64,000 nucleotides of DNA, taken from Flexilinea flocculi (GTDB lineage: Bacteria > Chloroflexota > Anaerolineae > Anaerolineales > Anaerolineaceae). Below, one piece after another: positions 1-64,000 of the stretch. How positions within the stretch are numbered: the stretch's first letter is position 1; each line of letters begins with the position of its first letter. The stretch lies in the NCBI RefSeq assembly GCF_001192795.1, contig NZ_DF968181.1, positions 89,603 to 153,602 of the forward strand, written 5' to 3'. The notes beneath the pieces were generated by a model, which saw only the letters and a program-made list of their open reading frames with translations, was not told where the DNA came from and did not search any database. The position numbers were made by a program, and so were the translations under genes.

Positions 1-1624
1 GGGGTTGTTCCTAAAGGAAATATTTGTTAAGGATGGCATAAAACTACGAGTAAAATTGGATAAAAAAGGATCTTTCTGATACAATTAGTGCACGGAAAAA
101 AGCAAAAAGAACCAAAAAACCTTGCATCAATCAGAAAGAAAAGCCGATGTATCTGCGAAAGAATCAACAGCAAGATTTGTGTAAAACCGCTCAGTGGTAT
201 CAATTCGATCGGAATTTAAATCCGGAAAACCGATGGGTAAGATTAGCAGAAATCATCCCATGGGATAGTTTTGAAAAAGAATATGCCAAACAATTTTCTG
301 AGAAATCCCGGCACACAGCGCATCCGGTAAGAATGGGATTGGGGACGTTGATAATCCAGCGAATGATGGATTTGTCAGATCGGAAAACGATAGAAGCAAT
401 TGTGGAAAGTCCGTACTTACAATACTTTATCGGGTTGGAAAGGTTTGAATTTGAGCTGCCATTCAGTTACAGTATGTTGAGCAAATGGCGAGACAGGATC
501 GATCTGGGGATGATTATGGGACTGATTGAGGAAATCGGACGTCCCGGAGAAAATTCAAATACGGCTGGAAAAAAGAGCGATGATGAGAGAAAAGGTGACA
601 ACAAGGGCGAACTGATAATTGATGCAACTTGCGTACCCTCCGATATACGATATCCGAAAGATACCGATCTATTGAATGAAGGAAGGGAAAAGCAGGAAAA
701 AATCATCGACATCATGTATGCTGGAAGCAGCGAACGGAAAAAGAAACCAAGGACTTATCGAAAAACTGCCCGAAAAAAGTATTTGATGTTTGCAAAGAAC
801 CGGAATCCAAGTCAAAGAGCGATCCGAAATGCAATAAAAGCACAAATCGGCTATGTCAGGAGGAATTTCAAAACTATCGATCAGATGCTGGAAAAAGAGC
901 CGGGTTTAATTGAATTATTGAGTGAGAAACAAAAAAGGGAATTGGAGACAACTCGTCTGGTATATCAACAACAGGAGGAAATGTATCGCGCAAAAAAGCA
1001 TAATGTCGAAAACCGGATTGTCAGCATTTCACAGCCATACATTCGTCCGATTGTCCGGGGAAAAGCAAAAAATAAAACAGAATTCGGAGCAAAGATATCG
1101 ATCAGCGTAATTGATGGGTATTCATATTTGGATCGCGTCCAATTCGATTCCTACAATGAAAGTGAAGACCTTTGGTCACAGATAGAAGCGTATAAACTTC
1201 GCACGGGGCATTATCCGGAAGCTGTTCTGGCAGATCAAATCTATCGAACAAAAGAAAACCGGCGAAAATGTGCTGAATTAGGAATACGACTGAGTGGGCC
1301 AAAACTTGGCAGAAAACAGGTCAATCAGGAGAAAGCGGAAAGAAAAATTGCCCAAATGGATTCCAGAAAACGGAATGCTGTTGAAGGCAAATTTGGTGAA
1401 GGGAAACGGTTCTATGGAATGGATTGTATCAAAGGAAAGACTGAACATACATGCAAGGTCATGATTGCTCTGTATTTTGTAGTTCTGAACTTAGCTAAAA
1501 GGCTAAGAGATTTTTTGTCGCAATTTTTAGATTGGATTTTAATCCTGTGCAAGTTCAATATTTTCATTAATTTTGGAAGAAAAAATGGGGCTATTCCACA
1601 ACTTGCATAATATGGAACAACCCC
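1..1624 (+). mobile_element. Insertion sequence, IS5/IS1182 type, apparently complete
   Basis: The element is bounded by an 11-bp perfect inverted repeat, GGGGTTGTTCC at 1-11 and its reverse complement at 1614-1624. It carries one transposase gene reading left to right. The window begins exactly at the left tip, so the left flank and any target-site duplication cannot be seen. Near the right end a second imperfect copy of the terminal repeat (1587-1597) can pair with the right terminus to form a hairpin just upstream of and over the transposase stop codon. It may limit transcription across the end. The element is probably intact, since the reading frame and both termini are present. Confidence 0.85.
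147..1610 (+). CDS. IS5/IS1182-family DDE transposase
   Basis: This 487-residue protein catalyses cut-and-paste movement of the surrounding element. The N-terminal third (about 20-120) resembles the DUF772 transposase N-domain, with the segment FSYSMLSKWRDRI. The catalytic RNase H-like domain follows. The likely DDE residues are D159 in IIDATCVPSD, D363 in VLADQIY and E413 in VEGKFGEGKR; the last is the typical motif of this group. A basic, helical insertion (about 195-290) lies between the first and second acidic residues. The start ATG follows a purine-rich GAAAGAAAAG. No frameshift or internal stop is seen, so the enzyme may be active. Family assignment comes from motif recognition and subgroup placement is uncertain. 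Confidence 0.9.
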   Translation: MYLRKNQQQDLCKTAQWYQFDRNLNPENRWVRLAEIIPWDSFEKEYAKQFSEKSRHTAHPVRMGLGTLIIQRMMDLSDRKTIEAIVESPYLQYFIGLERFEFELPFSYSMLSKWRDRIDLGMIMGLIEEIGRPGENSNTAGKKSDDERKGDNKGELIIDATCVPSDIRYPKDTDLLNEGREKQEKIIDIMYAGSSERKKKPRTYRKTARKKYLMFAKNRNPSQRAIRNAIKAQIGYVRRNFKTIDQMLEKEPGLIELLSEKQKRELETTRLVYQQQEEMYRAKKHNVENRIVSISQPYIRPIVRGKAKNKTEFGAKISISVIDGYSYLDRVQFDSYNESEDLWSQIEAYKLRTGHYPEAVLADQIYRTKENRRKCAELGIRLSGPKLGRKQVNQEKAERKIAQMDSRKRNAVEGKFGEGKRFYGMDCIKGKTEHTCKVMIALYFVVLNLAKRLRDFLSQFLDWILILCKFNIFINFGRKNGAIPQLA

Positions 1625-1648
1625 TAATTAGTCCAGCCTTCTTGGATA

Positions 1649-1679
1649 AGGGGATGTCATTAGACGTCCTCTTTTTTTT
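1649..1679 (+). terminator. Rho-independent terminator just right of the IS
   Basis: A 10-bp stem with two G-U pairs (1649-1658 with 1663-1672) and a 4-nt ATTA loop is followed by eight T residues. It lies outside the IS terminal repeat. It may be the original terminator of a gene now separated from it by the IS, or it may stop transcripts leaving the IS. Confidence 0.75.
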
Positions 1680-1709
1680 ATATTAGTATTTTTATTTTGG
1701 AGGAAAATT

Positions 1710-2027
1710 ATGAACAACGATATCGAAATAAAGAAAGCCAAGATCAAAATAATGAAGAAACAACTTGAATCAGCTTTCAATATCGCAACGCCTGATGAAA
1801 AAGGTGAAAAAACTGTTCATACAAACAGATGTGTTTATTCTATGATTGGTGGGAAAAATGATCCTTATAAGTTGATATTTGAAACGAATCCTGGCGATGA
1901 CTGGTTTTCACTACCTATGGGCGCTTTCCAATTTGAAAGATATAAATGGCGAAATGAAGCTGAGTGGTACGAAGTAAATCACGGATTACATAAGGAAGAG
2001 TTTAGAATTGTTTATTTTGAAATTTAA
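1710..2027 (+). CDS. Small hypothetical protein
   Basis: A 105-residue protein preceded by a strong ribosome-binding site (TTTGGAGGAAAATT before ATG). It has a lysine-rich N-terminus (about 7-20, IKKAKIKIMKKQ) and a C-terminal half rich in aromatic residues (WFSLPMGAFQFERYKW, EWYEVNHGLHKEEF). There is no signal peptide, membrane segment or cysteine pair. I do not recognise the family. It lies between the IS and a frameshifted small DNA-binding-type gene in AT-rich DNA, so this 1.3-kb stretch looks like accessory DNA. The clear ribosome-binding site and full-length frame support a real gene; its function is unknown. Confidence 0.65.
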   Translation: MNNDIEIKKAKIKIMKKQLESAFNIATPDEKGEKTVHTNRCVYSMIGGKNDPYKLIFETNPGDDWFSLPMGAFQFERYKWRNEAEWYEVNHGLHKEEFRIVYFEI

Positions 2028-2165
2028 ATGAAAGAAATAATATCAAACAAAAGAGTACATTTGCTTTACTGAGAATCCGATCGTAGCCAAATATTTAGAT
2101 TTTTTCTTGAATTGGTCTGATTATGAAAATTGGTATTATTTCAGAATAAATCAAAAATAATAGGA

Positions 2166-2225
2166 TTGACCTGAACATTTATCCAAATAATTTTTCGATG
2201 GATAATAATTATTCGTTTAACGAAT
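2166..2225 (+). promoter_or_regulatory. AT-rich region with possible promoter and palindromic operator
   Basis: A TTGACC hexamer (2166-2171) is followed 16 bases later by TAATTT (2188-2193). Downstream lies the perfect odd palindrome ATTCGTTTAACGAAT (2211-2225). The palindrome is about 120 bases before the small CopG-like frame, and such proteins often autoregulate. This is a weak promoter call. I see no gene in 2028-2344. Confidence 0.3.
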
Positions 2226-2344
2226 CTATTTAAAATTACAAATAATTATTACAATTGAAAAATATTATTTGCAAAATGATTATAAAATGAACTAAAATAA
2301 TATATAAAAATTCGCAAATCGTTTTTAGAAAAAGGAAAAAGGAA

Positions 2345-2532
2345 ATGAATAAGTTTGTCGTAAAACAGGATACCAATCTATTACTAAAACGTTTCGTATT
2401 CCTGAAAATTTGGTAGATAAGATGGAGCAGCTTGCTATAGAGAATAACATTTCATTGAACTATTTGGTAGTTCAAAGTATCGAATATGCCCTTGAGAAAA
2501 TGGATGATGGAAATATCGTAGTGGATGAATAA
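2345..2532 (+). pseudogene. Small CopG/Arc-like protein with a one-base frameshift
   Basis: A start ATG at 2345 follows a good ribosome-binding site (AAAGGAAATG) and reads MNKFVVK. The rest of the protein continues in the -1 frame from 2365 to the TAA at 2530-2532. It includes SITKTFRIPENLVDKMEQLA and ISLNYLVVQSIEYALEKMDD, which look like the ribbon-helix-helix fold of small DNA-binding or antitoxin-like proteins. The downstream frame has no start codon of its own because it is closed by a TAA at 2350. The switch lies in a run of four A residues. Loss of one A, or a sequencing error, would explain it. No canonical X-XXY-YYZ slippery heptamer is present, so programmed frameshifting is unlikely. 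Confidence 0.6.
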
Positions 2533-2817
2533 AATTGGAAAAAATGAAAAATTACCGTTCCTATATTGGAGAATTTCTGAATTTATTTCGAATTAAGCGT
2601 GGCTAAATTTTTGAAGTATTTGTTAATTTGTTCTAATTTGTAATTATTGTTAAAAATAACACTTAAAAATCAAACTACTATGCAATTTTGAAAAATAAGT
2701 GTAATTTGGGGACGCTGTTTGAGGCTAGAAATGAATGAATCTTTTGTTTTATAAAGCAAATGAAAATCAGATTCAATTCACGCCCATTTTCGAATTCCTG
2801 GCGTCCAGGCATTTTCC

Positions 2818-2845
2818 TTGTCGAAACAGAAAAAGCGAGTATAAT
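2818..2845 (+). promoter_or_regulatory. Promoter for tRNA-Pro
   Basis: A TTGTCG hexamer (2818-2823) and a consensus TATAAT (2840-2845) are separated by 16 bases. The TATAAT ends 13 bases before the mature tRNA 5' end, so transcription would begin a few bases upstream of the tRNA. Confidence 0.65.
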
Positions 2846-2858
2846 AGGTAACGTTGTA

Positions 2859-2933
2859 CGGGGCATAGCGCAGCCCGGCTAGCGCGCTTGCATGGGGTGC
2901 AAGAGGTCCTGAGTTCAAATCTCAGTGCCCCGA
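2859..2933 (+). tRNA. tRNA-Pro(GGG)
   Basis: A full cloverleaf can be folded. The acceptor stem is CGGGGCA paired with TGCCCCG. The anticodon stem is CTTGC/GCAAG around the loop ATGGGGT, giving anticodon GGG for codon CCC. The T arm is CTGAG/CTCAG around the TTCAAAT loop. The first base pair C-G and discriminator A are typical of bacterial tRNA-Pro. The 3' CCA is not encoded: the bases after the discriminator are CAA. Confidence 0.95.
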
Positions 2934-2960
2934 CAAAAAACCTTTAGCCGGGGAAAAGAA

Positions 2961-2986
2961 AACAGACTCTTTGCAGTCTGTTTTTT
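2961..2986 (+). terminator. Rho-independent terminator after tRNA-Pro
   Basis: An 8-bp stem AACAGACT/AGTCTGTT with a 6-nt loop leads directly into a T-rich tail, 27 bases after the tRNA 3' end. It ends a monocistronic tRNA transcript. Confidence 0.85.
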
Positions 2987-3094
2987 GTTTAAATCCATAT
3001 TATTAGACAAAAAGATTCATAACACGGCAGATAGATAAGCACTGTATTGATTATTATTTCGAATTATTGTTTCTGAAAAATGCCAAAAAGCACA

Positions 3095-3123
3095 TTGACA
3101 GGCAAGTAAAAGTGTTCTATATT
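3095..3123 (+). promoter_or_regulatory. Strong sigma-A-type promoter for the LuxR-type gene
   Basis: A perfect TTGACA (3095-3100) and TATATT (3118-3123) are spaced by exactly 17 bases, about 48 bases before the ATG of the next gene. No other gene intervenes. Confidence 0.75.
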
Positions 3124-3171
3124 TTAATAAAAAAATAATAGAACAATAATTCTAAATAATTCAGGATAAAA

Positions 3172-3555
3172 ATGACACAATTGATTTACATATGCGACGA
3201 AACGAATGTGCTTTTCAGCAAAACCGATGCCTCAAAGGACGAAATCTTAAAAAAAATGGAGGATCATCAATGGAAATTTCCATTCCGCTACGAAACGCCA
3301 AAGGTGCTGCAGATCGACGGCTTGTTTGTCATCTATGGTCAGAGCCAGGAGACCTTGTTCCATCTGTTGACTCCTCAGCAAATAAAGATCGTGCGGCGCC
3401 TGGCATGTGGTGAATCTGCCAGTCAGATTGCGGTCGCCATGCGAATCAGTACGGATACCGTCAATTATCACATCAAGGAAGCCAAGAAAAAACTGCATGT
3501 TGATACCCGCAATGAGCTGATCGCACTGTATTGCCGGGAAACGCCCTTTGAATGA
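3172..3555 (+). CDS. Orphan LuxR/GerE-type HTH transcription regulator
   Basis: This 127-residue protein has a C-terminal GerE/LuxR helix-turn-helix domain (about 64-122). It shows the usual LTPQQIKIVRRLACGESASQ opening and a TVNYHIKEAKKKLHV recognition helix. The N-terminal 60 residues are not a receiver domain, because no phospho-acceptor Asp/Lys pattern is seen, and I cannot assign them. A near-consensus promoter at 3095-3123 and a CAGGA ribosome-binding site precede the ATG, so it is probably transcribed alone. Two large hairpin repeats begin right after the stop codon. It probably binds DNA as a dimer; its target could be the secreted-protein genes downstream, but nothing in the sequence proves that. 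Confidence 0.8.
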   Translation: MTQLIYICDETNVLFSKTDASKDEILKKMEDHQWKFPFRYETPKVLQIDGLFVIYGQSQETLFHLLTPQQIKIVRRLACGESASQIAVAMRISTDTVNYHIKEAKKKLHVDTRNELIALYCRETPFE

Positions 3556-3567
3556 ATAGAGAAAATT

Positions 3568-3614
3568 GGTTGTTATCGTATGCTTGCGCAAAGCGCAAGC
3601 ATACGATAACAACC
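3568..3614. repeat. Hairpin repeat copy 1 (perfect 22-bp stem)
   Basis: The left arm 3568-3589 and right arm 3593-3614 are perfectly complementary around an AAA loop. The apex is TTGCGC-AAA-GCGCAA. The stem lower down (GGTTGTTATCGTATGC) is unlike other copies, yet both arms match. It begins 12 bases after the stop of the LuxR-type gene. Confidence 0.9.
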
Positions 3615-3653
3615 AGGAAGCCACTCCATATTTTGCAATTAGAAATATGAGAA

Positions 3654-3714
3654 GAATTTTTTTTGTTCTAATGGTTTTGCGCGAAGCGCAAAACCATTAG
3701 AACAAAAAAAATTC
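3654..3714. repeat. Hairpin repeat copy 2 (perfect 29-bp stem)
   Basis: Arms 3654-3682 and 3686-3714 are perfectly complementary around a GAA loop. The apex is TTTTGCGC-GAA-GCGCAAAA. The flanks carry the outer motif of the family: AGAAATATGAGAAG on the left and CTATTCGAAAAG, CCATATTACGAATTGCTG and CCATATTTCGATTC on the right. Copies 1 and 2 fill most of the 325-base gap 3556-3880. Confidence 0.9.
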
Positions 3715-3880
3715 TCTTTCTCTATTCGAAAAGTCATTCCATATTACGAATTGCTGGCTCCATATTTCGATTCATCGGCAGAGGATATAATGGAAAGATG
3801 AGTCAATCATCAACGAAAATTTTTAGGGAGGAGTGAAACAAAAATCTCCTGAATCTCGTTTTACCAACAGGAAGGTGCAT

Positions 3881-5560
3881 ATGAAAAATCAACTTAAAAT
3901 CGCGATCGTTGTATGGATCATTGTTATCAGTGTGACAGGAAATTTTTTTGCAGCCGCTGCCGAACCGGCATTCATGGCGGTGCCGGACAAACCCAATCCG
4001 GTCAGCCCGAGAGGATATGATAATTTTTCAAGGACTTTAACTTTCTATTGGAATCCAGCCGCCAATGCGGAAAATTATACGGTTTATTGGAATTCGGACA
4101 ACGGCGATTCCGGAAATCTGACGCTTGCCGCTTCGGATGCAAGCTGCGGCGGGGGACGCTGTGCAGTTTCAACCACACTGCCATTTGAAGGGGAATACCA
4201 TTGGTATGTCGCCGCAATCAATACGGAAGGTACGGTCAATTCGGACACGATCGATTTCACGTTAAATTCCAACATTTCAACGCCGGACGCCTATTCTCCA
4301 TCCGGTACCGTATACGACAATCGGTTTACAACGTTTACTTTTACTGACGTTCAGGATAACGTCAAAGAATATCGGATCCGGGTGCTGGATGTCTATTCTT
4401 CACGCGTTGTGATGGATCGCTATTGGAGCGTCGATGAGATTTCCTGCGAAGCGAACCAATGTTCGATCACCACCGATACATTCCTGCCCGGCGGAAATTA
4501 TGTTTGGCGTGTTCGCGGATATAGCGATAACTCCGCCAGCAACTGGTCAAATGAGCTTGGATTTTATGTTTATTGCACAACTTGCGGTTACAGTACCGGT
4601 TCCACAGGAACCTCCGCTTACACCAATCCGGTATCTCCAACAGTATCTGCTTTTCAGACCAATACAGTACCGACTCCGGTCAGCCCTACTGGTACGATAT
4701 CAGACCTGATTCCTGTTTTCCAATGGCGGACGCTGACCGGCGCGAATTTCTATTGGATCACGCTGTATGATGCCAGTGGAAAAGTGCTCTACAACAATAC
4801 GAGCGACAGCTCGATCTGCAATTATGAAACCTGCACGTTTTCTCCCGGATTTTCGCTGCCGGCAGCCGGGAATTATTCCTGGCTGGTAGCCGGTGGAACA
4901 AACACAGGTGTAACCTGGGGATCTGCCAGTACGACGTTTACGCTGGTAGATGCTCCTAAGGCGATTTCCTTTATCCGTCCTGTCGATGGCGGTGTGATCG
5001 GGACAAGTGGTTCTTCCATTCTATGGACCGATGCCGGATCGTTGGTTGAAAATTTTACAGTTGTCATCTATGACAGCAGCAACCAGGTTTTGCTGAATAC
5101 AACGATGGATCGGGGAACGTTGTGGTGTGACGGCACACAATGTACGCTGGAATTTACTTCCATCCCCGCCGGACAGTATCGAATTGAGGTGACTCCGAAT
5201 TCCACCTATGGAGCACAGGCTGCATCGGCTTCTTTAAACTTCACAGTGTCCGATGTTTCACAGACGATTGAAATCATCTATCCGAAGGACAATTCGGTAG
5301 TTCAGCCAAGACCGCTTTTCCGATGGAAAATCCCGCAGTCCCCTGAGGAGACTATAACGTTTGTTATCCAGGTGACCGGTTCAGATGGCAATACAGCGCA
5401 GATTGGTCCGATCTCTTGCGGCAAATCCGGGCTGACTTGCACCGAGAATGAAGCCTTTTTCATTCCTTCTGATTCTTTGCCCTCCGGATCTTATTCCTGG
5501 ACTGTGCATAGTCCTGAGCTCAATGCTTCCAGCGAACCGGCTTTGATCACGGTCGAGTAG
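3881..5560 (+). CDS. Secreted protein of Cys-paired fibronectin-like repeats
   Basis: The protein is 559 residues from the ATG at 3881, which has a well-spaced AGGAAGG. An upstream in-frame GTG at 3833 lies too close to its GGGAGG. It has a Sec signal peptide (MKNQLKIAIVVWIIVISV, cleavage near AAAA-EP). The mature part has about five beta-sandwich-like repeats of 90-105 residues. Each opens with a P-V-S-P-x-G type strand and contains a close Cys pair (SCGGGRC, SCEANQC, ICNYETC, WCDGTQC, SCGKSGLTC). Each ends in a GxYxWxV strand. The pairs probably form one disulfide per repeat. There is no anchor, sortase motif or catalytic signature. It is probably a structural or adhesive surface or exported protein. 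It is paralogous to the protein encoded at 6039-8330. Confidence 0.8.
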   Translation: MKNQLKIAIVVWIIVISVTGNFFAAAAEPAFMAVPDKPNPVSPRGYDNFSRTLTFYWNPAANAENYTVYWNSDNGDSGNLTLAASDASCGGGRCAVSTTLPFEGEYHWYVAAINTEGTVNSDTIDFTLNSNISTPDAYSPSGTVYDNRFTTFTFTDVQDNVKEYRIRVLDVYSSRVVMDRYWSVDEISCEANQCSITTDTFLPGGNYVWRVRGYSDNSASNWSNELGFYVYCTTCGYSTGSTGTSAYTNPVSPTVSAFQTNTVPTPVSPTGTISDLIPVFQWRTLTGANFYWITLYDASGKVLYNNTSDSSICNYETCTFSPGFSLPAAGNYSWLVAGGTNTGVTWGSASTTFTLVDAPKAISFIRPVDGGVIGTSGSSILWTDAGSLVENFTVVIYDSSNQVLLNTTMDRGTLWCDGTQCTLEFTSIPAGQYRIEVTPNSTYGAQAASASLNFTVSDVSQTIEIIYPKDNSVVQPRPLFRWKIPQSPEETITFVIQVTGSDGNTAQIGPISCGKSGLTCTENEAFFIPSDSLPSGSYSWTVHSPELNASSEPALITVE

Positions 5561-5612
5561 GATATTTTATTCGCAGAACATAGACCAAAATTAGACGCAG
5601 CTGATATAAAAG

Positions 5613-5672
5613 AAAGACTCATTCATTCCGGATCTCCCGTGAAAGGGACAGCGGAAGATGAGTCTTTTTTAT
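5613..5672 (+). terminator. Rho-independent terminator after the first repeat protein
   Basis: AAAGACTCAT (from 5613) pairs with ATGAGTCTTT (5658-5667), with a further CCG/CGG-type internal helix, followed by a T run. It ends the transcript 50 bases after the stop. The gap 5561-6038 also holds one hairpin repeat and no gene that I can support. Confidence 0.75.
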
Positions 5673-5880
5673 TTCTGATGCAATGGAATTTTATACATCA
5701 GTTATCCATTCTTGTCCTGTTTGAGGAATTATTTTCTATTGTATAAACAACTGGAAAATCGGATAATGAAGTTAACATGAACTGTCTAAACCGGATGATA
5801 AACCATTTATAAGGAGGAACAAAACCTTTTCCCTGCCAACCCGGAATGGAATATTAATCCGAAATACGGAGAGGATTATG

Positions 5881-5927
5881 TGTAGATGTGATGTTTTTGC
5901 CCTTCGCGCAAAAACATCGCATCTACA
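5881..5927. repeat. Hairpin repeat copy 3
   Basis: Arms 5881-5900 and 5908-5927 pair with one mismatch around a CCTTCGC loop. The left outer arm CCGAAATACGGAGAGGATT precedes it and a TATTCGAAAAG-type right arm follows. The apex matches the family (TTTTTGC/GCAAAAA), while the basal stem TGTAGATG/CATCTACA is specific to this copy. Confidence 0.85.
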
Positions 5928-6038
5928 AGATTTCTTTCTTTATTCGAAAAGTAAGTTCAAATTTTAAGTTGCTTGGTATGGAAAAAGACAGTCAGAAAGA
6001 AATGTAACAGCAAATTGGATTTCAAGATTGGAGGGTCT

Positions 6039-8330
6039 ATGAAAAATAAATTTCGATCAGGTCTGTTTTTACTGATCATTCTCATGTTTCTTTTTGCTGA
6101 TAGTGGAATTATCAGTCAAGCACGCGACAACTTGACGATCAAGATTCCCAATCAGCTTTTTTTAGCAAAGACTGCCACCCCGACGCCGACGCCAAAATTC
6201 AATATAGTGGAAAGGATACCGATCCAACCGATAGTGCCGATCGCAACGGCTCCACCTCCTCCACCGCCTCCGCCTCCTCCACCGCCTCCGCCGGAACCGG
6301 AGCCAGTCTGGCAAGTGATGCCATTTGAACCGGTATTTCCGATTGCAACAGCGGTTCCAACCTGGAATATCGGATTAATTGAGGATTTGCCGTTTTACGA
6401 GATCCCTACGCCGATCCCGGAATGGGAAATCGGTGTTCTGGAAGATTTACCGTTTTACGAGATCCCTACGCTGCCCCTAGGTGGAGAGGATGCTGTTCTG
6501 GAGTCTATCACTCCGATATCACCGAACACAGGCTTTTCCAGTTCTCCCGGCGTGATCAACTTTGTGTGGGGATATGAGGTCAGCGAAAGTACTGATGAGG
6601 AACCCAATTTTTCATTCAAGGAGAATGGCTATTGGTTAATGCAAATGTATTCTTGTTCCGAAGGACTATGTCAATATCAAAGGACGTTATCTCCTGGAAA
6701 TTACACCTGGCAGATTTTCGGAAGTTTAGGAGGAGTAGATCTTAATACCGATCCGATCTCATTTACAATTCTGTCAGCAGATACAGCTCCATCGATACCG
6801 GTACTGGAAAGTCCGAGTGGAGAGCATCCGACAAGATCCTTAAGTTTTACCTGGCAGCCATCATCCGCCGCTGAGTCTTATAAGGTGGTGTGGACGTTGG
6901 AAGCGGGCGGAAGCGGTGAGCTGAACCTGTCGGCTTCCGATGCCAGTTGTTTGGGCGGTCATTGCACGATTGCGACAACGCTGCCTTCCGAAGGGAAATA
7001 TTCCTGGTATGTGATCGCAACCAATGCGATTGGTTCAACAAACTCGTCTCCGATGGAATTCCAGGTGAATCCGAACATCAACACACCGGAAGGATATCTT
7101 CCGAATGGACAATTGGATGATCCGGCACAGATCCGCTTTGAGTTTTCCAACGTCGAAGATGAGGTGTATGAATATCGGATCCGTGTCAATGATTCTTCAT
7201 CGGGTGAAGTGATGATGGATCGCTCCTGGAATGTGGAAGGTTTCACCTGTGATGCAGAACGTTGTGCCATCTCGGTGGATTTGAAACTGCCGACCGGCAA
7301 TTACTACTGGTCAGTTCGCGGCTACAGCGAGACGTCCGTCAGCCATTGGTCGAATCCGCTGCAATTCTCAATAATCTGTTCGACATGTGCGAGCGGATGG
7401 CAGCCGCCAACCTATGCCAATACCTATCCGACACCGACATACCCTGTCGGAGCGATTCAGACTGATATTCCGACATTTATCTGGCGCGCAATAACGGGTG
7501 CCGGAGCCTATTGGCTGACTGCCTACGATGCAAACGGAATCGTACTGCTGGATGTTCCGGTAGACAAAGCAAACTGCAACTATGATTATTGCTACTTTGC
7601 GCCGGGATTCAAGTTCCCTGGAAACGGGTTGTATTCGTGGAAGATATCCGGCGGAACAACAGCCGGAGTTCTGTGGGGATCTGCCAGCGCCAACTTCTCG
7701 ATCGTCTTGCCGGCTGAAGCGATCCGATTTATTAAGCCCGAAAACGGTGGATCGATTCCGAAGACAGCACCAGAAATCCAATGGACAGATCCGGGATCAG
7801 CAGTTCTGTCTTTTAAGATCAAGTTATGGGGATCACAGCAGGAAGTTCTGCTGGACACGAGCAAACCGCGGGATGCGTCCTGGTGCGATGGCGCTACCTG
7901 TACACTTCGATTCACGGTGATTCCGGAAGCATTGAATTACCAGATTGAAGTAACGCCATTATCCGGGCAGGGTGTACCTGGGCAAGCTGCGCGTCTGGTA
8001 TTCAGTGTCGGTGAAAGCTCTCAGATACTGACCCTCAGTCCGATGGAAGGTGAGACGGTACCCACCCGGCCGCTTTTCCGCTGGAAAGTACCGGATGGAG
8101 GAGGCACGCCCTCGGTGAATCTGATTTATTACAAGATTCGATTGACTCGATCCGATGGGCAGGAAGTGGTTTTTGGTCCGTTGATCTGTGGTGAAAGCGG
8201 AGTGAATTGTACAGGCGGTGAGGCGTATTATATTCCGACCGAAACGATCAATCCGGGAGTCTATAGCTGGAAACTTGAAATACCGCAGCAGAATCTCGTG
8301 TCCGCACCGGTCTCCATCGTCGTTCAATAA
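6039..8330 (+). CDS. Secreted Cys-paired repeat protein with polyproline and Thr-Pro linker
   Basis: The protein is 763 residues from the ATG at 6039, which follows GGAGGGTCT. A Sec signal peptide (KNKFRSGLFLLIILMFLFA) leads to a TPTPTPK linker, then 14 consecutive prolines. Those prolines are encoded by an 18-base unit repeated twice, with flanking prolines. Next come two copies of a DLPFYEIPT-containing segment. The C-terminal 570 residues contain about six beta-sandwich-like repeats with close Cys pairs (SCSEGLC, SCLGGHC, TCDAERC, NCNYDYC, WCDGATC, ICGESGVNC). Repeats 2-6 align with repeats 1-5 of the upstream paralogue, so the pair arose by gene duplication. It is probably a surface-exposed or cell-wall-spanning protein. 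The proline run predicts dependence on elongation factor P. Confidence 0.8.
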   Translation: MKNKFRSGLFLLIILMFLFADSGIISQARDNLTIKIPNQLFLAKTATPTPTPKFNIVERIPIQPIVPIATAPPPPPPPPPPPPPPEPEPVWQVMPFEPVFPIATAVPTWNIGLIEDLPFYEIPTPIPEWEIGVLEDLPFYEIPTLPLGGEDAVLESITPISPNTGFSSSPGVINFVWGYEVSESTDEEPNFSFKENGYWLMQMYSCSEGLCQYQRTLSPGNYTWQIFGSLGGVDLNTDPISFTILSADTAPSIPVLESPSGEHPTRSLSFTWQPSSAAESYKVVWTLEAGGSGELNLSASDASCLGGHCTIATTLPSEGKYSWYVIATNAIGSTNSSPMEFQVNPNINTPEGYLPNGQLDDPAQIRFEFSNVEDEVYEYRIRVNDSSSGEVMMDRSWNVEGFTCDAERCAISVDLKLPTGNYYWSVRGYSETSVSHWSNPLQFSIICSTCASGWQPPTYANTYPTPTYPVGAIQTDIPTFIWRAITGAGAYWLTAYDANGIVLLDVPVDKANCNYDYCYFAPGFKFPGNGLYSWKISGGTTAGVLWGSASANFSIVLPAEAIRFIKPENGGSIPKTAPEIQWTDPGSAVLSFKIKLWGSQQEVLLDTSKPRDASWCDGATCTLRFTVIPEALNYQIEVTPLSGQGVPGQAARLVFSVGESSQILTLSPMEGETVPTRPLFRWKVPDGGGTPSVNLIYYKIRLTRSDGQEVVFGPLICGESGVNCTGGEAYYIPTETINPGVYSWKLEIPQQNLVSAPVSIVVQ

Positions 8331-8342
8331 GTATCTGATTTG

Positions 8343-8361
8343 AACCGGAATTAATCCGGTT
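8343..8361 (+). terminator. Weak hairpin after the second repeat protein
   Basis: A 7-bp GC-rich stem AACCGGA/TCCGGTT with a 5-nt loop lies 13 bases after the stop. The T tail is poor (ATCGTTCTT), so termination would be partial at best. Confidence 0.4.
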
Positions 8362-8475
8362 ATCGTTCTTAGATCAGCGATTCGAAAAAATTCATCCGAT
8401 ATTTCGAATCGCTGTCTTTTATGAACAGTAATTCGAATTATTGACTTGACATTCGAATCTATGGAAAAAATGTTT

Positions 8476-8512
8476 TTGTAAAGTTTTTGCGTGAAGCGCA
8501 AAAACTTTACAA
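8476..8512. repeat. Hairpin repeat copy 4
   Basis: Arms 8476-8490 and 8498-8512 pair perfectly. A G-C and a G-U pair extend the stem to a GAA loop, giving the family apex TTTTTGCG/GCGCAAAAA. The right outer arm CCCCATATTTCGAATTGCTG ends at about 8546. Inverted TTCGAA motifs also lie to the left (8398-8460). The 513-base gap 8331-8843 holds this element, the next hairpin and no gene I can support. Confidence 0.9.
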
Positions 8513-8579
8513 CAATTAAGAATCCTCCCCATATTTCGAATTGCTGATTTGTGGATTAATTCAGTAGAAAATCGGATAA

Positions 8580-8623
8580 AATGAGATTATGCTTTCCTTA
8601 TAATAGAAAAGCATAATCTCATT
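8580..8623. repeat. Long hairpin without the usual apex
   Basis: Arms 8580-8595 and 8608-8623 are perfectly complementary over 16 bp (AATGAGATTATGCTTT) around a 12-nt AT-rich loop. It lies 34 bases beyond the outer arm of copy 4. It lacks the GCGC apex and the TTGTTG stem, so it may be a diverged member or an independent palindrome. There is no T tail, so it is not a typical terminator. Confidence 0.7.
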
Positions 8624-8843
8624 CAATGAATTGTTCTTATTCCGGTATCCTGCGGCAGTAGTTTAAAAATCATCCATTTCTCGATTCTATCGAAAAAACT
8701 TGTGCAGCGTTGTAGTTGCGATCCTCTTAAGAACAACAATGAATTCTTTTTATTTTTTGAATTACTGTGGAAAAAGATCCGCGGCATGATTTGCAGTAAA
8801 ATGAGAGCGATGTAAAAAAATCCTGAGAATTAGGACAGGTTCG

Positions 8844-10121
8844 ATGGAAGAAAAAGAAAAACAAGCTGAACATAACGATTCGAATTCCATCCATCCGATT
8901 GATAAAACAGAATTACCTGAAGATGATGCACCGGTGGTGATCCCGTCTGCTCACCGGATTAAGTTGCTGCGTCGTAAAAATAGAAAAGAAAAAAAAGGTA
9001 TTGGCTGGATGTTATTCTATGGGATTACTATTGGGCTGATCTCAGCTTCAATTATTTGGTATGCTTTTTATAATCATACCCAAAAACAAATTGGAATGAT
9101 GCAGATGAAACAAACTGCGGAAAGTGGGATTCATAACCGTCAAATTGCCGCTTTAGAAGAAACGATTACTGGTTTGGATTCTTATTCCTCAGATTTGAAA
9201 GATCGGGCAGAGACACTGCAGCATGAGTGGACGCGTTCTGAGAAAGAATTGCTCCTTTTAGCGAAATGGATTACTCCTTCTGCAACGCCGCGTCCGACTG
9301 AAACAATCCAGCCAACTCAAACACCTTTAATATTATGGACAATTCCCCCATTAACTGACTCCGAACCGAACGCTGCAGGCAATCAAGCGGAAGCCAGTGA
9401 AATTCCAGTAACATCCGGGATGGTTAAAATTCCTGCGGGAAATTTCATGATGGGATCCGATGCTGCAGATGCGCATGCTGATGAAAAACCGCTGCATGAA
9501 GTCTGGTTACATGATTTTTGGATTGATAAGACACCAGTGACCAATCAAGCTTATCAACGATGTGTTGATTCCGGTAGTTGTTCAGAGCCGGCGGATCAGA
9601 GCAGTAAAAGCCGTTCAGATTATTTTCAAAATCCAGCTTATGCAAATTATCCGGTGGTCAATGTCGACTGGAATCAGGCAAATGCTTTCTGCAATTGGAA
9701 GGGGAAACGCCTTCCTACAGAAGCAGAGTGGGAAAAAGCTGCAAAAGGAAATGATGATCGAATCTATCCTTGGGGGAACATTTCACCGGATGAGTATCGT
9801 GTTAATTTTGATAACCAAATTGGTGATACGGTTGAGGTCGGAAAATATCTGGCTGGAAAAAGTCCTTATGGTGTATTGGATATGGCTGGAAACGTCTGGG
9901 AATGGGTTTCTGATTGGTATTCAGCAACCTATTATCAGGATATCGGTACTGCATTGATTTCCAATCCGAAGGGACCGGAAAATGGAGATTACCGAGTTCT
10001 TCGCGGTGGATCCTTTGGCAGCAGAGACTGGTATTTGCGAGTCTCTGTTCGATCCGGTAATTATGCGACATCCATCTCAAACAGCCGCGGTTTCCGCTGT
10101 GCCTTTTCGGAGGAAAAGTAA
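8844..10121 (+). CDS. Membrane-anchored FGE-sulfatase (SUMF1)-domain protein
   Basis: This 425-residue protein has a charged cytoplasmic N-terminus (1-50) and one transmembrane helix (about 52-78, LFYGITIGLISASIIWYAF). A short coiled-coil-like stretch (85-140), a Thr-Pro-rich linker (ATPRPTETIQPTQTP) and a formylglycine-generating-enzyme-like domain (about 195-423) follow. Domain hallmarks are IPAGNFMMGSD, DEKPLHEVWLHDFWIDKTPV, WNQANAFCNWKGKRLPTEAE, PWGN, DMAGNVWEWVSDWY, RVLRGGSF and the terminal SRGFRCAF. The domain would sit outside the cell. The twin active-site cysteines of true sulfatase-activating enzymes are not evident, so a binding or other modifying role is more likely. No sulfatase gene lies nearby. 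It is preceded by a weak AGGACAGG ribosome-binding site. Confidence 0.85.
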   Translation: MEEKEKQAEHNDSNSIHPIDKTELPEDDAPVVIPSAHRIKLLRRKNRKEKKGIGWMLFYGITIGLISASIIWYAFYNHTQKQIGMMQMKQTAESGIHNRQIAALEETITGLDSYSSDLKDRAETLQHEWTRSEKELLLLAKWITPSATPRPTETIQPTQTPLILWTIPPLTDSEPNAAGNQAEASEIPVTSGMVKIPAGNFMMGSDAADAHADEKPLHEVWLHDFWIDKTPVTNQAYQRCVDSGSCSEPADQSSKSRSDYFQNPAYANYPVVNVDWNQANAFCNWKGKRLPTEAEWEKAAKGNDDRIYPWGNISPDEYRVNFDNQIGDTVEVGKYLAGKSPYGVLDMAGNVWEWVSDWYSATYYQDIGTALISNPKGPENGDYRVLRGGSFGSRDWYLRVSVRSGNYATSISNSRGFRCAFSEEK

Positions 10122-10264
10122 GATTACATTGCCCTTCATAAAAGAGTAACATCGGCAATATTTCGATATTATGACTGACCTGAAAATAAGACAAGGATTC
10201 CCGCCACTATTCGTATTTGCCTGTTTAAAAATACGAATTCGATAATGAAGTAACGGAGTATGTA

Positions 10265-10777
10265 ATGAAAGGCAGCAAAAAAATTATCGATGAGATCGTG
10301 GAACGCTATGCTTCAGATCCGGGCGGATTGATTCCGGCATTATTGAAGATCCATGAAACATTTGGCAGCATCCCTGAGGAAGCGTATCCTGTCCTGTCAC
10401 AAAAATTTTCTGCTACCCGGCTTCAGATTTTGAAGATACTTAATTTCTATGACGACTTCACTTCGGATCCCAGGAAGAAAAATGTTATTCGTATTTGTGA
10501 TGGCTTTACTTGCAACGATAAAGGCAGTCATTATTTAATGGAAAAAATGAAACTGATGTTTGAAACCAGAAAAAAAATGAGCGTTGGGCAGGAAATATAT
10601 TCTGTCGAATCGATTCCCTGCCAGGGTTTATGCGGATTCGGACCGATTATGATTGTTAACAACCAGGTTTACATCGCTGTAACCGCCGAAAAAGCGGATA
10701 AAATTTTGTCAGAATTTTTTATTGAACCAACTTTACCGAAAAACAGCAATATTAAATATGGGAAGAATTACTTGTAG
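10265..10777 (+). CDS. NuoE/HydC-like [2Fe-2S] thioredoxin-fold protein
   Basis: This 170-residue protein matches the 24-kDa NADH dehydrogenase subunit family. A helical N-domain (GGLIPALLKIHETFGSIPEEA) is followed by a thioredoxin-like ferredoxin domain. The four cluster ligands are present as CDGFTC and CQGLC. It would pass electrons to or from the flavoprotein encoded next. GGAG lies 7 bases before the ATG. The last residues (about NIKYGKNYL) and the TAG stop fall inside a dispersed hairpin repeat whose left arm starts at 10772. The repeat has therefore replaced or extended the original C-terminus. The next gene starts 182 bases further on the same strand. Confidence 0.85.
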   Translation: MKGSKKIIDEIVERYASDPGGLIPALLKIHETFGSIPEEAYPVLSQKFSATRLQILKILNFYDDFTSDPRKKNVIRICDGFTCNDKGSHYLMEKMKLMFETRKKMSVGQEIYSVESIPCQGLCGFGPIMIVNNQVYIAVTAEKADKILSEFFIEPTLPKNSNIKYGKNYL

Positions 10778-10820
10778 TTGTGTTAGTTTTACGCTTCGCG
10801 TAAAACCAACACAACTACAA
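10772..10820. repeat. Hairpin repeat copy 5, overlapping the NuoE-like stop codon
   Basis: Arms 10772-10794 and 10798-10820 (23 bp, one mismatch) flank a TTC loop. The apex TTTTACGC/GCGTAAAA carries a compensated change from the common TTTTGCGC/GCGCAAAA. The outer arms are AAATATGGGAAGAATT on the left (inside the gene) and GTCCATATTTCGAATCGCTG on the right. Confidence 0.9.
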
Positions 10821-10959
10821 TCTTTCTCTATTTATTTGGAAAGATTGTCCATATTTCGAATCGCTGACCGAAAAGCCTGGGATTTGTCCCCGACAAAAAA
10901 AGATGAAAAGGACAGGCGTAAGTCCTTAGCCAATCAACGACTGAAAAGAAATAAAAAAA

Positions 10960-13926
10960 ATGAATGATCAAGAGCAATCGTCTGATTTATTAAACCAATT
11001 GACGCGTCAAATGTATCAGGATCATGATCCTGCAAAACCGACGGTCACGATATGTTTATTCGAAAATGGAGAGGGGCTTGAAGAAGTAAATCTTCTAAAA
11101 GCTTTTGAAAAAGCTGTCAAGAAACGGAGAGTTAAAATCAACGTGGATATGATGGAGACTCCCATCAGTGGCATTTCGGAATTCAGTCCTGTGGTAATTC
11201 TTTCTCCAACGAATCAATCGTTTACGCAGGTTCATTTGGATGAAGTCGATCCGATTATCGATCATTTTGTGGCAGAACTAAAAAAAACAGGATTGTTTTT
11301 TGCGGATCCTCTTTCTGCTGCAGAAGACGAAACGAAATCGACGAGCCATACGCAATTATCAGATTCTCAAAAAAACACAATCGGCAGCGCTTTAATGGGT
11401 GCTTTCATTCTGGGTGTTCGCAAGATTAAGAAGAAATCCAAAAATAAAAAAAAGTCCGAAAAGAAAGCGGATGTTTTGCAGAATGAATCGTCTGTCTTCA
11501 AAGAGCCGCAGGATTCATCTCATCTGCCGGTGGATTCTGTTCACCCATCCGCTGTTCCGATTTCCGATAAACAGGCTGTTGCTGCTGATCATGAAGAGAA
11601 AATTGCGGCTGATCAACAAGCTGAAAAAAGCGCTGATTCAAGTTCAGATTATATTCGGATGCACTCCTTTTCATTTGACGCCGAGCACGATCCTTTGATG
11701 CGAATGGATGACTGTCTTGAAACGCGAATGATTGTTTGTCCGGATTTGCTGCCGATTCTGATCCCCGGTTCCTTGAAGATCAGACCTCCTCATGAGGTCG
11801 ATCAACTGGGATTGGATCGAATTTCTGAATTTGAAACGGGGACAGCGGCAGCATTTAAAAATGAGAAAGTTACCCCCAGTTTTTCTTCAAAAGATGATCC
11901 TAAAACCATTACTGAAAGAAGGCCAGCTAATGCCTATGAGGCGGAATATTTAACCGTTTCCCATCTTTTTTTGGACTCTGCAATCTCAGATCAAGGGGCA
12001 ACTGAAATTTCATCTGAATCCAAACCGGATGACGCTATACAAAAAGAAGATACGTTAACCATAAAACGTGAGAACAATACCGGTTTTTCTTTGCTTGAAG
12101 AATGGTTTCCAAATCTTAAAACGGAAGATCATCTTCCTTGCATCTCGATCTGTTCAGGTGATGGTTGCAGCATTCAGAATGGACAGAAAGTTTTTGAAGA
12201 ATTTCATCGTGTCCTGACTTCTATGCATATGGAGACCAATGTGAGGCTCAAGCAGGTCGGCTGCAGCGGTTTCTGCGGACAAGGACCGCTGGTCATGCTG
12301 CTGCCTTCCAGAATCCTGTATGTTAAAGTCAGACCGGCTGATGTTCAGCAAATCATTGAAGAAACACTGCTCAAGGGAAATTTAATCCGTTCTCTGTTAT
12401 ATCGGAATCCGGAAAATCAGAAGCTAATTCCTCTTGAAAGAGAAATCCCCTTTTTTCAATATCAAACCCGCGTCTTGACCGAATCTGTGATGGATTTGGA
12501 TCCGGAATCTTTGGAGGATTACATCCGGCATGGTGGCTATCAGGCATTGGCGAATGTCCTATCTTCTGATCCAAACCAGGTGATTGAGGAAATCAAAAAA
12601 TCCAATTTACGGGGAAGAGGCGGCGCCGGCTTTCCAACCTGGAAAAAGCTGGATATTTGCCGATCCACGGCAAGTGAAACAAAATATGTGATTGTAAATG
12701 GTGATGCGGGCGATCCTGGCTCGATGGAAGACCAGGCATTGATGAGTTCCAATCCACATTTGATTCTGGAAGGTTTGATCATCGGCGCCTATGCAGTTCA
12801 GGCTTCCAAAGGATATATTTATATCCGAAACAAATATTCGAGTGCGGTGAAAAGGATGGAGAAAGCTGTTAAAGAAGCAGCTGAGCACGGGCTGATTGGA
12901 AACAATATTTTAAACAGCGGCTTTCATTTTCAAATTGTTATTCAACTGGCTGCAAGCGCATATATAACCGGCGAAGAAATGAATCTGATTCATTCTATTG
13001 AGGGATTTGTTGGTGAACCGCGAAAGAAACCTCCTTACCCAGCTGTTTCCGGTTTGTGGGGAAAGCCAACGGTTATCTGTAATGTCAAGACATGGGGCAG
13101 TATTCCTCCCATACTGAATCATGGCGGAGAATGGTTTTCCAGGATGGGGACAGCACAAAGCGGGGGTACAACGCTGGTTTCTCTGACCGGTGCTGTCCGT
13201 CATAGCGGTTATGCAGAAATTCAGCTAGGAACATCCTTGAAAACACTGGTAGAAAAAATCGGCAGTGTTCCAGCGGGTCATCCGATCAAGGCAGTGCAAA
13301 TTGGTGCTCCCTTTGGGGCGATCCTCCCCGCAGATCATCTGAATACCCCCTATGATTTCATATCGCTTGAAGGTGGCAGATCATTTCTGGGTTCCGTAAT
13401 TCACAGTTTTCCGGAAAACACCTGTATTGTTCAGGAAGTGCAAAAACGATTAAAGTTCGCAGAAAAAGAATCCTGTGGACGTTGCACAGCCTGTCTGGCA
13501 GGTATTCCGCAGATGATCGGCTTGATGGATTTGTTAATTCATAATAAGGCTGACAAATTGACACTGGTCCGTTTAAAAGAAATTGCCACCCAGATGCAAA
13601 ATGCGGCAAAATGTAATTTCGGAAAAAATGTGCCCATCATGGTTTTATCGTCGTTGAATTCATTTTATGCAGAGTATGAGGCGCACTGCACGGGTGAATG
13701 CCCCGGCGGACAATGCCCTACATTAACAGTTTATTCAATTGATATCAATTCATGCAGCGCTTGCGGTCGCTGCCAATCGGTATGCCCGACAGAAGCAATT
13801 TCCGGATCCGATCATGACGCAAGGAATATCGATGCAACGCTCTGTGTTGCGTGCGGATTTTGTTTTCGCGTTTGTGATGATCATGCAATCCACTATTCGA
13901 AATATGGGGAGGGTTCTTTATCGTAG
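10960..13926 (+). CDS. HydB/NuoF-like flavoprotein with extra N-terminal NuoE-like domain and C-terminal ferredoxin
   Basis: This is a 988-residue protein. Residues 25-115 form a thioredoxin-like domain without cluster cysteines. A long charged, low-complexity linker (about 120-385) follows. Residues 393-470 are a NuoE-like [2Fe-2S] domain (CSGDGC, CSGFCG). Residues 515-900 are NuoF-like: RGRGGAGFPT at the nucleotide site, the FMN motif written NGDAGDPGSMED instead of NADEGxPG, GEEMNLIHSIEG, and the 4Fe-4S ligands C839, C842, C845 and C885. Residues 930-975 carry two [4Fe-4S] clusters. The layout is like HydB of electron-bifurcating hydrogenases, but no hydrogenase H-cluster gene is present. 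The last 11 residues and the TAG lie in a hairpin repeat. The ribosome-binding site is weak. Confidence 0.85.
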   Translation: MNDQEQSSDLLNQLTRQMYQDHDPAKPTVTICLFENGEGLEEVNLLKAFEKAVKKRRVKINVDMMETPISGISEFSPVVILSPTNQSFTQVHLDEVDPIIDHFVAELKKTGLFFADPLSAAEDETKSTSHTQLSDSQKNTIGSALMGAFILGVRKIKKKSKNKKKSEKKADVLQNESSVFKEPQDSSHLPVDSVHPSAVPISDKQAVAADHEEKIAADQQAEKSADSSSDYIRMHSFSFDAEHDPLMRMDDCLETRMIVCPDLLPILIPGSLKIRPPHEVDQLGLDRISEFETGTAAAFKNEKVTPSFSSKDDPKTITERRPANAYEAEYLTVSHLFLDSAISDQGATEISSESKPDDAIQKEDTLTIKRENNTGFSLLEEWFPNLKTEDHLPCISICSGDGCSIQNGQKVFEEFHRVLTSMHMETNVRLKQVGCSGFCGQGPLVMLLPSRILYVKVRPADVQQIIEETLLKGNLIRSLLYRNPENQKLIPLEREIPFFQYQTRVLTESVMDLDPESLEDYIRHGGYQALANVLSSDPNQVIEEIKKSNLRGRGGAGFPTWKKLDICRSTASETKYVIVNGDAGDPGSMEDQALMSSNPHLILEGLIIGAYAVQASKGYIYIRNKYSSAVKRMEKAVKEAAEHGLIGNNILNSGFHFQIVIQLAASAYITGEEMNLIHSIEGFVGEPRKKPPYPAVSGLWGKPTVICNVKTWGSIPPILNHGGEWFSRMGTAQSGGTTLVSLTGAVRHSGYAEIQLGTSLKTLVEKIGSVPAGHPIKAVQIGAPFGAILPADHLNTPYDFISLEGGRSFLGSVIHSFPENTCIVQEVQKRLKFAEKESCGRCTACLAGIPQMIGLMDLLIHNKADKLTLVRLKEIATQMQNAAKCNFGKNVPIMVLSSLNSFYAEYEAHCTGECPGGQCPTLTVYSIDINSCSACGRCQSVCPTEAISGSDHDARNIDATLCVACGFCFRVCDDHAIHYSKYGEGSLS

Positions 13927-13985
13927 TGATGGCTTTGTGTTTTGCTTACAACCATTGCGACAGCAAATACTTAATGATTGATTCG
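13895..13985. repeat. Degenerate hairpin repeat, overlapping the NuoF-like stop codon
   Basis: The left outer arm ATTCGAAATATGGGGAGG (13895-13912) lies inside the coding frame. A decayed hairpin (GTGATGG and CCATTGCGAC as partial arms, with a TTTGTGTTTTGC apex remnant) and GATTCGAATAGC follow. Further family fragments (CACATTTCGAATTACCGG) reach about 14103. Confidence 0.6.
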
Positions 13986-14119
13986 AATAGCAAGTCTATT
14001 TTTGAAATTACTGTTATGCAATTCGTTTTCTATCAATGAATCCAAAAATAGCGTAGCCTTTCAAGTCAATCACGGAACGCCTCTCACATTTCGAATTACC
14101 GGTTATAAAAAAGTGAGTA

Positions 14120-16141
14120 ATGATGGTAGAAATTACGATTAATCATCAGAAAATTCAGGCAGAAGAAGCGACAACGATTTTAGAGGTGGCAAGAGATCAT
14201 GGATTTAAAATTCCGACATTTTGCCATATCAATCAAATCGCTCCTTCCGGCTCATGCCGCATGTGTCTTGTATCCGTGATATTCGCTGATGGGACGAGAA
14301 AAATCGTCTCTTCATGTGATACGAATATTGAAGAAGGCATGGTAATTTTTACAGATTCCATCGAAGCTATTGATGCACGCGCTGAGATGGCCAATTTATT
14401 GCTTTCTCTTTGTCCCACACATCCGGAAGTTCAGAAGATTGCAGCACATTACGGTATTCAAGAACCATCATTCGTGATTAACACGCCAAAAACAAATTGT
14501 ATTTCCTGTGGAAATTGTGTTCAGATTTGCCAAACAAAAGGGCGAAAAGTGATTGATTTTTATGGCAAAGGGAACCAGCGGTTTGTCTCGACAAAGAATG
14601 GGAAACCTTCCCGTGAATGTGATTCCTGTAATCAATGCATCCACTATTGTCCAACCGGAGCAGTTACAGAAAGTCTTGGATTGAACATCGGGCAGCGGAT
14701 TAAGAAAAAGAATCACAATCAGGTGTTGAATCGCCGTTTTGCCAACAAATTGTTTTTGTCCCTGTTCCTGATTTTGATGTTGATGTCAGCAGCAGGGATA
14801 TCACTCAGTTTTATACCCAATCAGTTATTTTCTCTTGCTGATCCATTTCAGGCTATCATGACTGCCATTGCCGGTCGTAAAGTATTAATCCAATATTGGC
14901 CTGCGTTGGTTGTCTTGATTATGACTGTGTTCTTAGGCCGGTTCTGGTGCGGATGGATTTGCCCGACAGGTACGCTCCTTCAATCCTACGGAAAGAACGA
15001 TCGAAGAATACGAGCTCAAAATTTTCGCCGCTTTAAATGGATTTTTCTGATTGTTTTTTTCGTTTTTGCAATATTTGGCAGTCTCGCTTTTCTATGGTTG
15101 GATCCAATATCGATGGCAATACAACCGATACTTTTGCTTTTTAAACCGGCATCCGAATATCTTGATCAAGGATTCTTAAAAACATTTCGATTTGTCGGTG
15201 TGTATTGGTGGCTGACTGCTTTGCCAATGCTATTCGCACTGATCTTGAATTTTATAGAGAAAAGATTTTGGTGCCGGTATATTTGTCCGCTTGGTGGATT
15301 GCTTGGGCTTTTATCCAAATTCTCTCTAAATAAACGTCATGTGAATCAGAATGCTTGTTCCCGATGTGATCAGTGCTCAAAAATTTGCCCGACAGGAGCC
15401 ATCGATGCCGATAAAGATTATCGAACGGATCCTGCAGAGTGTATCCTTTGCATGGATTGTGCTGATGTTTGTCCGAAGTTTGCAATCGACTTTACCGATG
15501 AGAAAGTTTTCCAATTTCACAACGAATTTGATCCGGGAAGACGTGAATTTGTTGGAACGGTACTTTTGGGTTCTGCCGCTGCAGGGTTAATGACGTTGAA
15601 AGACAAAGCGCTGATCCCAGAGTCAAAAAATGTATTAAGACCGCCTGGAAGTTTGCGCCCGAATGAAATGAAGCCGGGAACCTTTTTGATGTTATGTGTG
15701 CGCTGTGGGCAATGCGTTCTGGCTTGTCCGCAAAACATCATAAAACCTTCCATTCTTGAAAGCGGATGGGAAGGAGTCAATACGCCGGTGATTCATTTTG
15801 CGGGAAGTTTTTGCGATCCTTCTTGTAATGCGTGCGGTACGGTATGCCCCAGTGGTGCGATTTTACCATTCACAAAACTCGAAAAAACAAAATATCCAAT
15901 CGGTCTGGCTCAGGTAAATTATTCTGCATGTATACGCTGCAATTTATGCGTAGCTGCATGCCCTGAACATGCTTTTACAGAAGTAACCGTAATTGGCAGA
16001 GAAGGATTATTTCCGCAGGTGGATGTGCAAAAATGCAGCGGCTGCGGAAAATGTCTGGTCGTTTGTCCTAATTACTCCGATGGTGCTATTGAAATTTATC
16101 CAGCAGGACAACGAACGAAATTTCAGAATTTTCCTGGATAA
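14120..16141 (+). CDS. Fused NuoG-N / NapH / NapG-like membrane polyferredoxin
   Basis: This 673-residue protein begins with a NuoG/HydA-like head: [2Fe-2S] ligands C35, C46, C49 and C66, then two [4Fe-4S] sets (C127-C137 and C167-C177). Residues 205-460 resemble NapH/NosR membrane proteins. They have four transmembrane helices, two CxxxCP motifs (FWCGWICPTG near 277, FWCRYICPLG near 385) and two [4Fe-4S] sets (C413-C423, C441-C451). Residues 470-665 resemble NapG, with a GRREF segment plus hydrophobic stretch and four more [4Fe-4S] sets (C526, C565, C604 and C639 groups). It could carry electrons between the upstream NADH-type flavoprotein and the membrane or quinone pool. No catalytic hydrogenase, nitrate reductase or cytochrome domain is present. 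I know of no named enzyme with this order. Confidence 0.85.
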   Translation: MMVEITINHQKIQAEEATTILEVARDHGFKIPTFCHINQIAPSGSCRMCLVSVIFADGTRKIVSSCDTNIEEGMVIFTDSIEAIDARAEMANLLLSLCPTHPEVQKIAAHYGIQEPSFVINTPKTNCISCGNCVQICQTKGRKVIDFYGKGNQRFVSTKNGKPSRECDSCNQCIHYCPTGAVTESLGLNIGQRIKKKNHNQVLNRRFANKLFLSLFLILMLMSAAGISLSFIPNQLFSLADPFQAIMTAIAGRKVLIQYWPALVVLIMTVFLGRFWCGWICPTGTLLQSYGKNDRRIRAQNFRRFKWIFLIVFFVFAIFGSLAFLWLDPISMAIQPILLLFKPASEYLDQGFLKTFRFVGVYWWLTALPMLFALILNFIEKRFWCRYICPLGGLLGLLSKFSLNKRHVNQNACSRCDQCSKICPTGAIDADKDYRTDPAECILCMDCADVCPKFAIDFTDEKVFQFHNEFDPGRREFVGTVLLGSAAAGLMTLKDKALIPESKNVLRPPGSLRPNEMKPGTFLMLCVRCGQCVLACPQNIIKPSILESGWEGVNTPVIHFAGSFCDPSCNACGTVCPSGAILPFTKLEKTKYPIGLAQVNYSACIRCNLCVAACPEHAFTEVTVIGREGLFPQVDVQKCSGCGKCLVVCPNYSDGAIEIYPAGQRTKFQNFPG

Positions 16142-16188
16142 ATCTTTTTTCATTTTGAAAACCGGACATGTAATAAGTCAGATTCCAG

Positions 16189-16265
16189 CGATTCCGAATA
16201 TCGGAAAGATTTATTACAGTTGTGTCGCTTTTGCGCTTACTGCCAAAGATTTTTATAAGAATCAT
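16189..16265. repeat. Decayed half of a hairpin repeat
   Basis: CAGCGATTCCGAATATCGG, AAAGATTTATTACAGTTGTGTCG and TTTTGCGCTT reproduce the left outer arm, left stem and apex of the family. The right stem no longer pairs. It lies 48 bases after the polyferredoxin stop. Confidence 0.55.
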
Positions 16266-16336
16266 TCATGGATTAATCTGTCGTTACGATCATAGAGAAG
16301 CAATCTCTTTCCTGTTGGCGCTCTGTCCTACATGTG

Positions 16337-16378
16337 GAGAGGGGATTGCCACGCTCATACAGGGCTCGCAATGACAGG
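16337..16378. repeat. Fragment of the widespread TGTCATTGCGAG-type bacterial repeat
   Basis: The reverse complement reads CCTGTCATTGCGAGCCC then GGCAATCCCC. A second AGAGAAGCAATCTC piece lies at 16294-16307. This matches a short repeat known from many unrelated bacterial genomes. It is unrelated to the hairpin family of this window. The 341-base gap 16142-16482 holds this, the decayed half-repeat and the palindrome at 16390, and no gene. Confidence 0.55.
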
Positions 16379-16389
16379 TTCCATCTGGA

Positions 16390-16427
16390 AATTCCTACGA
16401 AAATAGAATTCTATTTTCGTAGGAATT
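16390..16427. repeat. Perfect 38-bp palindrome
   Basis: AATTCCTACGAAAATAG is followed by AATT and then its exact reverse complement, so the whole 38 bases are self-complementary with a central GAATTC. It lies 56 bases after the stop (minus strand) of the DUF5343-like gene. There is no T tail. The sequence is unlike the dispersed family. Confidence 0.85.
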
Positions 16428-16482
16428 GCTGAATAAATCCAGATAATTTATTGATTTACTTCATGTTTGAATTTACCGGGTT

Positions 16483-17199
16483 CTATTTCAGATTTTCGAC
16501 CTTTGCATGAACCTGTTCTGCTGTTTTGGTAAGAATTTCATCAAACTGTTTTGCCGCATTCAATGAAGGAAATTCAATGCGAACATTGATGACAACTGCG
16601 GAACTGCCGGATTTGGATGAAGAATCCTTTTTATCCGGTGTTGTTTTCGCGCTGTTTTCGTCTTCTTCTCCTGAAGCATCGTGAAGGAGCAAGTAAAAAT
16701 TGGTCATCCTTTTGGCAGTTGTATCGGATGCTTCAGCATTTTTCTTAAACCATGCGGTAATTTTGTTTTGTGCTGTCTTGGTAGCTGTCTCCATATCCAG
16801 CAATGATTCCGGATATACAGCGTTAAGAATTTTCGCACATGCACGGGAATAACTGGTGTCGCTGGACAATGCCTTCGCGCGATCCGTTGTTTTCCCGGAA
16901 GCATTGATGATCCCTGTTATCTGCAGATCTGGAAGGATGCTTTTTTCTGCAGCAGTAGTAGTGATATCCAGAACATCGGCAATCCACTTTTTTGTAATTG
17001 TTTCCGGTACATTCTTCTTAAATCGATCGCGAATGGCAGACCAGTTTGATGCTGTCAGTGTCGGATATGCAGCATTTTTCTTACCTTGCGATATGTTATC
17101 GGTAACCTTTTCGATCAGATTTTGAATATCAGGTCCATTCCCGGAAATCAAAGATTCAGCGATGTCTGAAATTAAGTCGCCTTTTGTTTTTTCGGCCAT
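16483..17199 (-). CDS. DUF5343-like protein
   Basis: The protein has 238 residues. The middle (about 40-140) matches my memory of the DUF5343 pattern: a tandem winged-helix-like fold with NVPETITKKWIADVLDI, a LQITGIINASGKTTDRAKAL segment and ARACAKIL-type helices ending in VYPESLLD. Residues 175-205 are a charged, Ser/Lys-rich linker. The last 35 residues (VVINVRIEFPSLNAAKQFDEI) form a beta-alpha unit. There is no signal peptide or membrane helix, so it is cytoplasmic. It stands alone, in reverse orientation to its neighbours and flanked by repeats, which fits an accessory gene. The function of the domain is unknown; it may bind nucleic acid. AGGAAGT lies just before the ATG on the minus strand. 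Confidence 0.7.
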   Translation of the reverse strand: MAEKTKGDLISDIAESLISGNGPDIQNLIEKVTDNISQGKKNAAYPTLTASNWSAIRDRFKKNVPETITKKWIADVLDITTTAAEKSILPDLQITGIINASGKTTDRAKALSSDTSYSRACAKILNAVYPESLLDMETATKTAQNKITAWFKKNAEASDTTAKRMTNFYLLLHDASGEEDENSAKTTPDKKDSSSKSGSSAVVINVRIEFPSLNAAKQFDEILTKTAEQVHAKVENLK

Positions 17200-17305
17200 A
17201 GTGTACTTCCTTTCTGAATTGTCTGTTTGAGAAAAAATCGCTTATTTGACGATTTCATCAGTTATTTGATTTGCTGACTTGCTATTCGAATTGAGATAAA
17301 AAATC

Positions 17306-17354
17306 TTATTGATGTGATTTTTTTATGTAAAGCGCAAAAACATCACTTCAATAA
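17306..17354. repeat. Hairpin repeat copy 6
   Basis: Arms TTATTGATGTGAT (from 17306) and ATCACTTCAATAA (to 17354) pair with few mismatches around an apex with AGCGCAAAAA on the right. The outer arms are GCTATTCGAATTGAG on the left and TCCTCCCCATGTTTGGAATTGCTG on the right side to 17382. Confidence 0.75.
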
Positions 17355-17399
17355 AAAATCCTCCCCATGTTTGGAATTGCTGCGATTTCATTAAAAATA

Positions 17400-17427
17400 T
17401 TGACAGGGAACAATATTGCTGTATAGT
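17400..17427 (+). promoter_or_regulatory. Near-consensus promoter with no adjacent gene
   Basis: TTGACA (17400-17405) and TATAGT (17422-17427) are spaced by 16 bases. The next gene starts 480 bases downstream. Transcription from about 17434 would run through GGAATG/CATTCC and GAATCGG/TCGATTC hairpin-forming sequence, so a small RNA or a long leader is possible. The 711-base gap 17200-17910 holds this and two hairpin repeats, and no supported ORF. Confidence 0.5.
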
Positions 17428-17622
17428 AGGAATGGTTTGGGCTCATTCCATGTCAGTCGGCGAATCGGTCTTATTCGATTCAATACGATAATCGATTTCT
17501 CGAATTGCTGGCATTTTGCTTTCTAAGCAAGAAGAAACTAAATTATTTATAAAATAATGATCTTAAATTGTCAATATGATGCAATATCTCGCAATAAAAC
17601 AAAATATAGGAAGATTGATTGA

Positions 17623-17664
17623 TTGTTGTGTATTTTTTGTACTTCGACCAAAACAACACAACAA
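17623..17664. repeat. Hairpin repeat copy 7
   Basis: TTGTTGTGT (17623-17631) pairs with ACACAACAA (17656-17664) around a loop containing ACTTCGACC. The outer arms are ATATAGGAAGATTGATT on the left and CTTTCGAATTGCTG on the right. The apical stem is partly decayed. Confidence 0.75.
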
Positions 17665-17910
17665 CAACGAATCTTTCCGATCTTTCGAATTGCTGAATCA
17701 CTACCGTCATTTGAATTGTATCTGACTTTTGTCTTGATTATTCGGGAGTTTCGGCGTGACCTATTTCATGATTTTCTTCGTATAGAAATAAAAATAGATA
17801 TAAAATAGAAATGGGATTTTCCTTCCTGCAATTGCAATAAATTGATTGATCAGCAAAACCAATGACATTTTAACATTATTAATACATTGTGAAACTAAGA
17901 AAGCCGCGAT

Positions 17911-20781
17911 ATGAAAATTTGCAGCAAGAAACTTATTTTGGTATTTGTAATTTGTCTTGATTTTTCTCTCAGTTTGTTATTCGTGACTTTTGTATCGGCT
18001 CCTCGGCAGGTGAAGGTCGGTTATTTTTTAATGAATCAGTTTCAGGAACTGGATCAATCCGGACTTTATCACGGTTATAGTTTTGATTATCTGCAAAAGA
18101 TTCGGCAGTATGCTGAGTGGGATATTACTTTTGTGCAATGTGAATATCAAGAGTGCCTTCGCCTTCTGGCTGATGGAGAAATTGATCTCATAAATTATGT
18201 CGAAAAAAATCAAAAAACAGAAAACAATTTTTTATTCTCTCTCAGAGCATCAGGAACTGAATATGCCGCGATTTCGGTCTTAGAAGAGAATTTTCGTAAA
18301 TATCCGGCAAATCTAAAAATACCTTCGGGATTTCGATTGGGTGTACTTAGCGGTTCAAAATTTACAGATGCTATTGAAGACAACCTGACTGAATTTGAAC
18401 AAACTCCCGAACTGTTGGAATACCCACAAGAAAAGCTGTATTCTGCTTTGGAAAGCGGAGAAATTGATGGTATTCTTTCCTCCTCAATAACAGTATTCCC
18501 CGGAACTAAAGTAATATCCCGTTTTTCATTGCGGCCATTTTATTTTGTTGTAAGAAATGGAAATGACCGGCTTTTGAAAGAATTAAATCGTGCGATGAAT
18601 TTGATCAGTTTGCATGAGCCCTTATTCGTAAATCGTTTATATGAGAAATATTATGCTTATGCAGACAGCGAAGTCTTATATCTCACGAAAGAGGAAACGG
18701 ATTTTCTGTCCGATAAGAAGACATTCCGTGTGATTATCGCTCCGGATGGAGACCCGGTCTCCTATTATTTAAATGGTTCTTATCATGGAATTATTGCTGA
18801 CTTTTTGAACAAAACTGCCAGGGATCTGAATGTGGAGATTGAACCTGTTGAGGCAGCATCGTTTGAAGAAGCGCTGGATAAGATCCGAAATGGTGAAGCA
18901 GACATCCTCGGAGATTTTTTGATAGACGAAGGGTTTGCTGAGAAAAACAATCTACAATTATCGCCAGCATTTCTTGAAAGTCAGGTTGTTGCTGTTTATA
19001 AAAAAGGAAATGATGTATCTGTAAAGAATCCTGTAAAAATTGCAGAACCGAATAACTATCAACCGCTATCATCGTCATTACGTGCGATTTATTCCAAATC
19101 AGAGGTAACTTATTATGAAAGCGACGCGGCTTGTCTGGATGCAGTAAACACGGGTGGACAAGATATCAGTTTTATCAATATTTGGGCGGCACAAAAAAAT
19201 TTAGGGAAGATGAAATATCACGATTTAGTGATTGATCCCAATCAGGGATTCACCCTGCAATATTCATATGCTGTCAGTCGAAACGCTGATCCACGATTGG
19301 TCCAAATTCTGAGAAAGGCAATCAATTCAATCAGTTCTTTTCAACGGTTTTCTATCATCAATCAGAATGTGTTTATTACACCGCAGAAAGTTCGATTGAT
19401 TGATTTCATCAACACACAGCCAGCTTATGCTTTCTTTATTTTTCTTGTATTTCCTATACTTTTTTTGTATTTGCTTGCTTATCGGATCGATTCGCATCAG
19501 AAAGATAAAAAACAGATATTTAACCTGGCGTTTGTCGATGATATGACACAATTAAAAAATCTTCACTGGATGGAGAAAAATGCGGGAAGAATCATCGAGG
19601 AAAATCGATCGAAGAAATTCGCTTTCATCTCATTCGATTTGGACCGTTTTGACATCATTAATGAATATTATGGAAGAAAAACCGGTGATCAGATTATTCA
19701 ATATATGGCGGATACGCTGATGTCGATTGACGTCCCCGGTATGATCTGTACAAGAGTAAAAGCAGATCATTTCCTTTGTCTGGTACCTTATGAATCCAGA
19801 GAAATTCTTGAAAAGAAAATTAGTGATATTAAGTCAAAGAAGAATTCATACAGTGGGAATGATACCGTAATAAAATTTGGGATTCATGTTGGTGTTTATA
19901 TTCTTTCAGATTCCGATCAGGATATCACAGCATGCATCGACAATGCTGAAACCGCACGCAGAGAAGCCAGAAATGTATCATCGGGTATTGTTTTCTTTGA
20001 TGATTATTTAAAAGATAAGCTTCGCGTATATAAACATATTGAAGAGATGCAAGAAAGCGCACTGGAAAATCATGAATTTGAAGTATATTATCAGCCAAAA
20101 TATAATATGGAAGAAAATTCAATTATCGGCGCAGAAGCGCTGATTCGTTGGAATGATCCGGTCCATGGGATCAGAATGCCATCAGATTTTATTCTGATCT
20201 TTGAAAAAAATGGCTTTATCATCCAAATCGATTTTTTTGTTCTGGAAGAAGTCTGTAAATTCCTTCGTTCAAGGATAGATGCAGGTGAAAAAGTCGTTCC
20301 AATTTCAGTTAATCAGTCGCGTGTTCATCTTTCTGAAAAACACTATGTCCAGCGGCTGGGAGAGATCATCAGAAAATATTCAATTCCGGATGGCCTGATT
20401 GAATTAGAATTAACCGAAACAGCAATCTCTGAGATTGACGATGTGGAAAATATCCTGAATCAGGCAAAAGCTTTGAATTATCGAATTTCAATCGACGATT
20501 TTGGAACCGGATATTCGTCTTTAACTATGCTGAATCGGGTTCCTCTGGATGCCATTAAAATTGACCGGAATTTCCTGATAGAGTCGAATAACTCCAAAAA
20601 GACTCGTGAAATTATTCGTCTGGTTGTCGAGATGGCTCATGCTTTGGGCATCCAGGTCGTTTGTGAGGGCGTTGAAAAACAGGATCAGGCTGATTTCTTG
20701 ATGAGTATCGGCTGCAGATTTGGACAAGGGTTCCTTTTTTCGAAACCAATCCCGATTAATGATTTTATGCGAATTTTATGA
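17911..20781 (+). CDS. Sensor c-di-GMP phosphodiesterase: two solute-binding domains, degenerate GGDEF, EAL
   Basis: The protein has 956 residues. A signal-anchor N-terminus is followed by two periplasmic amino-acid-binding-protein-like domains (about 30-255 and 265-490). A transmembrane helix (about 500-522) follows, then a GGDEF-fold domain (540-700) and an EAL domain (708-950). The GGDEF signature is replaced by VKADHF near residue 616, so cyclase activity is unlikely. The EAL domain keeps its catalytic motifs (EALIRW near 741, VNQSR, ELELTETA, IDDFGTGYSSL, KIDRNF, CEGVEKQ). It should hydrolyse c-di-GMP in response to an extracellular small molecule, perhaps an amino acid. It is paralogous to the protein encoded at 22744-25653 on the other strand. 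The start follows GAAAGCC, a modest ribosome-binding site. Confidence 0.9.
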   Translation: MKICSKKLILVFVICLDFSLSLLFVTFVSAPRQVKVGYFLMNQFQELDQSGLYHGYSFDYLQKIRQYAEWDITFVQCEYQECLRLLADGEIDLINYVEKNQKTENNFLFSLRASGTEYAAISVLEENFRKYPANLKIPSGFRLGVLSGSKFTDAIEDNLTEFEQTPELLEYPQEKLYSALESGEIDGILSSSITVFPGTKVISRFSLRPFYFVVRNGNDRLLKELNRAMNLISLHEPLFVNRLYEKYYAYADSEVLYLTKEETDFLSDKKTFRVIIAPDGDPVSYYLNGSYHGIIADFLNKTARDLNVEIEPVEAASFEEALDKIRNGEADILGDFLIDEGFAEKNNLQLSPAFLESQVVAVYKKGNDVSVKNPVKIAEPNNYQPLSSSLRAIYSKSEVTYYESDAACLDAVNTGGQDISFINIWAAQKNLGKMKYHDLVIDPNQGFTLQYSYAVSRNADPRLVQILRKAINSISSFQRFSIINQNVFITPQKVRLIDFINTQPAYAFFIFLVFPILFLYLLAYRIDSHQKDKKQIFNLAFVDDMTQLKNLHWMEKNAGRIIEENRSKKFAFISFDLDRFDIINEYYGRKTGDQIIQYMADTLMSIDVPGMICTRVKADHFLCLVPYESREILEKKISDIKSKKNSYSGNDTVIKFGIHVGVYILSDSDQDITACIDNAETARREARNVSSGIVFFDDYLKDKLRVYKHIEEMQESALENHEFEVYYQPKYNMEENSIIGAEALIRWNDPVHGIRMPSDFILIFEKNGFIIQIDFFVLEEVCKFLRSRIDAGEKVVPISVNQSRVHLSEKHYVQRLGEIIRKYSIPDGLIELELTETAISEIDDVENILNQAKALNYRISIDDFGTGYSSLTMLNRVPLDAIKIDRNFLIESNNSKKTREIIRLVVEMAHALGIQVVCEGVEKQDQADFLMSIGCRFGQGFLFSKPIPINDFMRIL

Positions 20782-20822
20782 TTTTTTTTGTGATGTAGCT
20801 ATTTAAAGAATAGGAAAGATTA

Positions 20823-20873
20823 TTTGATATGGTGTTGTTTCCCCGTTTGGCGCAAAAACAACACAACATCAAA
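20823..20873. repeat. Hairpin repeat copy 8
   Basis: TTTGAT (20823-20828) pairs with ATCAAA (20868-20873), and GTGTTGTTT (20832-20840) pairs with AAACAACAC on the right arm. The apex is CCCCGTTTGGCGC. A decayed right outer arm AATTCTGATTTGCTGC follows. It sits between the phosphodiesterase and the next co-directional gene. Confidence 0.75.
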
Positions 20874-20980
20874 TCTTGTCTTTTTTTAATAGAGATTTTA
20901 CAAATTCTGATTTGCTGCAAATGATCGGTTTGTGAAAAGCACATAAATTTGGAACAATTCCAAAAAAAATAGATGAGAGG

Positions 20981-22723
20981 ATGATTTTGATAAATAAGGA
21001 TGTAAGACAAGAACTGCTCGATCAATATCCGATTCTTTTGTTTGATCTTGCCTGTAACCATGAGAAAAACCTGACGATCCTGCATATGAATTCATATTTT
21101 TATGAATTGCTTGGAATTGATAAGGATTCTTTTCCCTTGGATGGGATTCTTGCGTTTCAAACCTTGCTTTATCCAGACGATTTTCAACGATTTACAGCGA
21201 TCATTGAGAATGCCATTCAGGACGGATTATCTCACTTTGAAACTGAAATTCGCTGGATATGCTCTGATTCATCCATTTTATGGACGCGGATCCGGGGAAA
21301 TATTGAATCCTGTCGTGAGAGATTTCGGATTCATTGTTGCGGTGAGAATATTAGCGTTCAAAAAGAAATGGAAAAAGAGGCATTTTTATCAGAAGAACGT
21401 TTTCGTATTGCGCTGACTACAACATCCATCGTTATTTTCGATTACGATCCGCGGACAAAGATCTACCAATCGCTCATTGAAGCGGATATTCTTTTAGGTC
21501 TTCCGCGAAATATGGAAAATGTACCTGAATCGATTGTTAAGATGGGCATTATCCATCCGGATTCCGTTGAGGAATTCTATCGGGTTTTTCAAAAAATTTC
21601 GGATGGCGCTCTTTTCTCATCGGCGATCATTCGGGCAAATCGAATCGGCATGGATATTTGGATCAGATTATCTCTGACAAATATTCTTGATCATGACGGA
21701 AAATCCATTCGTATTATCGGTTTCGAATCGGATATCACCAGAGAGATGAATGCCAAGCTTGCATTTATCAGAGAAAATCAGTATCGATCTGCGCTTTTAT
21801 CCAATGCATTGGCTGCGTATGAGATCAACTTTTCAAAAAATCGTATCTTGAAAATGGAAGGCGATTGGCTGGCCAGATTTCAGGGGCAGGTTTTTGAAAA
21901 ATATTCCGATGCTGTGAATTTGATTGCCGAGACCGTGATTCATTCAGATGATCGCAAACAGTATCTGAAAACTTACGGATGGCAATCCGTGGTCGACGCT
22001 GTTCATCATGGATCGACAGAAATCAAACTGGAACACAGACGGCTCAATGCCGCCAATGAAATGATTTGGGCGCTTTCAGAATTATATTTATTTACGGATC
22101 AGACTCAAAATGAAGTATTGGGTTTTTTCTTTGTGATGGATATCCATCAACAAAAGACCAGAGAGCTGGCTCTGAAAAGAAAAGCGGAACATGATTCTTT
22201 GACTGGACTATTAAATAAAGAACACACGGAACGGTTGCTCCAGAACTTCCTGTCCGATCAGAGTTCTGATGAGAAACACGGATTGATGGTGATTGACCTG
22301 GATAATTTTAAAAGCGTTAATGATACTTTCGGCCACCAGAAAGGTGATATGGTTCTGGCAGAATTGGGCAGATTACTCTATGAAACCTTCCGATCGACTG
22401 ATATAATCGGGCGCGTCGGCGGAGATGAATTCGTTGTGTTTTTGAAAAATGTCACATCGATGACGAAAACTGTGGATTTGGCCAGGAATCTATGCTCTCT
22501 GGTGACCAGTCAATTTAATACCTTTGATCAAAATTTTTCAATCAGCAGCAGTGTTGGTATTTCGGAATTTCCTGAAGACGGGAAAACCTATGAAGAGCTT
22601 TTCCGGAAAGCAGATATCGCATTATATGAAGCCAAGCGACATGGAAAAAACTGCGTTTTCCGTTATGATCCATCCATGGCAGGTTGCAATTTTCCCCCGA
22701 ACGGAATCTTATCCGAAAAATGA
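20981..22723 (+). CDS. PAS-containing diguanylate cyclase (GGDEF)
   Basis: The protein has 580 residues and no signal peptide or membrane helix, so it is cytoplasmic. Residues 1-395 contain two or three PAS-like sensory domains; MNSYFYELLGID, IRWICSDSSILWTRIRG and IRIIGFESDITREMNA mark PAS and PAC boundaries. A GGDEF domain follows (about 405-570): HDSLTGLLNKE, MVIDLDNFKSVNDTFGHQKGD and an intact GRVGGDEFVVF near residue 479. An RSTD inhibitory site lies five residues before GGDEF, so product feedback inhibition is expected. It should make c-di-GMP. It lies between two EAL phosphodiesterase genes and converges with the second (20-base gap). The start follows GAGAGG very closely; a slightly later start is possible. 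Confidence 0.9.
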   Translation: MILINKDVRQELLDQYPILLFDLACNHEKNLTILHMNSYFYELLGIDKDSFPLDGILAFQTLLYPDDFQRFTAIIENAIQDGLSHFETEIRWICSDSSILWTRIRGNIESCRERFRIHCCGENISVQKEMEKEAFLSEERFRIALTTTSIVIFDYDPRTKIYQSLIEADILLGLPRNMENVPESIVKMGIIHPDSVEEFYRVFQKISDGALFSSAIIRANRIGMDIWIRLSLTNILDHDGKSIRIIGFESDITREMNAKLAFIRENQYRSALLSNALAAYEINFSKNRILKMEGDWLARFQGQVFEKYSDAVNLIAETVIHSDDRKQYLKTYGWQSVVDAVHHGSTEIKLEHRRLNAANEMIWALSELYLFTDQTQNEVLGFFFVMDIHQQKTRELALKRKAEHDSLTGLLNKEHTERLLQNFLSDQSSDEKHGLMVIDLDNFKSVNDTFGHQKGDMVLAELGRLLYETFRSTDIIGRVGGDEFVVFLKNVTSMTKTVDLARNLCSLVTSQFNTFDQNFSISSSVGISEFPEDGKTYEELFRKADIALYEAKRHGKNCVFRYDPSMAGCNFPPNGILSEK

Positions 22724-22743
22724 ATTCGGACTGTTGTTCGAAT

Positions 22744-25653
22744 TTATTGTTTTCTCCAACTGTTCTCATCAATCTGATTTTCAAAGGTTTTTTGGGAGAT
22801 CGGCTTCGAATAGAAGTATCCTTGTGCGTAGAAACATCCTACCTGTTTCATAAAATCGATATGCTTCTGCTTTTCAACCCCTTCACAAATTACTGTGACG
22901 TTGAGCACCTTTGCCATCTCAACGATTTTTTCAATAATTAAGCGTGTTCTTTCAGAATCTTCTGATTTTGTCAGGAAGTATTTATCAATTTTCAGAATAT
23001 CCAGCGGAATGTCATTCAGCAGTGTCAGCGATGAGTATCCGGATCCAAAATCATCAATTGACGTTAAAAATCCAATTTGCTTCATCTGTTCCAAAATCAC
23101 CTTTGCTGCAGCAGCATCTGAAAAGGCGGTTTCTGTAAGTTCCAGTTCAATCAATTTAGGTGGTATATTATATTTGTGCACCATATCGTGAAGCTGTTGA
23201 ACATATTGGCTTTGCGTCAGATGAGCTCTGGACTGATTGATTGAAATCGGTACAACTTTTTGATTCGAATCCAACCTCTGTCGGATCATTTTACAGACTT
23301 CTTCCACAACAAAGAAATCCAGTTGAATAATAAAACCATTTTTTTCAAAGAGCGGGACAAACTGTGAAGGAACCATGAATCCCCTGTCCATGCTGCTCCA
23401 GCGAATGAGCGCTTCTGCGCCAATTAAGGTATCATTTCGGATATCAAATTTTGGTTGGTAATATACCTGAAATTCACCGTCTCTCAAGGCTCGATCCTGG
23501 ATGTTTTCGATTGCTTTTTCCAAAGCGAGACGGTCTCTCATGTCATTATCATAGAAAACGATGGAGGTCGGATCCCCTTCCGCTTCGTGCCGAGCGGTAT
23601 CCGCGTTATCAATGGAACTGGTAATGTCGGTTCCTCCATCCGGAATCATGTAGATGCCATAATTCATACTGATCAGGATATTTTTATCTTCCGTTTGAAA
23701 ATTGCTGTAATTCCTTTTTAACTGATCGATCCAATTGATCAGATCATCCCTGGTATTATAAGGTTTAAGGCAAAGAAAATTGTCATTTTTCGACCGAACA
23801 GCAATAACTCCATCGTTTTGATAAGATTTTAAACCTTCTGCGATATTTCGTATGATTGCATAACCGGTTTCTCTGCCATAACATTCATTGATGATATCAA
23901 ATCGATTAATATCAAAAGAGATCATGGCGTATTGTGTATATCTGTCTGACAATAAAATGGAATGTGAATTTTTTTCCAACCAATAACGGTTCTTTAATCC
24001 AGTCAGTTCATCGCCATATGCGAGCGCTTCCATTCTTTTTTCAGAGTTTATTTTTGATTTTGAATAGAAAGCCAGGATACTGATAATTCCAAGGAAGATT
24101 ACTCCGATCGATGCCAGGAAAGGCTTTGGATGATCATAGAATAAATCACTGATGGTTGTCGGTTTTGATTCAATCAGTGTGTTTTGTCGGATGATCGATT
24201 GAATCTGTTCGTTGCCGATATAACCGAGCTCCTTGTTTAAAATGATAGTAAATATTTTTTCCTGATTTTCATTAATGCCCATTGAAATATTAGCAGTAAA
24301 ACTGTTGTTGAAATCAGATATTAATTTCTGATATTTTCTGTCCAATTTCAACCTTTGATAAAAATAACTGGAGACATAGGTGATATCCTGTTTCCCGTTA
24401 TTGACTGCATCCAATGCTTCCTGCGAGGATTTATATGGAATGATAATACTTCGGGGATATAACTTATGAACTTCTCTGTTGCTAAAAATATACCCTTCAA
24501 CAATTGCCAGGGATGGATTTGCGGGCAACGGTTCGTCCCGCGTAACCATACTGATCGGCATAGAGAGGTAAGGCGTTGTCAAATCGACATGATTTTCTTC
24601 CGCCCATGAATAATCATGGTCAATATCGAGGATGATGTCGGCTTCGCCATTTCGGATTTTTTGGAGCGATTCATTGTAAGAGAATGTCGGGATAAGATCG
24701 ATCCTGATATCTAAATCCTTTGAGATCAATTTGATAATATCAGCAAAAATCCCTTTATATCCGTTCTTATCCTGCCATAAAAGCGGGAAGGTCTGCGGAG
24801 AGGATACAATCCTTATTGTACCTTTTTGCTCTAAAAAAGCTTTCTCTTCTTTCGTCAGGGAAAGAGCTGTTCTTTCTGAACCATAATATTTTTCGTATAG
24901 ACGATATTCTATGCCGGGATTATTGGTTGTTATTTCCGATATTGCTTTATTAAGTTGTTGCAGCAGTTCGGTATTTCCTTTTTTTACAACAAAATAGAAT
25001 GGTTTGGTGTTAAATTGAGCGATGATCTTTTCATTTTCTTTCTTCAAAAAATTGCTTTTAACGACACCGTCCACTTTCCCGGCTTGAAGCGCTTTTTCCA
25101 TTACACTTGGATCGAAAAATAATACGGTTGAGATTTTTAGTTTATGTTCCTGACAAAAAGCAGAAAATTGGGCGTTATGATAATCACCGGAAAGAATGCC
25201 AACACGCATCCCATTAAAACTGTCATAATCATCGAGAGAATAAGACGTATTATCGCTTTTTACTGAAAGCGTTCCATAACTGGTTCCAATGCTCTGTGCT
25301 GAATAATCGAAAACCTCTGCCAATTCATCCGAGAATTGGACATTGGAAAGTAAATCGATATTTCCGTTTTTTAGATTCTGAATACAGGTATTTAAAGTTC
25401 CTCCAACATATTCATACGTCCATCCCGTATAGTTGGCTATCTCTTGAAGATAATCGTATCCGTAACCAGATCGGTTGCCATTTTTATCGAAATTGTGGTA
25501 GCCATCCAGGACGTAATATCCGACGCGGACCTTTTTGGATTCTTCCAGCGGCTTTGCCTGAATTGTAAAAAATGATGTCAGTAGGAACAGCACAGAAAAT
25601 GAGAAAATGAAATAGCCGAAACTTCTTTTTATTGGATCATTCATTTGTATCAC
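22744..25653 (-). CDS. Sensor c-di-GMP phosphodiesterase, paralogue
   Basis: This 969-residue protein has the same layout as the one at 17911-20781: signal anchor, two solute-binding-type domains (about 35-265 and 275-505), a transmembrane helix (about 513-535), a degenerate GGDEF domain and an EAL domain. The GGDEF position reads RSKNDNFLCL, so it lacks the signature. The EAL motifs are intact (EALIRW near 747, SINQSRAHL, IELELTETAF, IDDFGSGYSSL, LKIDKYF, CEGVEKQ). Binding-domain residues differ clearly from the paralogue (for example VDGVVKSNF), which suggests another ligand. The convergent position next to the GGDEF gene points to one signalling locus. AGGAGTG precedes the ATG. A 16-base palindrome lies 53 bases upstream. 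Confidence 0.9.
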   Translation of the reverse strand: MIQMNDPIKRSFGYFIFSFSVLFLLTSFFTIQAKPLEESKKVRVGYYVLDGYHNFDKNGNRSGYGYDYLQEIANYTGWTYEYVGGTLNTCIQNLKNGNIDLLSNVQFSDELAEVFDYSAQSIGTSYGTLSVKSDNTSYSLDDYDSFNGMRVGILSGDYHNAQFSAFCQEHKLKISTVLFFDPSVMEKALQAGKVDGVVKSNFLKKENEKIIAQFNTKPFYFVVKKGNTELLQQLNKAISEITTNNPGIEYRLYEKYYGSERTALSLTKEEKAFLEQKGTIRIVSSPQTFPLLWQDKNGYKGIFADIIKLISKDLDIRIDLIPTFSYNESLQKIRNGEADIILDIDHDYSWAEENHVDLTTPYLSMPISMVTRDEPLPANPSLAIVEGYIFSNREVHKLYPRSIIIPYKSSQEALDAVNNGKQDITYVSSYFYQRLKLDRKYQKLISDFNNSFTANISMGINENQEKIFTIILNKELGYIGNEQIQSIIRQNTLIESKPTTISDLFYDHPKPFLASIGVIFLGIISILAFYSKSKINSEKRMEALAYGDELTGLKNRYWLEKNSHSILLSDRYTQYAMISFDINRFDIINECYGRETGYAIIRNIAEGLKSYQNDGVIAVRSKNDNFLCLKPYNTRDDLINWIDQLKRNYSNFQTEDKNILISMNYGIYMIPDGGTDITSSIDNADTARHEAEGDPTSIVFYDNDMRDRLALEKAIENIQDRALRDGEFQVYYQPKFDIRNDTLIGAEALIRWSSMDRGFMVPSQFVPLFEKNGFIIQLDFFVVEEVCKMIRQRLDSNQKVVPISINQSRAHLTQSQYVQQLHDMVHKYNIPPKLIELELTETAFSDAAAAKVILEQMKQIGFLTSIDDFGSGYSSLTLLNDIPLDILKIDKYFLTKSEDSERTRLIIEKIVEMAKVLNVTVICEGVEKQKHIDFMKQVGCFYAQGYFYSKPISQKTFENQIDENSWRKQ

Positions 25654-25705
25654 TCCTGTACCATGTTGTCCATACTATCATACTCGAAATGATCAGAAGA
25701 ATAAA

Positions 25706-25721
25706 CCTGTCAAATGACAGG
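25706..25721. promoter_or_regulatory. Palindrome upstream of the phosphodiesterase paralogue
   Basis: CCTGTCAAATGACAGG is two 7-base arms around AA. It lies 53 bases upstream of the minus-strand start codon, a position suitable for an operator. It could also be a chance palindrome. Confidence 0.35.
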
Positions 25722-25744
25722 AATTCGATGGATAAAACAACTCT

Positions 25745-25880
25745 TCGGGTAATTAAGATGCTGTTGTTATTAAGCTGAATCATTCCCATATTTCGAATGA
25801 CTGTTATTTTCTTAACAGCTATTTGAAATATGGATTGATCTTTCAAATAAAGAATTTATTTCATATTACGGATCGCTGTT
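25745..25880. repeat. Decayed cluster of hairpin-repeat fragments
   Basis: The fragments TCCCATATTTCGAATGACTG, ATTTGAAATATGGATTG and CATATTACGGATCGCTG alternate in orientation, with a TGTTGTT stem remnant. No intact stem remains. TATAAT follows near 25901, before the glycosyltransferase gene. Confidence 0.6.
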
Positions 25881-25938
25881 TTCTTAGACTTATGGAAAGG
25901 TTATAATGGAAACATAATTTCAGACGAAGGATGAGAAT

Positions 25939-26628
25939 ATGGGAAAAATTGCAGCATTACTGCCAGCTTATAATGAAGAAAAACATCTCGGTGGTATTTT
26001 AGATGAATTAAAAAAGTACATTTCTGAAATTGTTGTTGTAGATGACGGATCAAAAGATCGTACGAAACAGATTGCAGAGGAAAAAGGTGTGACGGTCCTT
26101 TCGCGCGGATACAACATGGGTGTCGGCCAGACGATCAAGGATGGTTTAGCCTGGGCAATGGAGCAGGGATTTGATGCGGTGGTGATGCTGGATGCAGATG
26201 GGCAGCATTTACCTTCAGAGATTGACCGCTTGATTCAGGATTACCAGACGAATCATCATCATTTGGTAATCGGATACCGAGATTACCGAAGAATTCCATT
26301 GAGACGCAGAATCCCAAATATAATTGGGAAATTCTTATTATCCTGGGCGGTTGGAACAAATCTTCCGGACAATCAATCAGGATACCGTCTGGTTGACAAA
26401 GAATTTATTCCGATCATATTAAATTCCAATGAAAAAGGATTTAATTTTATGGTTGAGATGATTACATTCTGTATTGCCCAAGGATGGAAAATTGGCTGGG
26501 TACCCATCTCGACGATTTATTCGGATGAAAAAAGTCACCAGAAAGCCTGGTATCAAATTACCGGGTTTACGCGAATGTGTTTACAGGCTCGAAACACAAT
26601 TCGGAGGGCAAAACAAAAATCCAGATGA
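25939..26628 (+). CDS. Family 2 glycosyltransferase (dolichol-phosphate-mannose-synthase-like)
   Basis: This 229-residue protein is one GT-A domain with no membrane helix. Hallmarks are LLPAYNEEKHLGGIL at the N-terminus, the first Asp motif VVVDDGSKDRT, and the metal-binding DADGQH. LPDNQSGYRLVDKE and the late VPISTIYSDEKSH segment are usual in DPM1/GtrB-like enzymes. It would transfer a sugar from a nucleotide sugar to a lipid phosphate such as undecaprenyl phosphate, or to a polysaccharide precursor. No membrane-anchoring C-terminal helices are present, unlike GtrB. GATGAGAAT precedes the ATG. It stands alone between repeat-rich gaps. Confidence 0.88.
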   Translation: MGKIAALLPAYNEEKHLGGILDELKKYISEIVVVDDGSKDRTKQIAEEKGVTVLSRGYNMGVGQTIKDGLAWAMEQGFDAVVMLDADGQHLPSEIDRLIQDYQTNHHHLVIGYRDYRRIPLRRRIPNIIGKFLLSWAVGTNLPDNQSGYRLVDKEFIPIILNSNEKGFNFMVEMITFCIAQGWKIGWVPISTIYSDEKSHQKAWYQITGFTRMCLQARNTIRRAKQKSR

Positions 26629-26860
26629 TTTTTTCCCATCCAATTCATTTATTCACTGCAATTCGAAATTCAGATTGATTTCTTTCTAAATCAATCGGGA
26701 CAAAAAAATTTCTTCCCTGTATTTCGAATTTTCAGGCGGAATTCATGATTAATTACCAATCAGTTGCATTCCTGTTAAAATAAACTTAATAAAAATTTAC
26801 AGGATGAGTCTGAATCGAAATTGCCAGACATGCTTCTTTCTTCGAAAGATTAAAAGAGAA

Positions 26861-27232
26861 ATGGATAAACACCTTATGAGCGATGAAACAAAGAATAAAG
26901 GAAATATCTTTATATCACACCGGGCTATTTCAACGATCGCTTACTATGCTGCGTTGGAATCTTACGGCCTTGTTGGTTTAGCTCCCAAGAATAAAGCTGC
27001 CGGATTAGCAAACGCTATTATTAAAGATCCAACATTAGGCGTGAGTATTCAATATGATGGAAAAACCGTTGCGATTGATTTGTACATCGTTGTCGAGTAT
27101 GGTACCAGAATTACATCTGTGGCTTCCAGTGTTGCGGATAATGTCTCTTATCAAATTGAAAGTCAAACAGGGTTAACGGTCGAAAATGTCAATGTCCATG
27201 TTCGAGGACTGCGAGTCAGCAATCCTGATTAA
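26861..27232 (+). CDS. Asp23/Gls24 family protein (YloU-like)
   Basis: The protein is 123 residues from the ATG at 26861, which follows AAAAGAGAA. An in-frame upstream start at 26804 would add 19 residues that look unrelated. The Asp23 domain spans most of it: ISHRAISTIAYYAALESYGLVGL, a VAIDLYIVVEYGTRI strand, VADNVSYQIESQTGL and the closing VNVHVRGL. Asp23 proteins are small envelope-associated or stress-related proteins of Gram-positive-type bacteria. The gene lies 37 bases upstream of fakA, the same yloU-yloV order as in Firmicutes, which strongly supports the call. Confidence 0.88.
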   Translation: MDKHLMSDETKNKGNIFISHRAISTIAYYAALESYGLVGLAPKNKAAGLANAIIKDPTLGVSIQYDGKTVAIDLYIVVEYGTRITSVASSVADNVSYQIESQTGLTVENVNVHVRGLRVSNPD

Positions 27233-27269
27233 TCAGGGTACTATCTGAGCAACATGTCATAGGAGAAAC

Positions 27270-28952
27270 ATGGAGTTACAATCCAAAATAAATGCCATGC
27301 AAAATGGCGGCAAATTAACCGTGATGAGCGGGCAACAAATTAAATCGCTGATTGAAGCCGGAACTCTGTGGCTGAAAACGAATCAGCAGATTGTCAATGC
27401 ATTGAATGTATTTCCGGTTCCGGATGGCGATACAGGGTCAAATATGTTGTTAACCATGCAAGCCGGCTGGAATGAAATTGCTTCTTCGCAGGAAGAAAAT
27501 GCCGGAGTAATCTTGCGTTCTGTTGCTCAGGGAGCATTGATGGGTGCTCGAGGCAATAGCGGAGTCATTCTTTCACAATTTTGGCGCGGTTTTTCCAGGG
27601 CGATGGATGAACAACCTGTAATGGATCTGACGCTTTTTTCAAAAGCGTTGACAGAAGCGAAAAATACCGCATATAAAGGCGTTGTCCGGCCTGTGGAAGG
27701 GACGATTTTAACCGTTTTGAAGGATACGGCAAATTATGTCGAATCTGAACTTATCGCTTGCAGCGACTTTAAAGATCTTTTTGAAAAAACCGTTCAGGCT
27801 GCGAATCAATCTGTTGATCGTACTCCGGAACTGCTGCCGGTGTTAAAGCAGGCTGGTGTCGTGGATTCCGGGGGAAAAGGTCTGTTTTTTATATTCGAGG
27901 GATTCTTGCGCTGGCTGAATAATGAACCACTGGATATAAATCCGAATATTGTTGAAATAAAGCCGATCTCATTAATGAGTCAGGAAGAAGAGGCTGAGTC
28001 CATCGAACCCGGGCAGGATTTTGAGGTGGTTGTTGATTTTGTTCCGAAAAATGAACTGAATCTCGCTCCTTTCTATGATCGTCTTTCGGATATTGGCACA
28101 TCAATCCAGGTCGGAGAAGGTGATGGAATGTATCGAATGCACATTCATGTCCCGACAGAGAATATTTATGCGCCGATAAACTACATTATGGGTTTAGGGA
28201 CTGTTACCAAAGTTGCGATAGAAAACCTGATCGCTCAGATGGAAGATATACGGAAAAAGAAACAGAGTGAATTTACTCTTACTCCGGTTGAAGAAGGGCA
28301 GATCAGTGTTGTCGCAGTTTCTCCGGGTGATGGTATTTCGAGAATTCTGGCTAGTCTCGGTGTGGGGTCGATCATTAAAGGTGGTCAGACAATGAATCCG
28401 AGTACGGAAGAGATCCTGAATGCCGTCAATGAATTGCCTACGGATAAAGTGATCATTTTACCGAACAATAAGAATATCATTTTGGCAGCAAATAATGCGA
28501 TTACTCAGACAGATAAAACGGTCGCAGTGATTCGAAGTAAAAATGTGCCTCAGGGAATCAGCGCATTGCTGCGTCTGGATCCGGATGGAGATTTTGAAAA
28601 AATCGTAGAAGATATGAATTCTGCTTTACTGGATGTGCAGTCAGGTGAGATTACGATTGCAACACGAACTGTGGAAATCAATGGCGTCCAAGTCAATGAA
28701 GGTCAGATTATTGTTATTCATAATGGTGATCTCGTCTTATCCCGTAATACTGTGGAAGAAGCGCTCATTGCTTTTCTTGAAGAAGCAAAAGTAGAAGATT
28801 ATGAACGCATTACCATCTTCTATGGAAATAATATCGAAGAAGCTGAAGTAAAACGGATGGTAGAGCTGGTTCAGGAAAAATATCCCGACCATGAAATTGA
28901 GTACCATTATGGAGGTCAACCGCATTACTTCTTCATTATTGCTATTGAATAA
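27270..28952 (+). CDS. fakA: Fatty acid kinase subunit A (DAK2/YloV family)
   Basis: This 560-residue protein has an N-terminal DAK2-type kinase domain (about 20-225). It includes NALNVFPVPDGDTGSNM, the Mg/ATP-binding motif, and GALMGARGNSGVILSQFWRG. A middle domain and a C-terminal DegV-fold-like region (about 310-555) follow, with SPGDGISRIL and EYHYGGQPHYFFIIAIE. FakA phosphorylates fatty acids bound to FakB proteins for membrane lipid synthesis. No FakB gene is in the window. The length and domain order match YloV. It sits in the block asp23-fakA-recG-coaD known from Gram-positive bacteria. AGGAGAAAC precedes the ATG. Confidence 0.9.
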   Translation: MELQSKINAMQNGGKLTVMSGQQIKSLIEAGTLWLKTNQQIVNALNVFPVPDGDTGSNMLLTMQAGWNEIASSQEENAGVILRSVAQGALMGARGNSGVILSQFWRGFSRAMDEQPVMDLTLFSKALTEAKNTAYKGVVRPVEGTILTVLKDTANYVESELIACSDFKDLFEKTVQAANQSVDRTPELLPVLKQAGVVDSGGKGLFFIFEGFLRWLNNEPLDINPNIVEIKPISLMSQEEEAESIEPGQDFEVVVDFVPKNELNLAPFYDRLSDIGTSIQVGEGDGMYRMHIHVPTENIYAPINYIMGLGTVTKVAIENLIAQMEDIRKKKQSEFTLTPVEEGQISVVAVSPGDGISRILASLGVGSIIKGGQTMNPSTEEILNAVNELPTDKVIILPNNKNIILAANNAITQTDKTVAVIRSKNVPQGISALLRLDPDGDFEKIVEDMNSALLDVQSGEITIATRTVEINGVQVNEGQIIVIHNGDLVLSRNTVEEALIAFLEEAKVEDYERITIFYGNNIEEAEVKRMVELVQEKYPDHEIEYHYGGQPHYFFIIAIE

Positions 28953-29200
28953 TGGCAGGCATTTGTCCAAAATGGTTTTAGGGATTATCCTGAATTCTTT
29001 TCATGTCAGGGTATACGATTCCAAGTTGGATGATGTAAACCGGATCGGTTCTTTAAAAGATCGATCGAAAGAAGCAACCGATTTAATATTTCAGAAGATT
29101 CTCAATGAATTCGGTTCTTATCCAACCATTCGAAATAGGAACCGGTATATCAAATACAGGAAAAAATTCTGGTCTTTTGATTGTATTCTTTCTGTAAAAT
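28953..29200. other. Non-coding stretch before a repeat
   Basis: The open frames here lack ribosome-binding sites and look non-coding. One partial outer-arm motif (ATTCGAAATAGG) lies near 29129. I see no promoter or gene in it. It forms the first part of the 534-base gap between fakA and recG. Confidence 0.5.
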
Positions 29201-29204
29201 CATA

Positions 29205-29330
29205 CGTAACAATTCGAAATATGGAGAGGATTCTTTGTTGTTGCAATGTGTTTACGCTTTGCACAAACACATTGCAACAACAGGTTTTTCCCGATTGATT
29301 CGAATAGCATGTCGATATTTCGAATCTCTG
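29205..29330. repeat. Hairpin repeat copy 9, nearly complete
   Basis: The left outer arm ATTCGAAATATGGAGAGG (from 29213) is followed by a perfect 18-bp hairpin (29236-29253 with 29265-29282, stem TGTTGTTGCAATGTGTTT). The right outer side has GATTCGAATAGC and ATATTTCGAATCTCTG. This is one of the best-preserved full units. Confidence 0.9.
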
Positions 29331-29486
29331 AATTTAAAGACCAAAAAATGTTTTTTTCCAAATTCTATAGAACCATTTATTCGTTTATTGGTATGAGAAA
29401 GCAGAAGCGCGGATAACCAAAGATTTTATGAAACCTGAATATCAAATGAAAGAATTACGACTTTTAAAATACGATAAAATAAAATT

Positions 29487-32087
29487 ATGTTGTCACCAAT
29501 AGAAAAATTACAAAGATTCATTCAACTGGAAATTAATCGTGGTTATGATAACCGAGCAGTAGTAGGCGGTCTGGATAAATTCCAATCAATTTGGCAAAAG
29601 GAAGCATCCGGTGCGAGCATTCCTAAAGATGTGATTGAAACCGTTTCTGTTTTTCTTTGTTCTTATGGATCATTAGACATCAATCAGAGAGAACAGTCGA
29701 TTCAAGACATGATCAGTAGCATTGGGCGAATGCCGGAAAGTCTGATAAAAAAAAGCGATCTCAATACAAAGCACAATAAAACCATTCGCACGAATTATGC
29801 ATCGCTTGAGCAGCCTGAAAATCCGATGATCCAAAATTCCGGATCTCTCCAAAAAGCAGAACGAAAAACTGCAAATGAACGCTCAGTTGTGATCGAAAAT
29901 GATGAAAACCTTGCGGATATGCAATCAGCGTCTGAAAAGCCTGCTGGCGATCTTGCATCTCGAGAGCGAAAAATGTATCGAAAGCGCGAGCGATCTTCGA
30001 GCGACCCTTCTTTAGACAGTTCGGTCATCAATATTCCCGGCATCGGAGTTCAAAATGCCAAAGCATTGGCAAAACAAAATGTCTACTCAGTTCGAGATTT
30101 TCTGTATTACTTCCCGCGCCGTTATGATGACTATTCCCAATTTAAAACCATCAATAAACTGATCCCCGATGAATCTGTTACAGTCATCGGAATTGTTTAT
30201 TCCGTTGAAAACCAGACGCGCGGCAAATATCAGATCACGGAAGCCGTAGTCGGTGATGGCACTGGTTACATTCGGGTTTCCTGGTTCAATCAACCCTGGT
30301 TGGTTCATCAGATTCGCGTCAGTCAACCAATTGTTCTTTCAGGAAAAATTGACATTTATCTTGGCCGTCCTGTTATGAATAATCCGGATTGGGAACCCAG
30401 CGAACAGGAGAACTTAAATACAAGCCGAATTGTTCCGATTTATTCTGTAAATTCGAATTTGAAGCAAAACTTTCTGCGTAGAATGGCTTTTAATACCGTT
30501 CGTCACTGGTCAGGATACCTTCAGGAATTTCTTCCTGATTCTGTGTTGGATTCTGCTAACCTTCTGCCACTGACCAAAGCGATTGAACAGATCCATTTCC
30601 CATCGAATCAGGATATGTTGCAAGAAGCGCGAAAACGCCTTGCTTTTGATGAGATTTTTATTCTGCAACTCTGTGTTTTGCTGCAAAAACGGCAATGGAT
30701 CTCCAATACGGCAGATCGTTTTGAAATATCGGATGATATGCTGAATCGTTGGAAAGAATGCCTACCCTATCAATTGACAAACGCACAAGTCAACGCGATT
30801 GCTGATATTCGTAAAGACCTGAATTCAGGTTCTCCCATGAACCGATTAATTCAGGGCGATGTCGGTTCAGGAAAGACGATCATTGCCTGTATCGCGGCTG
30901 CAATAGTGTCAAATTCCGACGGTCAATCGGTTCTGATGGCACCAACCAGCATTTTGGCGGAACAGCATTACCGGAATTTTCTCCTCTTTTTGGAGCAAAT
31001 TCGTAATGATGGCGCAAATATCCAGATTCAGCCGGAACAAATTGCTTTATTGATCGGCAGCACTCCTGAAAATCAGAAACGGGAAATAAAAGAAAAACTT
31101 AGTAGCGGAGAAATTCTTGTTGTCATCGGCACACATGCAATTATTGAAGATCCCGTCAAATTTAAAAACCTGCAGTTAGCGATCATTGATGAGCAACACC
31201 GATTTGGAGTTGAGCAACGCGCAGCATTAAGATCGAAAGGGACAAATCCGCATCTGCTGGTCATGACAGCTACGCCGATTCCGAGATCTCTGGCATTAAC
31301 GATTTATGGAGATCTTGATTTGACACTGATCGATGAAATGCCAGCTGGCCGCAAACCGGTCGAGACTTTTGTGATGCAGGCAATCAGCCGTGAGCGTATT
31401 TATCAATTAATCGAACGTGAAATTAAATCCGGTCATCAGGCTTTTATCATATATCCGCTGGTGGAACAGGGAGATGATGACGAACGAGAAGGAAAAGCAG
31501 CTGTTGAGGCGCAATCCAGACTTCAGCAGGAAATTTTCCCTGATTTGCGAATTTCATTGCTGCATGGCAGAATGAAAGGTGACGAAAAAGACGCGGTTCT
31601 TCAGGCATTTAAGAACCGTGAAGCGGATATTCTTGTATCCACCTCCGTGATTGAAGTCGGCGTTGACGTTCCCAATGCAACCGTGATGTTAATCGAGGGA
31701 GCGGATCATTTCGGACTGGCACAGTTGCACCAGTTTCGCGGTCGTGTCGGACGCGGCGCTGATCGATCGTATTGTATTCTCATCCCGGAAAATGATTCAG
31801 CTGCAGAAAATGAACGACTGAAAGCCATGACTGAAACGAACGACGGTTTCAAACTGGCTGAATATGATCTGAATATGCGCGGACCGGGAGATTTCATTGG
31901 AAACCGGCAATCCGGTTTTATGGATTTACGTCTTGCTTCTCTGACAGATATTCGGTTGATTGAAAAAGCCAGAGCGGAAGCCGAAAAACTTTTTGAACAA
32001 GATCCAGATCTTTCATCAGAAGCGAATCAATTCTTGAAGGATGAAGTGGATAAAGCTTTACAGTCACGATCAGGAGAGATTAGCTGA
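29487..32087 (+). CDS. recG: ATP-dependent DNA helicase RecG
   Basis: The protein has 866 residues. A poorly conserved N-terminal extension of about 190 residues precedes the wedge/OB domain, which starts near INIPGIGVQNAKALAKQNV. Helicase motifs are complete: GDVGSGKT (Walker A), MAPTSILAEQHY, DEQHRFG (motif II), MTATPIPRSLA and the C-terminal STSVIEVGVDVPNAT and FRGRVGRG motifs. RecG remodels stalled forks and Holliday junctions. No clear ribosome-binding site precedes the ATG. A TAAAAT a few bases upstream suggests a very short or absent leader. The stop TGA shares one base with the coaD start (TGATG), so the two are co-translated. Confidence 0.93.
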   Translation: MLSPIEKLQRFIQLEINRGYDNRAVVGGLDKFQSIWQKEASGASIPKDVIETVSVFLCSYGSLDINQREQSIQDMISSIGRMPESLIKKSDLNTKHNKTIRTNYASLEQPENPMIQNSGSLQKAERKTANERSVVIENDENLADMQSASEKPAGDLASRERKMYRKRERSSSDPSLDSSVINIPGIGVQNAKALAKQNVYSVRDFLYYFPRRYDDYSQFKTINKLIPDESVTVIGIVYSVENQTRGKYQITEAVVGDGTGYIRVSWFNQPWLVHQIRVSQPIVLSGKIDIYLGRPVMNNPDWEPSEQENLNTSRIVPIYSVNSNLKQNFLRRMAFNTVRHWSGYLQEFLPDSVLDSANLLPLTKAIEQIHFPSNQDMLQEARKRLAFDEIFILQLCVLLQKRQWISNTADRFEISDDMLNRWKECLPYQLTNAQVNAIADIRKDLNSGSPMNRLIQGDVGSGKTIIACIAAAIVSNSDGQSVLMAPTSILAEQHYRNFLLFLEQIRNDGANIQIQPEQIALLIGSTPENQKREIKEKLSSGEILVVIGTHAIIEDPVKFKNLQLAIIDEQHRFGVEQRAALRSKGTNPHLLVMTATPIPRSLALTIYGDLDLTLIDEMPAGRKPVETFVMQAISRERIYQLIEREIKSGHQAFIIYPLVEQGDDDEREGKAAVEAQSRLQQEIFPDLRISLLHGRMKGDEKDAVLQAFKNREADILVSTSVIEVGVDVPNATVMLIEGADHFGLAQLHQFRGRVGRGADRSYCILIPENDSAAENERLKAMTETNDGFKLAEYDLNMRGPGDFIGNRQSGFMDLRLASLTDIRLIEKARAEAEKLFEQDPDLSSEANQFLKDEVDKALQSRSGEIS

Positions 32088-32587
32088 TGTTAACACGCGC
32101 TGTTTTTCCAGGAAGTTTTGATCCGGTGCATTACGGGCATATTAATATTGCGCGCAGAGCTGCATCAATATTCGATGAATTGATTATTGCTGTTTACGAG
32201 CATCCGCAAAAAGATGTATTGTTTTCTGCTGAAGAGCGGCTGGCGCTTCTGAAGCGGGCTACATCCGATATTAAAAATGCCAAAGTTGTCAGTTATTCGG
32301 GGCTTACGATAAAATATGTTAAAGAAATCGATGCAAAAGTAATGGTGCGTGGACTACGTGTTTTTTCGGATTTTGATTATGAATTCCGGATGGCACTGGC
32401 AAATCAGGAAATGGACATGAGTATTGAAACGGTTTCTCTGATAACCAATCACCGTTACACATTTATTTCTTCCTCCACTGTGAAAGAAATTGTAGCATTG
32501 GGAGGGGATGTCAGCACGATGGTTCCGCCTTATGTGGAGGAAGCGATGAAGAAAAAACTTCTGCCATATCAATCATCGGACGAATAA
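32087..32587 (+). CDS. coaD: Phosphopantetheine adenylyltransferase
   Basis: This 166-residue protein has the usual family length. It carries the nucleotidyltransferase motif AVFPGSFDPVHYGH, the MVRGLRVFSDFDYE segment, and ISSSTVKEIVALGGDVS near the C-terminus. It converts 4'-phosphopantetheine and ATP to dephospho-CoA, the penultimate step of coenzyme A synthesis. Its start codon overlaps the recG stop codon. A hairpin repeat follows 24 bases after its stop. Confidence 0.95.
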   Translation: MLTRAVFPGSFDPVHYGHINIARRAASIFDELIIAVYEHPQKDVLFSAEERLALLKRATSDIKNAKVVSYSGLTIKYVKEIDAKVMVRGLRVFSDFDYEFRMALANQEMDMSIETVSLITNHRYTFISSSTVKEIVALGGDVSTMVPPYVEEAMKKKLLPYQSSDE

Positions 32588-32611
32588 GCAGCGATTCGAA
32601 AAAATAAGAAG

Positions 32612-32669
32612 AGTATTTCGTTGTTGTATTATTTTTATTCTTCGCATAAAAAACAGCAACGAAATATTC
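32612..32669. repeat. Hairpin repeat copy 10
   Basis: Arms around GTATTTCGTTG and CAACGAAATAT pair with small mismatches. The apex is TTTTTAT-TCTTCGC-ATAAAAA. The left outer remnant is GCGATTCGAAAAAATAAG and the right one CTCTATTCGGAAGG. It lies in the 312-base gap 32588-32899, which holds no other feature I can support. Confidence 0.75.
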
Positions 32670-32899
32670 TTTCTCTCTATTCGGAAGGTATGTCTATATC
32701 ATGATTTACTGACGAATATGAGGAAAGATCCTGAACCTTGTTGGAAAATTCCACTGTTCTTTGCCGGATTTGACGGAAGAACGAATTGTTTATGCTTTGG
32801 TTCCTTTACAATTCAAACAATCTGCTGATTTGGCGATAGAAGAAGATGGCATATTTATTGCATTGAATTGAATGATATTGATGGTAAATTGGAGGGAAC

Positions 32900-33388
32900 A
32901 TGGATATTTTGAATCTTGTTGATAAACTGGAAGAATTGTTCAGTCAAGGTCGTTCAATTCCATTGACCCATAATGTAATTCTGGATGAAGATCGCATGTT
33001 GGATATAATCGATCAAATGCGCGTATCGATTCCTGATGAAATAAAACGTAGTCAGCAGGTTTTAGCACAAAGAGATCGAATCTTAGCGCAGGCAAAAGAA
33101 GAACATGAGCGGATAATCGAACGTGCAAAAGAAGAACGGGAAGGACTGATTTCAAAAAATGAAATCGTCAATGAAGCAAATAAACGAGCGGAACAGATAA
33201 CTTCTCAGGCAAAAACGGAAGCAGAAGTGATTAAACGTGAAGCCGATAAATATGCTTTGGATACTTTAAAAAGGCTTGAATATGAAATGGATCGTTCCAT
33301 CAATCAGATTCGGAATGGAATCCGGACGTTGGAACGTGATCAGGAAATTGATTCTTCCGAATCATCCGGCTTGGCAAAAAACCCATAA
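32900..33388 (+). CDS. Coiled-coil protein, ATP-synthase-subunit-B-like
   Basis: This 162-residue protein has an N-terminal MDILNLVDKLEELFSQG segment and VILDEDRMLDIIDQMRVSIP. A long, highly charged helix (about 50-145) follows, with heptad-like repeats such as ILAQAKEEHERIIERAKEE. It has no membrane helix, so it is not the F0 b subunit itself despite the resemblance. The N-terminal part resembles DivIVA-like or small-septal-protein openings. A strong GGAGGGAAC precedes the ATG. It converges with smc (3-base gap). The precise role is unknown; a scaffold or division-related role is possible. Confidence 0.75.
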   Translation: MDILNLVDKLEELFSQGRSIPLTHNVILDEDRMLDIIDQMRVSIPDEIKRSQQVLAQRDRILAQAKEEHERIIERAKEEREGLISKNEIVNEANKRAEQITSQAKTEAEVIKREADKYALDTLKRLEYEMDRSINQIRNGIRTLERDQEIDSSESSGLAKNP

Positions 33389-33391
33389 ATT

Positions 33392-36300
33392 TTAATTTAA
33401 GATTTCTTTACTTACTTGATCAAGTCGCAGACTGACGGATTGGCTGGCTGAATCGCGCCCCATTGTGATTCCATAAATCACATCTGCGGTTTCGACAGTA
33501 TTTCGGTTGTGCGTAATCACGATGAACTGAGTTTCCTGGCTGAGTTCTTTTAATAGTTCACAAAAACGGCCGACATTGGCTTCATCCAATGCTGCATCAA
33601 CTTCATCCATCACGCAGAACGGTGTCGGGTTGACCCGCAGGAGCGCAAAAACAAGCGCGACAGATGTCAAACTACGCTCACCGCCTGAAAGGAGGGAAAG
33701 CTCCTGCTCCCGGTGACCAGGTAATTTCGCTTCAATATCAATACCTGATTGATTCGGATCATCCGGATCTGTCAGAATCAGTTTCGCTGACCCTCCATTA
33801 AAGAGCCGTGTAAACATTGTGGCAAACTCAATTTGAACTTTTTCAAACGTCTTTTGAAACGCATTCTTCATCATTTCGTCTAATTCGTTGATTACTTTGC
33901 GCAAATCGCCGGCAGCTTTTTCAAGATCATTTTTTTGTGTTTTCAGGAAAAGATAGCGTTCATTGACGGTCTTATATTCCGTAATCGATTCCGGATTGAT
34001 GGAACCCATCCGATATAAGAAAGCTTTTTGACGGGTAATTTGTTCTTCCATTTCGGGCGGTAAGGATTCAATGATCGGCAGTTTATCAACCCAATCTCCA
34101 AGCGGCAGCGGTGTTTGTCCTTGAATCTGATCACAATAATCAAATGCCACTAATCCAAAATCATCCTCAATTTGTTTTCGGAGTATCTCAAGCTGATCTT
34201 TGTTTCTGGTTACGTCGATCTGTGATTGAGCGAATGCTTTTTCAGCCGCGCTCAATTTGATTTGGAATGCCTGAAATTCAGCTTGTGCCGTATTGTGTTC
34301 TTCCTCCAGTTTTGCTAATACAATTTCTTCTGGCGCAATCTCCGCTTCAATGGATTTTGACAGCAAATTGATTTCTTCGGATTCTTTCCTGATTTCAATC
34401 TCATTTTGGATCATTTGATAGATTTGATGATTGATTTCTGCGACTTTTGTTTCATTAAGTTGCTTTTTTTGCTGGTTTTTTTGAATCTGAGCATTCAAAT
34501 CAGCAATTCGGAATTGTGTTTCCCGGATTGATTTATCTGTAACAGTCCATTCCAGCGTCCAATGGTGTAGTTGATTTTGCAGCTCATCCAACTGAATTTG
34601 ATGCATCGAATTGGTCAGCTGATGAATTGTCTCCTGGAGTGCATTCCTCTCTTTTTCCAGCTTTAATATTTCGCTGTCATCTTGCGTGGTTGTATTGCAG
34701 GCTGCTTGAATTTGTTTTTCATATTCGCGAATTCGCTGGTTCTGGAATGCAATTGTCTGCTCCTGCTTTTGGATTTCCATGGAATACTGAGACATTTTCT
34801 TTTGAATTGTTTCCAGTGCCAAACGGTATTCTGTGATATGAACGCTGATTTCCTGATTTTCTTTGCGTTTCAGCTCAATGGTTAAATCCAGATCCTTTAT
34901 TGCTTTTTGATGCTGCGCTGCTTTTTCTTGCGCTGCAGCCATTTTTTCCTGTAATTCCTGCTTTTCTCTGGGACGTGAAAGCACCTGATGCCGATTTTCA
35001 TTACCCGAAATAATACTGCCGTTTGCGCGAAATGTATCTCCTGATAGCGTTACAATCATTTGATCCGGCTGTAACTCGGATTGCAGTTTCATGGCTTGTT
35101 TTCGTGATTCTGCCAGATAAACATTTCCAAAGAGCCTTTCGGCAATGGAATGCAGCGTTTCATCGAATTGGATCAGGTCAATCAGACAGGGCAGCGATTC
35201 CAATGCGGGATTATTCTGACCGGAATGACGTTCTGAATGAAAGGCTTCTGAAATCATTACAGCGCGGCCGTTTTCACCGCTGCATAACAGATCCATTGCA
35301 TAATTCAAATCTTCCGGTTCCATCAAGATCGCATCTAAATGATCGCCCAGCGCAGAAGCGGCTGCGATTTCGTATTCCTTTGGAATTATGAAAAGACTTC
35401 CTAAAGACCGCAAATTTTGACGCAGTTTCCCTTGTTTTGCTACTTTAATTAGAAATTGGGCGCCCTGATTCAATCCGGCAAAACTCTGATCCGCGTTTTT
35501 GATCACTTCAATTTGTGCTGCGCAGCGAGAGAATTCCACATCTGCTTTGTTTTGTTCTGCTAATAAACCGGAACGCTGCTTATCGAGGCTTTGCAGTGTC
35601 TCTCTGATCTGATTCTGCTTCTGTATGTTTTCCTTAAGTAATAATTCGGTTTTTTCAAACTCAGCGCTGTATCGGGTGGATTCATTGCGAATCGATGCCA
35701 GATTGGATTGGTGATCTTCCAAGGCGATTTTTAATTTTTCAATCGATTGTGTCAAAGAATTCATCTGATTCTGAAGCTCATCTTTACGCGCATTCAAACG
35801 AATCAGCGACGCTTCAATTTTTGTCAGGCTGTTTCTTCTTTCAGTTCGTTCATTTTGGAGCCGTTTTAATTCGCTTTGTTTTCCTTGTAATTCCTGTTCG
35901 ACCAGATCCTTTTGTTGAAGCGCAGTCTCGCAGCTTTTTTGAAGCTCAATAATTTCATTCTCATATGTTTTCTTACGATTTTCAAGAATCGCTAATTCGG
36001 CAACCGTGGAATCGATTTCTTTCAATTGTTCTGCCAGCTGATTTTTCGCTGTGGTCAAACGTTCTGCAAGAATGGCTGAACTTCGGGTAGATTGTTCGAG
36101 TTGATGGTGTGCATCAGACAACCGGTTGTGCAACTGGCTCAGATTCAGACGGGTTGTGCGGACTTTTTCCTGTAAGGCTGTCAGGTGATTGTCGAATTCG
36201 GCAAATTCCAGTCTTGTCTGATTTGTTTTCTCTTCTTGAACGGCATGCTGGTTCATGGCGCTGATCAACAGTTGCTGCGATTTATGCCAATGGTACCCAT

Positions 36301-36994
36301 ACCATTCCCGAAGCAGGCTTTTTAAATCCTGTTTTATTTGTTCATATTCGCGTGCTTTTTTCGCCTGACGTTCCAGGCTGTGGATGCGCGGTTCCAATTC
36401 TCCAAGGATGTCACCAATCCGTTCCATGTTTCTGCGTGTGACATCCAACCGTTCCAATGCCTCTTCTCTGCGGCTGCGGAAAAGTCCGATTCCGGCTGCT
36501 TCTTCAAAGAATTTACGACGGTCATCCGGTTTCAGTGAAAGCGCATTGTCAATCAATCCTTGTCCGATGACAGTATAGGTGCGTTCTGCCAATCCTGATT
36601 GCCCTAAAAGTTCATTAATGTCTTTCAGTCGGACTTTTTGACCGTTGATTGCGTATTCGTTATCGCCGTCCCGGAAAGCTCGTCTGGTGATTGACACTTC
36701 TTCATAATCAATCGGCAGCCAATGGTCTTGATTGTCAAATAGAATCGAGACGGATGCCATACCGGCACGTGCTTTTTGCTCCGAACCAGTAAAAATCATA
36801 TCCATCGTTTTTCGGCCGCGCAGCAATGAATAGGATTGTTCGCCTAAAACCCAGCGGATAGAATCTGATATATTTGATTTGCCAGACCCGTTTGGTCCGA
36901 CAATTGCAGTGATCCGTGCCGGGAATTCAAAACGGACTTTATTTGCAAATGTTTTATATCCCTGGAGTTCGATTGATTTTAATCGGAGGGCCAT
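33392..36994 (-). CDS. smc: Chromosome segregation protein SMC
   Basis: The protein is 1200 residues from the ATG at 36994, preceded by GAAAGAA. An in-frame GTG at 37006 lacks a ribosome-binding site. The N-terminal ATPase half has LKSIELQGYKTFA and the Walker A GPNGSGKSNISDSIRWVLG. Two long coiled coils surround the hinge (about 510-660, AAASALGDHLDAILMEP and the RANGSIISG area). The C-terminal half carries the signature LSGGERSLTSVALVFALL, Walker B FCVMDEVDAALDE and the ITHNRNT switch. It condenses and segregates DNA with ScpA/B, which are not in the window. The gene follows rnc on the same strand, the usual bacterial rnc-smc order. Confidence 0.95.
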   Translation of the reverse strand: MALRLKSIELQGYKTFANKVRFEFPARITAIVGPNGSGKSNISDSIRWVLGEQSYSLLRGRKTMDMIFTGSEQKARAGMASVSILFDNQDHWLPIDYEEVSITRRAFRDGDNEYAINGQKVRLKDINELLGQSGLAERTYTVIGQGLIDNALSLKPDDRRKFFEEAAGIGLFRSRREEALERLDVTRRNMERIGDILGELEPRIHSLERQAKKAREYEQIKQDLKSLLREWYGYHWHKSQQLLISAMNQHAVQEEKTNQTRLEFAEFDNHLTALQEKVRTTRLNLSQLHNRLSDAHHQLEQSTRSSAILAERLTTAKNQLAEQLKEIDSTVAELAILENRKKTYENEIIELQKSCETALQQKDLVEQELQGKQSELKRLQNERTERRNSLTKIEASLIRLNARKDELQNQMNSLTQSIEKLKIALEDHQSNLASIRNESTRYSAEFEKTELLLKENIQKQNQIRETLQSLDKQRSGLLAEQNKADVEFSRCAAQIEVIKNADQSFAGLNQGAQFLIKVAKQGKLRQNLRSLGSLFIIPKEYEIAAASALGDHLDAILMEPEDLNYAMDLLCSGENGRAVMISEAFHSERHSGQNNPALESLPCLIDLIQFDETLHSIAERLFGNVYLAESRKQAMKLQSELQPDQMIVTLSGDTFRANGSIISGNENRHQVLSRPREKQELQEKMAAAQEKAAQHQKAIKDLDLTIELKRKENQEISVHITEYRLALETIQKKMSQYSMEIQKQEQTIAFQNQRIREYEKQIQAACNTTTQDDSEILKLEKERNALQETIHQLTNSMHQIQLDELQNQLHHWTLEWTVTDKSIRETQFRIADLNAQIQKNQQKKQLNETKVAEINHQIYQMIQNEIEIRKESEEINLLSKSIEAEIAPEEIVLAKLEEEHNTAQAEFQAFQIKLSAAEKAFAQSQIDVTRNKDQLEILRKQIEDDFGLVAFDYCDQIQGQTPLPLGDWVDKLPIIESLPPEMEEQITRQKAFLYRMGSINPESITEYKTVNERYLFLKTQKNDLEKAAGDLRKVINELDEMMKNAFQKTFEKVQIEFATMFTRLFNGGSAKLILTDPDDPNQSGIDIEAKLPGHREQELSLLSGGERSLTSVALVFALLRVNPTPFCVMDEVDAALDEANVGRFCELLKELSQETQFIVITHNRNTVETADVIYGITMGRDSASQSVSLRLDQVSKEILN

Positions 36995-37072
36995 TGTTTC
37001 TTTCACGAAAAAATCAGATTACTGCTTTTTTTCGATGGATTGTAAATCCGAGAGCAAAGTGTGTCTCATCGG

Positions 37073-37801
37073 TCATTGACCGTAGATCCCATATCCCAGA
37101 TTGGTTAATGCATCTTGTGCAGCCATTTTTGTCGCCAGTTGTTTGCTCGTACCGCGTCCTTTTCCGAGCGTTTTATCTCCGACTACAACTTCAATTTCAT
37201 AGATTTTTGAGTGATCGGGACCTATCTCTTTTACAACGACATAATGCGGGATAGGCAATTCCTGCGCTTGAACGATTTCCTGAAGACGGCTTTTGGGATC
37301 ATCTCCTTTATGATTGGATACAATATCTTCAAGCGCGTTTGAAATGAAAGGCAGGATAAAATTTTGGACGGCATCGATTCCCTGGTCCAAATATAATGCA
37401 CCGATGACTGCCTCAAATGCATCGCAGAGCAGTGCGGTTTTTGTTTTTCCCCCTGCTTGCAGTTCTCCTTTGCCAAGCCTTAATGCTTTTCCCAGGTTGA
37501 TCTTGCGAGCGAATTCTGCCAATTGTTCGGTGTGAACCAGTGCAGATCGATATTTTGTCAGATCTCCTTCCGGCATTTCCGGTAGTTCGTTATACAACCA
37601 TGCACCGACAACAAAATCCAATACAGCGTCTCCCAGAAATTCAAGCCGCTCATTGTCTTCGATTGCATCCGGATGCTCGTTAAGAAAAGATCGGTGAGTT
37701 AAAGCCCTGCATAACAATAAAGTGTTATTGAATTTTAAGCCGATACGTTTTTCAAACTTTTGCGGGAGTTCATAAGAAAGATTTGAATTTGTTAATGACA
37801 T
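37073..37801 (-). CDS. rnc: Ribonuclease III
   Basis: The protein is 242 residues from the ATG at 37801, which has GAGGAAA at good spacing. The frame stays open 141 bases further upstream, but the extra residues are not usual for the family. The RNase III domain has ALTHRSFLNE and the catalytic signature NERLEFLGDAVLDFV, with a later GDAFEAVIGALYLD-type segment (CDAFEAVIGALYLDQG). The C-terminal double-stranded-RNA-binding domain (about 165-240) ends in KQLATKMAAQDALTNLG. It processes rRNA precursors and other duplex RNA. The dispersed hairpins in this window would be plausible substrates if transcribed. The smc gene follows 78 bases downstream. Confidence 0.94.
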   Translation of the reverse strand: MSLTNSNLSYELPQKFEKRIGLKFNNTLLLCRALTHRSFLNEHPDAIEDNERLEFLGDAVLDFVVGAWLYNELPEMPEGDLTKYRSALVHTEQLAEFARKINLGKALRLGKGELQAGGKTKTALLCDAFEAVIGALYLDQGIDAVQNFILPFISNALEDIVSNHKGDDPKSRLQEIVQAQELPIPHYVVVKEIGPDHSKIYEIEVVVGDKTLGKGRGTSKQLATKMAAQDALTNLGYGIYGQ

Positions 37802-38005
37802 GATTTCCTCAAAATACCCTATTCCCTTCAGTGTAAAAACTGGGGGTTCACTTTGAGGGCTGATCTGGATTTTCCAATCCATCTGATCAATCATTAGCTC
37901 AGGAACACCTTCTGAAACAACCGGAAAAGATTCCTGAACCAATAGACCCTGTACACGACAAACAATTCGAAATATTGGCCGAACGATTGAATCTATTGAG
38001 AAAAC

Positions 38006-38053
38006 TTGTTATTATATTGCTTCTACGTAATGCGCATAAGCAACACAACAACA
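38006..38053. repeat. Hairpin repeat copy 11 with flanking fragments
   Basis: TTGTTATTATATTGCTT (from 38006) pairs imperfectly with AAGCAACACAACAACAA (to 38053). The apex is CTACGTAATGCGCAT. The outer arms are ACAATTCGAAATATTGG (37963) and CTCATATTTCGAATAACTGG (38065). Two more fragments lie at 38152-38185 and 38250-38270. Apart from the upstream extension of rnc, the 530-base gap 37802-38331 holds no supported gene. Confidence 0.7.
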
Positions 38054-38331
38054 AATCTATCCTGCTCATATTTCGAATAACTGGTTGAAGAATTTTTAAT
38101 AATTGTTGACCAGTTTTAGTATATCATAAATACGTTTTTGTTACCTTTAGCTCAACAATTCGAAATATCCATTAATCTTTCGAATTAATCGTAAAATAAC
38201 GCTACACCAAATACTTCTTCCCGATTTTTTGACAGAGAAAGGACCGATTCGAATTCGAAATTTCGATGATCCTTTCGAACAATAATGAACTACAATAATT
38301 TCTTTTCATCTAAAATGCAGCATCCTGCTGA

Positions 38332-39072
38332 TTATGATTGTCGCTCCAGTTCATATAGGGTCAGGATAACCGATGCGATTGCAGCGGTTTCTACTCTGAA
38401 TATCCGCTTTCCCATCGTTATTGTCAACCAGCCTTCGGAAACGGCAAGATCAGCTTCCTGCTGTGAAAAACCACCTTCCGGACCGATGATGATGGATGCT
38501 GCGGATAAGTTGGATTTAACCGGCTGCAGGGCTTGCTGTAAGGTCTGATTCCGTTCTTCTTCCCAGAAAAACAGACGGATGGAGTCGCTTAAACCTGTTC
38601 GGATCGCGTCAGAAAACTTCATTGGACGGCGCAGTGCAGGGATTATGCCTCGTTCTGATTGTTCTGCTGCTTCCTGTATTATTTTCTGCCAGCGCGGATA
38701 TTTTTGAATCACATCATCCGTATTTCGGACCAGACTGCGTTCGGAAAAAATGGGAATAAACACAGAAGCTCCTGCTTCGGTACACTTTTGCAGCATCCAC
38801 TCAAATTTTTCGCGCTGTGTTAAGGAGAGGAACAGGGTGATTCTGCATCCAGGTTCATTTGATACCGGATATGATCGCTTCACATGAGCACAGATGGATT
38901 TTCCGTCCATGTATTCAATTGCTGCTTCGGAGGCATTACCGCAATTATCCAGTAAACAGATGGTCTCCCCATCTTTTAATCGCAAAACTTTTCGGATCTG
39001 ATCTGAAGTATCTGATGGAAGGATGATTGGATCCGCGTTGAAATTCTCACTCGGAATGAAAAAGCGGTGCAT
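38332..39072 (-). CDS. rsmE: 16S rRNA m3U1498 methyltransferase RsmE
   Basis: This 246-residue protein starts with the typical [11 protein letters not shown]. It has the N-terminal PUA-like domain (QIRKVLRLKDGE), then the SPOUT methyltransferase domain. The latter shows LSLTQREKFEWMLQKCTEAG, the EQSERG segment and the trefoil-knot motifs IIIGPEGGFSQQEADLA and MGKRIFRVETAAIASV. It methylates N3 of U1498 in 16S rRNA using SAM. Its ATG overlaps the stop of rsmI (ATGA), so the two rRNA methyltransferases are translationally coupled. Confidence 0.94.
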   Translation of the reverse strand: MHRFFIPSENFNADPIILPSDTSDQIRKVLRLKDGETICLLDNCGNASEAAIEYMDGKSICAHVKRSYPVSNEPGCRITLFLSLTQREKFEWMLQKCTEAGASVFIPIFSERSLVRNTDDVIQKYPRWQKIIQEAAEQSERGIIPALRRPMKFSDAIRTGLSDSIRLFFWEEERNQTLQQALQPVKSNLSAASIIIGPEGGFSQQEADLAVSEGWLTITMGKRIFRVETAAIASVILTLYELERQS

Positions 39073-39788
39073 CAGTCCACTTCCTGTTCATCTGTTACCT
39101 GTTCTGAATCCTCGGCAGACAAACCGTCAGAACCAGTAATCACGATGGTATATTCTCCGCGCGGTGGTTCTGCCTGGAATTTTTCAAGTAAGAAGCTGAG
39201 TTTTCCGCGATCGACAGTTTCGAACATTTTTGTCAGATCGTTCGCTGCGGCGGCAGATCGATCACCAAATACTTCTATTGCGTCCTGAAGAAAAGCAACT
39301 AACCGGTATGGGCTTTCATAATAAATCAGTGTATGCGGGCTTTCTGCGTCCACAGCAAAAAAACGTTTTCGCGGACCATGTTTTCTGGGTGGAAAACCGC
39401 GAAACGTAAAAGAATGAACTGGCAGTCCGGATAACGTCAGCGCCATAATCAGAGCTGTGGGACCCGGAATTGCACTGACAGGGATGCCCTCTGCAATGGC
39501 TGCTCGGACTAACAGGTATCCCGGATCAGAAATTGAAGGTGAGCCGGCATCGGTGACGAGCGCGACATTTTCACCGGCTCTTAAATGCTCCATCACTTTG
39601 GGCAATGCTTTTTGTTCGTTGTCCTCGCGGAAGGATATCTGCGGTTTTTTGATTTCAAAATGGTGCAGCAGCATTCCGGTTTTTCTGGTGTCTTCGCTGA
39701 CAACATAGTCTGCAGTCTGCAGCGTCTCAAGTGCACGCAGTGTGATATCTTTCAAATTTCCGATGGGTGTCGCTACCAAATTGAGCAT
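39072..39788 (-). CDS. rsmI: 16S rRNA 2'-O-ribose C1402 methyltransferase RsmI
   Basis: The protein has 238 residues. Motifs of the tetrapyrrole-methylase-fold family are clear: [69 protein letters not shown] and FRGFPPRK. It methylates the 2'-OH of C1402 in the ribosomal P site with SAM. It is about 40 residues shorter than the common length because the C-terminal extension after the core domain is missing; that part is not needed for the fold. The gene is coupled to the upstream DNA methyltransferase (TAATG, one-base overlap) and to rsmE downstream (ATGA). Confidence 0.94.
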
Positions 39789-40600
39789 TATATTGCGGTT
39801 TTTAACCTTTCTTTCATAACTTGGATCGCTTCCGGATTATTATCCATCAGTATGCAGTTCCTGCCTAATTCGGCACAAGCTGCTCCTGTCGTTCCGCTGC
39901 CGGCAAAAAAATCTAAAACAGTATCTCCCGGATTGGAGGATGCACGGATAATTCTACGCAGGATTCCTAATGGTTTTTGTGTCGGGTAGCCTGTTTTTTC
40001 TTTGCTGTTTGTCGGAACGATGGTATGCCACCAGGTATCTGTTGGCAATTTGCCGCGTTCACTCTTCTCTTTCCCCACCAGTCCTGGCGCCATATATGGA
40101 ATCCGATCCATATCATCGGTGTTGAAGGTGTAGTGATTCGGATCTTTGGCATAGAAAAGAATGTTATCGTGTTTCGGAGGCCATTTTTTCGTTGTCCGCG
40201 CCCCGTAATCGTACGCCCAGATAATTTCATTCAGAAATGAATCTCTTCCAAAAATTTCATCGATTAAAACCTTGCAGTAATGAACTTCCCGGTAATCGAT
40301 GTGGAAATAGAAGGAACCGTTATTTTTTAAAATTCGATACGCTTCTTCGATTCGGGGCTGCAGAAACGCATAAAAATCTCCAAAAGAGTCCTGATAGCTT
40401 TTTGAACCGATTTTTTCGTTGACGTAATGATGTCCTTGAAAACCGATCCGGCTGCCATTTTCATCGCGCGTGGTTTTCATCGCTGTCCGTTTTTGTACTT
40501 TTCCCGTATTGAAAGGAGGATCAATATAAATCAGATCTACGGATTGGTCTGCCAATTTTTTCAGTTCTGTTAAATTATCTCCAAATATAATTTCAATCAT
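39788..40600 (-). CDS. Solitary DNA methyltransferase, beta class (N4-cytosine or N6-adenine)
   Basis: This 270-residue protein has motif IV DPPFNTG near residue 33, ahead of the SAM-binding motif [10 protein letters not shown] near residue 235. That order defines the beta group. Other marks are [24 protein letters not shown] and [23 protein letters not shown]. It would methylate adenine N6 or cytosine N4 in a specific site that the sequence does not reveal. No restriction endonuclease lies beside it, and it is translationally coupled to two rRNA methyltransferase genes. It is therefore probably a regulatory or housekeeping enzyme. An rRNA target cannot be ruled out, but the DPPF motif favours DNA. 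Confidence 0.88.
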
Positions 40601-40609
40601 TATGGAACC

Positions 40610-41404
40610 TTAGGCTAACAGCAATCGATCATTGGCGATTCCGGATCTGCTGGTCTTTTCAAATAAGGAGATCAGATCTTCCACTTGGATATTTTTCTTT
40701 TTTTCAAGCGGGATGTCAGCGATGATTCTTCCCTCGTCCATCATGATGATCCGGTTTCCATATTGAATTGCATCTTTCATATTATGCGTAACCATCAGCG
40801 TAGTCAGACGATTTTCTTTAACCAGTTTATCTGTCAGTGAAAGGACTTTTCTGCCAGTGCTGGGATCAAGTGCTGCAGTATGCTCATCCAGCAGCAAAAG
40901 CTTTGGCTTTTTAATGGTTGCCATCAGAAGTGTCAGCGCCTGCCGCTGACCCCCGGAAAGCAGTCCGACTTTTGTTTTAATCCTCGTTTCAAGACCAAGA
41001 TCCAACTGGGCTAAGTGATTAATATAGACTTCTTTTTCACCTTTGCCGATACCCCAGTTTAACGTCCGAATTTTTCCACGTCGTAACGCGATGGAAAGAT
41101 TTTCTTCAATTGTCATATTTGCGGCAGTGCCCATCATGGGATCCTGAAAAACGCGTCCGATCCATTGGGCTCTTTTATATTCCGGTTGTCGTGTCAAATC
41201 GGTTCCATCAATAAAAATACTTCCGGATGTAACCTCAAACCGTCCTGCAATTGCATTCAAAAGGCTGGATTTTCCGGCTCCGTTTCCACCGATTACTGTA
41301 ACGAAATCACCTTCATTCATTACCAGATCCACCTGATTGAGGGCGACTTTTTCACTGACTGTGCCAGGTTCAAATATCTTTGTAATTTTTTCAACTTTTA
41401 GCAT
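40610..41404 (-). CDS. ABC transporter ATP-binding protein (TrpZ/COG1101-like)
   Basis: The protein has 264 residues. All nucleotide-binding motifs are intact: GGNGAGKSSLLNAI (Walker A), VFQDPMMGTAANMTIEENL (Q loop), LLSGGQRQALTLLMATI (signature), LLLLDEHTAALDP (Walker B) and MVTHNMKDA (switch His). It energises the permease encoded 17 bases upstream. Together they resemble the uncharacterised COG1101/COG4120 pair, some members of which import tryptophan or related compounds with a TrpX-type binding protein. No binding-protein gene is in the window. GAGAGGATGG precedes the start. Confidence 0.85.
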   Translation of the reverse strand: MLKVEKITKIFEPGTVSEKVALNQVDLVMNEGDFVTVIGGNGAGKSSLLNAIAGRFEVTSGSIFIDGTDLTRQPEYKRAQWIGRVFQDPMMGTAANMTIEENLSIALRRGKIRTLNWGIGKGEKEVYINHLAQLDLGLETRIKTKVGLLSGGQRQALTLLMATIKKPKLLLLDEHTAALDPSTGRKVLSLTDKLVKENRLTTLMVTHNMKDAIQYGNRIIMMDEGRIIADIPLEKKKNIQVEDLISLFEKTSRSGIANDRLLLA

Positions 41405-41421
41405 GTGACCATCCTCCTCTC

Positions 41422-42357
41422 TCAGGATTTTGCTGTTTTGGAAGCTTTTTTCCCTGCAGATAATTGTTTGATGACAGGCAGGGAAAGTGCAAATGCCACA
41501 ATAACCGATGTAAACAATTTTAAGTCGGTTGGTTCCACTGAAATCGGTATGATCAGACCCGCGATTTTTATCTTAAAGTCGATTTCCAATACCAGCGAAA
41601 TGATAATGCGGTAGGCAATACTTCCGAGTAATATGGAAACCATATGCTGGAAGACATTTCTTTTCCCAAAAAGAACCTCCCCAATGATCACCGATGCTAA
41701 TCCGATAACGATGGTGCCGGTTCCCATTCCAATATCCGCATAACTCTGATTTTGTGCGATTAATGCCCCTGCCAGTCCAATCATTGCATTCCCTATGATA
41801 AGACCGATCATGAACATTTTATCTGTGTCGACACCCATCGCCCGAATCATATAGACGTTATTACCGGTTGCCCGAACAGAATATCCTAATTCTGTATTCA
41901 GGAACCACCAGAGCAGAATGATGACCGCGATAGCAAAAATCAAGCCGACAAAAATGGTTGAGGCTTTATCGCTCAGATGAAAGAGATTTCCAATTTTGGA
42001 ATAGACAGTTTCCATTCGCAGCAGAGAAATATTTGCTTTTCCCATGATCCGCAAATTGATGGAATATAACGCCGTCATGGATAAGATCCCGGACAAAAGG
42101 ATCGGGATTTTCAGTTTCGTATGCAGTATGCCGGTGACCAATCCTGCCAGAACTCCGGCTCCAATTGCAGCGAGACAGGCAGTAAAAGGATCACCGTTTT
42201 GCGATATCATTTTTGCGGCAACAGCAGCTCCCAAAGGAAAAACACCTTCACAGGAAAGGTCGGCGATATCCAAAATTCTGAATGTCAGAAATACACCAAT
42301 CGCCATAATTGCCCATAAGATGCCTAAAGAGACTGCACTAATAAGAATATCAATCAC
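41422..42357 (-). CDS. ABC transporter permease (COG4120-like, branched-chain type fold)
   Basis: The protein has 311 residues and about eight to nine membrane helices, with a C-terminal cytoplasmic tail (KQLSAGKKASKTAKS). Marks of the family are LDIADLSCEGVFPLGAAV, GILHTKLKIPILLSGILSMTALYSINLRIMG-type core helices and the coupling segment VRATGNNVYMIRAMGVDTDK. The start is a GTG with CGGAG at the right distance. It forms a two-gene operon with the ATPase downstream. The substrate is unknown; the closest described relatives handle aromatic amino acids. The missing third component may be encoded elsewhere. Confidence 0.85.
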   Translation of the reverse strand: MIDILISAVSLGILWAIMAIGVFLTFRILDIADLSCEGVFPLGAAVAAKMISQNGDPFTACLAAIGAGVLAGLVTGILHTKLKIPILLSGILSMTALYSINLRIMGKANISLLRMETVYSKIGNLFHLSDKASTIFVGLIFAIAVIILLWWFLNTELGYSVRATGNNVYMIRAMGVDTDKMFMIGLIIGNAMIGLAGALIAQNQSYADIGMGTGTIVIGLASVIIGEVLFGKRNVFQHMVSILLGSIAYRIIISLVLEIDFKIKIAGLIIPISVEPTDLKLFTSVIVAFALSLPVIKQLSAGKKASKTAKS

Positions 42358-42433
42358 AATAACTCCGAATTAAATTAAACCAATTTTTCTGTTTCCTACA
42401 ATTCTGATCATATCAGACAATATTTGAATGGAA

Positions 42434-42480
42434 TTAAGTCTATATATTTTCCCGCATAGCGGGAAAATATATAGACTTAA
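42434..42480. repeat. Perfect 22-bp hairpin, sequence unlike the main family
   Basis: Arms 42434-42455 and 42459-42480 are perfectly complementary around an ATA loop, with apex TTTTCCCGC/GCGGGAAAA. It lies between pyrG (downstream side) and the ABC permease start on the minus strand. A run of A follows on the plus strand, but the minus strand has no strong T tail. It may serve as a terminator of pyrG or be a distant family member without outer arms. Confidence 0.85.
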
Positions 42481-42531
42481 AAAATGTACAATAGGGAACA
42501 GACAGATCGAATTTTATCATCAGATATCTCT

Positions 42532-44151
42532 CTATGGGTTTGATTTTATGAAAGCTGCATGAATGAAAGCAGAGAAGACCGGATGCGGGCGGTTCGGACG
42601 TGATAAAAATTCCGGATTAAACATCACTCCGATCATAAATGGATGATCATTTAATTCAATCGACTCAAGATATTTCCCGTCTGCTGAAAAGCCGGATAGC
42701 GCCATTCTGCTTTTTTCAAAGATGTCACGATACGCCGGATTAAAATCATACTGATGACTATGTCGTTCCTGTATTTCTGTTGTATGGTAATATGTTTCGA
42801 TTTTTGTTCCCGGAAGCAAGTGCTCCTGATATAAGCCCAATCGCATCATTCCGTTTCCGTAATGATCGGGATCAGGGTGTTGTTCCGGCAGATAAAATAT
42901 CGGATGCGGTGTTTCCGAATTAAATTCCGTGGAACTTGCATCCTGAAGCTGCAATACGTTTCGTGCATATTCAATTGCCATTGCCATCATTCCCATGCAT
43001 ATTCCGAAGAAAGGAATGTGGTTTTCTCTCGCAAATTTTGCTGCCTGGATCATTCCTTCGGTACCGCTTGCTTCAAGTCCGCTCGGAATCAGAAGTCCGT
43101 CCATCGATTGGATCTCATCCCAGTATTCACCGTTTTCCAATCCTTGTGATGGAATCCAATGGAGTTCAAGTTTGACGCCTTCATGCAGTGCTGCATGATG
43201 AATTGCTTCCCGCACGCTCAAATAGGCATCATGCAAATCAATATATTTCCCTACCAGACCGATTTTAACAACCGGTTTATTCTTGCGGGTTGATTCTTTC
43301 AAAATCCATTCCCATTCTGACCAGTCCGGCACAGCAATGGGTGATTGAATCTTCATTCTTTTTTCAATATAGGCACCAATTTTCGAGTTTTCTAATTTTA
43401 GCGGGATTTCATACAGTTGTTTACAAGTGACCATCGGGATGACCGCTTGAACATCAACATCGCAAAAATCAGCGATTTTTTGGCACAAATGGTCTGAAAC
43501 AGGAAAATCCGACCGGGCGATGATCGCATCGGGAGCGACTCCCATGGAGCGTAACGTTCTGACCGAATGTTGAGTGGGTTTTGTCTTCAACTCATCGGTT
43601 GCACGAATATACGGCAGCCAGGTGACATGGATGTTTAAGGTATCTTCAGCGGGCAGTGAACTGCGGATCTGACGGATGGCTTCAATAAACGGTTCCCCTT
43701 CAATATCACCGATCGTTCCACCGACTTCCACAATGACGAAATCGGCTTTTGTTTGTTCTGCTACTGCTTTAATCCGTGCGCAAATCTCATTGGTGATATT
43801 CGGAATAACCTGGATCGTGCCGCCATTAAAGTCGCCGTTGCGTTCACTTTCGAGAATGGATTTATAAATCTTTCCTGTAGTAACTGAGCTGGCTTTTGTC
43901 AATCGGATATCAATGAATCGTTCATAATGGCCTAAGTCCAGATCGGCTTCTCCGCCATCATCCAGAACAAATACTTCTCCGTGCTGCAAGGGGCTCAATA
44001 ATCCCGGATATACATTAATGTAAGGATCCAATTTTTGAATTGCTACATTAAATCCGTGTTGCTTCAGTAAACGTCCTAAAGATGCAGCAGTAACACCTTT
44101 CCCGACAGAACTTACAACGCCTCCGGTGATAAAGATAAATTTGGTTCCCAT
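42532..44151 (-). CDS. pyrG: CTP synthase
   Basis: The protein has 539 residues, the full length of the family. The N-terminal synthetase domain opens with FITGGVVSSVGKGVTAASLG and includes KLDPYINVYPG, GEVFVLDDGGEADLDLGHYE and VEVGGTIGDIEG. The C-terminal glutaminase domain has VGKYIDLHDAYLSV and the nucleophile segment FFGICMGMMAMAIEYARNV. In that segment GICMGM replaces the common GICLGM, but the Cys is kept. It also has HSHQYDFN and NPEFLSRPNRPHPVF. It makes CTP from UTP, ATP and glutamine. GGGGGAATTC precedes the ATG. It is transcribed alone or with the ABC genes that follow 174 bases later. Confidence 0.96.
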   Translation of the reverse strand: MGTKFIFITGGVVSSVGKGVTAASLGRLLKQHGFNVAIQKLDPYINVYPGLLSPLQHGEVFVLDDGGEADLDLGHYERFIDIRLTKASSVTTGKIYKSILESERNGDFNGGTIQVIPNITNEICARIKAVAEQTKADFVIVEVGGTIGDIEGEPFIEAIRQIRSSLPAEDTLNIHVTWLPYIRATDELKTKPTQHSVRTLRSMGVAPDAIIARSDFPVSDHLCQKIADFCDVDVQAVIPMVTCKQLYEIPLKLENSKIGAYIEKRMKIQSPIAVPDWSEWEWILKESTRKNKPVVKIGLVGKYIDLHDAYLSVREAIHHAALHEGVKLELHWIPSQGLENGEYWDEIQSMDGLLIPSGLEASGTEGMIQAAKFARENHIPFFGICMGMMAMAIEYARNVLQLQDASSTEFNSETPHPIFYLPEQHPDPDHYGNGMMRLGLYQEHLLPGTKIETYYHTTEIQERHSHQYDFNPAYRDIFEKSRMALSGFSADGKYLESIELNDHPFMIGVMFNPEFLSRPNRPHPVFSAFIHAAFIKSNP

Positions 44152-44400
44152 GAATTCCCCCGATGTGATTTTTGCCTAAGGCATAACCTTAACAAAGCAA
44201 TCTTACCACAACGGAATTATTTTCAATGGGGGAAAAAGAATTTTTATGAAAAAGCAGCGATTTGATATATCGAACATAATTTTTGACCGGAGTAATACAT
44301 AATTCTTCTCATGTTTCAAATTGCTGATGAAAAATATATGCAGATCCGAAAAGCAGTGATAGATTTATATGAGGAATGCGCCAGGACAAGGAGATGAAAA

Positions 44401-44772
44401 ATGAAATATCGGTTTGTGCATAACAATTTCAATGTGATTGATTTGGAGAGATCCCTGAAGTTTTATAACGAAGCACTTGGATTGAAGGTCGCCAGAAAAA
44501 AGGAAGCCGAGGATGGGAGTTTTATACTTTGTTTTTTAGAGGATGGAATTACAGAACAGCAGCTCGAATTGACGTGGTTACGCGACTGGAATAAACCAAA
44601 ATATGACCTGGGAGATAATGAATTTCACCTTGCTTTTCGGGTTGATGATTTTGATGCATCACTAAAAAAACACAAAGAAATGGGTTGTGTTTGTTTTGAA
44701 AATGAAAAACTTGGAATCTATTTTATCGTTGATCCAGATGGTTACTGGATTGAAATTCTTCCGACAAAGTAA
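44401..44772 (+). CDS. VOC family protein (glyoxalase I-like)
   Basis: This 123-residue protein is two beta-alpha-beta-beta-beta units. The first opens with KYRFVHNNFNVIDLERSLKF. The second contains DNEFHLAFRVDDFDASLKKH and ends with YFIVDPDGYWIEILP. Likely metal ligands are the N-terminal His7, a Glu in LELTW, His in EFHLAF and Glu in WIEILP, the same pattern as lactoylglutathione lyase. It may detoxify methylglyoxal, although such small proteins vary in substrate. AAGGAGATGAAAA precedes the ATG. It stands alone; the flanking gaps (44152-44400 and 44773-45099) carry repeat fragments. Confidence 0.88.
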   Translation: MKYRFVHNNFNVIDLERSLKFYNEALGLKVARKKEAEDGSFILCFLEDGITEQQLELTWLRDWNKPKYDLGDNEFHLAFRVDDFDASLKKHKEMGCVCFENEKLGIYFIVDPDGYWIEILPTK

Positions 44773-44873
44773 ATAATTTCTCAATCGGATTTGACATTTA
44801 CTCCGGTGTCCTCCGGCTTTATGCTCAATAATTCGATATTAGGAAAAGCCTTTTTAAGAAAAAAAAGCGATCT

Positions 44874-44920
44874 TGTTGTTGTGTTGTTTTTGAGAAAAAC
44901 TTAAAAACAACACAACAACA
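44874..44920. repeat. Hairpin repeat copy 12 (perfect 18-bp stem)
   Basis: TGTTGTTGTGTTGTTTTT (44874-44891) is perfectly complementary to 44903-44920. The loop GAGAAAAACTT lacks the GCGC apex. The outer arms are ATAATTCGATATTAGG (44827) and CCATATTTTGAATTGCTGAG (44952). It lies in the 327-base gap 44773-45099. Confidence 0.9.
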
Positions 44921-45011
44921 GACTATCTCAATTAATTTAAAAAATAGATCCATATTTTGAATTGCTGAGTTGATTGTGTTCCCGCTATTTGGCAAGATTC
45001 TTGTACCGGAA

Positions 45012-45061
45012 TAAAAAAAGAGAAATGGTTATTGGCGAATTATCCCAAAAACCAATTCTCT
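45012..45061 (-). terminator. Terminator of the minus-strand DUF917 operon
   Basis: On the minus strand, AGAGAATTGGTT pairs with AACCATTTCTCT (one T-T mismatch) and is followed by seven T residues. It lies 39 bases after the stop codon of the last gene in the operon. Confidence 0.8.
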
Positions 45062-45099
45062 GATTTATCAATTTATGAAAGTGTTTGTTTCAACGTTTC

Positions 45100-46242
45100 T
45101 TAGGGTCGAGCCACGATTTCCTCAATCGGCTTGTAATCAAAATCAAAACCCCAAAATCGCGGGCCGAAGAAAGAAATCGCTTTTTCGGAACGGAAAATCG
45201 GATTGATTTTACAACCGATCACTACAACTGGATCACCTTCTTTTAGTTCCGTATTTGAATATCCCTCACCCGTATTTGGATTGACGTTCATGATTAGATC
45301 TGGGCTGAAAACATATGGTTCCCCGTCCAGCCATGCTATATGATTTTCATTCAAGAACCAGATATCCATCGTGTGTCCTTCATCGGCACCAGTTCCCCGG
45401 ATATGCGTTGTCCCTGCCATGGCGCCTTCTTTATCCTCCCATTCTTTGCCGGTTACAACTCCTGAGAATAATTTCCATCCATCCAATTGTTCGCTGATTT
45501 TTGTTACAGGATTCTGTCCGGATTCAACCGCTTTGTGGACAGCTTTTCCCAGTTCGTAGCTCAGTGATAAAGTTCCAGGAACGATGGTTTCTCGTGTATC
45601 TTTCGCGGACAACAGAACAGATGCAAAATATACAGCGCCATAACTGGCGATCGCCATCATTTTTCCTAAACGTTCGACCATGGCAGCTGAGCCTTCTTTG
45701 ATGACAATGATATCCCCCCACCAGTCTGTTACAACTGCTGGTGTGATACTATAGTCTTTCAAAAAATATGTTGTCTGCATTTCCTGAGGAACAGCTCTGC
45801 CGCTGTAATCACCGTCGATCAGACTTATTCCCAACCGGGCAGCAACCACCATCGGAGCTGGTGCATTGGCAGCGCCTAACTCTACTGGAACCAAAGCACC
45901 CACTTTGACACCGGAATACTTCTCTAGCTCCTTCACTGCCATTTCGGCAGCGCGCAAACCGAATTTATTCTCAATGCCTAATTTTTCCCCTAATTCAGAA
46001 ATATCTGATTCACTTTCCGGACGACCGGCAGAGATCGATCCAGAACTGAACGCGGTACAAGTGAACGTGTCTTCCGGCAATTCTACTGCATCGATCCATG
46101 ATAGTGTTAACCCTTCATCAAGCGCTTTGGTCAGTAATTCCATTCCGGTCGTCATGGAACCGCCGCCACCTGTCCCAAGCAGTTTCAATCCGGTAAGAAA
46201 ATCGATACAATCTTGCTTTGTTTTTAGAACTTTTTTCGACAT
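45100..46242 (-). CDS. DUF917 family protein (S-methylthiohydantoin desulfurase-like), copy A
   Basis: The protein is 380 residues from the ATG at 46242, which has GGAGAAGAT directly upstream. An in-frame start at 46269 has no such site. The Gly-rich LLGTGGGGS motif lies near the N-terminus, followed by SSGSISAGRPESESD, VPVELGAANAPAPMVVAARLG and DGDYSGRAVPQEMQTTY. It ends with SFFGPRFWGFDFDYKPIEE. Characterised relatives take part in hydantoin-type ring metabolism, including ergothioneine breakdown products; the reaction here is not known. It is the last gene of a four-gene minus-strand operon. A paralogue with the same N- and C-terminal motifs is encoded at 56169-57284. Confidence 0.88.
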   Translation of the reverse strand: MSKKVLKTKQDCIDFLTGLKLLGTGGGGSMTTGMELLTKALDEGLTLSWIDAVELPEDTFTCTAFSSGSISAGRPESESDISELGEKLGIENKFGLRAAEMAVKELEKYSGVKVGALVPVELGAANAPAPMVVAARLGISLIDGDYSGRAVPQEMQTTYFLKDYSITPAVVTDWWGDIIVIKEGSAAMVERLGKMMAIASYGAVYFASVLLSAKDTRETIVPGTLSLSYELGKAVHKAVESGQNPVTKISEQLDGWKLFSGVVTGKEWEDKEGAMAGTTHIRGTGADEGHTMDIWFLNENHIAWLDGEPYVFSPDLIMNVNPNTGEGYSNTELKEGDPVVVIGCKINPIFRSEKAISFFGPRFWGFDFDYKPIEEIVARP

Positions 46243-46331
46243 ATCTTCTCCAATTATTTTATTAATCATCCAATCTTTTTTTTGGATAGTGATTGACAGA
46301 CGATGATTTATTCCCTCTTCGATTTGATCCG

Positions 46332-46619
46332 TCAGCGTTTCTGCAGCTCTCTGGCGATTTTCAATACCATTGCGTCCAGGTGCCTTTTTTGGGCATCATC
46401 ATCCATCGACGATTCCCGTTCTTCATCGATTTGTTCTCTGAGCGAAGCGATAAAATCATCGGACATTCCTGCCGATTCCATAATTGCCAGTAATCGCCCC
46501 GCTGAATCAATTAACCGAAAAATCCCATAATTATCAGGTTCATCGTAAAGTCCGCGGGCACTTGTAATTACGTAGGAAACGAGCATAAACAATTCGTTTT
46601 TTAATTCTGTTGGTTCCAT
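46332..46619 (-). CDS. Small helical protein, DUF6092-like
   Basis: The protein is 95 residues from the ATG at 46619. An in-frame TTG at 46634 is possible. It reads ELKNELFMLVSYVITSARGL, then DEPDNYGIFRLIDSAGRLLAIM, then a charged C-terminal helix. This fits my memory of DUF6092, small all-helical proteins seen with DUF917 genes, but I hold the name lightly. No signal peptide is present. The ATG is one base after the nitroreductase stop (TAAAATG), which shows tight coupling. It could be a subunit or chaperone for one of the neighbouring enzymes. Confidence 0.65.
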   Translation of the reverse strand: MEPTELKNELFMLVSYVITSARGLYDEPDNYGIFRLIDSAGRLLAIMESAGMSDDFIASLREQIDEERESSMDDDAQKRHLDAMVLKIARELQKR

Positions 46620-46620
46620 T

Positions 46621-47133
46621 TTATATTTTTTCAAAACTTTCCTGGAAATAGATTTCTTGTAAAAGTTTTTTCCGCGGGGCGGAAGGAATGCTCCTGGGTT
46701 TGCCCAAAACGATCAACAGAACTGGTTCCACTTGTTCCGGTATCTTTAGAAATTCTTTTACACCTTCTACATGGAAGGAACCGATGGCACAGCCACCCAA
46801 TCCCAGATCGTGTGCAGCCAGCAGTATATTCTGCATCGCGGCTCCGATATCCAAATACTTGATGATTGGAAGAACTTCCTTTTTCTGTCCACGAAAATCG
46901 AGACATAATACGATAATTCCGGAAGGGATTCCGATGATGCCGGGACAAATTGCGCGCATTCTGGCGATTTGTTTCGGTTCGCACACACTGATGAACAGCC
47001 AGCTTTGACTGTTTCCTCCACTGGGTGCGGAAGCTGCCGCTTCGATAATTTTTTGAAGATCAGCGTCATCTATCGGTTCCGAAGTATAGGATCGGACGCT
47101 GCGTCGTGTTCGGATTGCTTCAAGCGTTTCCAT
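46621..47133 (-). CDS. Nitroreductase family FMN enzyme
   Basis: The protein is 170 residues from the ATG at 47133, which follows GGAGATAAAA. An ATG at 47151 is also in frame. It has the typical METLEAIRTRRSVRSYTSEP opening with the FMN-phosphate-binding Arg pair. SAPSGGNSQSWLFISV and YLDIGAAMQNILLAAHDLGLGGCAIG follow, then a final VLLIVLGKPRS. It would reduce a nitro compound, a quinone or a double bond with NAD(P)H. In this locus it may act on the imported compound or an intermediate. The gene is coupled to the racemase upstream and the small helical protein downstream. Confidence 0.88.
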   Translation of the reverse strand: METLEAIRTRRSVRSYTSEPIDDADLQKIIEAAASAPSGGNSQSWLFISVCEPKQIARMRAICPGIIGIPSGIIVLCLDFRGQKKEVLPIIKYLDIGAAMQNILLAAHDLGLGGCAIGSFHVEGVKEFLKIPEQVEPVLLIVLGKPRSIPSAPRKKLLQEIYFQESFEKI

Positions 47134-47147
47134 TTTTATCTCCATGA

Positions 47148-48677
47148 TCATGATTCACTTATCGGGTAACCGCTTATTTCTTTTTCAGGAGGAAGCGGCC
47201 ATGTAATTTTACTGTGAGTGAGATGTAGATCTGTCAATAATTCTGCTAATTTGACAGCTACTGCAGGCGGTTCCAACACGGGCACATGAATTCCCCGTTC
47301 AGAAAGCCCTTCCTGAAGAGCATCAGCAAGACCGATCATTCCGGTACAGCCTGGAATTAAGGAATGCGCACCATCCTGAACAACTGCCAGTTCACCGGCA
47401 TCCAGCAGCGCTTTCAATAATCTTTCCGGATTTGTTTCCACTTCCTCAACGGTCAAGCCAACCGTTCGAACGGATGCCAGCCTGGAACTGATTCCATATT
47501 CCGCAACCTGATTGGTAAATTTATGCGCATAGTCCTTGCGAGTGCCTAAAATACTGAAGCGGTGTGAAAGTGCTGATGCCAGAAAACTGCATGCCTGAGT
47601 CTGGCCGATTACAGGGATGGACACTGCTTCGCGTACTGCATCAAAGCCAGGATCGCTCATACAATCGATAATCAAGGCATCGGCTCCTTCTCTTTCTGCT
47701 TTTTTTGCAATGAGCAGAAGCTCCGGAATGCACATCGCTTTTTGATACTGGTTTTCAATCGTAGCCGGTCCGGTTTGTATTGCCTCCACAGTAATCTGGG
47801 TGGTAGGACGTGCATAGGCTGCGTATCCTTTTTGCGTTTCTTCAAGCCAATTATTTCCCCGGTATCCCTGGATAACGGGAACCATCACACAAATTTTAAC
47901 TGCCTCATTGAGTAAACCATTCCAGGATGGTGTAAATTCTGTATTCAGGTTTTGATGATCTGGCAGCAGAAAACTTTTACCATATGGATATGTTTTTAAA
48001 CTCTGTGTGAGGTTTAACCCGGCTGTCATCTCAGCCCATTTCAGCGCAGCAGACGATGGATCGATAATCAACGGATTCAACCCGTGCTGCTGAAGCGCAT
48101 CTTTCAAATCCTGTTTCATGTCCCGCATACGCGTACATCCGAAAATGATTCCACTGGCGCCATCTTCCTGTATGGCATGGACGGATTCGACGAATAATGA
48201 AGAAAGCAGTTTTTCAGGGTTATCATGCAATTCGAGAACCGGTATCTCAACAGATCGTGTGGATGTATATTTTTCAATCAGTCCGTATCGTTTTATTAGG
48301 AGCTCAAAAGGAAAACGATCTCGTTTAGCGGTTGCGATTATGGAAAATTTATTGCACAGAATTGCAGCTAATGTCATCGCAGATTGAGCAGCTCCAATTA
48401 CTGGAATGCGTGTGATTTCTCTGGCAGCTTCCAATCCAGGATCATTCATACAATCTATGACAATTGCATCCATCCCATCCCTTTCGGCTTCTAATACTCG
48501 CTGAGCGACTTGTGGAGCGGCAAGCGTTTCTTCATAAATCGATTCCAGAGAAGCAGGTCCCTTTAAAATATTAACAAGACTGATCTGAGTATTACCGCAA
48601 ATATATTTTCGCAGAACAGGAATCGTTTTGGAAACGATTTCAGAAGAAGTGATCGGAGCAATAATTCTGATTTTCAT
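47148..48677 (-). CDS. Tandem-fused Asp/Glu/hydantoin racemase family protein
   Basis: This 509-residue protein is two racemase domains joined head to tail (about 1-235 and 258-500), each the length of a normal single-domain family member. Both keep the catalytic cysteine pair: C76 in IDCMNDPG and C181 in FGCTRM, then C339 in IDCMSDPG and C444 in PGCTGM. Both also have a PVIGAAQSA/PVIGQTQAC motif and an EAERDGMDA/KAEREGADA motif. Family members racemise aspartate, glutamate or 5-substituted hydantoins, or act as maleate isomerases. Two intact active sites suggest an internal pseudo-dimer. It is the first gene of the minus-strand operon and diverges from the transporter operon. Confidence 0.87.
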   Translation of the reverse strand: MKIRIIAPITSSEIVSKTIPVLRKYICGNTQISLVNILKGPASLESIYEETLAAPQVAQRVLEAERDGMDAIVIDCMNDPGLEAAREITRIPVIGAAQSAMTLAAILCNKFSIIATAKRDRFPFELLIKRYGLIEKYTSTRSVEIPVLELHDNPEKLLSSLFVESVHAIQEDGASGIIFGCTRMRDMKQDLKDALQQHGLNPLIIDPSSAALKWAEMTAGLNLTQSLKTYPYGKSFLLPDHQNLNTEFTPSWNGLLNEAVKICVMVPVIQGYRGNNWLEETQKGYAAYARPTTQITVEAIQTGPATIENQYQKAMCIPELLLIAKKAEREGADALIIDCMSDPGFDAVREAVSIPVIGQTQACSFLASALSHRFSILGTRKDYAHKFTNQVAEYGISSRLASVRTVGLTVEEVETNPERLLKALLDAGELAVVQDGAHSLIPGCTGMIGLADALQEGLSERGIHVPVLEPPAVAVKLAELLTDLHLTHSKITWPLPPEKEISGYPISES

Positions 48678-48774
48678 GGTTATCCTTCATATGATTGTGA
48701 AATTGAGAGTCATTATTAAGATTGATTTCAGTAATTCGAAATTTCGATAAACCTTTTAAGCAATGAGAGAAATA

Positions 48775-48823
48775 TTGTTATGGTGTTGTTTTTGTGCTTC
48801 ACGAAAAAACAACATCACAACAA
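48775..48823. repeat. Hairpin repeat copy 13 in the divergent promoter region
   Basis: TTGTTATGGTGTTGTTTTT (48775-48793) pairs with 48805-48823 with two weak positions. The apex is GTGCTTCACGA. Outer arms lie on both sides (AATTCGAAATTTCG at 48731 and CCATATATTCCGAATTATTG at 48830). Another pair of arms continues to 48925. The element fills the 441-base gap between the two divergent operons. A TATAAT at 48964-48969 precedes the binding-protein gene. Confidence 0.8.
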
Positions 48824-49118
48824 ATAATCCTCCATATATTCCGAATTATTGAAAATATACCCAGTAATTCGAAATATGAGAAGGATAAATTCTTCAACTG
48901 TCCGATCCAAATTTCGAAATACTGAAATATGCCAAATCCTGATAATTGTTTGTTTTTATTTGTTATAATCGGTTTTCAACTGACACTCGAATCAATAAAA
49001 ATCGAAATAACCCTTTAATACTTTTTATATCTGTGTTAGATAAGAAAAACGGCAGATGTTTGATGCCTGAATTTTCTTTAAATCGTATCTTTTATCAACT
49101 TCACGAAAGAGGAGAAAA

Positions 49119-50672
49119 ATGAAAAAGGCAAGGATATTATTTTTTGTGTTAGGTCTGATCGGTATTCTGCTAATTACCGGTACGGCTTTTGCTGCGGATT
49201 CTCCAACATTCGCTGTTTATGCTCTAAACAGTGAGCCACTCACGAATTGGGATCCCGCGATTGAATTTTCAAACGGTATACATGTTCATAATAATATGTA
49301 TGAACAGCTGCTGCGCTATGATTCGATCGAAGAAAAAATTATTCCTATGTTGGCTGAATCTTATACAGTTTCAGAAGATGGATTAACATGGACCTTTAAA
49401 CTTCGATCCGGCGTAAAATTCCAGAACGGTGATGATTTTTCTGCAGAGGATGTTAAATTCTCGATTGAACGAACGATGCAGCTTGCCGCCGGGGCGTCCT
49501 ATATCTGGTCTGCTGTTGAATCGATCAATGTAGTGGATCCACTTACTGTTGAATTTAAACTGGCTTATAAAAATCCGCTCGATCTGGTTGCGGCTACCGG
49601 TTATGCAGCTTTCATCTATTCATCCAAATGTGTGAATGAAGACAATACCTGGATTGATGAGACATCTGGCTGTGGTACTGGCCCTTATATGTTAAGAAGC
49701 TCTAAATGGGGCGATGAAGTGATTCTTGAAAAATTTGATGGATATTGGGGCGGATGGCAGGATAACAGTATCGATATTGTTGTTTTCAAGAAAGTCTCTG
49801 AAACTGCAACCAGAAGGCAAATGATCGAAACCGGAGAAGCAGCAATTACGGTTGAACTGCCATATACCGATGTGGATGTTTTGAAAAACAATCCGGATGT
49901 GGTTGTTTCGGTTAATCCTTCTCTGCAAAATCTGATCGGGATGTTCAACACCCAAAAACCTCCTTTGGATAACGTAAAACTGCGCCAGGCATTATCCTAC
50001 GCATTCCCATTTCAAGCTGTTATTGATACGGTAATTGGCGGTTATGGACAGCAATCCTATGGTATGGTTCCGGCTGGTTTATGGGGTTGGAGCGACCAGC
50101 TGCCGCGTTATGAATATGATCTGGAAAAAGCTAAAGCGTTATTGGAAGAAGCTGGTGTTGGATCCGATCTAAATCTTGTCTTGACCTATACAGCCGGAAA
50201 TGAGTCAGAGAAAAGCACTGCAGAGCTTTATAAGTCTGAGTTAGCCAAATTGGGTGTAAATCTTGAGATTCGCGGCATGCCATGGGACAGCCAGTGGGAA
50301 ATGGCATTGGGTGATCCAGCTCAACGCCAGGATATCTTAATGATGTATTGGTGGCCAGATCTGCCCAGTCCTTATTCATTCTTGTATTCCACTTTCCATT
50401 CAGAGGATGAGCCTTTGTTCAACCTGGCTTATTATAAGAATCCGGAATTTGACCAATTAATTGACGGTGGAAATGAAATGACATCATCGGATATTGAGAA
50501 AGCAAAACAAATGTTCATCGATGCACAGAAGATGCTGTTGGACGATGCTGCTTCCATCTTTATGTATGATCGTCAGGATATTTGGGTGACGTACAAAACG
50601 ATTCAAGGTTTTAAATTCAACCCGGCTTATCCAACGGTAGTTTTCTTCCATGAGCTGACTATTCAGAATTAA
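49119..50672 (+). CDS. Dipeptide/oligopeptide-type ABC substrate-binding protein
   Basis: This 517-residue protein has a Sec signal peptide (KKARILFFVLGLIGILLITG, cleavage near AFA-AD) and no lipobox Cys. It follows the family 5 solute-binding pattern. NMYEQLLRYDSIEEKIIPML and LAESYTVSEDGLTWTFKLR come first, then GVKFQNGDDFSAEDVKFSIE and TGPYMLRSSKWG-type segments. VKLRQALSYAFPF and a C-terminal lobe complete it. It would capture a peptide, a modified amino acid or an opine-like compound outside the membrane and deliver it to the permease pair encoded downstream. AAAGAGGAGAAAA precedes the ATG. A 354-base gap with two hairpin repeats separates it from the permease genes, which may set a higher binding-protein level. 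Confidence 0.92.
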   Translation: MKKARILFFVLGLIGILLITGTAFAADSPTFAVYALNSEPLTNWDPAIEFSNGIHVHNNMYEQLLRYDSIEEKIIPMLAESYTVSEDGLTWTFKLRSGVKFQNGDDFSAEDVKFSIERTMQLAAGASYIWSAVESINVVDPLTVEFKLAYKNPLDLVAATGYAAFIYSSKCVNEDNTWIDETSGCGTGPYMLRSSKWGDEVILEKFDGYWGGWQDNSIDIVVFKKVSETATRRQMIETGEAAITVELPYTDVDVLKNNPDVVVSVNPSLQNLIGMFNTQKPPLDNVKLRQALSYAFPFQAVIDTVIGGYGQQSYGMVPAGLWGWSDQLPRYEYDLEKAKALLEEAGVGSDLNLVLTYTAGNESEKSTAELYKSELAKLGVNLEIRGMPWDSQWEMALGDPAQRQDILMMYWWPDLPSPYSFLYSTFHSEDEPLFNLAYYKNPEFDQLIDGGNEMTSSDIEKAKQMFIDAQKMLLDDAASIFMYDRQDIWVTYKTIQGFKFNPAYPTVVFFHELTIQN

Positions 50673-50729
50673 TGGAAAGCTGTCCGGATGGCTCTTACTG
50701 TGACAGCCATTCGCACTATGAAAAGCATT

Positions 50730-50784
50730 ATTCGTTGTTGTGTAGTTTTGCACTTTGCGTAAAACTGTAAGGACAACAATGAAT
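50730..50784. repeat. Hairpin repeat copy 14
   Basis: ATTCGTTGTTGT (from 50730) pairs with ACAACAATGAAT (to 50784), and AGTTTT pairs with AAAACT around the apex GCACTTTGCGT. The right outer arm is inverted relative to the usual unit: CAGCGATTCGAAATATGG at 50788. Confidence 0.8.
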
Positions 50785-50833
50785 TCCAGCGATTCGAAAT
50801 ATGGATAAACTCATCGAATAGAAAGCGAAAATA

Positions 50834-50880
50834 TGTTGTTGTGATGTTTTTATGCTTCATGCAAAAACACCACAACAACA
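50834..50880. repeat. Hairpin repeat copy 15
   Basis: TGTTGTTGTG (50834-50843) pairs with CACAACAACA (50871-50880), and GTTTTTATGC pairs with GCAAAAAC-type sequence around TTCAT. It is in tandem with copy 14 and shares an outer arm with it. A run of T and TTTTGAATCGGTGG follow. It lies between the binding-protein and permease genes. Confidence 0.85.
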
Positions 50881-51026
50881 ATTTATTTATTTTTTTTCAA
50901 ATTTTGAATCGGTGGATGAATCCTTTTGATTTTTTGAATCACTGATTCACTGGTTATTTGACGGGATTCTTGAAAATAACTAAAGAATCCCTTTTTTTCT
51001 ATCATTCATTTATTGAAGGAGCCTGG

Positions 51027-52037
51027 ATGACGAAATTTATTCTCAGACGTGTATTGTTAGGAATAATTGTCCTCCTGGGAGTGGCATTCATTACTTTTTT
51101 TGTGGCGCGTGTTGTACCATCCAATCCTGCTGCGAAATGGGCTGGACCGCGTGCAAACCAGGAGCAGATTGCAAAAGCAACAATTGAGCTGGGTCTGGAT
51201 AAACCGCTGTTGGTTCAATTCGGAAAATATCTGACGGATTTGATTCAAGGAAACCTCGGTCATTCATTGCGGACACGACGCCCCATTACGCAGGAGCTGC
51301 TCGAAAGTCTGCCTGCGACAGTGGAGCTGGTCTTATTATCCACAATAGCGGCTGTGTTCATTGGAATTCCGTTGGGGGTCATCTCTGCAAAACGGAAAGA
51401 TAAGATGATCGATCATTTCAGCCGTCTTTTTTCCATCGGAGCTGTATCTTTGCCCACTTTCTGGATTGGTCTGATTCTGCAATTGTTTTTTTTCAGAATT
51501 CTGGATATTTTTCCGATGGGCGGCCAGTTGAGTACAGAGATAAAGATTCTGATGGATATTCCAAAAATCACCGGATTTTTGATGTTCGATTGTCTTATCA
51601 CTGGCAATTTTACGATTTTCTTTGATGCGCTCTGGCACATTGTTCTTCCTGGAATTACAATAGCGCTGTATCCTATCGGACTGGTTGCCCGAATGACGCG
51701 GTCTGCAATGCTCGAAATTCTTAACGAGGATTACATCACTGCGGCTCGATCTTATGGGTTAAAAGAAAAAACAGTCCTATGGTCATATGCGCTGAAAAAT
51801 TCCATCGGACCAACTTCAACGGTTGTTGCGCTGTCGATTGGATATACGCTGGTCAATACGTTTCTAACCGAATCGATCTTTACCTGGCCGGGGATTGGAA
51901 GTTATATCTCTTCTGCTGTGATCGGAAATGATTATCCTGCCATTATGGGGGTTACCATTTTTTCGGCATTTTCCTATGTGCTTCTCAACCTGGCCGCAGA
52001 TATCATTATTGCGCTGGATCCCCGAGTACGAACCTGA
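51027..52037 (+). CDS. Dipeptide-type ABC permease (DppB-like)
   Basis: The protein is 336 residues from the ATG at 51027, which follows GAAGGAGCCTGG. The longer frame from 50958 starts in the intergenic region. It has six membrane helices: a first helix LLGIIVLLGVAFITFFVARV, then the typical large periplasmic loop with PSNPAAKWAGPRANQEQIAK and LGLDKPLLVQFGKYL. The cytoplasmic coupling motif is EDYITAARSYGLKEKTVLW. It forms the membrane channel with the next permease. Its stop is 12 bases before the next start. Confidence 0.92.
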   Translation: MTKFILRRVLLGIIVLLGVAFITFFVARVVPSNPAAKWAGPRANQEQIAKATIELGLDKPLLVQFGKYLTDLIQGNLGHSLRTRRPITQELLESLPATVELVLLSTIAAVFIGIPLGVISAKRKDKMIDHFSRLFSIGAVSLPTFWIGLILQLFFFRILDIFPMGGQLSTEIKILMDIPKITGFLMFDCLITGNFTIFFDALWHIVLPGITIALYPIGLVARMTRSAMLEILNEDYITAARSYGLKEKTVLWSYALKNSIGPTSTVVALSIGYTLVNTFLTESIFTWPGIGSYISSAVIGNDYPAIMGVTIFSAFSYVLLNLAADIIIALDPRVRT

Positions 52038-52049
52038 AAGAGGCTGCAA

Positions 52050-52943
52050 ATGACACAAAATTCGAATCTATTACGTGCTATCCAGCCTGCTGTTCGGGAA
52101 TTGAAAGTTACTTTTTACCTTTTAAATCGAAATTTATTGCAGCGCATTTCGATGGTGATTATTCTGCTATTAATCCTGATCGCCATATTCGCTCCGGTCA
52201 TCGCCCCTTATCCAGGGCATGCGATCAGTGACACAAATCCGAAAGATAAACTTCTTCCCCCTTCCAGACAATATTTGTTTGGAACGGATGAATTAGGACG
52301 TGATCTGTTCTCCAGAATTCTTTATGGAACGCGTATATCGTTGCGTACTGCTCTGCTGGCAGTAGGTCTGGCATTATTAATCGGGGCTCCTCTTGGCGCC
52401 ATCGCTGGAGGTCTGGGCGGAATTGCGGATGAGATCATCATGCGTTTAACCGATATCTTTCTGTCTTTCCCGCCTTTATTATTGGCTATTGCCATTTCTT
52501 CATTCTTAGGTCCAAGTCTCGAAAATGCCATCCTGGCAATCGCAATTTCGTGGTGGCCCTGGTATACACGAATTATCCGCGGACAGGCGGTTTCCATTCG
52601 CGAACGCCAATTTGTTCGCGCTGCACGTGCTATCGGAACGCCACTTCCAAAAATCATCTTTTCGCATATTCTCCCCAATACGTTGGCTCCGGTCATCGTA
52701 CAGGCTTCCATGGACATCGGCGGCGTAATTTTGACAATTGCATCGTTAAGTTTTCTGGGCTTGGGTGCACAGCCTCCGATTCCTGAGTGGGGATTGTTGA
52801 TTTCATCCAGCCGTACCTATTTCTTGAATGCATGGTGGTACAGTACATTCCCGGGAATTGCAATCTTCATAACGGTGATGGTTTTTAACCTGATCGGTGA
52901 CGGCATTCGTGAAGTTTTAGATCCGCGTACCAGAAAGTTTTAG
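52050..52943 (+). CDS. Dipeptide-type ABC permease (DppC-like)
   Basis: This 297-residue protein has a cytoplasmic N-terminal segment, six membrane helices, and the family marks PPSRQYLFGTDELGRDLFSR and LYGTRISLRTALLAVGLALL. The coupling motif is ERQFVRAARAIGTPLPKIIF, and the C-terminus is LGLGAQPPIPEWG then LDPRTRK. It pairs with the DppB-like permease. AAAGAGGCTGCAA precedes the ATG. The ATPase gene starts nine bases after its stop. Confidence 0.92.
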   Translation: MTQNSNLLRAIQPAVRELKVTFYLLNRNLLQRISMVIILLLILIAIFAPVIAPYPGHAISDTNPKDKLLPPSRQYLFGTDELGRDLFSRILYGTRISLRTALLAVGLALLIGAPLGAIAGGLGGIADEIIMRLTDIFLSFPPLLLAIAISSFLGPSLENAILAIAISWWPWYTRIIRGQAVSIRERQFVRAARAIGTPLPKIIFSHILPNTLAPVIVQASMDIGGVILTIASLSFLGLGAQPPIPEWGLLISSSRTYFLNAWWYSTFPGIAIFITVMVFNLIGDGIREVLDPRTRKF

Positions 52944-52952
52944 GAGAGAGCC

Positions 52953-53972
52953 ATGACAGATCAAAAAACACAGTTCTATTTTGAAATCAAAGACCTTTCT
53001 GTCGGTTTCCGGACATTTGAAGGAATAAAACCTGTTCTTAATATTGAAGGACTAGGAATTAACCGCGGTGAAACGTATGGGCTGGTGGGTGAAAGCGGTG
53101 CCGGTAAAACGGTTTTAGCACTAACCATTCTTGGCTTGCTGCCCAAACCAGCGGGGATGATCCTGAACGGAAGCATTCTGTTCGATGGGGTTGATCTTCT
53201 GAAGCAAAGTGAAAAACAGATGGCAGAAATCTATCGCGGGAAACGATTGGCTATGATTTTTCAGGATCCGATGTCGACACTAAATCCGGTTTTCACTGTC
53301 TGGCAGCAAATTGAACGTGTCATCACACGGCAGGAGGGGCTGAAGGGTAAAGCTTGTCTGAAGCGGTCTCTCGAATTATTGGATATGGTCAAATTGCCTG
53401 ACACGATGAACCTGATCGATAAATATCCACATGAATTGAGCGGCGGGCAGCGTCAACGAATTATTATTGCTATAGCTTTATCCTGCGGTGCAGAATTTTT
53501 GATTGCTGATGAACCAACGCGAAACTTGGATGTTACGATTCAAGCCGGTATATTAAAATTAATTGACGAATTACAGCGTGACTTTAAAATGAGTGTCCTG
53601 TTTATCGGGAATAATGTCAGTCTGGTGAATATTTTCTGCAGAAATGCGGGGATTTTGTATCGGGGTAAATTAGTGGAAGAAGGATTAAGCAATTGTGTTG
53701 TTCAAAATCCGCTGCATCCCTATACACAGACATTAATTTCTGCGATTCCGCGCAGCAAATCAGAAAAATTGAAATTTTCGAAAACAATAATCAAACCGGA
53801 AGCAGAAAATGGCTGTCCCTATTTTTCCCGATGCACAATCGGTAAAGAAAATTGTTCCACGCATGTCCCCATGTTAAGAGAATTTCGAACGGAATCGTCA
53901 GCAGAATCGTTAAACGATATACAGAATCCTGTTCAAAAAGCAGCTTGTTTTTATGCAGGAGGGACTATATGA
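52953..53972 (+). CDS. Dipeptide-type ABC ATPase (DppD-like) lacking the switch histidine
   Basis: The protein has 339 residues. Walker A GESGAGKT, Q loop MIFQDPMSTLNPVFT, signature ELSGGQRQRIIIAIAL and Walker B FLIADEPT are all present. The D loop reads RNLDVT rather than the usual TALDVT. The switch region that normally reads ITHDLGVV is IGNNVSLV, so the H-loop histidine is replaced by Asn. This predicts a weakened or inactive ATP site contributed by this subunit. The C-terminal oligopeptide domain (about 260-338) has the usual four cysteines, including CPYFSRC and ENCSTH. GGAGAGAGCC precedes the ATG. Its stop overlaps the next start (ATGA). Confidence 0.9.
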   Translation: MTDQKTQFYFEIKDLSVGFRTFEGIKPVLNIEGLGINRGETYGLVGESGAGKTVLALTILGLLPKPAGMILNGSILFDGVDLLKQSEKQMAEIYRGKRLAMIFQDPMSTLNPVFTVWQQIERVITRQEGLKGKACLKRSLELLDMVKLPDTMNLIDKYPHELSGGQRQRIIIAIALSCGAEFLIADEPTRNLDVTIQAGILKLIDELQRDFKMSVLFIGNNVSLVNIFCRNAGILYRGKLVEEGLSNCVVQNPLHPYTQTLISAIPRSKSEKLKFSKTIIKPEAENGCPYFSRCTIGKENCSTHVPMLREFRTESSAESLNDIQNPVQKAACFYAGGTI

Positions 53973-54946
53973 ATCAGCCGCTGATAAAAGTCGAAGCTTT
54001 GAAAAAGTATTTTCCAGTTCGATCTAACCACCTTTTTAAAACACAGAAACAGTGGGTCAAGGCAGTGGATGGCATCGATCTGGAGATTCAATCTGGTGAA
54101 ACAATTGGTCTGGTCGGAGAGTCTGGATGCGGTAAGACAACGCTTGTGAATGTCCTGCTGCGGCTTGAAGACTCAACGGAAGGATCCATCATCTTTGACG
54201 GGTTGGATATTACCCGTGTATCACAAAAAATGATGCGAGATAAAGTGCGAAAAAATATTCAGATTGTTTTTCAGGATCCTTTCTGGTCTTTAAACCCCCG
54301 AATGCTGGTAAGAAATGTCATTGGTGAGCCGCTAAGTGTTCACCAGAAATTATCTGGTCTTGCATTATCTGAAAAAGTCGAATCTTTATTGGATATGGTA
54401 GGTCTGCCCAAAGATAGCCTGTATAAATATCCGCATGAGTTTTCCGGCGGGCAGCGGCAGCGGATTGCGATTGCTCGAGCGCTGGCGCTGGAACCAAAAC
54501 TCGTCGTTTTGGATGAACCGACTTCTTCTATCGATATTTTATCTCAGGCTCAAATTCTGGATCTCTTGCAGCAATTGAAAGAGAAACTGGGTTTAACATA
54601 TATATTGATTTCTCATGACCTGAGTGTTGTGCATTATTTATCAGACCGTATTATTGTCATGTATTTAGGCAAGATCGTAGAGCAGGGACCTTCCGAAGTA
54701 ATTTTTAATCAACCTGTCCATCCATATACGCAGGCATTGTTCAATGCCATACCATCATTATCCATGCAGAACCTTTCTGAATTGCAGACTATTGAAGGGA
54801 ATGTTCCCAGCGCGATTAATCCACCAACTGGATGCCGGTTTCATACGCGCTGTCCCAGGGTAATGCCAATTTGTTCCGAAATCGAGCCAAAGGCAATCTA
54901 TGTTGACAAAGATCATCAGGCTGCCTGTCATCTACTTAAATCCTGA
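53969..54946 (+). CDS. Dipeptide-type ABC ATPase (DppF-like)
   Basis: The protein is 325 residues from the ATG at 53969, which overlaps the stop of the previous gene and has GGAGG upstream. All motifs are intact: GESGCGKTTLVNVLL (Walker A), IVFQDPFWSLNPRMLV (Q loop), EFSGGQRQRIAIARALAL (signature), LVVLDEPTSSIDI (Walker B) and LISHDLSVV (switch His). The C-terminal oligopeptide domain ends with CRFHTRCP and AACHLLK. It would supply the active catalytic site that compensates for the partner with the altered switch. The M29-like gene follows 62 bases later. Confidence 0.92.
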   Translation: MNQPLIKVEALKKYFPVRSNHLFKTQKQWVKAVDGIDLEIQSGETIGLVGESGCGKTTLVNVLLRLEDSTEGSIIFDGLDITRVSQKMMRDKVRKNIQIVFQDPFWSLNPRMLVRNVIGEPLSVHQKLSGLALSEKVESLLDMVGLPKDSLYKYPHEFSGGQRQRIAIARALALEPKLVVLDEPTSSIDILSQAQILDLLQQLKEKLGLTYILISHDLSVVHYLSDRIIVMYLGKIVEQGPSEVIFNQPVHPYTQALFNAIPSLSMQNLSELQTIEGNVPSAINPPTGCRFHTRCPRVMPICSEIEPKAIYVDKDHQAACHLLKS

Positions 54947-55008
54947 GATTTTACGGCCATTGACAAAGAAAGAACCGAAATCAACTCAAATTGTAACCAG
55001 GAGAGATT

Positions 55009-56055
55009 ATGACTGAATATTTTGAATATGAATTGACAAAAGCAGCTTCCATCCTGATCAATGATATGTTTCGACTGAAAAAAGGGGAGACGCTTGTTAT
55101 CACGGCGGATACGCAGACGGACATGCGGGTGGTGAATGCAGTTGCAGCTGCAGCACACACTGCCGGTGCGAAGCCAATGACCATTGTGCTTGCTTCACCG
55201 CTTGGTGTCGGAAAAGCTGCGGACAATATGCTTCCTGTGGATTCATTGACCGGTGCATTGCTGTATGCAGACGCTTGGGTCGAATTTAACCAGCAATGGC
55301 TGTTGTATTCCACCCCGTTTGAGAGGGCAATGAAAGAGAATAAAAAGCTGCGGTATAGCTGTTTGGTGGGGATGACCGTTGATATGATGGTTCGGCTGAT
55401 CGGCAGAATCGATGCCGCGCTCTTGTCCGATTTTCTGCATCAGGTGACTGAAATGACACAAAAAGCCGGCCGAATGCGGATTACGACTCCTGCCGGAAAT
55501 GATCTTTCTTTCCGGCTGGTTAAAGAAAGGATCGTTGGATGTGATGACGGGATGGCAGATACTCCGGGAGCTCATTTTCTCAGCGGACAAATCAGCTTTT
55601 TCCCTGAGTTTGATTCCATTCAGGGTAAACTGGTTTTTGACGGGACAATTTCTCCGCCCTGCGGTTTTCTTAAAGAACCTGTATTTCTGGATATTGAAAA
55701 TGGTGTTATACAAAAGATTTATGGTGGAAATCAGGCTGATGAATTGCGTCGCTGGCTGGAAAGCTTTGATGATCCTAATATGTTCCGTCTGGCTCATGGA
55801 TGTTATGGTTTTAATCCAGGGGCACGCATGTGCGGCAATGTGCTGGAGGATGAGCGTGTGTGGGGATGTACGGAATGGGGAATGGGCTATCTCAGCCCAG
55901 TCGATGCTCCGCCGGATGGAATCCAGGCGAAATCACATTGCGATGGGTTGTGTCTGAACTCTTCCGTTTGGCTGGATGATGAATTGTTTATGGAGAATGG
56001 CGTAGTTGTTCATCCGGATGTATCGGAAAAAGCGAAAAGGTTGATCGGCGGATAA
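55009..56055 (+). CDS. M29 aminopeptidase / NicX-like metalloenzyme (COG2309)
   Basis: The protein has 348 residues. It shows the AmpS-like pattern: a N-terminal domain with MFRLKKGETLVITADTQTD and an ITTPAGNDLSFRL core strand. DGTISPP and FLDIENGVIQKIYGGNQAD follow, and a C-terminal domain has LAHGCYGFNPGARMCGNVLE, ERVWGCTEWGMG and AKSHCDG. Members of this family are metal-dependent aminopeptidases or, as in NicX, iron-dependent ring-cleaving dioxygenases. The motifs do not decide between them. It is encoded in the transporter operon, so it probably acts on the imported compound or a product. CCAGGAGAGATT precedes the ATG. Confidence 0.8.
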   Translation: MTEYFEYELTKAASILINDMFRLKKGETLVITADTQTDMRVVNAVAAAAHTAGAKPMTIVLASPLGVGKAADNMLPVDSLTGALLYADAWVEFNQQWLLYSTPFERAMKENKKLRYSCLVGMTVDMMVRLIGRIDAALLSDFLHQVTEMTQKAGRMRITTPAGNDLSFRLVKERIVGCDDGMADTPGAHFLSGQISFFPEFDSIQGKLVFDGTISPPCGFLKEPVFLDIENGVIQKIYGGNQADELRRWLESFDDPNMFRLAHGCYGFNPGARMCGNVLEDERVWGCTEWGMGYLSPVDAPPDGIQAKSHCDGLCLNSSVWLDDELFMENGVVVHPDVSEKAKRLIGG

Positions 56056-56168
56056 TTTTTTTATTTGATTTCGTGAAAATTTGTTAATAAAAATCCGGTT
56101 ATAGCATTTTTACAGGTTTGTTGTTGGATGCTTCATTAAATAAAATATTTGAGAAGGAATTCGTTCAA

Positions 56169-57284
56169 ATGATTGAATTATCAATGCAGGACATTAAAGA
56201 AATACTGTACGGTTGTACCATTTTAGGAACCGGCGGCGGGGGATCACCGGAAAAGGGAATCCGATTAATTGAGGAGGCTTTTAAATTAGGGAAACGGTTC
56301 CGAATGGTTGATTTTTCCGAGGTTCCGGATGATGCCTGGATCGCAACCCCCTATGTATGCGGCAGCATCTCTCCGACAACACCGGAACTTGAAGCACGTT
56401 ATGCAGGTTTGCCGGAATTGAACGATCCGTTGGCTTTTCTGGCGTACAAGGCGATGGAAGCCTACATTGGTGAGTCATTTTACGGTGTAATATCCACGGA
56501 ATTAGGCGGCGGAAATACTGCAGAAGCGTTTTATACTGCAGCGCTGATGGATCGGTTCATTATGGATGCAGATCCTGCCGGACGTTCAGTCCCGGAATTG
56601 ATTCACTCCACGTACAATATTTTCGATCTGCCGATTTATCCGATTTCATGCGCCAATCAATTTGGTGATGTGGCAGTTTTTCCGCAAGTAGTTGATGATA
56701 CACGTGCAGAAGCCCTGGTTCGAGCTTTGGCAGTCGCCAGCAAGAACAGCATCGGTGTGACCGATCATCCGGCTCGGGCTGGAGTATTAAAAAATGCTGT
56801 TATCCGTGGAGCTATCTCCTATGCATGGAAAATCGGGAAAATCTTTACTGCAGCTTTACAAGAGGGAAAACCGACTGGTATGGCTGTCGCAACAGGAATG
56901 AACGGTTATGTGTTATTCCGCGGAAAATTATCGAAACACACCTATGATACAGTGGAAGGCTTCACAGTAGGTGATGCGTATATCCAAGGAGAGGGCGAAT
57001 TCAGCGGCAGCGAATACCATGTCTGGTATAAGAATGAACATATTGCATCCTGGAAAGATGGCAAAGTGGATGTGATGGCGCCAGATTTGATTTGCATATT
57101 TAATGATGACACCAATATGCCGAATATCAATCCTCATTTTTCGGAGGGTATGAATGTCACGGTGATTGGATTGCCTGCTCCGGAGCAATGGCGTACACAA
57201 AAAGGACTTGATATTTTTGGGCCACGACATTTTGGCTTCGATTTTGACTACGAGCCCATCGAAAAGAAACATCGGAGCCTCTGA
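56169..57284 (+). CDS. DUF917 family protein, copy B
   Basis: The protein is 371 residues from the ATG at 56169, downstream of a GAAGGA. A longer frame begins with TTG codons at 56118. It has the motif ILGTGGGGSPEKGIRLIEEA near the N-terminus. PYVCGSISPTTPE and STELGGGNTAEAFYTAALMD follow, then DADPAGRSVPELIH. It ends in LDIFGPRHFGFDFDYEPIEK. It is clearly related to copy A (45100-46242) but diverged through the middle, so the two could be partners or act on different intermediates. It is the last clear gene of the transporter operon. Confidence 0.88.
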   Translation: MIELSMQDIKEILYGCTILGTGGGGSPEKGIRLIEEAFKLGKRFRMVDFSEVPDDAWIATPYVCGSISPTTPELEARYAGLPELNDPLAFLAYKAMEAYIGESFYGVISTELGGGNTAEAFYTAALMDRFIMDADPAGRSVPELIHSTYNIFDLPIYPISCANQFGDVAVFPQVVDDTRAEALVRALAVASKNSIGVTDHPARAGVLKNAVIRGAISYAWKIGKIFTAALQEGKPTGMAVATGMNGYVLFRGKLSKHTYDTVEGFTVGDAYIQGEGEFSGSEYHVWYKNEHIASWKDGKVDVMAPDLICIFNDDTNMPNINPHFSEGMNVTVIGLPAPEQWRTQKGLDIFGPRHFGFDFDYEPIEKKHRSL

Positions 57285-57305
57285 GTTTCAACAAAAAGGA
57301 AAAAA

Positions 57306-57351
57306 TTGTTATTCGGTTGTTGCTGCACGTTACAAAACAACCGAAAAACAA
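57306..57351. repeat. Hairpin repeat copy 16
   Basis: TTGTTATTCGGTTGTT (57306-57321) pairs with 57336-57351 with one mismatch around GCTGCACGTTACAA. It begins 22 bases after the DUF917 stop and has no clear outer arm. Confidence 0.75.
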
Positions 57352-57407
57352 TAAATCCGCTCCTTATTATTCAATGCGGATCAGGAAATGTCAGGAGAAG
57401 AAACGAT

Positions 57408-57863
57408 ATGGTGCATGTGGTTTATTGTGACGACAAAGAAAAAGAACTCGAAAAGATCCTTGCAGGAGAGAAAACGATGATCATTCGTGGCGCTGCCGGA
57501 AGAAAAATTCCGCATTCGAGAGTTTTTACGGGTGAACCCCTGTTTTTTATGAAAAAGGGAACCGGGTTGATTTCTGCAAAAGCAATTGTGGCTGATGTGG
57601 AAAATTTTGTGAAACTTTCTGATGAGGAAGCCGAAAAAATTATTCGAGACAGACAAAATAAACTGAATCTTTCCGAAAAGCAGATACTTCGCTGGACGAA
57701 AAAATGCCTGTGTCTTGTAGAATTTAAAGAGGTTCAGGAAATTGATCCGCTGCAATTTGACCATCAAGGCAATATGGACGACTGGTTGATCGTTAAAAAA
57801 ATTGAGGATGTTGTTGCCGGTACCAGCATCCCCTATAACTACGATAACAGCAGATTCGCTTAA
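57408..57863 (+). CDS. Conserved hypothetical protein, possibly ASCH/PUA-like
   Basis: The protein is 151 residues from the ATG at 57408, which follows AGGAGAAGAAACG. The longer open frame covers the hairpin repeat. It has an N-terminal KELEKILAGEKTMIIRGAAG, then RVFTGEPLFFMKKGTGLISA, a helical middle (SDEEAEKIIRDRQNKL) and a C-terminal CLCLVEFKEVQEIDPLQFDH ending in GNMDDWLIVKKIEDV. The beta-rich pattern with EKT and RG motifs recalls ASCH/PUA-type RNA-binding folds. I am not sure of this. It is cytoplasmic, with no membrane segment. It probably does not belong to the catabolic locus functionally. Confidence 0.7.
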   Translation: MVHVVYCDDKEKELEKILAGEKTMIIRGAAGRKIPHSRVFTGEPLFFMKKGTGLISAKAIVADVENFVKLSDEEAEKIIRDRQNKLNLSEKQILRWTKKCLCLVEFKEVQEIDPLQFDHQGNMDDWLIVKKIEDVVAGTSIPYNYDNSRFA

Positions 57864-57948
57864 AAAGACGTTAATTGAATCGGGAGAATGGTGGCAGGTA
57901 CATTCGTCGTGCCCCTTTCTGCGAAAAAACGGCAAAAAGTTAAATAAA

Positions 57949-57998
57949 ATTGTTATTCAACTGTTATGTACGGAGCGTAAAGATGATTTAATAACAAT
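57949..57998. repeat. Decayed hairpin repeat copy 17
   Basis: ATTGTTATT (57949-57957) pairs with AATAACAAT (57990-57998). The apical part contains TACGGAGCGTAAA and no longer pairs well. A CATGTTTCGAATTGC right outer arm follows at 58010. Confidence 0.6.
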
Positions 57999-58084
57999 GA
58001 ATTCCGTTCATGTTTCGAATTGCTATGCTCATGCACCTGATTTGACCAAATGTTAAAAATATGGTTAAATATCTCATAAATCAG

Positions 58085-58336
58085 GCGTTGATGAAAACGA
58101 GTATCTTTGAGGTTTCGTTTACAGCGAATCCGGAATGGTGAGAGCCGGGCAGCGATGTGCAGAGAGAAAATCCTTTCGGAGCTTTGATCTGAACGTATGA
58201 GCCAGCTTCATACAAGTAAGTGAGACGGAATAATTCCACCGTTATCTGGATGAAAGCGTTCATCATTCCATTATGATGAAAACAAGGGTGGTACCGCGGA
58301 ATCTGTCCGTCCCTTATAGGGACGGTTATTTTTTTA
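58085..58336 (+). promoter_or_regulatory. T-box riboswitch of ileS
   Basis: The leader has the Stem I distal hairpin CCGG-AATGGTGAGAG-CCGG (58130-58148) and a GCAGAGAGA element. It also has the invariant T-box sequence AGGGTGGTACCGCGG (58285-58299) and a terminator (58307-58336). An ATC triplet at 58103-58105, after an AGT in the specifier region, matches an isoleucine codon and is the likely specifier. Uncharged tRNA-Ile would pair with the T-box bulge and stop terminator formation. This occupies most of the 509-base gap 57864-58372. Confidence 0.93.
58307..58336 (+). terminator. T-box regulated terminator
   Basis: An 8-bp stem CCGTCCCT/AGGGACGG with a TAT loop is followed by TTATTTTTTT. 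It is the off-state structure of the T-box and ends 37 bases before the ileS start codon. Confidence 0.93.
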
Positions 58337-58372
58337 AACATACACGAAATTCGTTTTTTTCGGAGGAACAAC

Positions 58373-61300
58373 ATGTTCAAGCCAGTGTCGGCAAAACTCA
58401 ATGTGAATGAAATGGAAGAAGGTATCCTCAAATATTGGAAAGAGAAGGATATTTTTCAAAAATCAACAGACAATCGGGCGGGAAAGAAGGAATTTATCTT
58501 TTTCGAAGGACCTCCGACAGCTAACGGAAAACCGGGTGTCCATCATGTCCTTTCCCGTTCTTTCAAAGATGTGGTCCTCCGGTATCGCACGATGCAGGGC
58601 TGTCATATCAGCCGGCGCGGCGGGTGGGATACACACGGTCTGCCAGTGGAAATCGAAGTCGAAAAGAAACTGGGATTTACCAATAAACAGCAGATTGAAG
58701 ATTTCGGGATTGATAAATTTAACAAACTCTGTAAAGAATCCGCTTTTACAAATATACAGGAATGGGAAAGAATGACGGAGCGGGTTGCCTATTGGGTAGA
58801 CCTGAGTACGGCTTATGTGACCTATAAAGACGAGTATATCGAATCGGAATGGAGCATCCTCAAGAACTTTTTTGACCGCAATTTGTTATACCAGGGATTT
58901 AAAGTGGTACCATATTGTCCGCGCTGCGGGACGCCGCTTGCCGATCATGAGGTCGCTCAAGGTTATCAGGAAGCTGAGGATCCATCGATTTATTTCCGTC
59001 TGCAGTTGATCGATCAACCGGATACGAACCTTCTGGTGTGGACGACGACACCGTGGACACTTCCGGCAAATGTCGGTGTCGCTGCGCATCCGGATGTCAC
59101 CTATGTCAAAATTGAACGTACCAAAGAAGATGGTGCCACTGAAAAACTGATCATGGCGGAAACGCTCGTTCCGGTTGTTCTGCCAGGCGAAGAAGTAAAA
59201 ATTCTTGAGACTTATAAAGGCAGTGATTTGAAAGGATGGCGTTACGAACCGTTGTATCGTTTCCTGCCGCTTGAAAAACCGGCACATCGCATTGTCCTGG
59301 CGGATTATGTGACGACTGAAGACGGTACCGGTCTGGTTCATATTGCTCCATCGTTCGGCGCAGAAGACAACGAAGTCGGAAAACGGGAAGATTTCCCGTT
59401 GTTGATGACAGTGGACGGCGCAGGCAAATTTATTCCGGAAGTCACACCGTGGGCTGGCCTTTTTGTCAAGGATGCGGATCCATTGATCATCAAAGAACTG
59501 GTTTCTCGCGGCCGCATGCTGAAGCATGGCAAGATCAAACACACCTATCCTTTCTGCTGGCGCTGCGGTACACCACTGTTGTATGTGGCGCGTCCCACCT
59601 GGTATATCCGTACCAGTCAATTTAAGGACAGGCTGGTGGAGCTGAATGAGCGCATCAACTGGTATCCCGGCCATATTAAACACGGCCGCTTTGGTAATTG
59701 GCTCGAAAACAATATCGACTGGGCGTTGGGCCGCAACCGCTATTGGGGAACGCCGCTGCCGATTTGGATTTGCGATGACTGCGGTCATCAGGAATGTATC
59801 GGCAGCCGGGCAGAACTGTCACAAAAGACTGGTAAAGATTATTCGAATTTGGAATTGCATCGGCCATATGTGGATGAAGTTACCTGGCACTGTAAGCAAT
59901 GCGGCGGAACGATGCGCCGGGTTCCGGAATTAATCGATGTATGGTTCGATTCGGGAGCCATGCCTTACGCTCAATGGGGATACCCGATAAAGAATGAGAA
60001 AGAATTTAAAGAACAATATCCCGCGGATTATATCTGTGAAGCGATTGATCAGACGCGTGGCTGGTTTTATTCACTGCACGCAGTCAGCACACTTCTAATG
60101 AATCAGGAATGCTTTAAAAACGTGATTTGTCTTGGATTGGTTCTGGATGAAAAAGGGCACAAGATGTCCAAACACATTGGTAATGTGGTTTCTCCATGGG
60201 ATGTGATCAAGGACAATGGTGCTGATGCGATGCGCTGGTATCTGTTTACTTCCAGCCCGGCCGGTCAGGAACGCCGATTCTCATCCAATCTGGTCAATGA
60301 AGTGCTGCGCAGTTTTACGCTGCAGCTTTGGAACACCTATTCATTTTTTGTAATGTATGCCAATCTGGACGGCTGGACTCCCAATAAAGAGCAGAAGATC
60401 GAGTATAGTGATCTGGACCGCTGGCTTTTATCCGCATTGAATGCGCTGGTCAGAAACATCACCAAGGCGTATGAGGAATACGACGTTAATGCCGCAACCC
60501 GTCCGATTCAGGCTTTTGTGGATCAGTTATCGAACTGGTATTTACGCCGCTCCCGCAGACGTTTCTGGAAGAGTGAAGGCGATGGCGATAAAAATGCAGC
60601 CTATCAGGTTCTTTATACAGCCCTGGTGACTGTCGCAAAACTGATTGCCCCGGCTATGCCTTTCCTGGCAGATGAGCTGTACCAGAATCTGGTCTGTTCC
60701 GTCGATCCCGATGCTGTGGAATCAGTGCATATGGCGGACTGGCCGGTCTATGATGAATCGCTGATTGACGAACAACTGAATCATGAGATGAATCTGGTTG
60801 TCGACCTGGCTTCCCTGGGACACGCCGCACGGAATAAGGAAAACCTGAAAGTTCGCCAGCCGCTGGCGGAATGTGCGTTTTCTGTGGGTCTGGCTGAAGA
60901 TCGGCCGATTATCGAAAAGTATGCTGACATTTTGGAAGAAGAATTGAATGTCAAAAAAGTACGGCTGCTGGATGCAGCTTCCGAGGCGATGGACTTCACC
61001 TTGAATCCGCAGCCGAAGCAACTGGGTCAAAAATATGGAAAATTATTCCCGGTTTTGCGCAAGGCGATCCTCGCCCTGGAACCGATGGAAGCTGGTAAAG
61101 CGTTATTGGAAGGAAAATCGGTTACTGTAACTGTAGATGGTGAAAATTATGAAATTCTTCCGGAAGAGGTGGAAGTCCGTGCCAATGCGCATACCGGTTT
61201 TGTCGTGGCAACCAGCGGATCCAGCATTGCCGCGCTGGAGACGACACTGACGCCGGAGCTGGTCAAAGAAGGTCTGGCTCGAGAATTTGTGCGCCGCATC

Positions 61301-61522
61301 CAGGATTTGCGCAAGACAGCCGGACTGGAAATTTCCGATCGCATTGCTGTCATCTATGAAGCAAGTCCGCTGCTGGCGGAAGCGATCCATGACAATGCAG
61401 AATACATCCAGGCGGAAACGCTGGCAGTATCCTTGCAGGCCGGCAATGTTCCTGCAGAGTGGGATTGCGTGGAAGACCAGTTTGATCAGCAAACCGTCAA
61501 AGCGGGATTGCAGAAACATTGA
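58373..61522 (+). CDS. ileS: Isoleucyl-tRNA synthetase, type 2, with GVHH signature
   Basis: This 1049-residue enzyme charges tRNA-Ile. The Rossmann opening reads EGPPTANGKPGVHHVLSRSF. The class I HxGH signature is replaced by G55-V-H-H58, i.e. the first His and third Gly are exchanged. RYRTMQGCHISRRGGWDTHG and PVEIEVEKKLG mark the eukaryote-like IleRS2 type. The editing domain CP1 (about 200-400) has LLVWTTTPWTLPANV and LADYVTTEDGTGLVHIAPSF. The second signature is KMSKH near residue 600. The C-terminal anticodon domain and a long tail complete it. Cys pairs such as CPRCGTP, CWRCGTP and CKQCGG may bind zinc. Expression is under T-box control. TCGGAGGAACAAC precedes the ATG. Confidence 0.95.
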   Translation: MFKPVSAKLNVNEMEEGILKYWKEKDIFQKSTDNRAGKKEFIFFEGPPTANGKPGVHHVLSRSFKDVVLRYRTMQGCHISRRGGWDTHGLPVEIEVEKKLGFTNKQQIEDFGIDKFNKLCKESAFTNIQEWERMTERVAYWVDLSTAYVTYKDEYIESEWSILKNFFDRNLLYQGFKVVPYCPRCGTPLADHEVAQGYQEAEDPSIYFRLQLIDQPDTNLLVWTTTPWTLPANVGVAAHPDVTYVKIERTKEDGATEKLIMAETLVPVVLPGEEVKILETYKGSDLKGWRYEPLYRFLPLEKPAHRIVLADYVTTEDGTGLVHIAPSFGAEDNEVGKREDFPLLMTVDGAGKFIPEVTPWAGLFVKDADPLIIKELVSRGRMLKHGKIKHTYPFCWRCGTPLLYVARPTWYIRTSQFKDRLVELNERINWYPGHIKHGRFGNWLENNIDWALGRNRYWGTPLPIWICDDCGHQECIGSRAELSQKTGKDYSNLELHRPYVDEVTWHCKQCGGTMRRVPELIDVWFDSGAMPYAQWGYPIKNEKEFKEQYPADYICEAIDQTRGWFYSLHAVSTLLMNQECFKNVICLGLVLDEKGHKMSKHIGNVVSPWDVIKDNGADAMRWYLFTSSPAGQERRFSSNLVNEVLRSFTLQLWNTYSFFVMYANLDGWTPNKEQKIEYSDLDRWLLSALNALVRNITKAYEEYDVNAATRPIQAFVDQLSNWYLRRSRRRFWKSEGDGDKNAAYQVLYTALVTVAKLIAPAMPFLADELYQNLVCSVDPDAVESVHMADWPVYDESLIDEQLNHEMNLVVDLASLGHAARNKENLKVRQPLAECAFSVGLAEDRPIIEKYADILEEELNVKKVRLLDAASEAMDFTLNPQPKQLGQKYGKLFPVLRKAILALEPMEAGKALLEGKSVTVTVDGENYEILPEEVEVRANAHTGFVVATSGSSIAALETTLTPELVKEGLAREFVRRIQDLRKTAGLEISDRIAVIYEASPLLAEAIHDNAEYIQAETLAVSLQAGNVPAEWDCVEDQFDQQTVKAGLQKH

Positions 61523-61530
61523 TACATTAT

Positions 61531-61558
61531 AAAAACTGCTTGAAAAAGCAGTCTTTTT
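61531..61558 (+). terminator. ileS terminator
   Basis: A 7-bp stem ACTGCTT/AAGCAGT (61535-61541 with 61546-61552) with a GAAA tetraloop is followed by CTTTTT, nine bases after the ileS stop. Confidence 0.85.
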
Positions 61559-61577
61559 ATTACTTTCTGTGAAGATA

Positions 61578-61608
61578 TAGAGGGCTCCTGTCAGCCCTCT
61601 ATTTTTTG
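61578..61608 (+). terminator. Second terminator downstream of ileS
   Basis: A 9-bp stem TAGAGGGCT/AGCCCTCTA with a 6-nt loop is followed by six T residues on the plus strand. It backs up the first terminator and shields the convergent YbaK-like gene that ends at 61610. Confidence 0.8.
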
Positions 61609-61609
61609 G

Positions 61610-62101
61610 TTATTCTTTTGGTTCAGTAAAGTCAAAAACGAAAGCCTGGGTCAGACGGATGAGATCCATCGGGTTGATCTGCAGTGTATGTTCGGGTATG
61701 CCGCAGCCGCCAAAGATGGTCTCTTTTTCGATAATCCGTGTATCAACGATTGTGGACAATTCGCGATTGATTAAGGAGACGTATCCGATTTCAGCGCCCG
61801 TGATTTGTTTTACTTCATCCGGAGAAGCCAGACACAGATTCTTCAAGCCGAGCGCCCGTTTGATCTTTTTGTAGGATATGCGCGTATCTCCGCAGATGAT
61901 GGCAGCTAAAAAACCGTTTTCAGTGTGCAGGATGAATGTCGGAGCCATATTAGCAAGCGCTCCAATGCCCTGAGCGGCACCTTCCGCAGCAGAGTGAATT
62001 GTCCGATTGTGACTTAAAATCGTATACGGAACTTGTGCTTTCTTCAGCACCACTTCAAGTTTGCGTAAACGATCCGTTTCCGGTGAGCGTGTGGTCTGCA
62101 T
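61610..62101 (-). CDS. YbaK/EbsC-type aminoacyl-tRNA deacylase
   Basis: The protein has 163 residues. It shows the YbaK fold: YTILSHNRTIHSAAEGAAQ at the start and APTFILHTENGFLAAIICGD in the core. YKKIKRALGLKNLCLASPDE, then TGAEIGYVSLINRE and GCGIPEHTLQINPMDLIRL complete it. These stand-alone proteins remove wrongly attached amino acids, such as Cys or Ala, from tRNA-Pro or related tRNAs. The conserved Lys of the group lies in the YKKIKRALG segment. It converges with ileS. The acetyltransferase gene precedes it by 15 bases on the same strand. Confidence 0.88.
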   Translation of the reverse strand: MQTTRSPETDRLRKLEVVLKKAQVPYTILSHNRTIHSAAEGAAQGIGALANMAPTFILHTENGFLAAIICGDTRISYKKIKRALGLKNLCLASPDEVKQITGAEIGYVSLINRELSTIVDTRIIEKETIFGGCGIPEHTLQINPMDLIRLTQAFVFDFTEPKE

Positions 62102-62116
62102 GGTGGATTTCCTGTG

Positions 62117-62650
62117 TCAGGAATGGATTTGAATCCAATAGATTTGTAAGGTTTTCCCGTCCGGCTCCTGTATTTCTTTTTCCAGAAGACCACCGCATTT
62201 TTCAATCGTTCTCCTTGAAGCGGCATTTTCCTGATAACAGGAAAGCATCACTTTTTTTAATCCGATTTGTTTGGCTTTCTCCAAGATTAGATTCAGCATC
62301 TGGACCGCATACCCTTTTTTTCTTTCAGATGGGCAAACGCTGTATCCGATATTTCCGCCAAAGTTTCGCAGATATTCATTGAATTGATGACGAAAATCAA
62401 TCATACCAATCAATTTGCCATCCGTTTTCCGAAACGCAAAATAGGTACTGGATGGAACCCAACTACTGCGAACAGTTTTTTCATCCGAATTATCACGGAT
62501 CATCTTCAACCATTCTTCGTACGAATCCATTTTATCCAGTAGCGTGCTTCCATGGATGGAGTATTCCCCATGGTCAAAGTGTTCTTGTTTATAAGCCAAT
62601 GCAGCCGATTTATGCCGCATTTCCGGAAAAATGAGTTCAATTTCTTCCAT
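62117..62650 (-). CDS. GNAT family N-acetyltransferase
   Basis: The protein is 177 residues from the ATG at 62650, which follows GGGCGGAAC. The longer frame to 62716 looks intergenic. The acetyl-CoA-binding motif A is GGNIGYSVCPSERKKGYAVQ, preceded by TYFAFRKTDGKLIGMIDFRH. Motif B follows as VMLSCYQENAASRRTIEKCG, then a final KTLQIYWIQI strand. It resembles RimJ/RimL-like enzymes that acetylate amino acids or small amines; the substrate is unknown. It forms a two-gene unit with the YbaK-like gene. Confidence 0.87.
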   Translation of the reverse strand: MEEIELIFPEMRHKSAALAYKQEHFDHGEYSIHGSTLLDKMDSYEEWLKMIRDNSDEKTVRSSWVPSSTYFAFRKTDGKLIGMIDFRHQFNEYLRNFGGNIGYSVCPSERKKGYAVQMLNLILEKAKQIGLKKVMLSCYQENAASRRTIEKCGGLLEKEIQEPDGKTLQIYWIQIHS

Positions 62651-62847
62651 GTTCCGCCCGTCCATTATGGAATGTGAGTAATAAAAGAATTTGTCAACGA
62701 TAACTGTCACTTGCAAAATGAATATTTCTTCAGGTGACGATGCTGTGATTTATCTTGCAAATGATTATAACAAACACTTGATAAAATGGATTTACACGAT
62801 TTCGCAATTCGAAATTTAAATTTACTTTTGGAGTCAATCAAGAAAAT

Positions 62848-62893
62848 TTGTTATTCTTATGGTTTTACACGAAGTGCAAAACCGTACGAACAG
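62848..62893. repeat. Hairpin repeat copy 18
   Basis: TTCTTATGGTTTTACAC pairs with GTGCAAAACCGTACGAA with three imperfect positions around a GAA loop. The apex is a variant of the usual GCGC-GAA-GCGC. The outer arms are CGCAATTCGAAATTT (62803) and CCTATTTTGAATAACTG (62910), then TTCAAAATATGGGGAG (62925). It lies in the 375-base gap 62651-63025, which holds no gene. Confidence 0.75.
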
Positions 62894-63025
62894 CTATGAA
62901 TTCTTTTCCTATTTTGAATAACTGATTCAAAATATGGGGAGATATAATTCTCTCTTGATTCGTATGGCTGATAAAAAATTTTATTTACCCGAATGAATCT
63001 GTTCGATTTAAGGGAGGAAATAATT

Positions 63026-63967
63026 ATGATAACCAAAACGAACTGGAAGGGTGAACAAGCGGTTCTGTTGTCGACAGATACTGCCTCTGCTGTGATTCTT
63101 CCGAAACGAGGCGGAAAAATCGCTTCCTTTTATAACAAAAAGGAGAATTTTGAGTTCCTGTTTCAAAATCCGAAATTCGGTTATTCGGATGCTTCGATCG
63201 GGGATTCGTTTGAAGATTTTGAAGCGTGTGGTTTTGATGATGCATTTCCGACCCTTATCGCTGAGACCGTGATGATCGATGGCAATCCGGTGCATTATCC
63301 TGATCATGGGGAAATATGGTCGGCTCCCTTTGATCTTACTATGCATGAGGAGGAAGCTGTACTGAATTATCAGAGCAATCTGCTGGGATATACTTATCAG
63401 AAACAATTTCAGCTTTCTGATCAAACTCTTCATGGATCCTGGCGGATTGAGAATCAAAGCGATATTGCTTTCCCGTATCTCTGGGCTTTTCATTGTCTTT
63501 CAGTCTACCGCAAGAATATGCAGATTCTTTTTCCTAAGGGAACTGAAAAAATCATGAACGGACTGCTCTCAAAACGTCTCGGCTATCCTGGAGCGATCTA
63601 TGATTTCCCGGAGGATACACCGCTTGGGATAGGCTATGATTTCACAAGGGTTCCGCAGCCTGAAAGCGAATCTTATGAAAAATATTTTGTTTGGGGCAAA
63701 GTTCGTGAAGGCCGCATTGGCTACCGATTTCCTAATGAACAGACCGCAATTCAAATTCAATATGATCCGCAAATTTTCCCGTATTTGGGATTCTGGGTGA
63801 CAGCCGGCGGGTTTCGCGGAGACTATAATTGCGCGCTGGAACCGATGACCAGTTTTTATGACAGTGTTGCGAATGCCGAAAAGAGCGCCACCCTCCGGTT
63901 CTTAAATCCGGGTGAATCGATTCATTTTGATATCGATATAACATTTCTCGATACAGAAAACGATTAA
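63026..63967 (+). CDS. Aldose 1-epimerase-like protein
   Basis: The protein is 313 residues from the ATG at 63026, which has a strong GGGAGGAAATAATT. A longer frame from 62993 is unlikely. It is a beta-rich galactose-mutarotase-like fold: SAVILPKRGGKIASFYNKKE at the start, then a DAFPTLIAETVMID segment and YPDHGEIWSAPFDL. LPGWRIENQSDIAFPYLWAFH-type and GFWVTAGGFRGDYNCALEPM segments follow. The His in PDHGEIW and His in WAFHCL match sugar-binding histidines, and E in ALEPM the catalytic Glu. It probably acts on a free sugar or a sugar acid. No sugar operon is visible in the window. Confidence 0.8.
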   Translation: MITKTNWKGEQAVLLSTDTASAVILPKRGGKIASFYNKKENFEFLFQNPKFGYSDASIGDSFEDFEACGFDDAFPTLIAETVMIDGNPVHYPDHGEIWSAPFDLTMHEEEAVLNYQSNLLGYTYQKQFQLSDQTLHGSWRIENQSDIAFPYLWAFHCLSVYRKNMQILFPKGTEKIMNGLLSKRLGYPGAIYDFPEDTPLGIGYDFTRVPQPESESYEKYFVWGKVREGRIGYRFPNEQTAIQIQYDPQIFPYLGFWVTAGGFRGDYNCALEPMTSFYDSVANAEKSATLRFLNPGESIHFDIDITFLDTEND

Positions 63968-64000
63968 GCGAATTTTCAACAGCCGTTCGAGGCATGGACC

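Follow-up and report, generated by a model that had tools for sequence, protein, structure and literature searches.

A BfuA-NapH-NapG fusion protein in Flexilinea flocculi and its relatives points to a probable membrane-anchored Bfu-type electron-transfer complex

The systems closest to the locus described here are the electron-bifurcating Bfu enzymes, for which PMC9304861 gives the scheme of BfuA types used below for head assignment, NapGH and NapH-like extracytosolic electron transfer systems (PMC8238504), tungsten oxidoreductases (WORs) of Classes IV and V (PMC13328260), and the RdhC/PceC proteins of reductive dehalogenase operons. PMC5928378 regards the supply of reductive dehalogenases with electrons of low potential, starting from quinol at -74 mV, as a largely unsolved question. 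In the window, i.e., the whole analysed stretch of 64,000 nucleotides from Flexilinea flocculi (contig NZ_DF968181.1), Pfam and profile searches revealed ORFs and domains as claimed in the original prediction, namely three consecutive genes for a NuoE-type protein (E), an enlarged HydB/NuoF-type protein (F), and a fusion of a NuoG-type head with NapH-like and NapG-like parts (G):

10265..10777, + strand: BfuC/NuoE-like [2Fe-2S] subunit (E, 170 aa), 2Fe-2S_thioredx domain, four-Cys pattern kept
10960-13926, + strand: BfuB-like protein (F, enlarged HydB/NuoF), whole ORF
10960..12114, + strand: N-terminal extension of F, aa 1-385, predicted model; dN/dS 0.27 against L014
12115..13926, + strand: BfuB core of F, aa 386-988, with B5, FMN loop GRGGAGF plus Lys, Ala for Glu95, B1, B2 (Cys, His, Cys, Cys), B3, and B4
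14120-16141, + strand: whole head-NapH-NapG fusion (G, 673 aa)
14120..14719, + strand: Type 2 BfuA-like head of G, aa 1-200, Fer2_4 domain, one [2Fe-2S] and two [4Fe-4S], HxxxCxxC insertion absent
14720..15481, + strand: NapH-like part, aa 201-454, with two CxxxCP and two [4Fe-4S] motifs and four stretches of high hydrophobicity
15533..15652, + strand: twin-arginine segment and RPPG junction, aa about 472-511, RR in aligned rows, start of the NapG profile matches
15653..16141, + strand: NapG-like part, aa 512-673, four [4Fe-4S], predicted to be extracytoplasmic

According to Pfam, F harbored Complex1_51K, NADH_4Fe-4S, a C-terminal Fer4 pair, and a 2Fe-2S thioredoxin-like domain, while its match to the NuoF profile stayed below the curated NCBIfam cut-off; the closest PDB chains were 7t2r, 9mqx, 7p5h, and 8a6t BfuB. 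The ligands of all six Fe-S clusters of the Bfu core are present, B1-B5 in BfuB, including the B2 His, and C1 in BfuC. At the FMN/NAD(H) site, the FMN loop, Lys, and GEE are retained, with Ala for Glu95 and Cys for one Asn. Ile occupies the variable fifth B2 position of the window copy and was rejected as a sign of a defect, since HydB1 of the same genome carries Val there and the position is thus non-discriminating. The AlphaFold2 model of F (6 rows) reached a pLDDT of 53.8 overall, with blocks of 70-88 in aa 11-110 and very low confidence in aa 113-390; in aa 24-110 of the extension, strands and helices succeed each other as they do in the [2Fe-2S] domain of aa 394-471, the cluster Cys being absent. 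The gap between E and F contains a hairpin, of which one copy with three mismatches lies elsewhere. Entry of NADH electrons, as originally predicted, agrees with the NuoEF-type module, but its ligands (two C-terminal [4Fe-4S], B2 His) are those of a bifurcating BfuBC core, so that ferredoxin would be expected as a partner as well as NADH; the BfuBC of the window may bifurcate between the two.

G contains 41 Cys, all of which except C98 belong to one [2Fe-2S], eight CxxCxxCxxxC-type [4Fe-4S], or two CxxxCP motifs. This count and four regions above the Kyte-Doolittle threshold (206-234, 254-282, 301-341, and 357-379) agree with the originally described cluster set and four-helix membrane domain, and with four predicted TM helices, two CxxxCP, and two [4Fe-4S], G displays the features of NapH. 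The NCBIfam matches were low, with 121.8 bits for NapH (aa 197-461; curated cut-off 234) and 57.7 bits for NapG (aa 471-661; cut-off 269). In the head, which matched 8a6t_A and 9mqx_A in the PDB, A1, A2, and A4 are present, while A3 and A5 are absent, as in Type 2 BfuA; equating A3 with the His-ligated cluster is our own reading. RR of the internal twin-arginine segment was found in 26 of 30 aligned rows, a weaker hydrophobic stretch, with a best mean of 1.22 against a Kyte-Doolittle threshold of 1.5, comes after the RR at about aa 475, and TatC is encoded in the genome (196 bits). Since the NapG-like half comes after this segment, the last four clusters probably lie outside the cell, and the polyferredoxin would continue beyond the membrane instead of ending there, as had been supposed. 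The AlphaFold2 model of G (pLDDT 46.3, pTM 0.28; 7 rows) was, like that of F, of too low a quality for fold comparison. Altogether, with a BfuC-like E, a BfuB-like F, a Type 2 BfuA head, and bifurcating hydrogenases and 9mqx as closest PDB chains, the parts match the Bfu family more closely than they do an NADH:quinone complex. We would consider the window Bfu-like with a Type 2 head, though we do not file it as a Type 2 enzyme, since the fused NapH-NapG occupies the place of the third-substrate subunits.

Further genes of the window also have relatives at other loci:

3172..3555, + strand: upstream gene for a small GerE/LuxR-type protein; L015, L069, and L122 carry relatives, likewise upstream
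3833..8330 (3833-5560 and 5973-8330), + strand: two fn3 proteins, with relatives upstream in L014, L015, L017, L069, and L122
16483..17199, - strand: DUF5343 gene, with relatives downstream in L014, L015, L069, L122, and L123

The fn3 proteins, considered as outer partners, possess conserved Cys but no CxxCH and were rejected. As originally noted, Pfam recognised no genes for a hydrogenase, a nitrate reductase, or Nuo membrane subunits in 22 further window ORFs. These ORFs included neither NapA, as would mark a periplasmic nitrate reductase, nor the NuoH/L/M/N arm of complex I; the single NuoH-family match of the genome lies elsewhere in a hydrogenase-4/complex-I-like cluster, in a stretch from which NuoEFG is absent. 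A reading of the locus as an NADH:quinone oxidoreductase, one of the two options originally suggested and here taken with NapH as the quinone site, would suit the NuoEF-type electron entry and the proposal in PMC5928378 that NapH is the quinol-oxidising part of nitrate respiration. However, the genome (97% complete) yielded a single UbiA-family match, decaprenyl-phosphate phosphoribosyltransferase (241 bits, cut-off 234), by its profile not a quinone prenyltransferase, so that, as judged from the UbiA family, a quinone partner is not supported, and quinone reduction needs no four extra clusters past the twin-arginine segment. We therefore regard this reading as improbable.

A head and NapH in one frame were detected in 2 of 400 genomes of a phylum sample, 8 of 396 of a class sample, and 11 of 147 of a family sample; these samples overlap, and their union comprises 17 genomes including that of the window, so that the fusion is real and no assembly artefact. 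One survey gave 27 loci, with ORFs inspected for L014-L021, and places identical by coordinates (L016/G668, L014/G778, L015/G782, and L017/G772) were counted once; ORF starts at the relatives' loci were assigned mechanically. All 40 motif Cys were kept in 11 of 18 fusion rows and 39 in four more, the remaining three being G176, G783, and L017, which is truncated by the end of its contig. Such conservation speaks against a fusion that merely anchors a Bfu module to the membrane beside independent neighbour genes, an explanation to which we give little credence. The BfuC four-Cys pattern was found in 12 of 12 aligned E proteins and also in L072 and L075. In a tree of the NapH-NapG part, the seven loci of the window's clade (7 rows, with G176 as a long branch and L017 as a cut row) formed a single branch at 99/99, joining five g453 rows at 99/97. 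Outside this clade, all 11 fusion loci possess the FMN loop and the ligands of B1-B5, with Cys-x-His-Cys-Cys at B2, and retain Asn-Asp-Glu95 as well; the loop and the ligands are likewise found in the window, L014, and L015. In the alignment used for these residues, the rows of G874 and G783 comprise the first 640 and first 420 residues, respectively.

Outside the window's clade, two types of putative partner genes adjoin the module, so that a lack of a catalytic subunit holds for the stretches of the clade (7 loci), where neither was seen, but not for the relatives. An RdhA-like gene lies directly upstream of E in 8 of the 11 fusion loci. TIGR02486 matched 8 of 8 scanned copies, seven of them in fusion loci, with 198.9-214.9 bits (cut-off 160.35), and the best PDB match was PceA (9.3e-55). 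In an alignment of 12 of the 13 known copies, the site Tyr and Asn were found in 11 of 11 covering rows and Arg in 12 of 12; we take these to correspond to the corrinoid-site residues of PceA. Profile, corrinoid-site Tyr/Asn/Arg, and two C-terminal clusters thus mark the upstream gene as RdhA-like. RR was present in 10 of 11 rows, while the TAT model exceeded its cut-off of 16.7 in one of eight scanned copies (L071 17.2; L073 and L119 15.9; other five unlisted). AOR with an Fe-S partner was found in 9 of 11 loci, and this partner scored 16.8-23.0 with the TAT model in all five copies with a complete N-terminus (cut-off 16.7). AOR is present in G504, with the RdhA-like gene about 7 kb away in the same stretch, while the contigs of G515 and G873 end where AOR would be looked for.

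In G668 and G604, AOR and the Tat-signal Fe-S gene immediately precede E-F-G, and an RdhA-like gene is absent within the stretch. In addition, 9mqx, presumably the A. mobile WOR, combines Bfu chains with an aldehyde:ferredoxin oxidoreductase chain (9mqx_D), and bifurcating and Tat-type WORs are classes known from PMC13328260. The relatives might accordingly run inward, with the exported AOR oxidising aldehydes, Bfu making NADH and reduced ferredoxin, and the RdhA-like protein as an accessory. This seems rather doubtful, as the neighbour of E in 8 of 11 loci is the RdhA-like gene and not AOR, and the single Class V WOR tested showed no aldehyde activity (PMC13328260).

The window's genome gave no match to the AFOR profile and none to PF13486, a weak test that also missed the known RdhA-like copy of G486; its sole match to an RdhA-like query was QueG (226.6 bits, cut-off 200). 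Subunits feeding a third substrate into BfuA, for which the relatives have candidates, were not found for the window. For complex I, PMC6560083 reports that Glu95 of the nicotinamide site is invariant and contacts the nicotinamide through a water molecule; the window copy has Ala there. An E. coli E95Q variant nevertheless remains active, so that NADH use by the window copy is uncertain. Losses within the clade comprise B5 and the FMN loop in L017 and most of the BfuB core in G774, G783, and G176; in none of these four was an E gene seen, and G783 kept all 28 NapH-NapG cysteines while lacking the head. These stepwise losses could mean that the window copy is a remnant whose NADH module is being lost, with only NapH-NapG working, fed by ferredoxin via F or by another donor. 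Against this, the window, L014, and L015 keep all cluster ligands, and dN/dS between window and L014 was 0.20 for E, 0.22 for F (core 0.17), and 0.11 for G (aa 471-673: 0.12), values that are rough because dS is near saturation (0.94-1.25). As judged from these ratios, the module is under purifying selection, and we hold the remnant explanation to be unlikely. The window copy looks like a modified descendant of the relatives' form.

From the domains, cluster ligands, gene order, and losses read in the sequence, we infer topology, direction, partners, and bifurcation as follows. We consider it fairly probable that in the relatives the membrane-anchored Bfu-type complex connects NADH and ferredoxin in the cytoplasm with low-potential enzymes outside it, the window copy being an altered descendant. 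For BfuB and BfuC (F and E), FMN would be the site of electron exchange with NAD(H), and the C-terminal [4Fe-4S] pair of BfuB that with ferredoxin; within one chain, electrons would pass from the Type 2 BfuA head via the NapH membrane domain to the NapG-type string of four outer [4Fe-4S]. In the relatives, electrons from NADH and reduced ferredoxin may flow outward to the reductive-dehalogenase-like protein, and/or those of an AOR-family enzyme exported with the Tat-signal Fe-S subunit may flow inward. For the window copy today, our guess is ferredoxin-driven outward transfer. A more specific version, put forward tentatively, is a quinone-free transmembrane Bfu complex that confurcates NADH and reduced ferredoxin into one covalent Fe-S wire to an outer RdhA-like corrinoid enzyme and is shared with the exported AOR, the Flexilinea copy being a descendant re-used for another outer acceptor. 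Adjacent genes do not by themselves prove that their products form a complex. If true, an Fe-S wire fused to a module for NADH and ferredoxin in the cytoplasm would directly answer how reductive dehalogenases are supplied with electrons, add a further membrane form to the Bfu family next to Mbh-Bfu and Nuo-Bfu, and join features of two WOR classes listed separately, with the window as an example of the fate of such a module after partner loss.

The new composition originally claimed stands in that no description of a BfuA-NapH-NapG fusion, i.e., of a membrane polyferredoxin combined with electron entry of the Nuo/Hyd type, was found in the open PubMed Central literature (main texts). Bfu Type 2 enzymes such as Wor-Bfu (PMC9304861, whose main text does not mention NapH), and likewise PDB 9mqx, share BfuB, BfuC, and the Type 2 BfuA head with the locus, and AOR with its Fe-S subunit adjoins as in the relatives; unlike there, BfuA is fused to NapH-NapG, the relatives' AOR Fe-S subunit carries a Tat signal, and the window lacks both AOR and Glu95. 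Bifurcating WorABC of Class IV and Tat-signal WorS with membrane association of Class V, as described in PMC13328260 (main text without mention of Chloroflex, NapH, or dehalogenase), are separate there, whereas the window's relatives combine features of both. With the NapGH and NapH-like extracytosolic systems (PMC8238504), G shares a NapH of four predicted helices, which carries two CxxxCP and two [4Fe-4S], and the NapG-like part with a twin-arginine segment and four [4Fe-4S]; in contrast to them, it is a single chain headed by a BfuA domain in which no flavinylated FMN-binding domain was seen. RdhC/PceC likewise combine a NapH/NosR-like membrane part and CxxxCP with an adjoining RdhA, but RdhC contains an FMN-binding domain and is devoid of the two [4Fe-4S] at the C-terminus (PMC5928378), while a cytoplasmic NADH/ferredoxin module is attached here. 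Finally, as in Mbh-Bfu and Nuo-Bfu (PMC9304861), BfuABC is tied to a membrane part, which in those two is a hydrogenase or complex I membrane arm and here is the fused NapH-NapG.

The three consecutive genes of the original prediction were found where it had placed them:

10265-10777, (+) strand: E, a NuoE/BfuC-like gene
10960-13926, (+) strand: F, an enlarged HydB/NuoF, BfuB-like gene
14120-16141, (+) strand: G, a 673-aa fusion of a BfuA-like head, a NapH-like and a NapG-like part

Domain and profile matches also confirmed the domains claimed for F and G, and G carried the claimed one [2Fe-2S], eight [4Fe-4S] and two CxxxCP motifs. The BfuA, BfuB and BfuC types are those defined in PMC9304861. 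F aligned over some 580-600 residues with PDB chains 7t2r_B, 9mqx_B, and 7p5h_B, including the C-terminal [4Fe-4S] pair and the histidine of Fe-S cluster B2. The head of G matched 9mqx_A and 8a6t_A, but lacks the HxxxCxxC insertion of the latter; entry 9mqx also contains an aldehyde:ferredoxin oxidoreductase. Most likely, the three genes encode a Bfu module whose Fe-S wire crosses the membrane; its parts, cluster ligands, gene order and losses are seen in the sequences, and its topology, electron direction and partners are inferred.

G revealed four hydrophobic regions, flanked by 6, 7, and 3 Lys+Arg on the presumed inside and 2 and 3 outside, followed by two [4Fe-4S] motifs and an RR-hydrophobic-RPPG segment, at which the NapG profile matches start. 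The RR pair was kept in 26 of 30 aligned rows (exceptions: KR in L015 and G837, FR in G168, RF in G176), and TatC is present in the genome. We infer that the last four clusters of G would lie outside the cell; the predicted structure of G was too weak to inform topology. No match to NQR2/RnfD was found in the genome, and its sole UbiA-family match was a decaprenyl-phosphate phosphoribosyltransferase. The single NuoH-family match sits in a membrane-complex cluster. The order of its subunits and the presence of a maturation-protease-like gene led us to read this cluster as a putative group-4 hydrogenase. For the large subunit the best-scoring profile was NuoD, under the cut-off; the small subunit scored as NuoB and passed the cut-off of two NuoB subfamily models. 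Two [FeFe]-hydrogenase sets with HydB-like partners were detected (TIGR02512 over cut-off in both).

With G as query (E <= 1e-60), 6/400 genomes of a phylum, 32/396 of a class and 20/147 of a family sample were matched; these samples overlap. The fusion proposed for searching elsewhere was present, head included, in 2, 8, and 11 of them, respectively (union 17 genomes, the window's own among them), the remaining matches covering the NapH-NapG part only. A pattern-seeded scan of genome contigs gave 27 loci, eight of which were examined (L014-L021). The four loci L014-L017, whose titles all name Chloroflexota, harbored the fusion; a headless NapH-NapG was seen in L018 (Zipacnadia) and in L019 (deltaproteobacterium); and L020 and L021 showed E, F, and an unfused head adjoining genes read as 2-oxoacid oxidoreductase-like. 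A DUF362-type protein adjoins 7 of 12 fetched headless loci (L079, L080, L082, L083, L124, L125, L126; one called by Pfam, six by BLAST to that one), and such fusions are spread over several Chloroflexota lineages.

Neighborhood stretches were fetched around 16 places in one round and 10 in another. Eleven fusion loci fall outside the window's clade. In eight of these (G515, G486, G464, G871, G873 (cut), G874, G875, G876), the gene immediately upstream of E is reductive-dehalogenase-like (RdhA-like), and in G504 such a gene lies about 7 kb away; we favor a direction in which electrons would pass outward from the Bfu module to this enzyme. Aldehyde oxidoreductase (AOR) and its Fe-S gene lie within the stretch in nine of 11, the contig ending at the two others (G515, G873), and inward flow from AOR would fit the same genes. 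The fetched stretches of G668 and G604, ordered Fe-S, AOR, E, F, G, contain no RdhA-like gene. In the g453 genomes G871, G875, G876, and G874, the order is Fe-S, AOR, ThiF-like, small membrane protein, small lipoprotein, RdhA-like, E, F, G, MoaA-like, with names profile-checked in L117 alone (MoaA over its cut-off, ThiF-like and cytochrome-like matches under theirs). The small lipoprotein of G871 and G875 (loci L117 and L119) carries CxxCH. This cluster lies at L117:3-11502 and also in L118, L119, and L121, with a Tat-type Fe-S partner of AOR; in G874, F and G form one 1267-aa frame. In the fusion rows of G515, G486, G464, and G504, a Trp stands where the first [4Fe-4S] motif of NapH otherwise has a ligand Cys (C416 in the window).

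In a tree of the NapH-NapG part, the seven loci of the window's clade formed one branch (support 99/99), joining five g453 rows at 99/97, a sisterhood that presupposes a root among the DUF362-linked rows. Neither AOR nor RdhA-like genes were found in this clade's stretches (0.1 to 10 kb upstream covered), and AFOR matches numbered 0 in the window's own genome (G000) and in G176, whereas six other genomes had 7 to 15 apiece. Three kinds of gene are shared within the clade, each by some of its loci: a GerE-type gene, genes for fn3 proteins, and one with DUF5343.

According to the F alignment, the NADH site in this clade is altered in steps: in the window and L014, nicotinamide-site Glu95 is replaced by Ala and one Asn by Cys; in L015, Glu95 is likewise Ala and Asp94 has become Asn; L017 has lost the FMN loop and cluster B5; and G774, G783, and G176, whose rows align uncertainly, lack most or all of the core. 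The NapH-NapG ligands are kept throughout except in G176 (L017 being cut), and dN/dS between window and L014 was 0.20, 0.22, and 0.11 for E, F, and G, with dS near saturation, which argues that the module is maintained. NADH appears doubtful as donor here; it could still serve, because an E. coli variant with E95Q remains reactive (PMC11677225).

A long N-terminal extension of BfuB (window 10960-12114), which includes a thioredoxin-like fold lacking cluster Cys, occurs in the window's clade and is absent from the 11 other fusion loci (F there 617-671 aa; fused in G874). In G783 (L123:8891-11293), an 800-aa frame joins a part like the N-terminus of F straight to NapH-NapG, the BfuA head missing. 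The 182-base E-F gap (51 bases only in L014) contains a 17-nt hairpin (10778-10814), of which the genome has one further copy, with 3 mismatches. Upstream of the operon (8844-10121) lies a gene for a protein that has an FGE domain and begins with a hydrophobic N-terminal region; a 77% identical counterpart occupies the same place in L014, and none is in the L015 and L017 stretches. At 17911-25653, a PAS-GGDEF protein is encoded between two SBP_bac_3-GGDEF-EAL proteins.

In the literature searched, mostly outside subscription papers, membrane Bfu forms, Tat-type tungsten oxidoreductases (WORs), and NapH-like systems are already described, but no description of the BfuA-NapH-NapG fusion was found.
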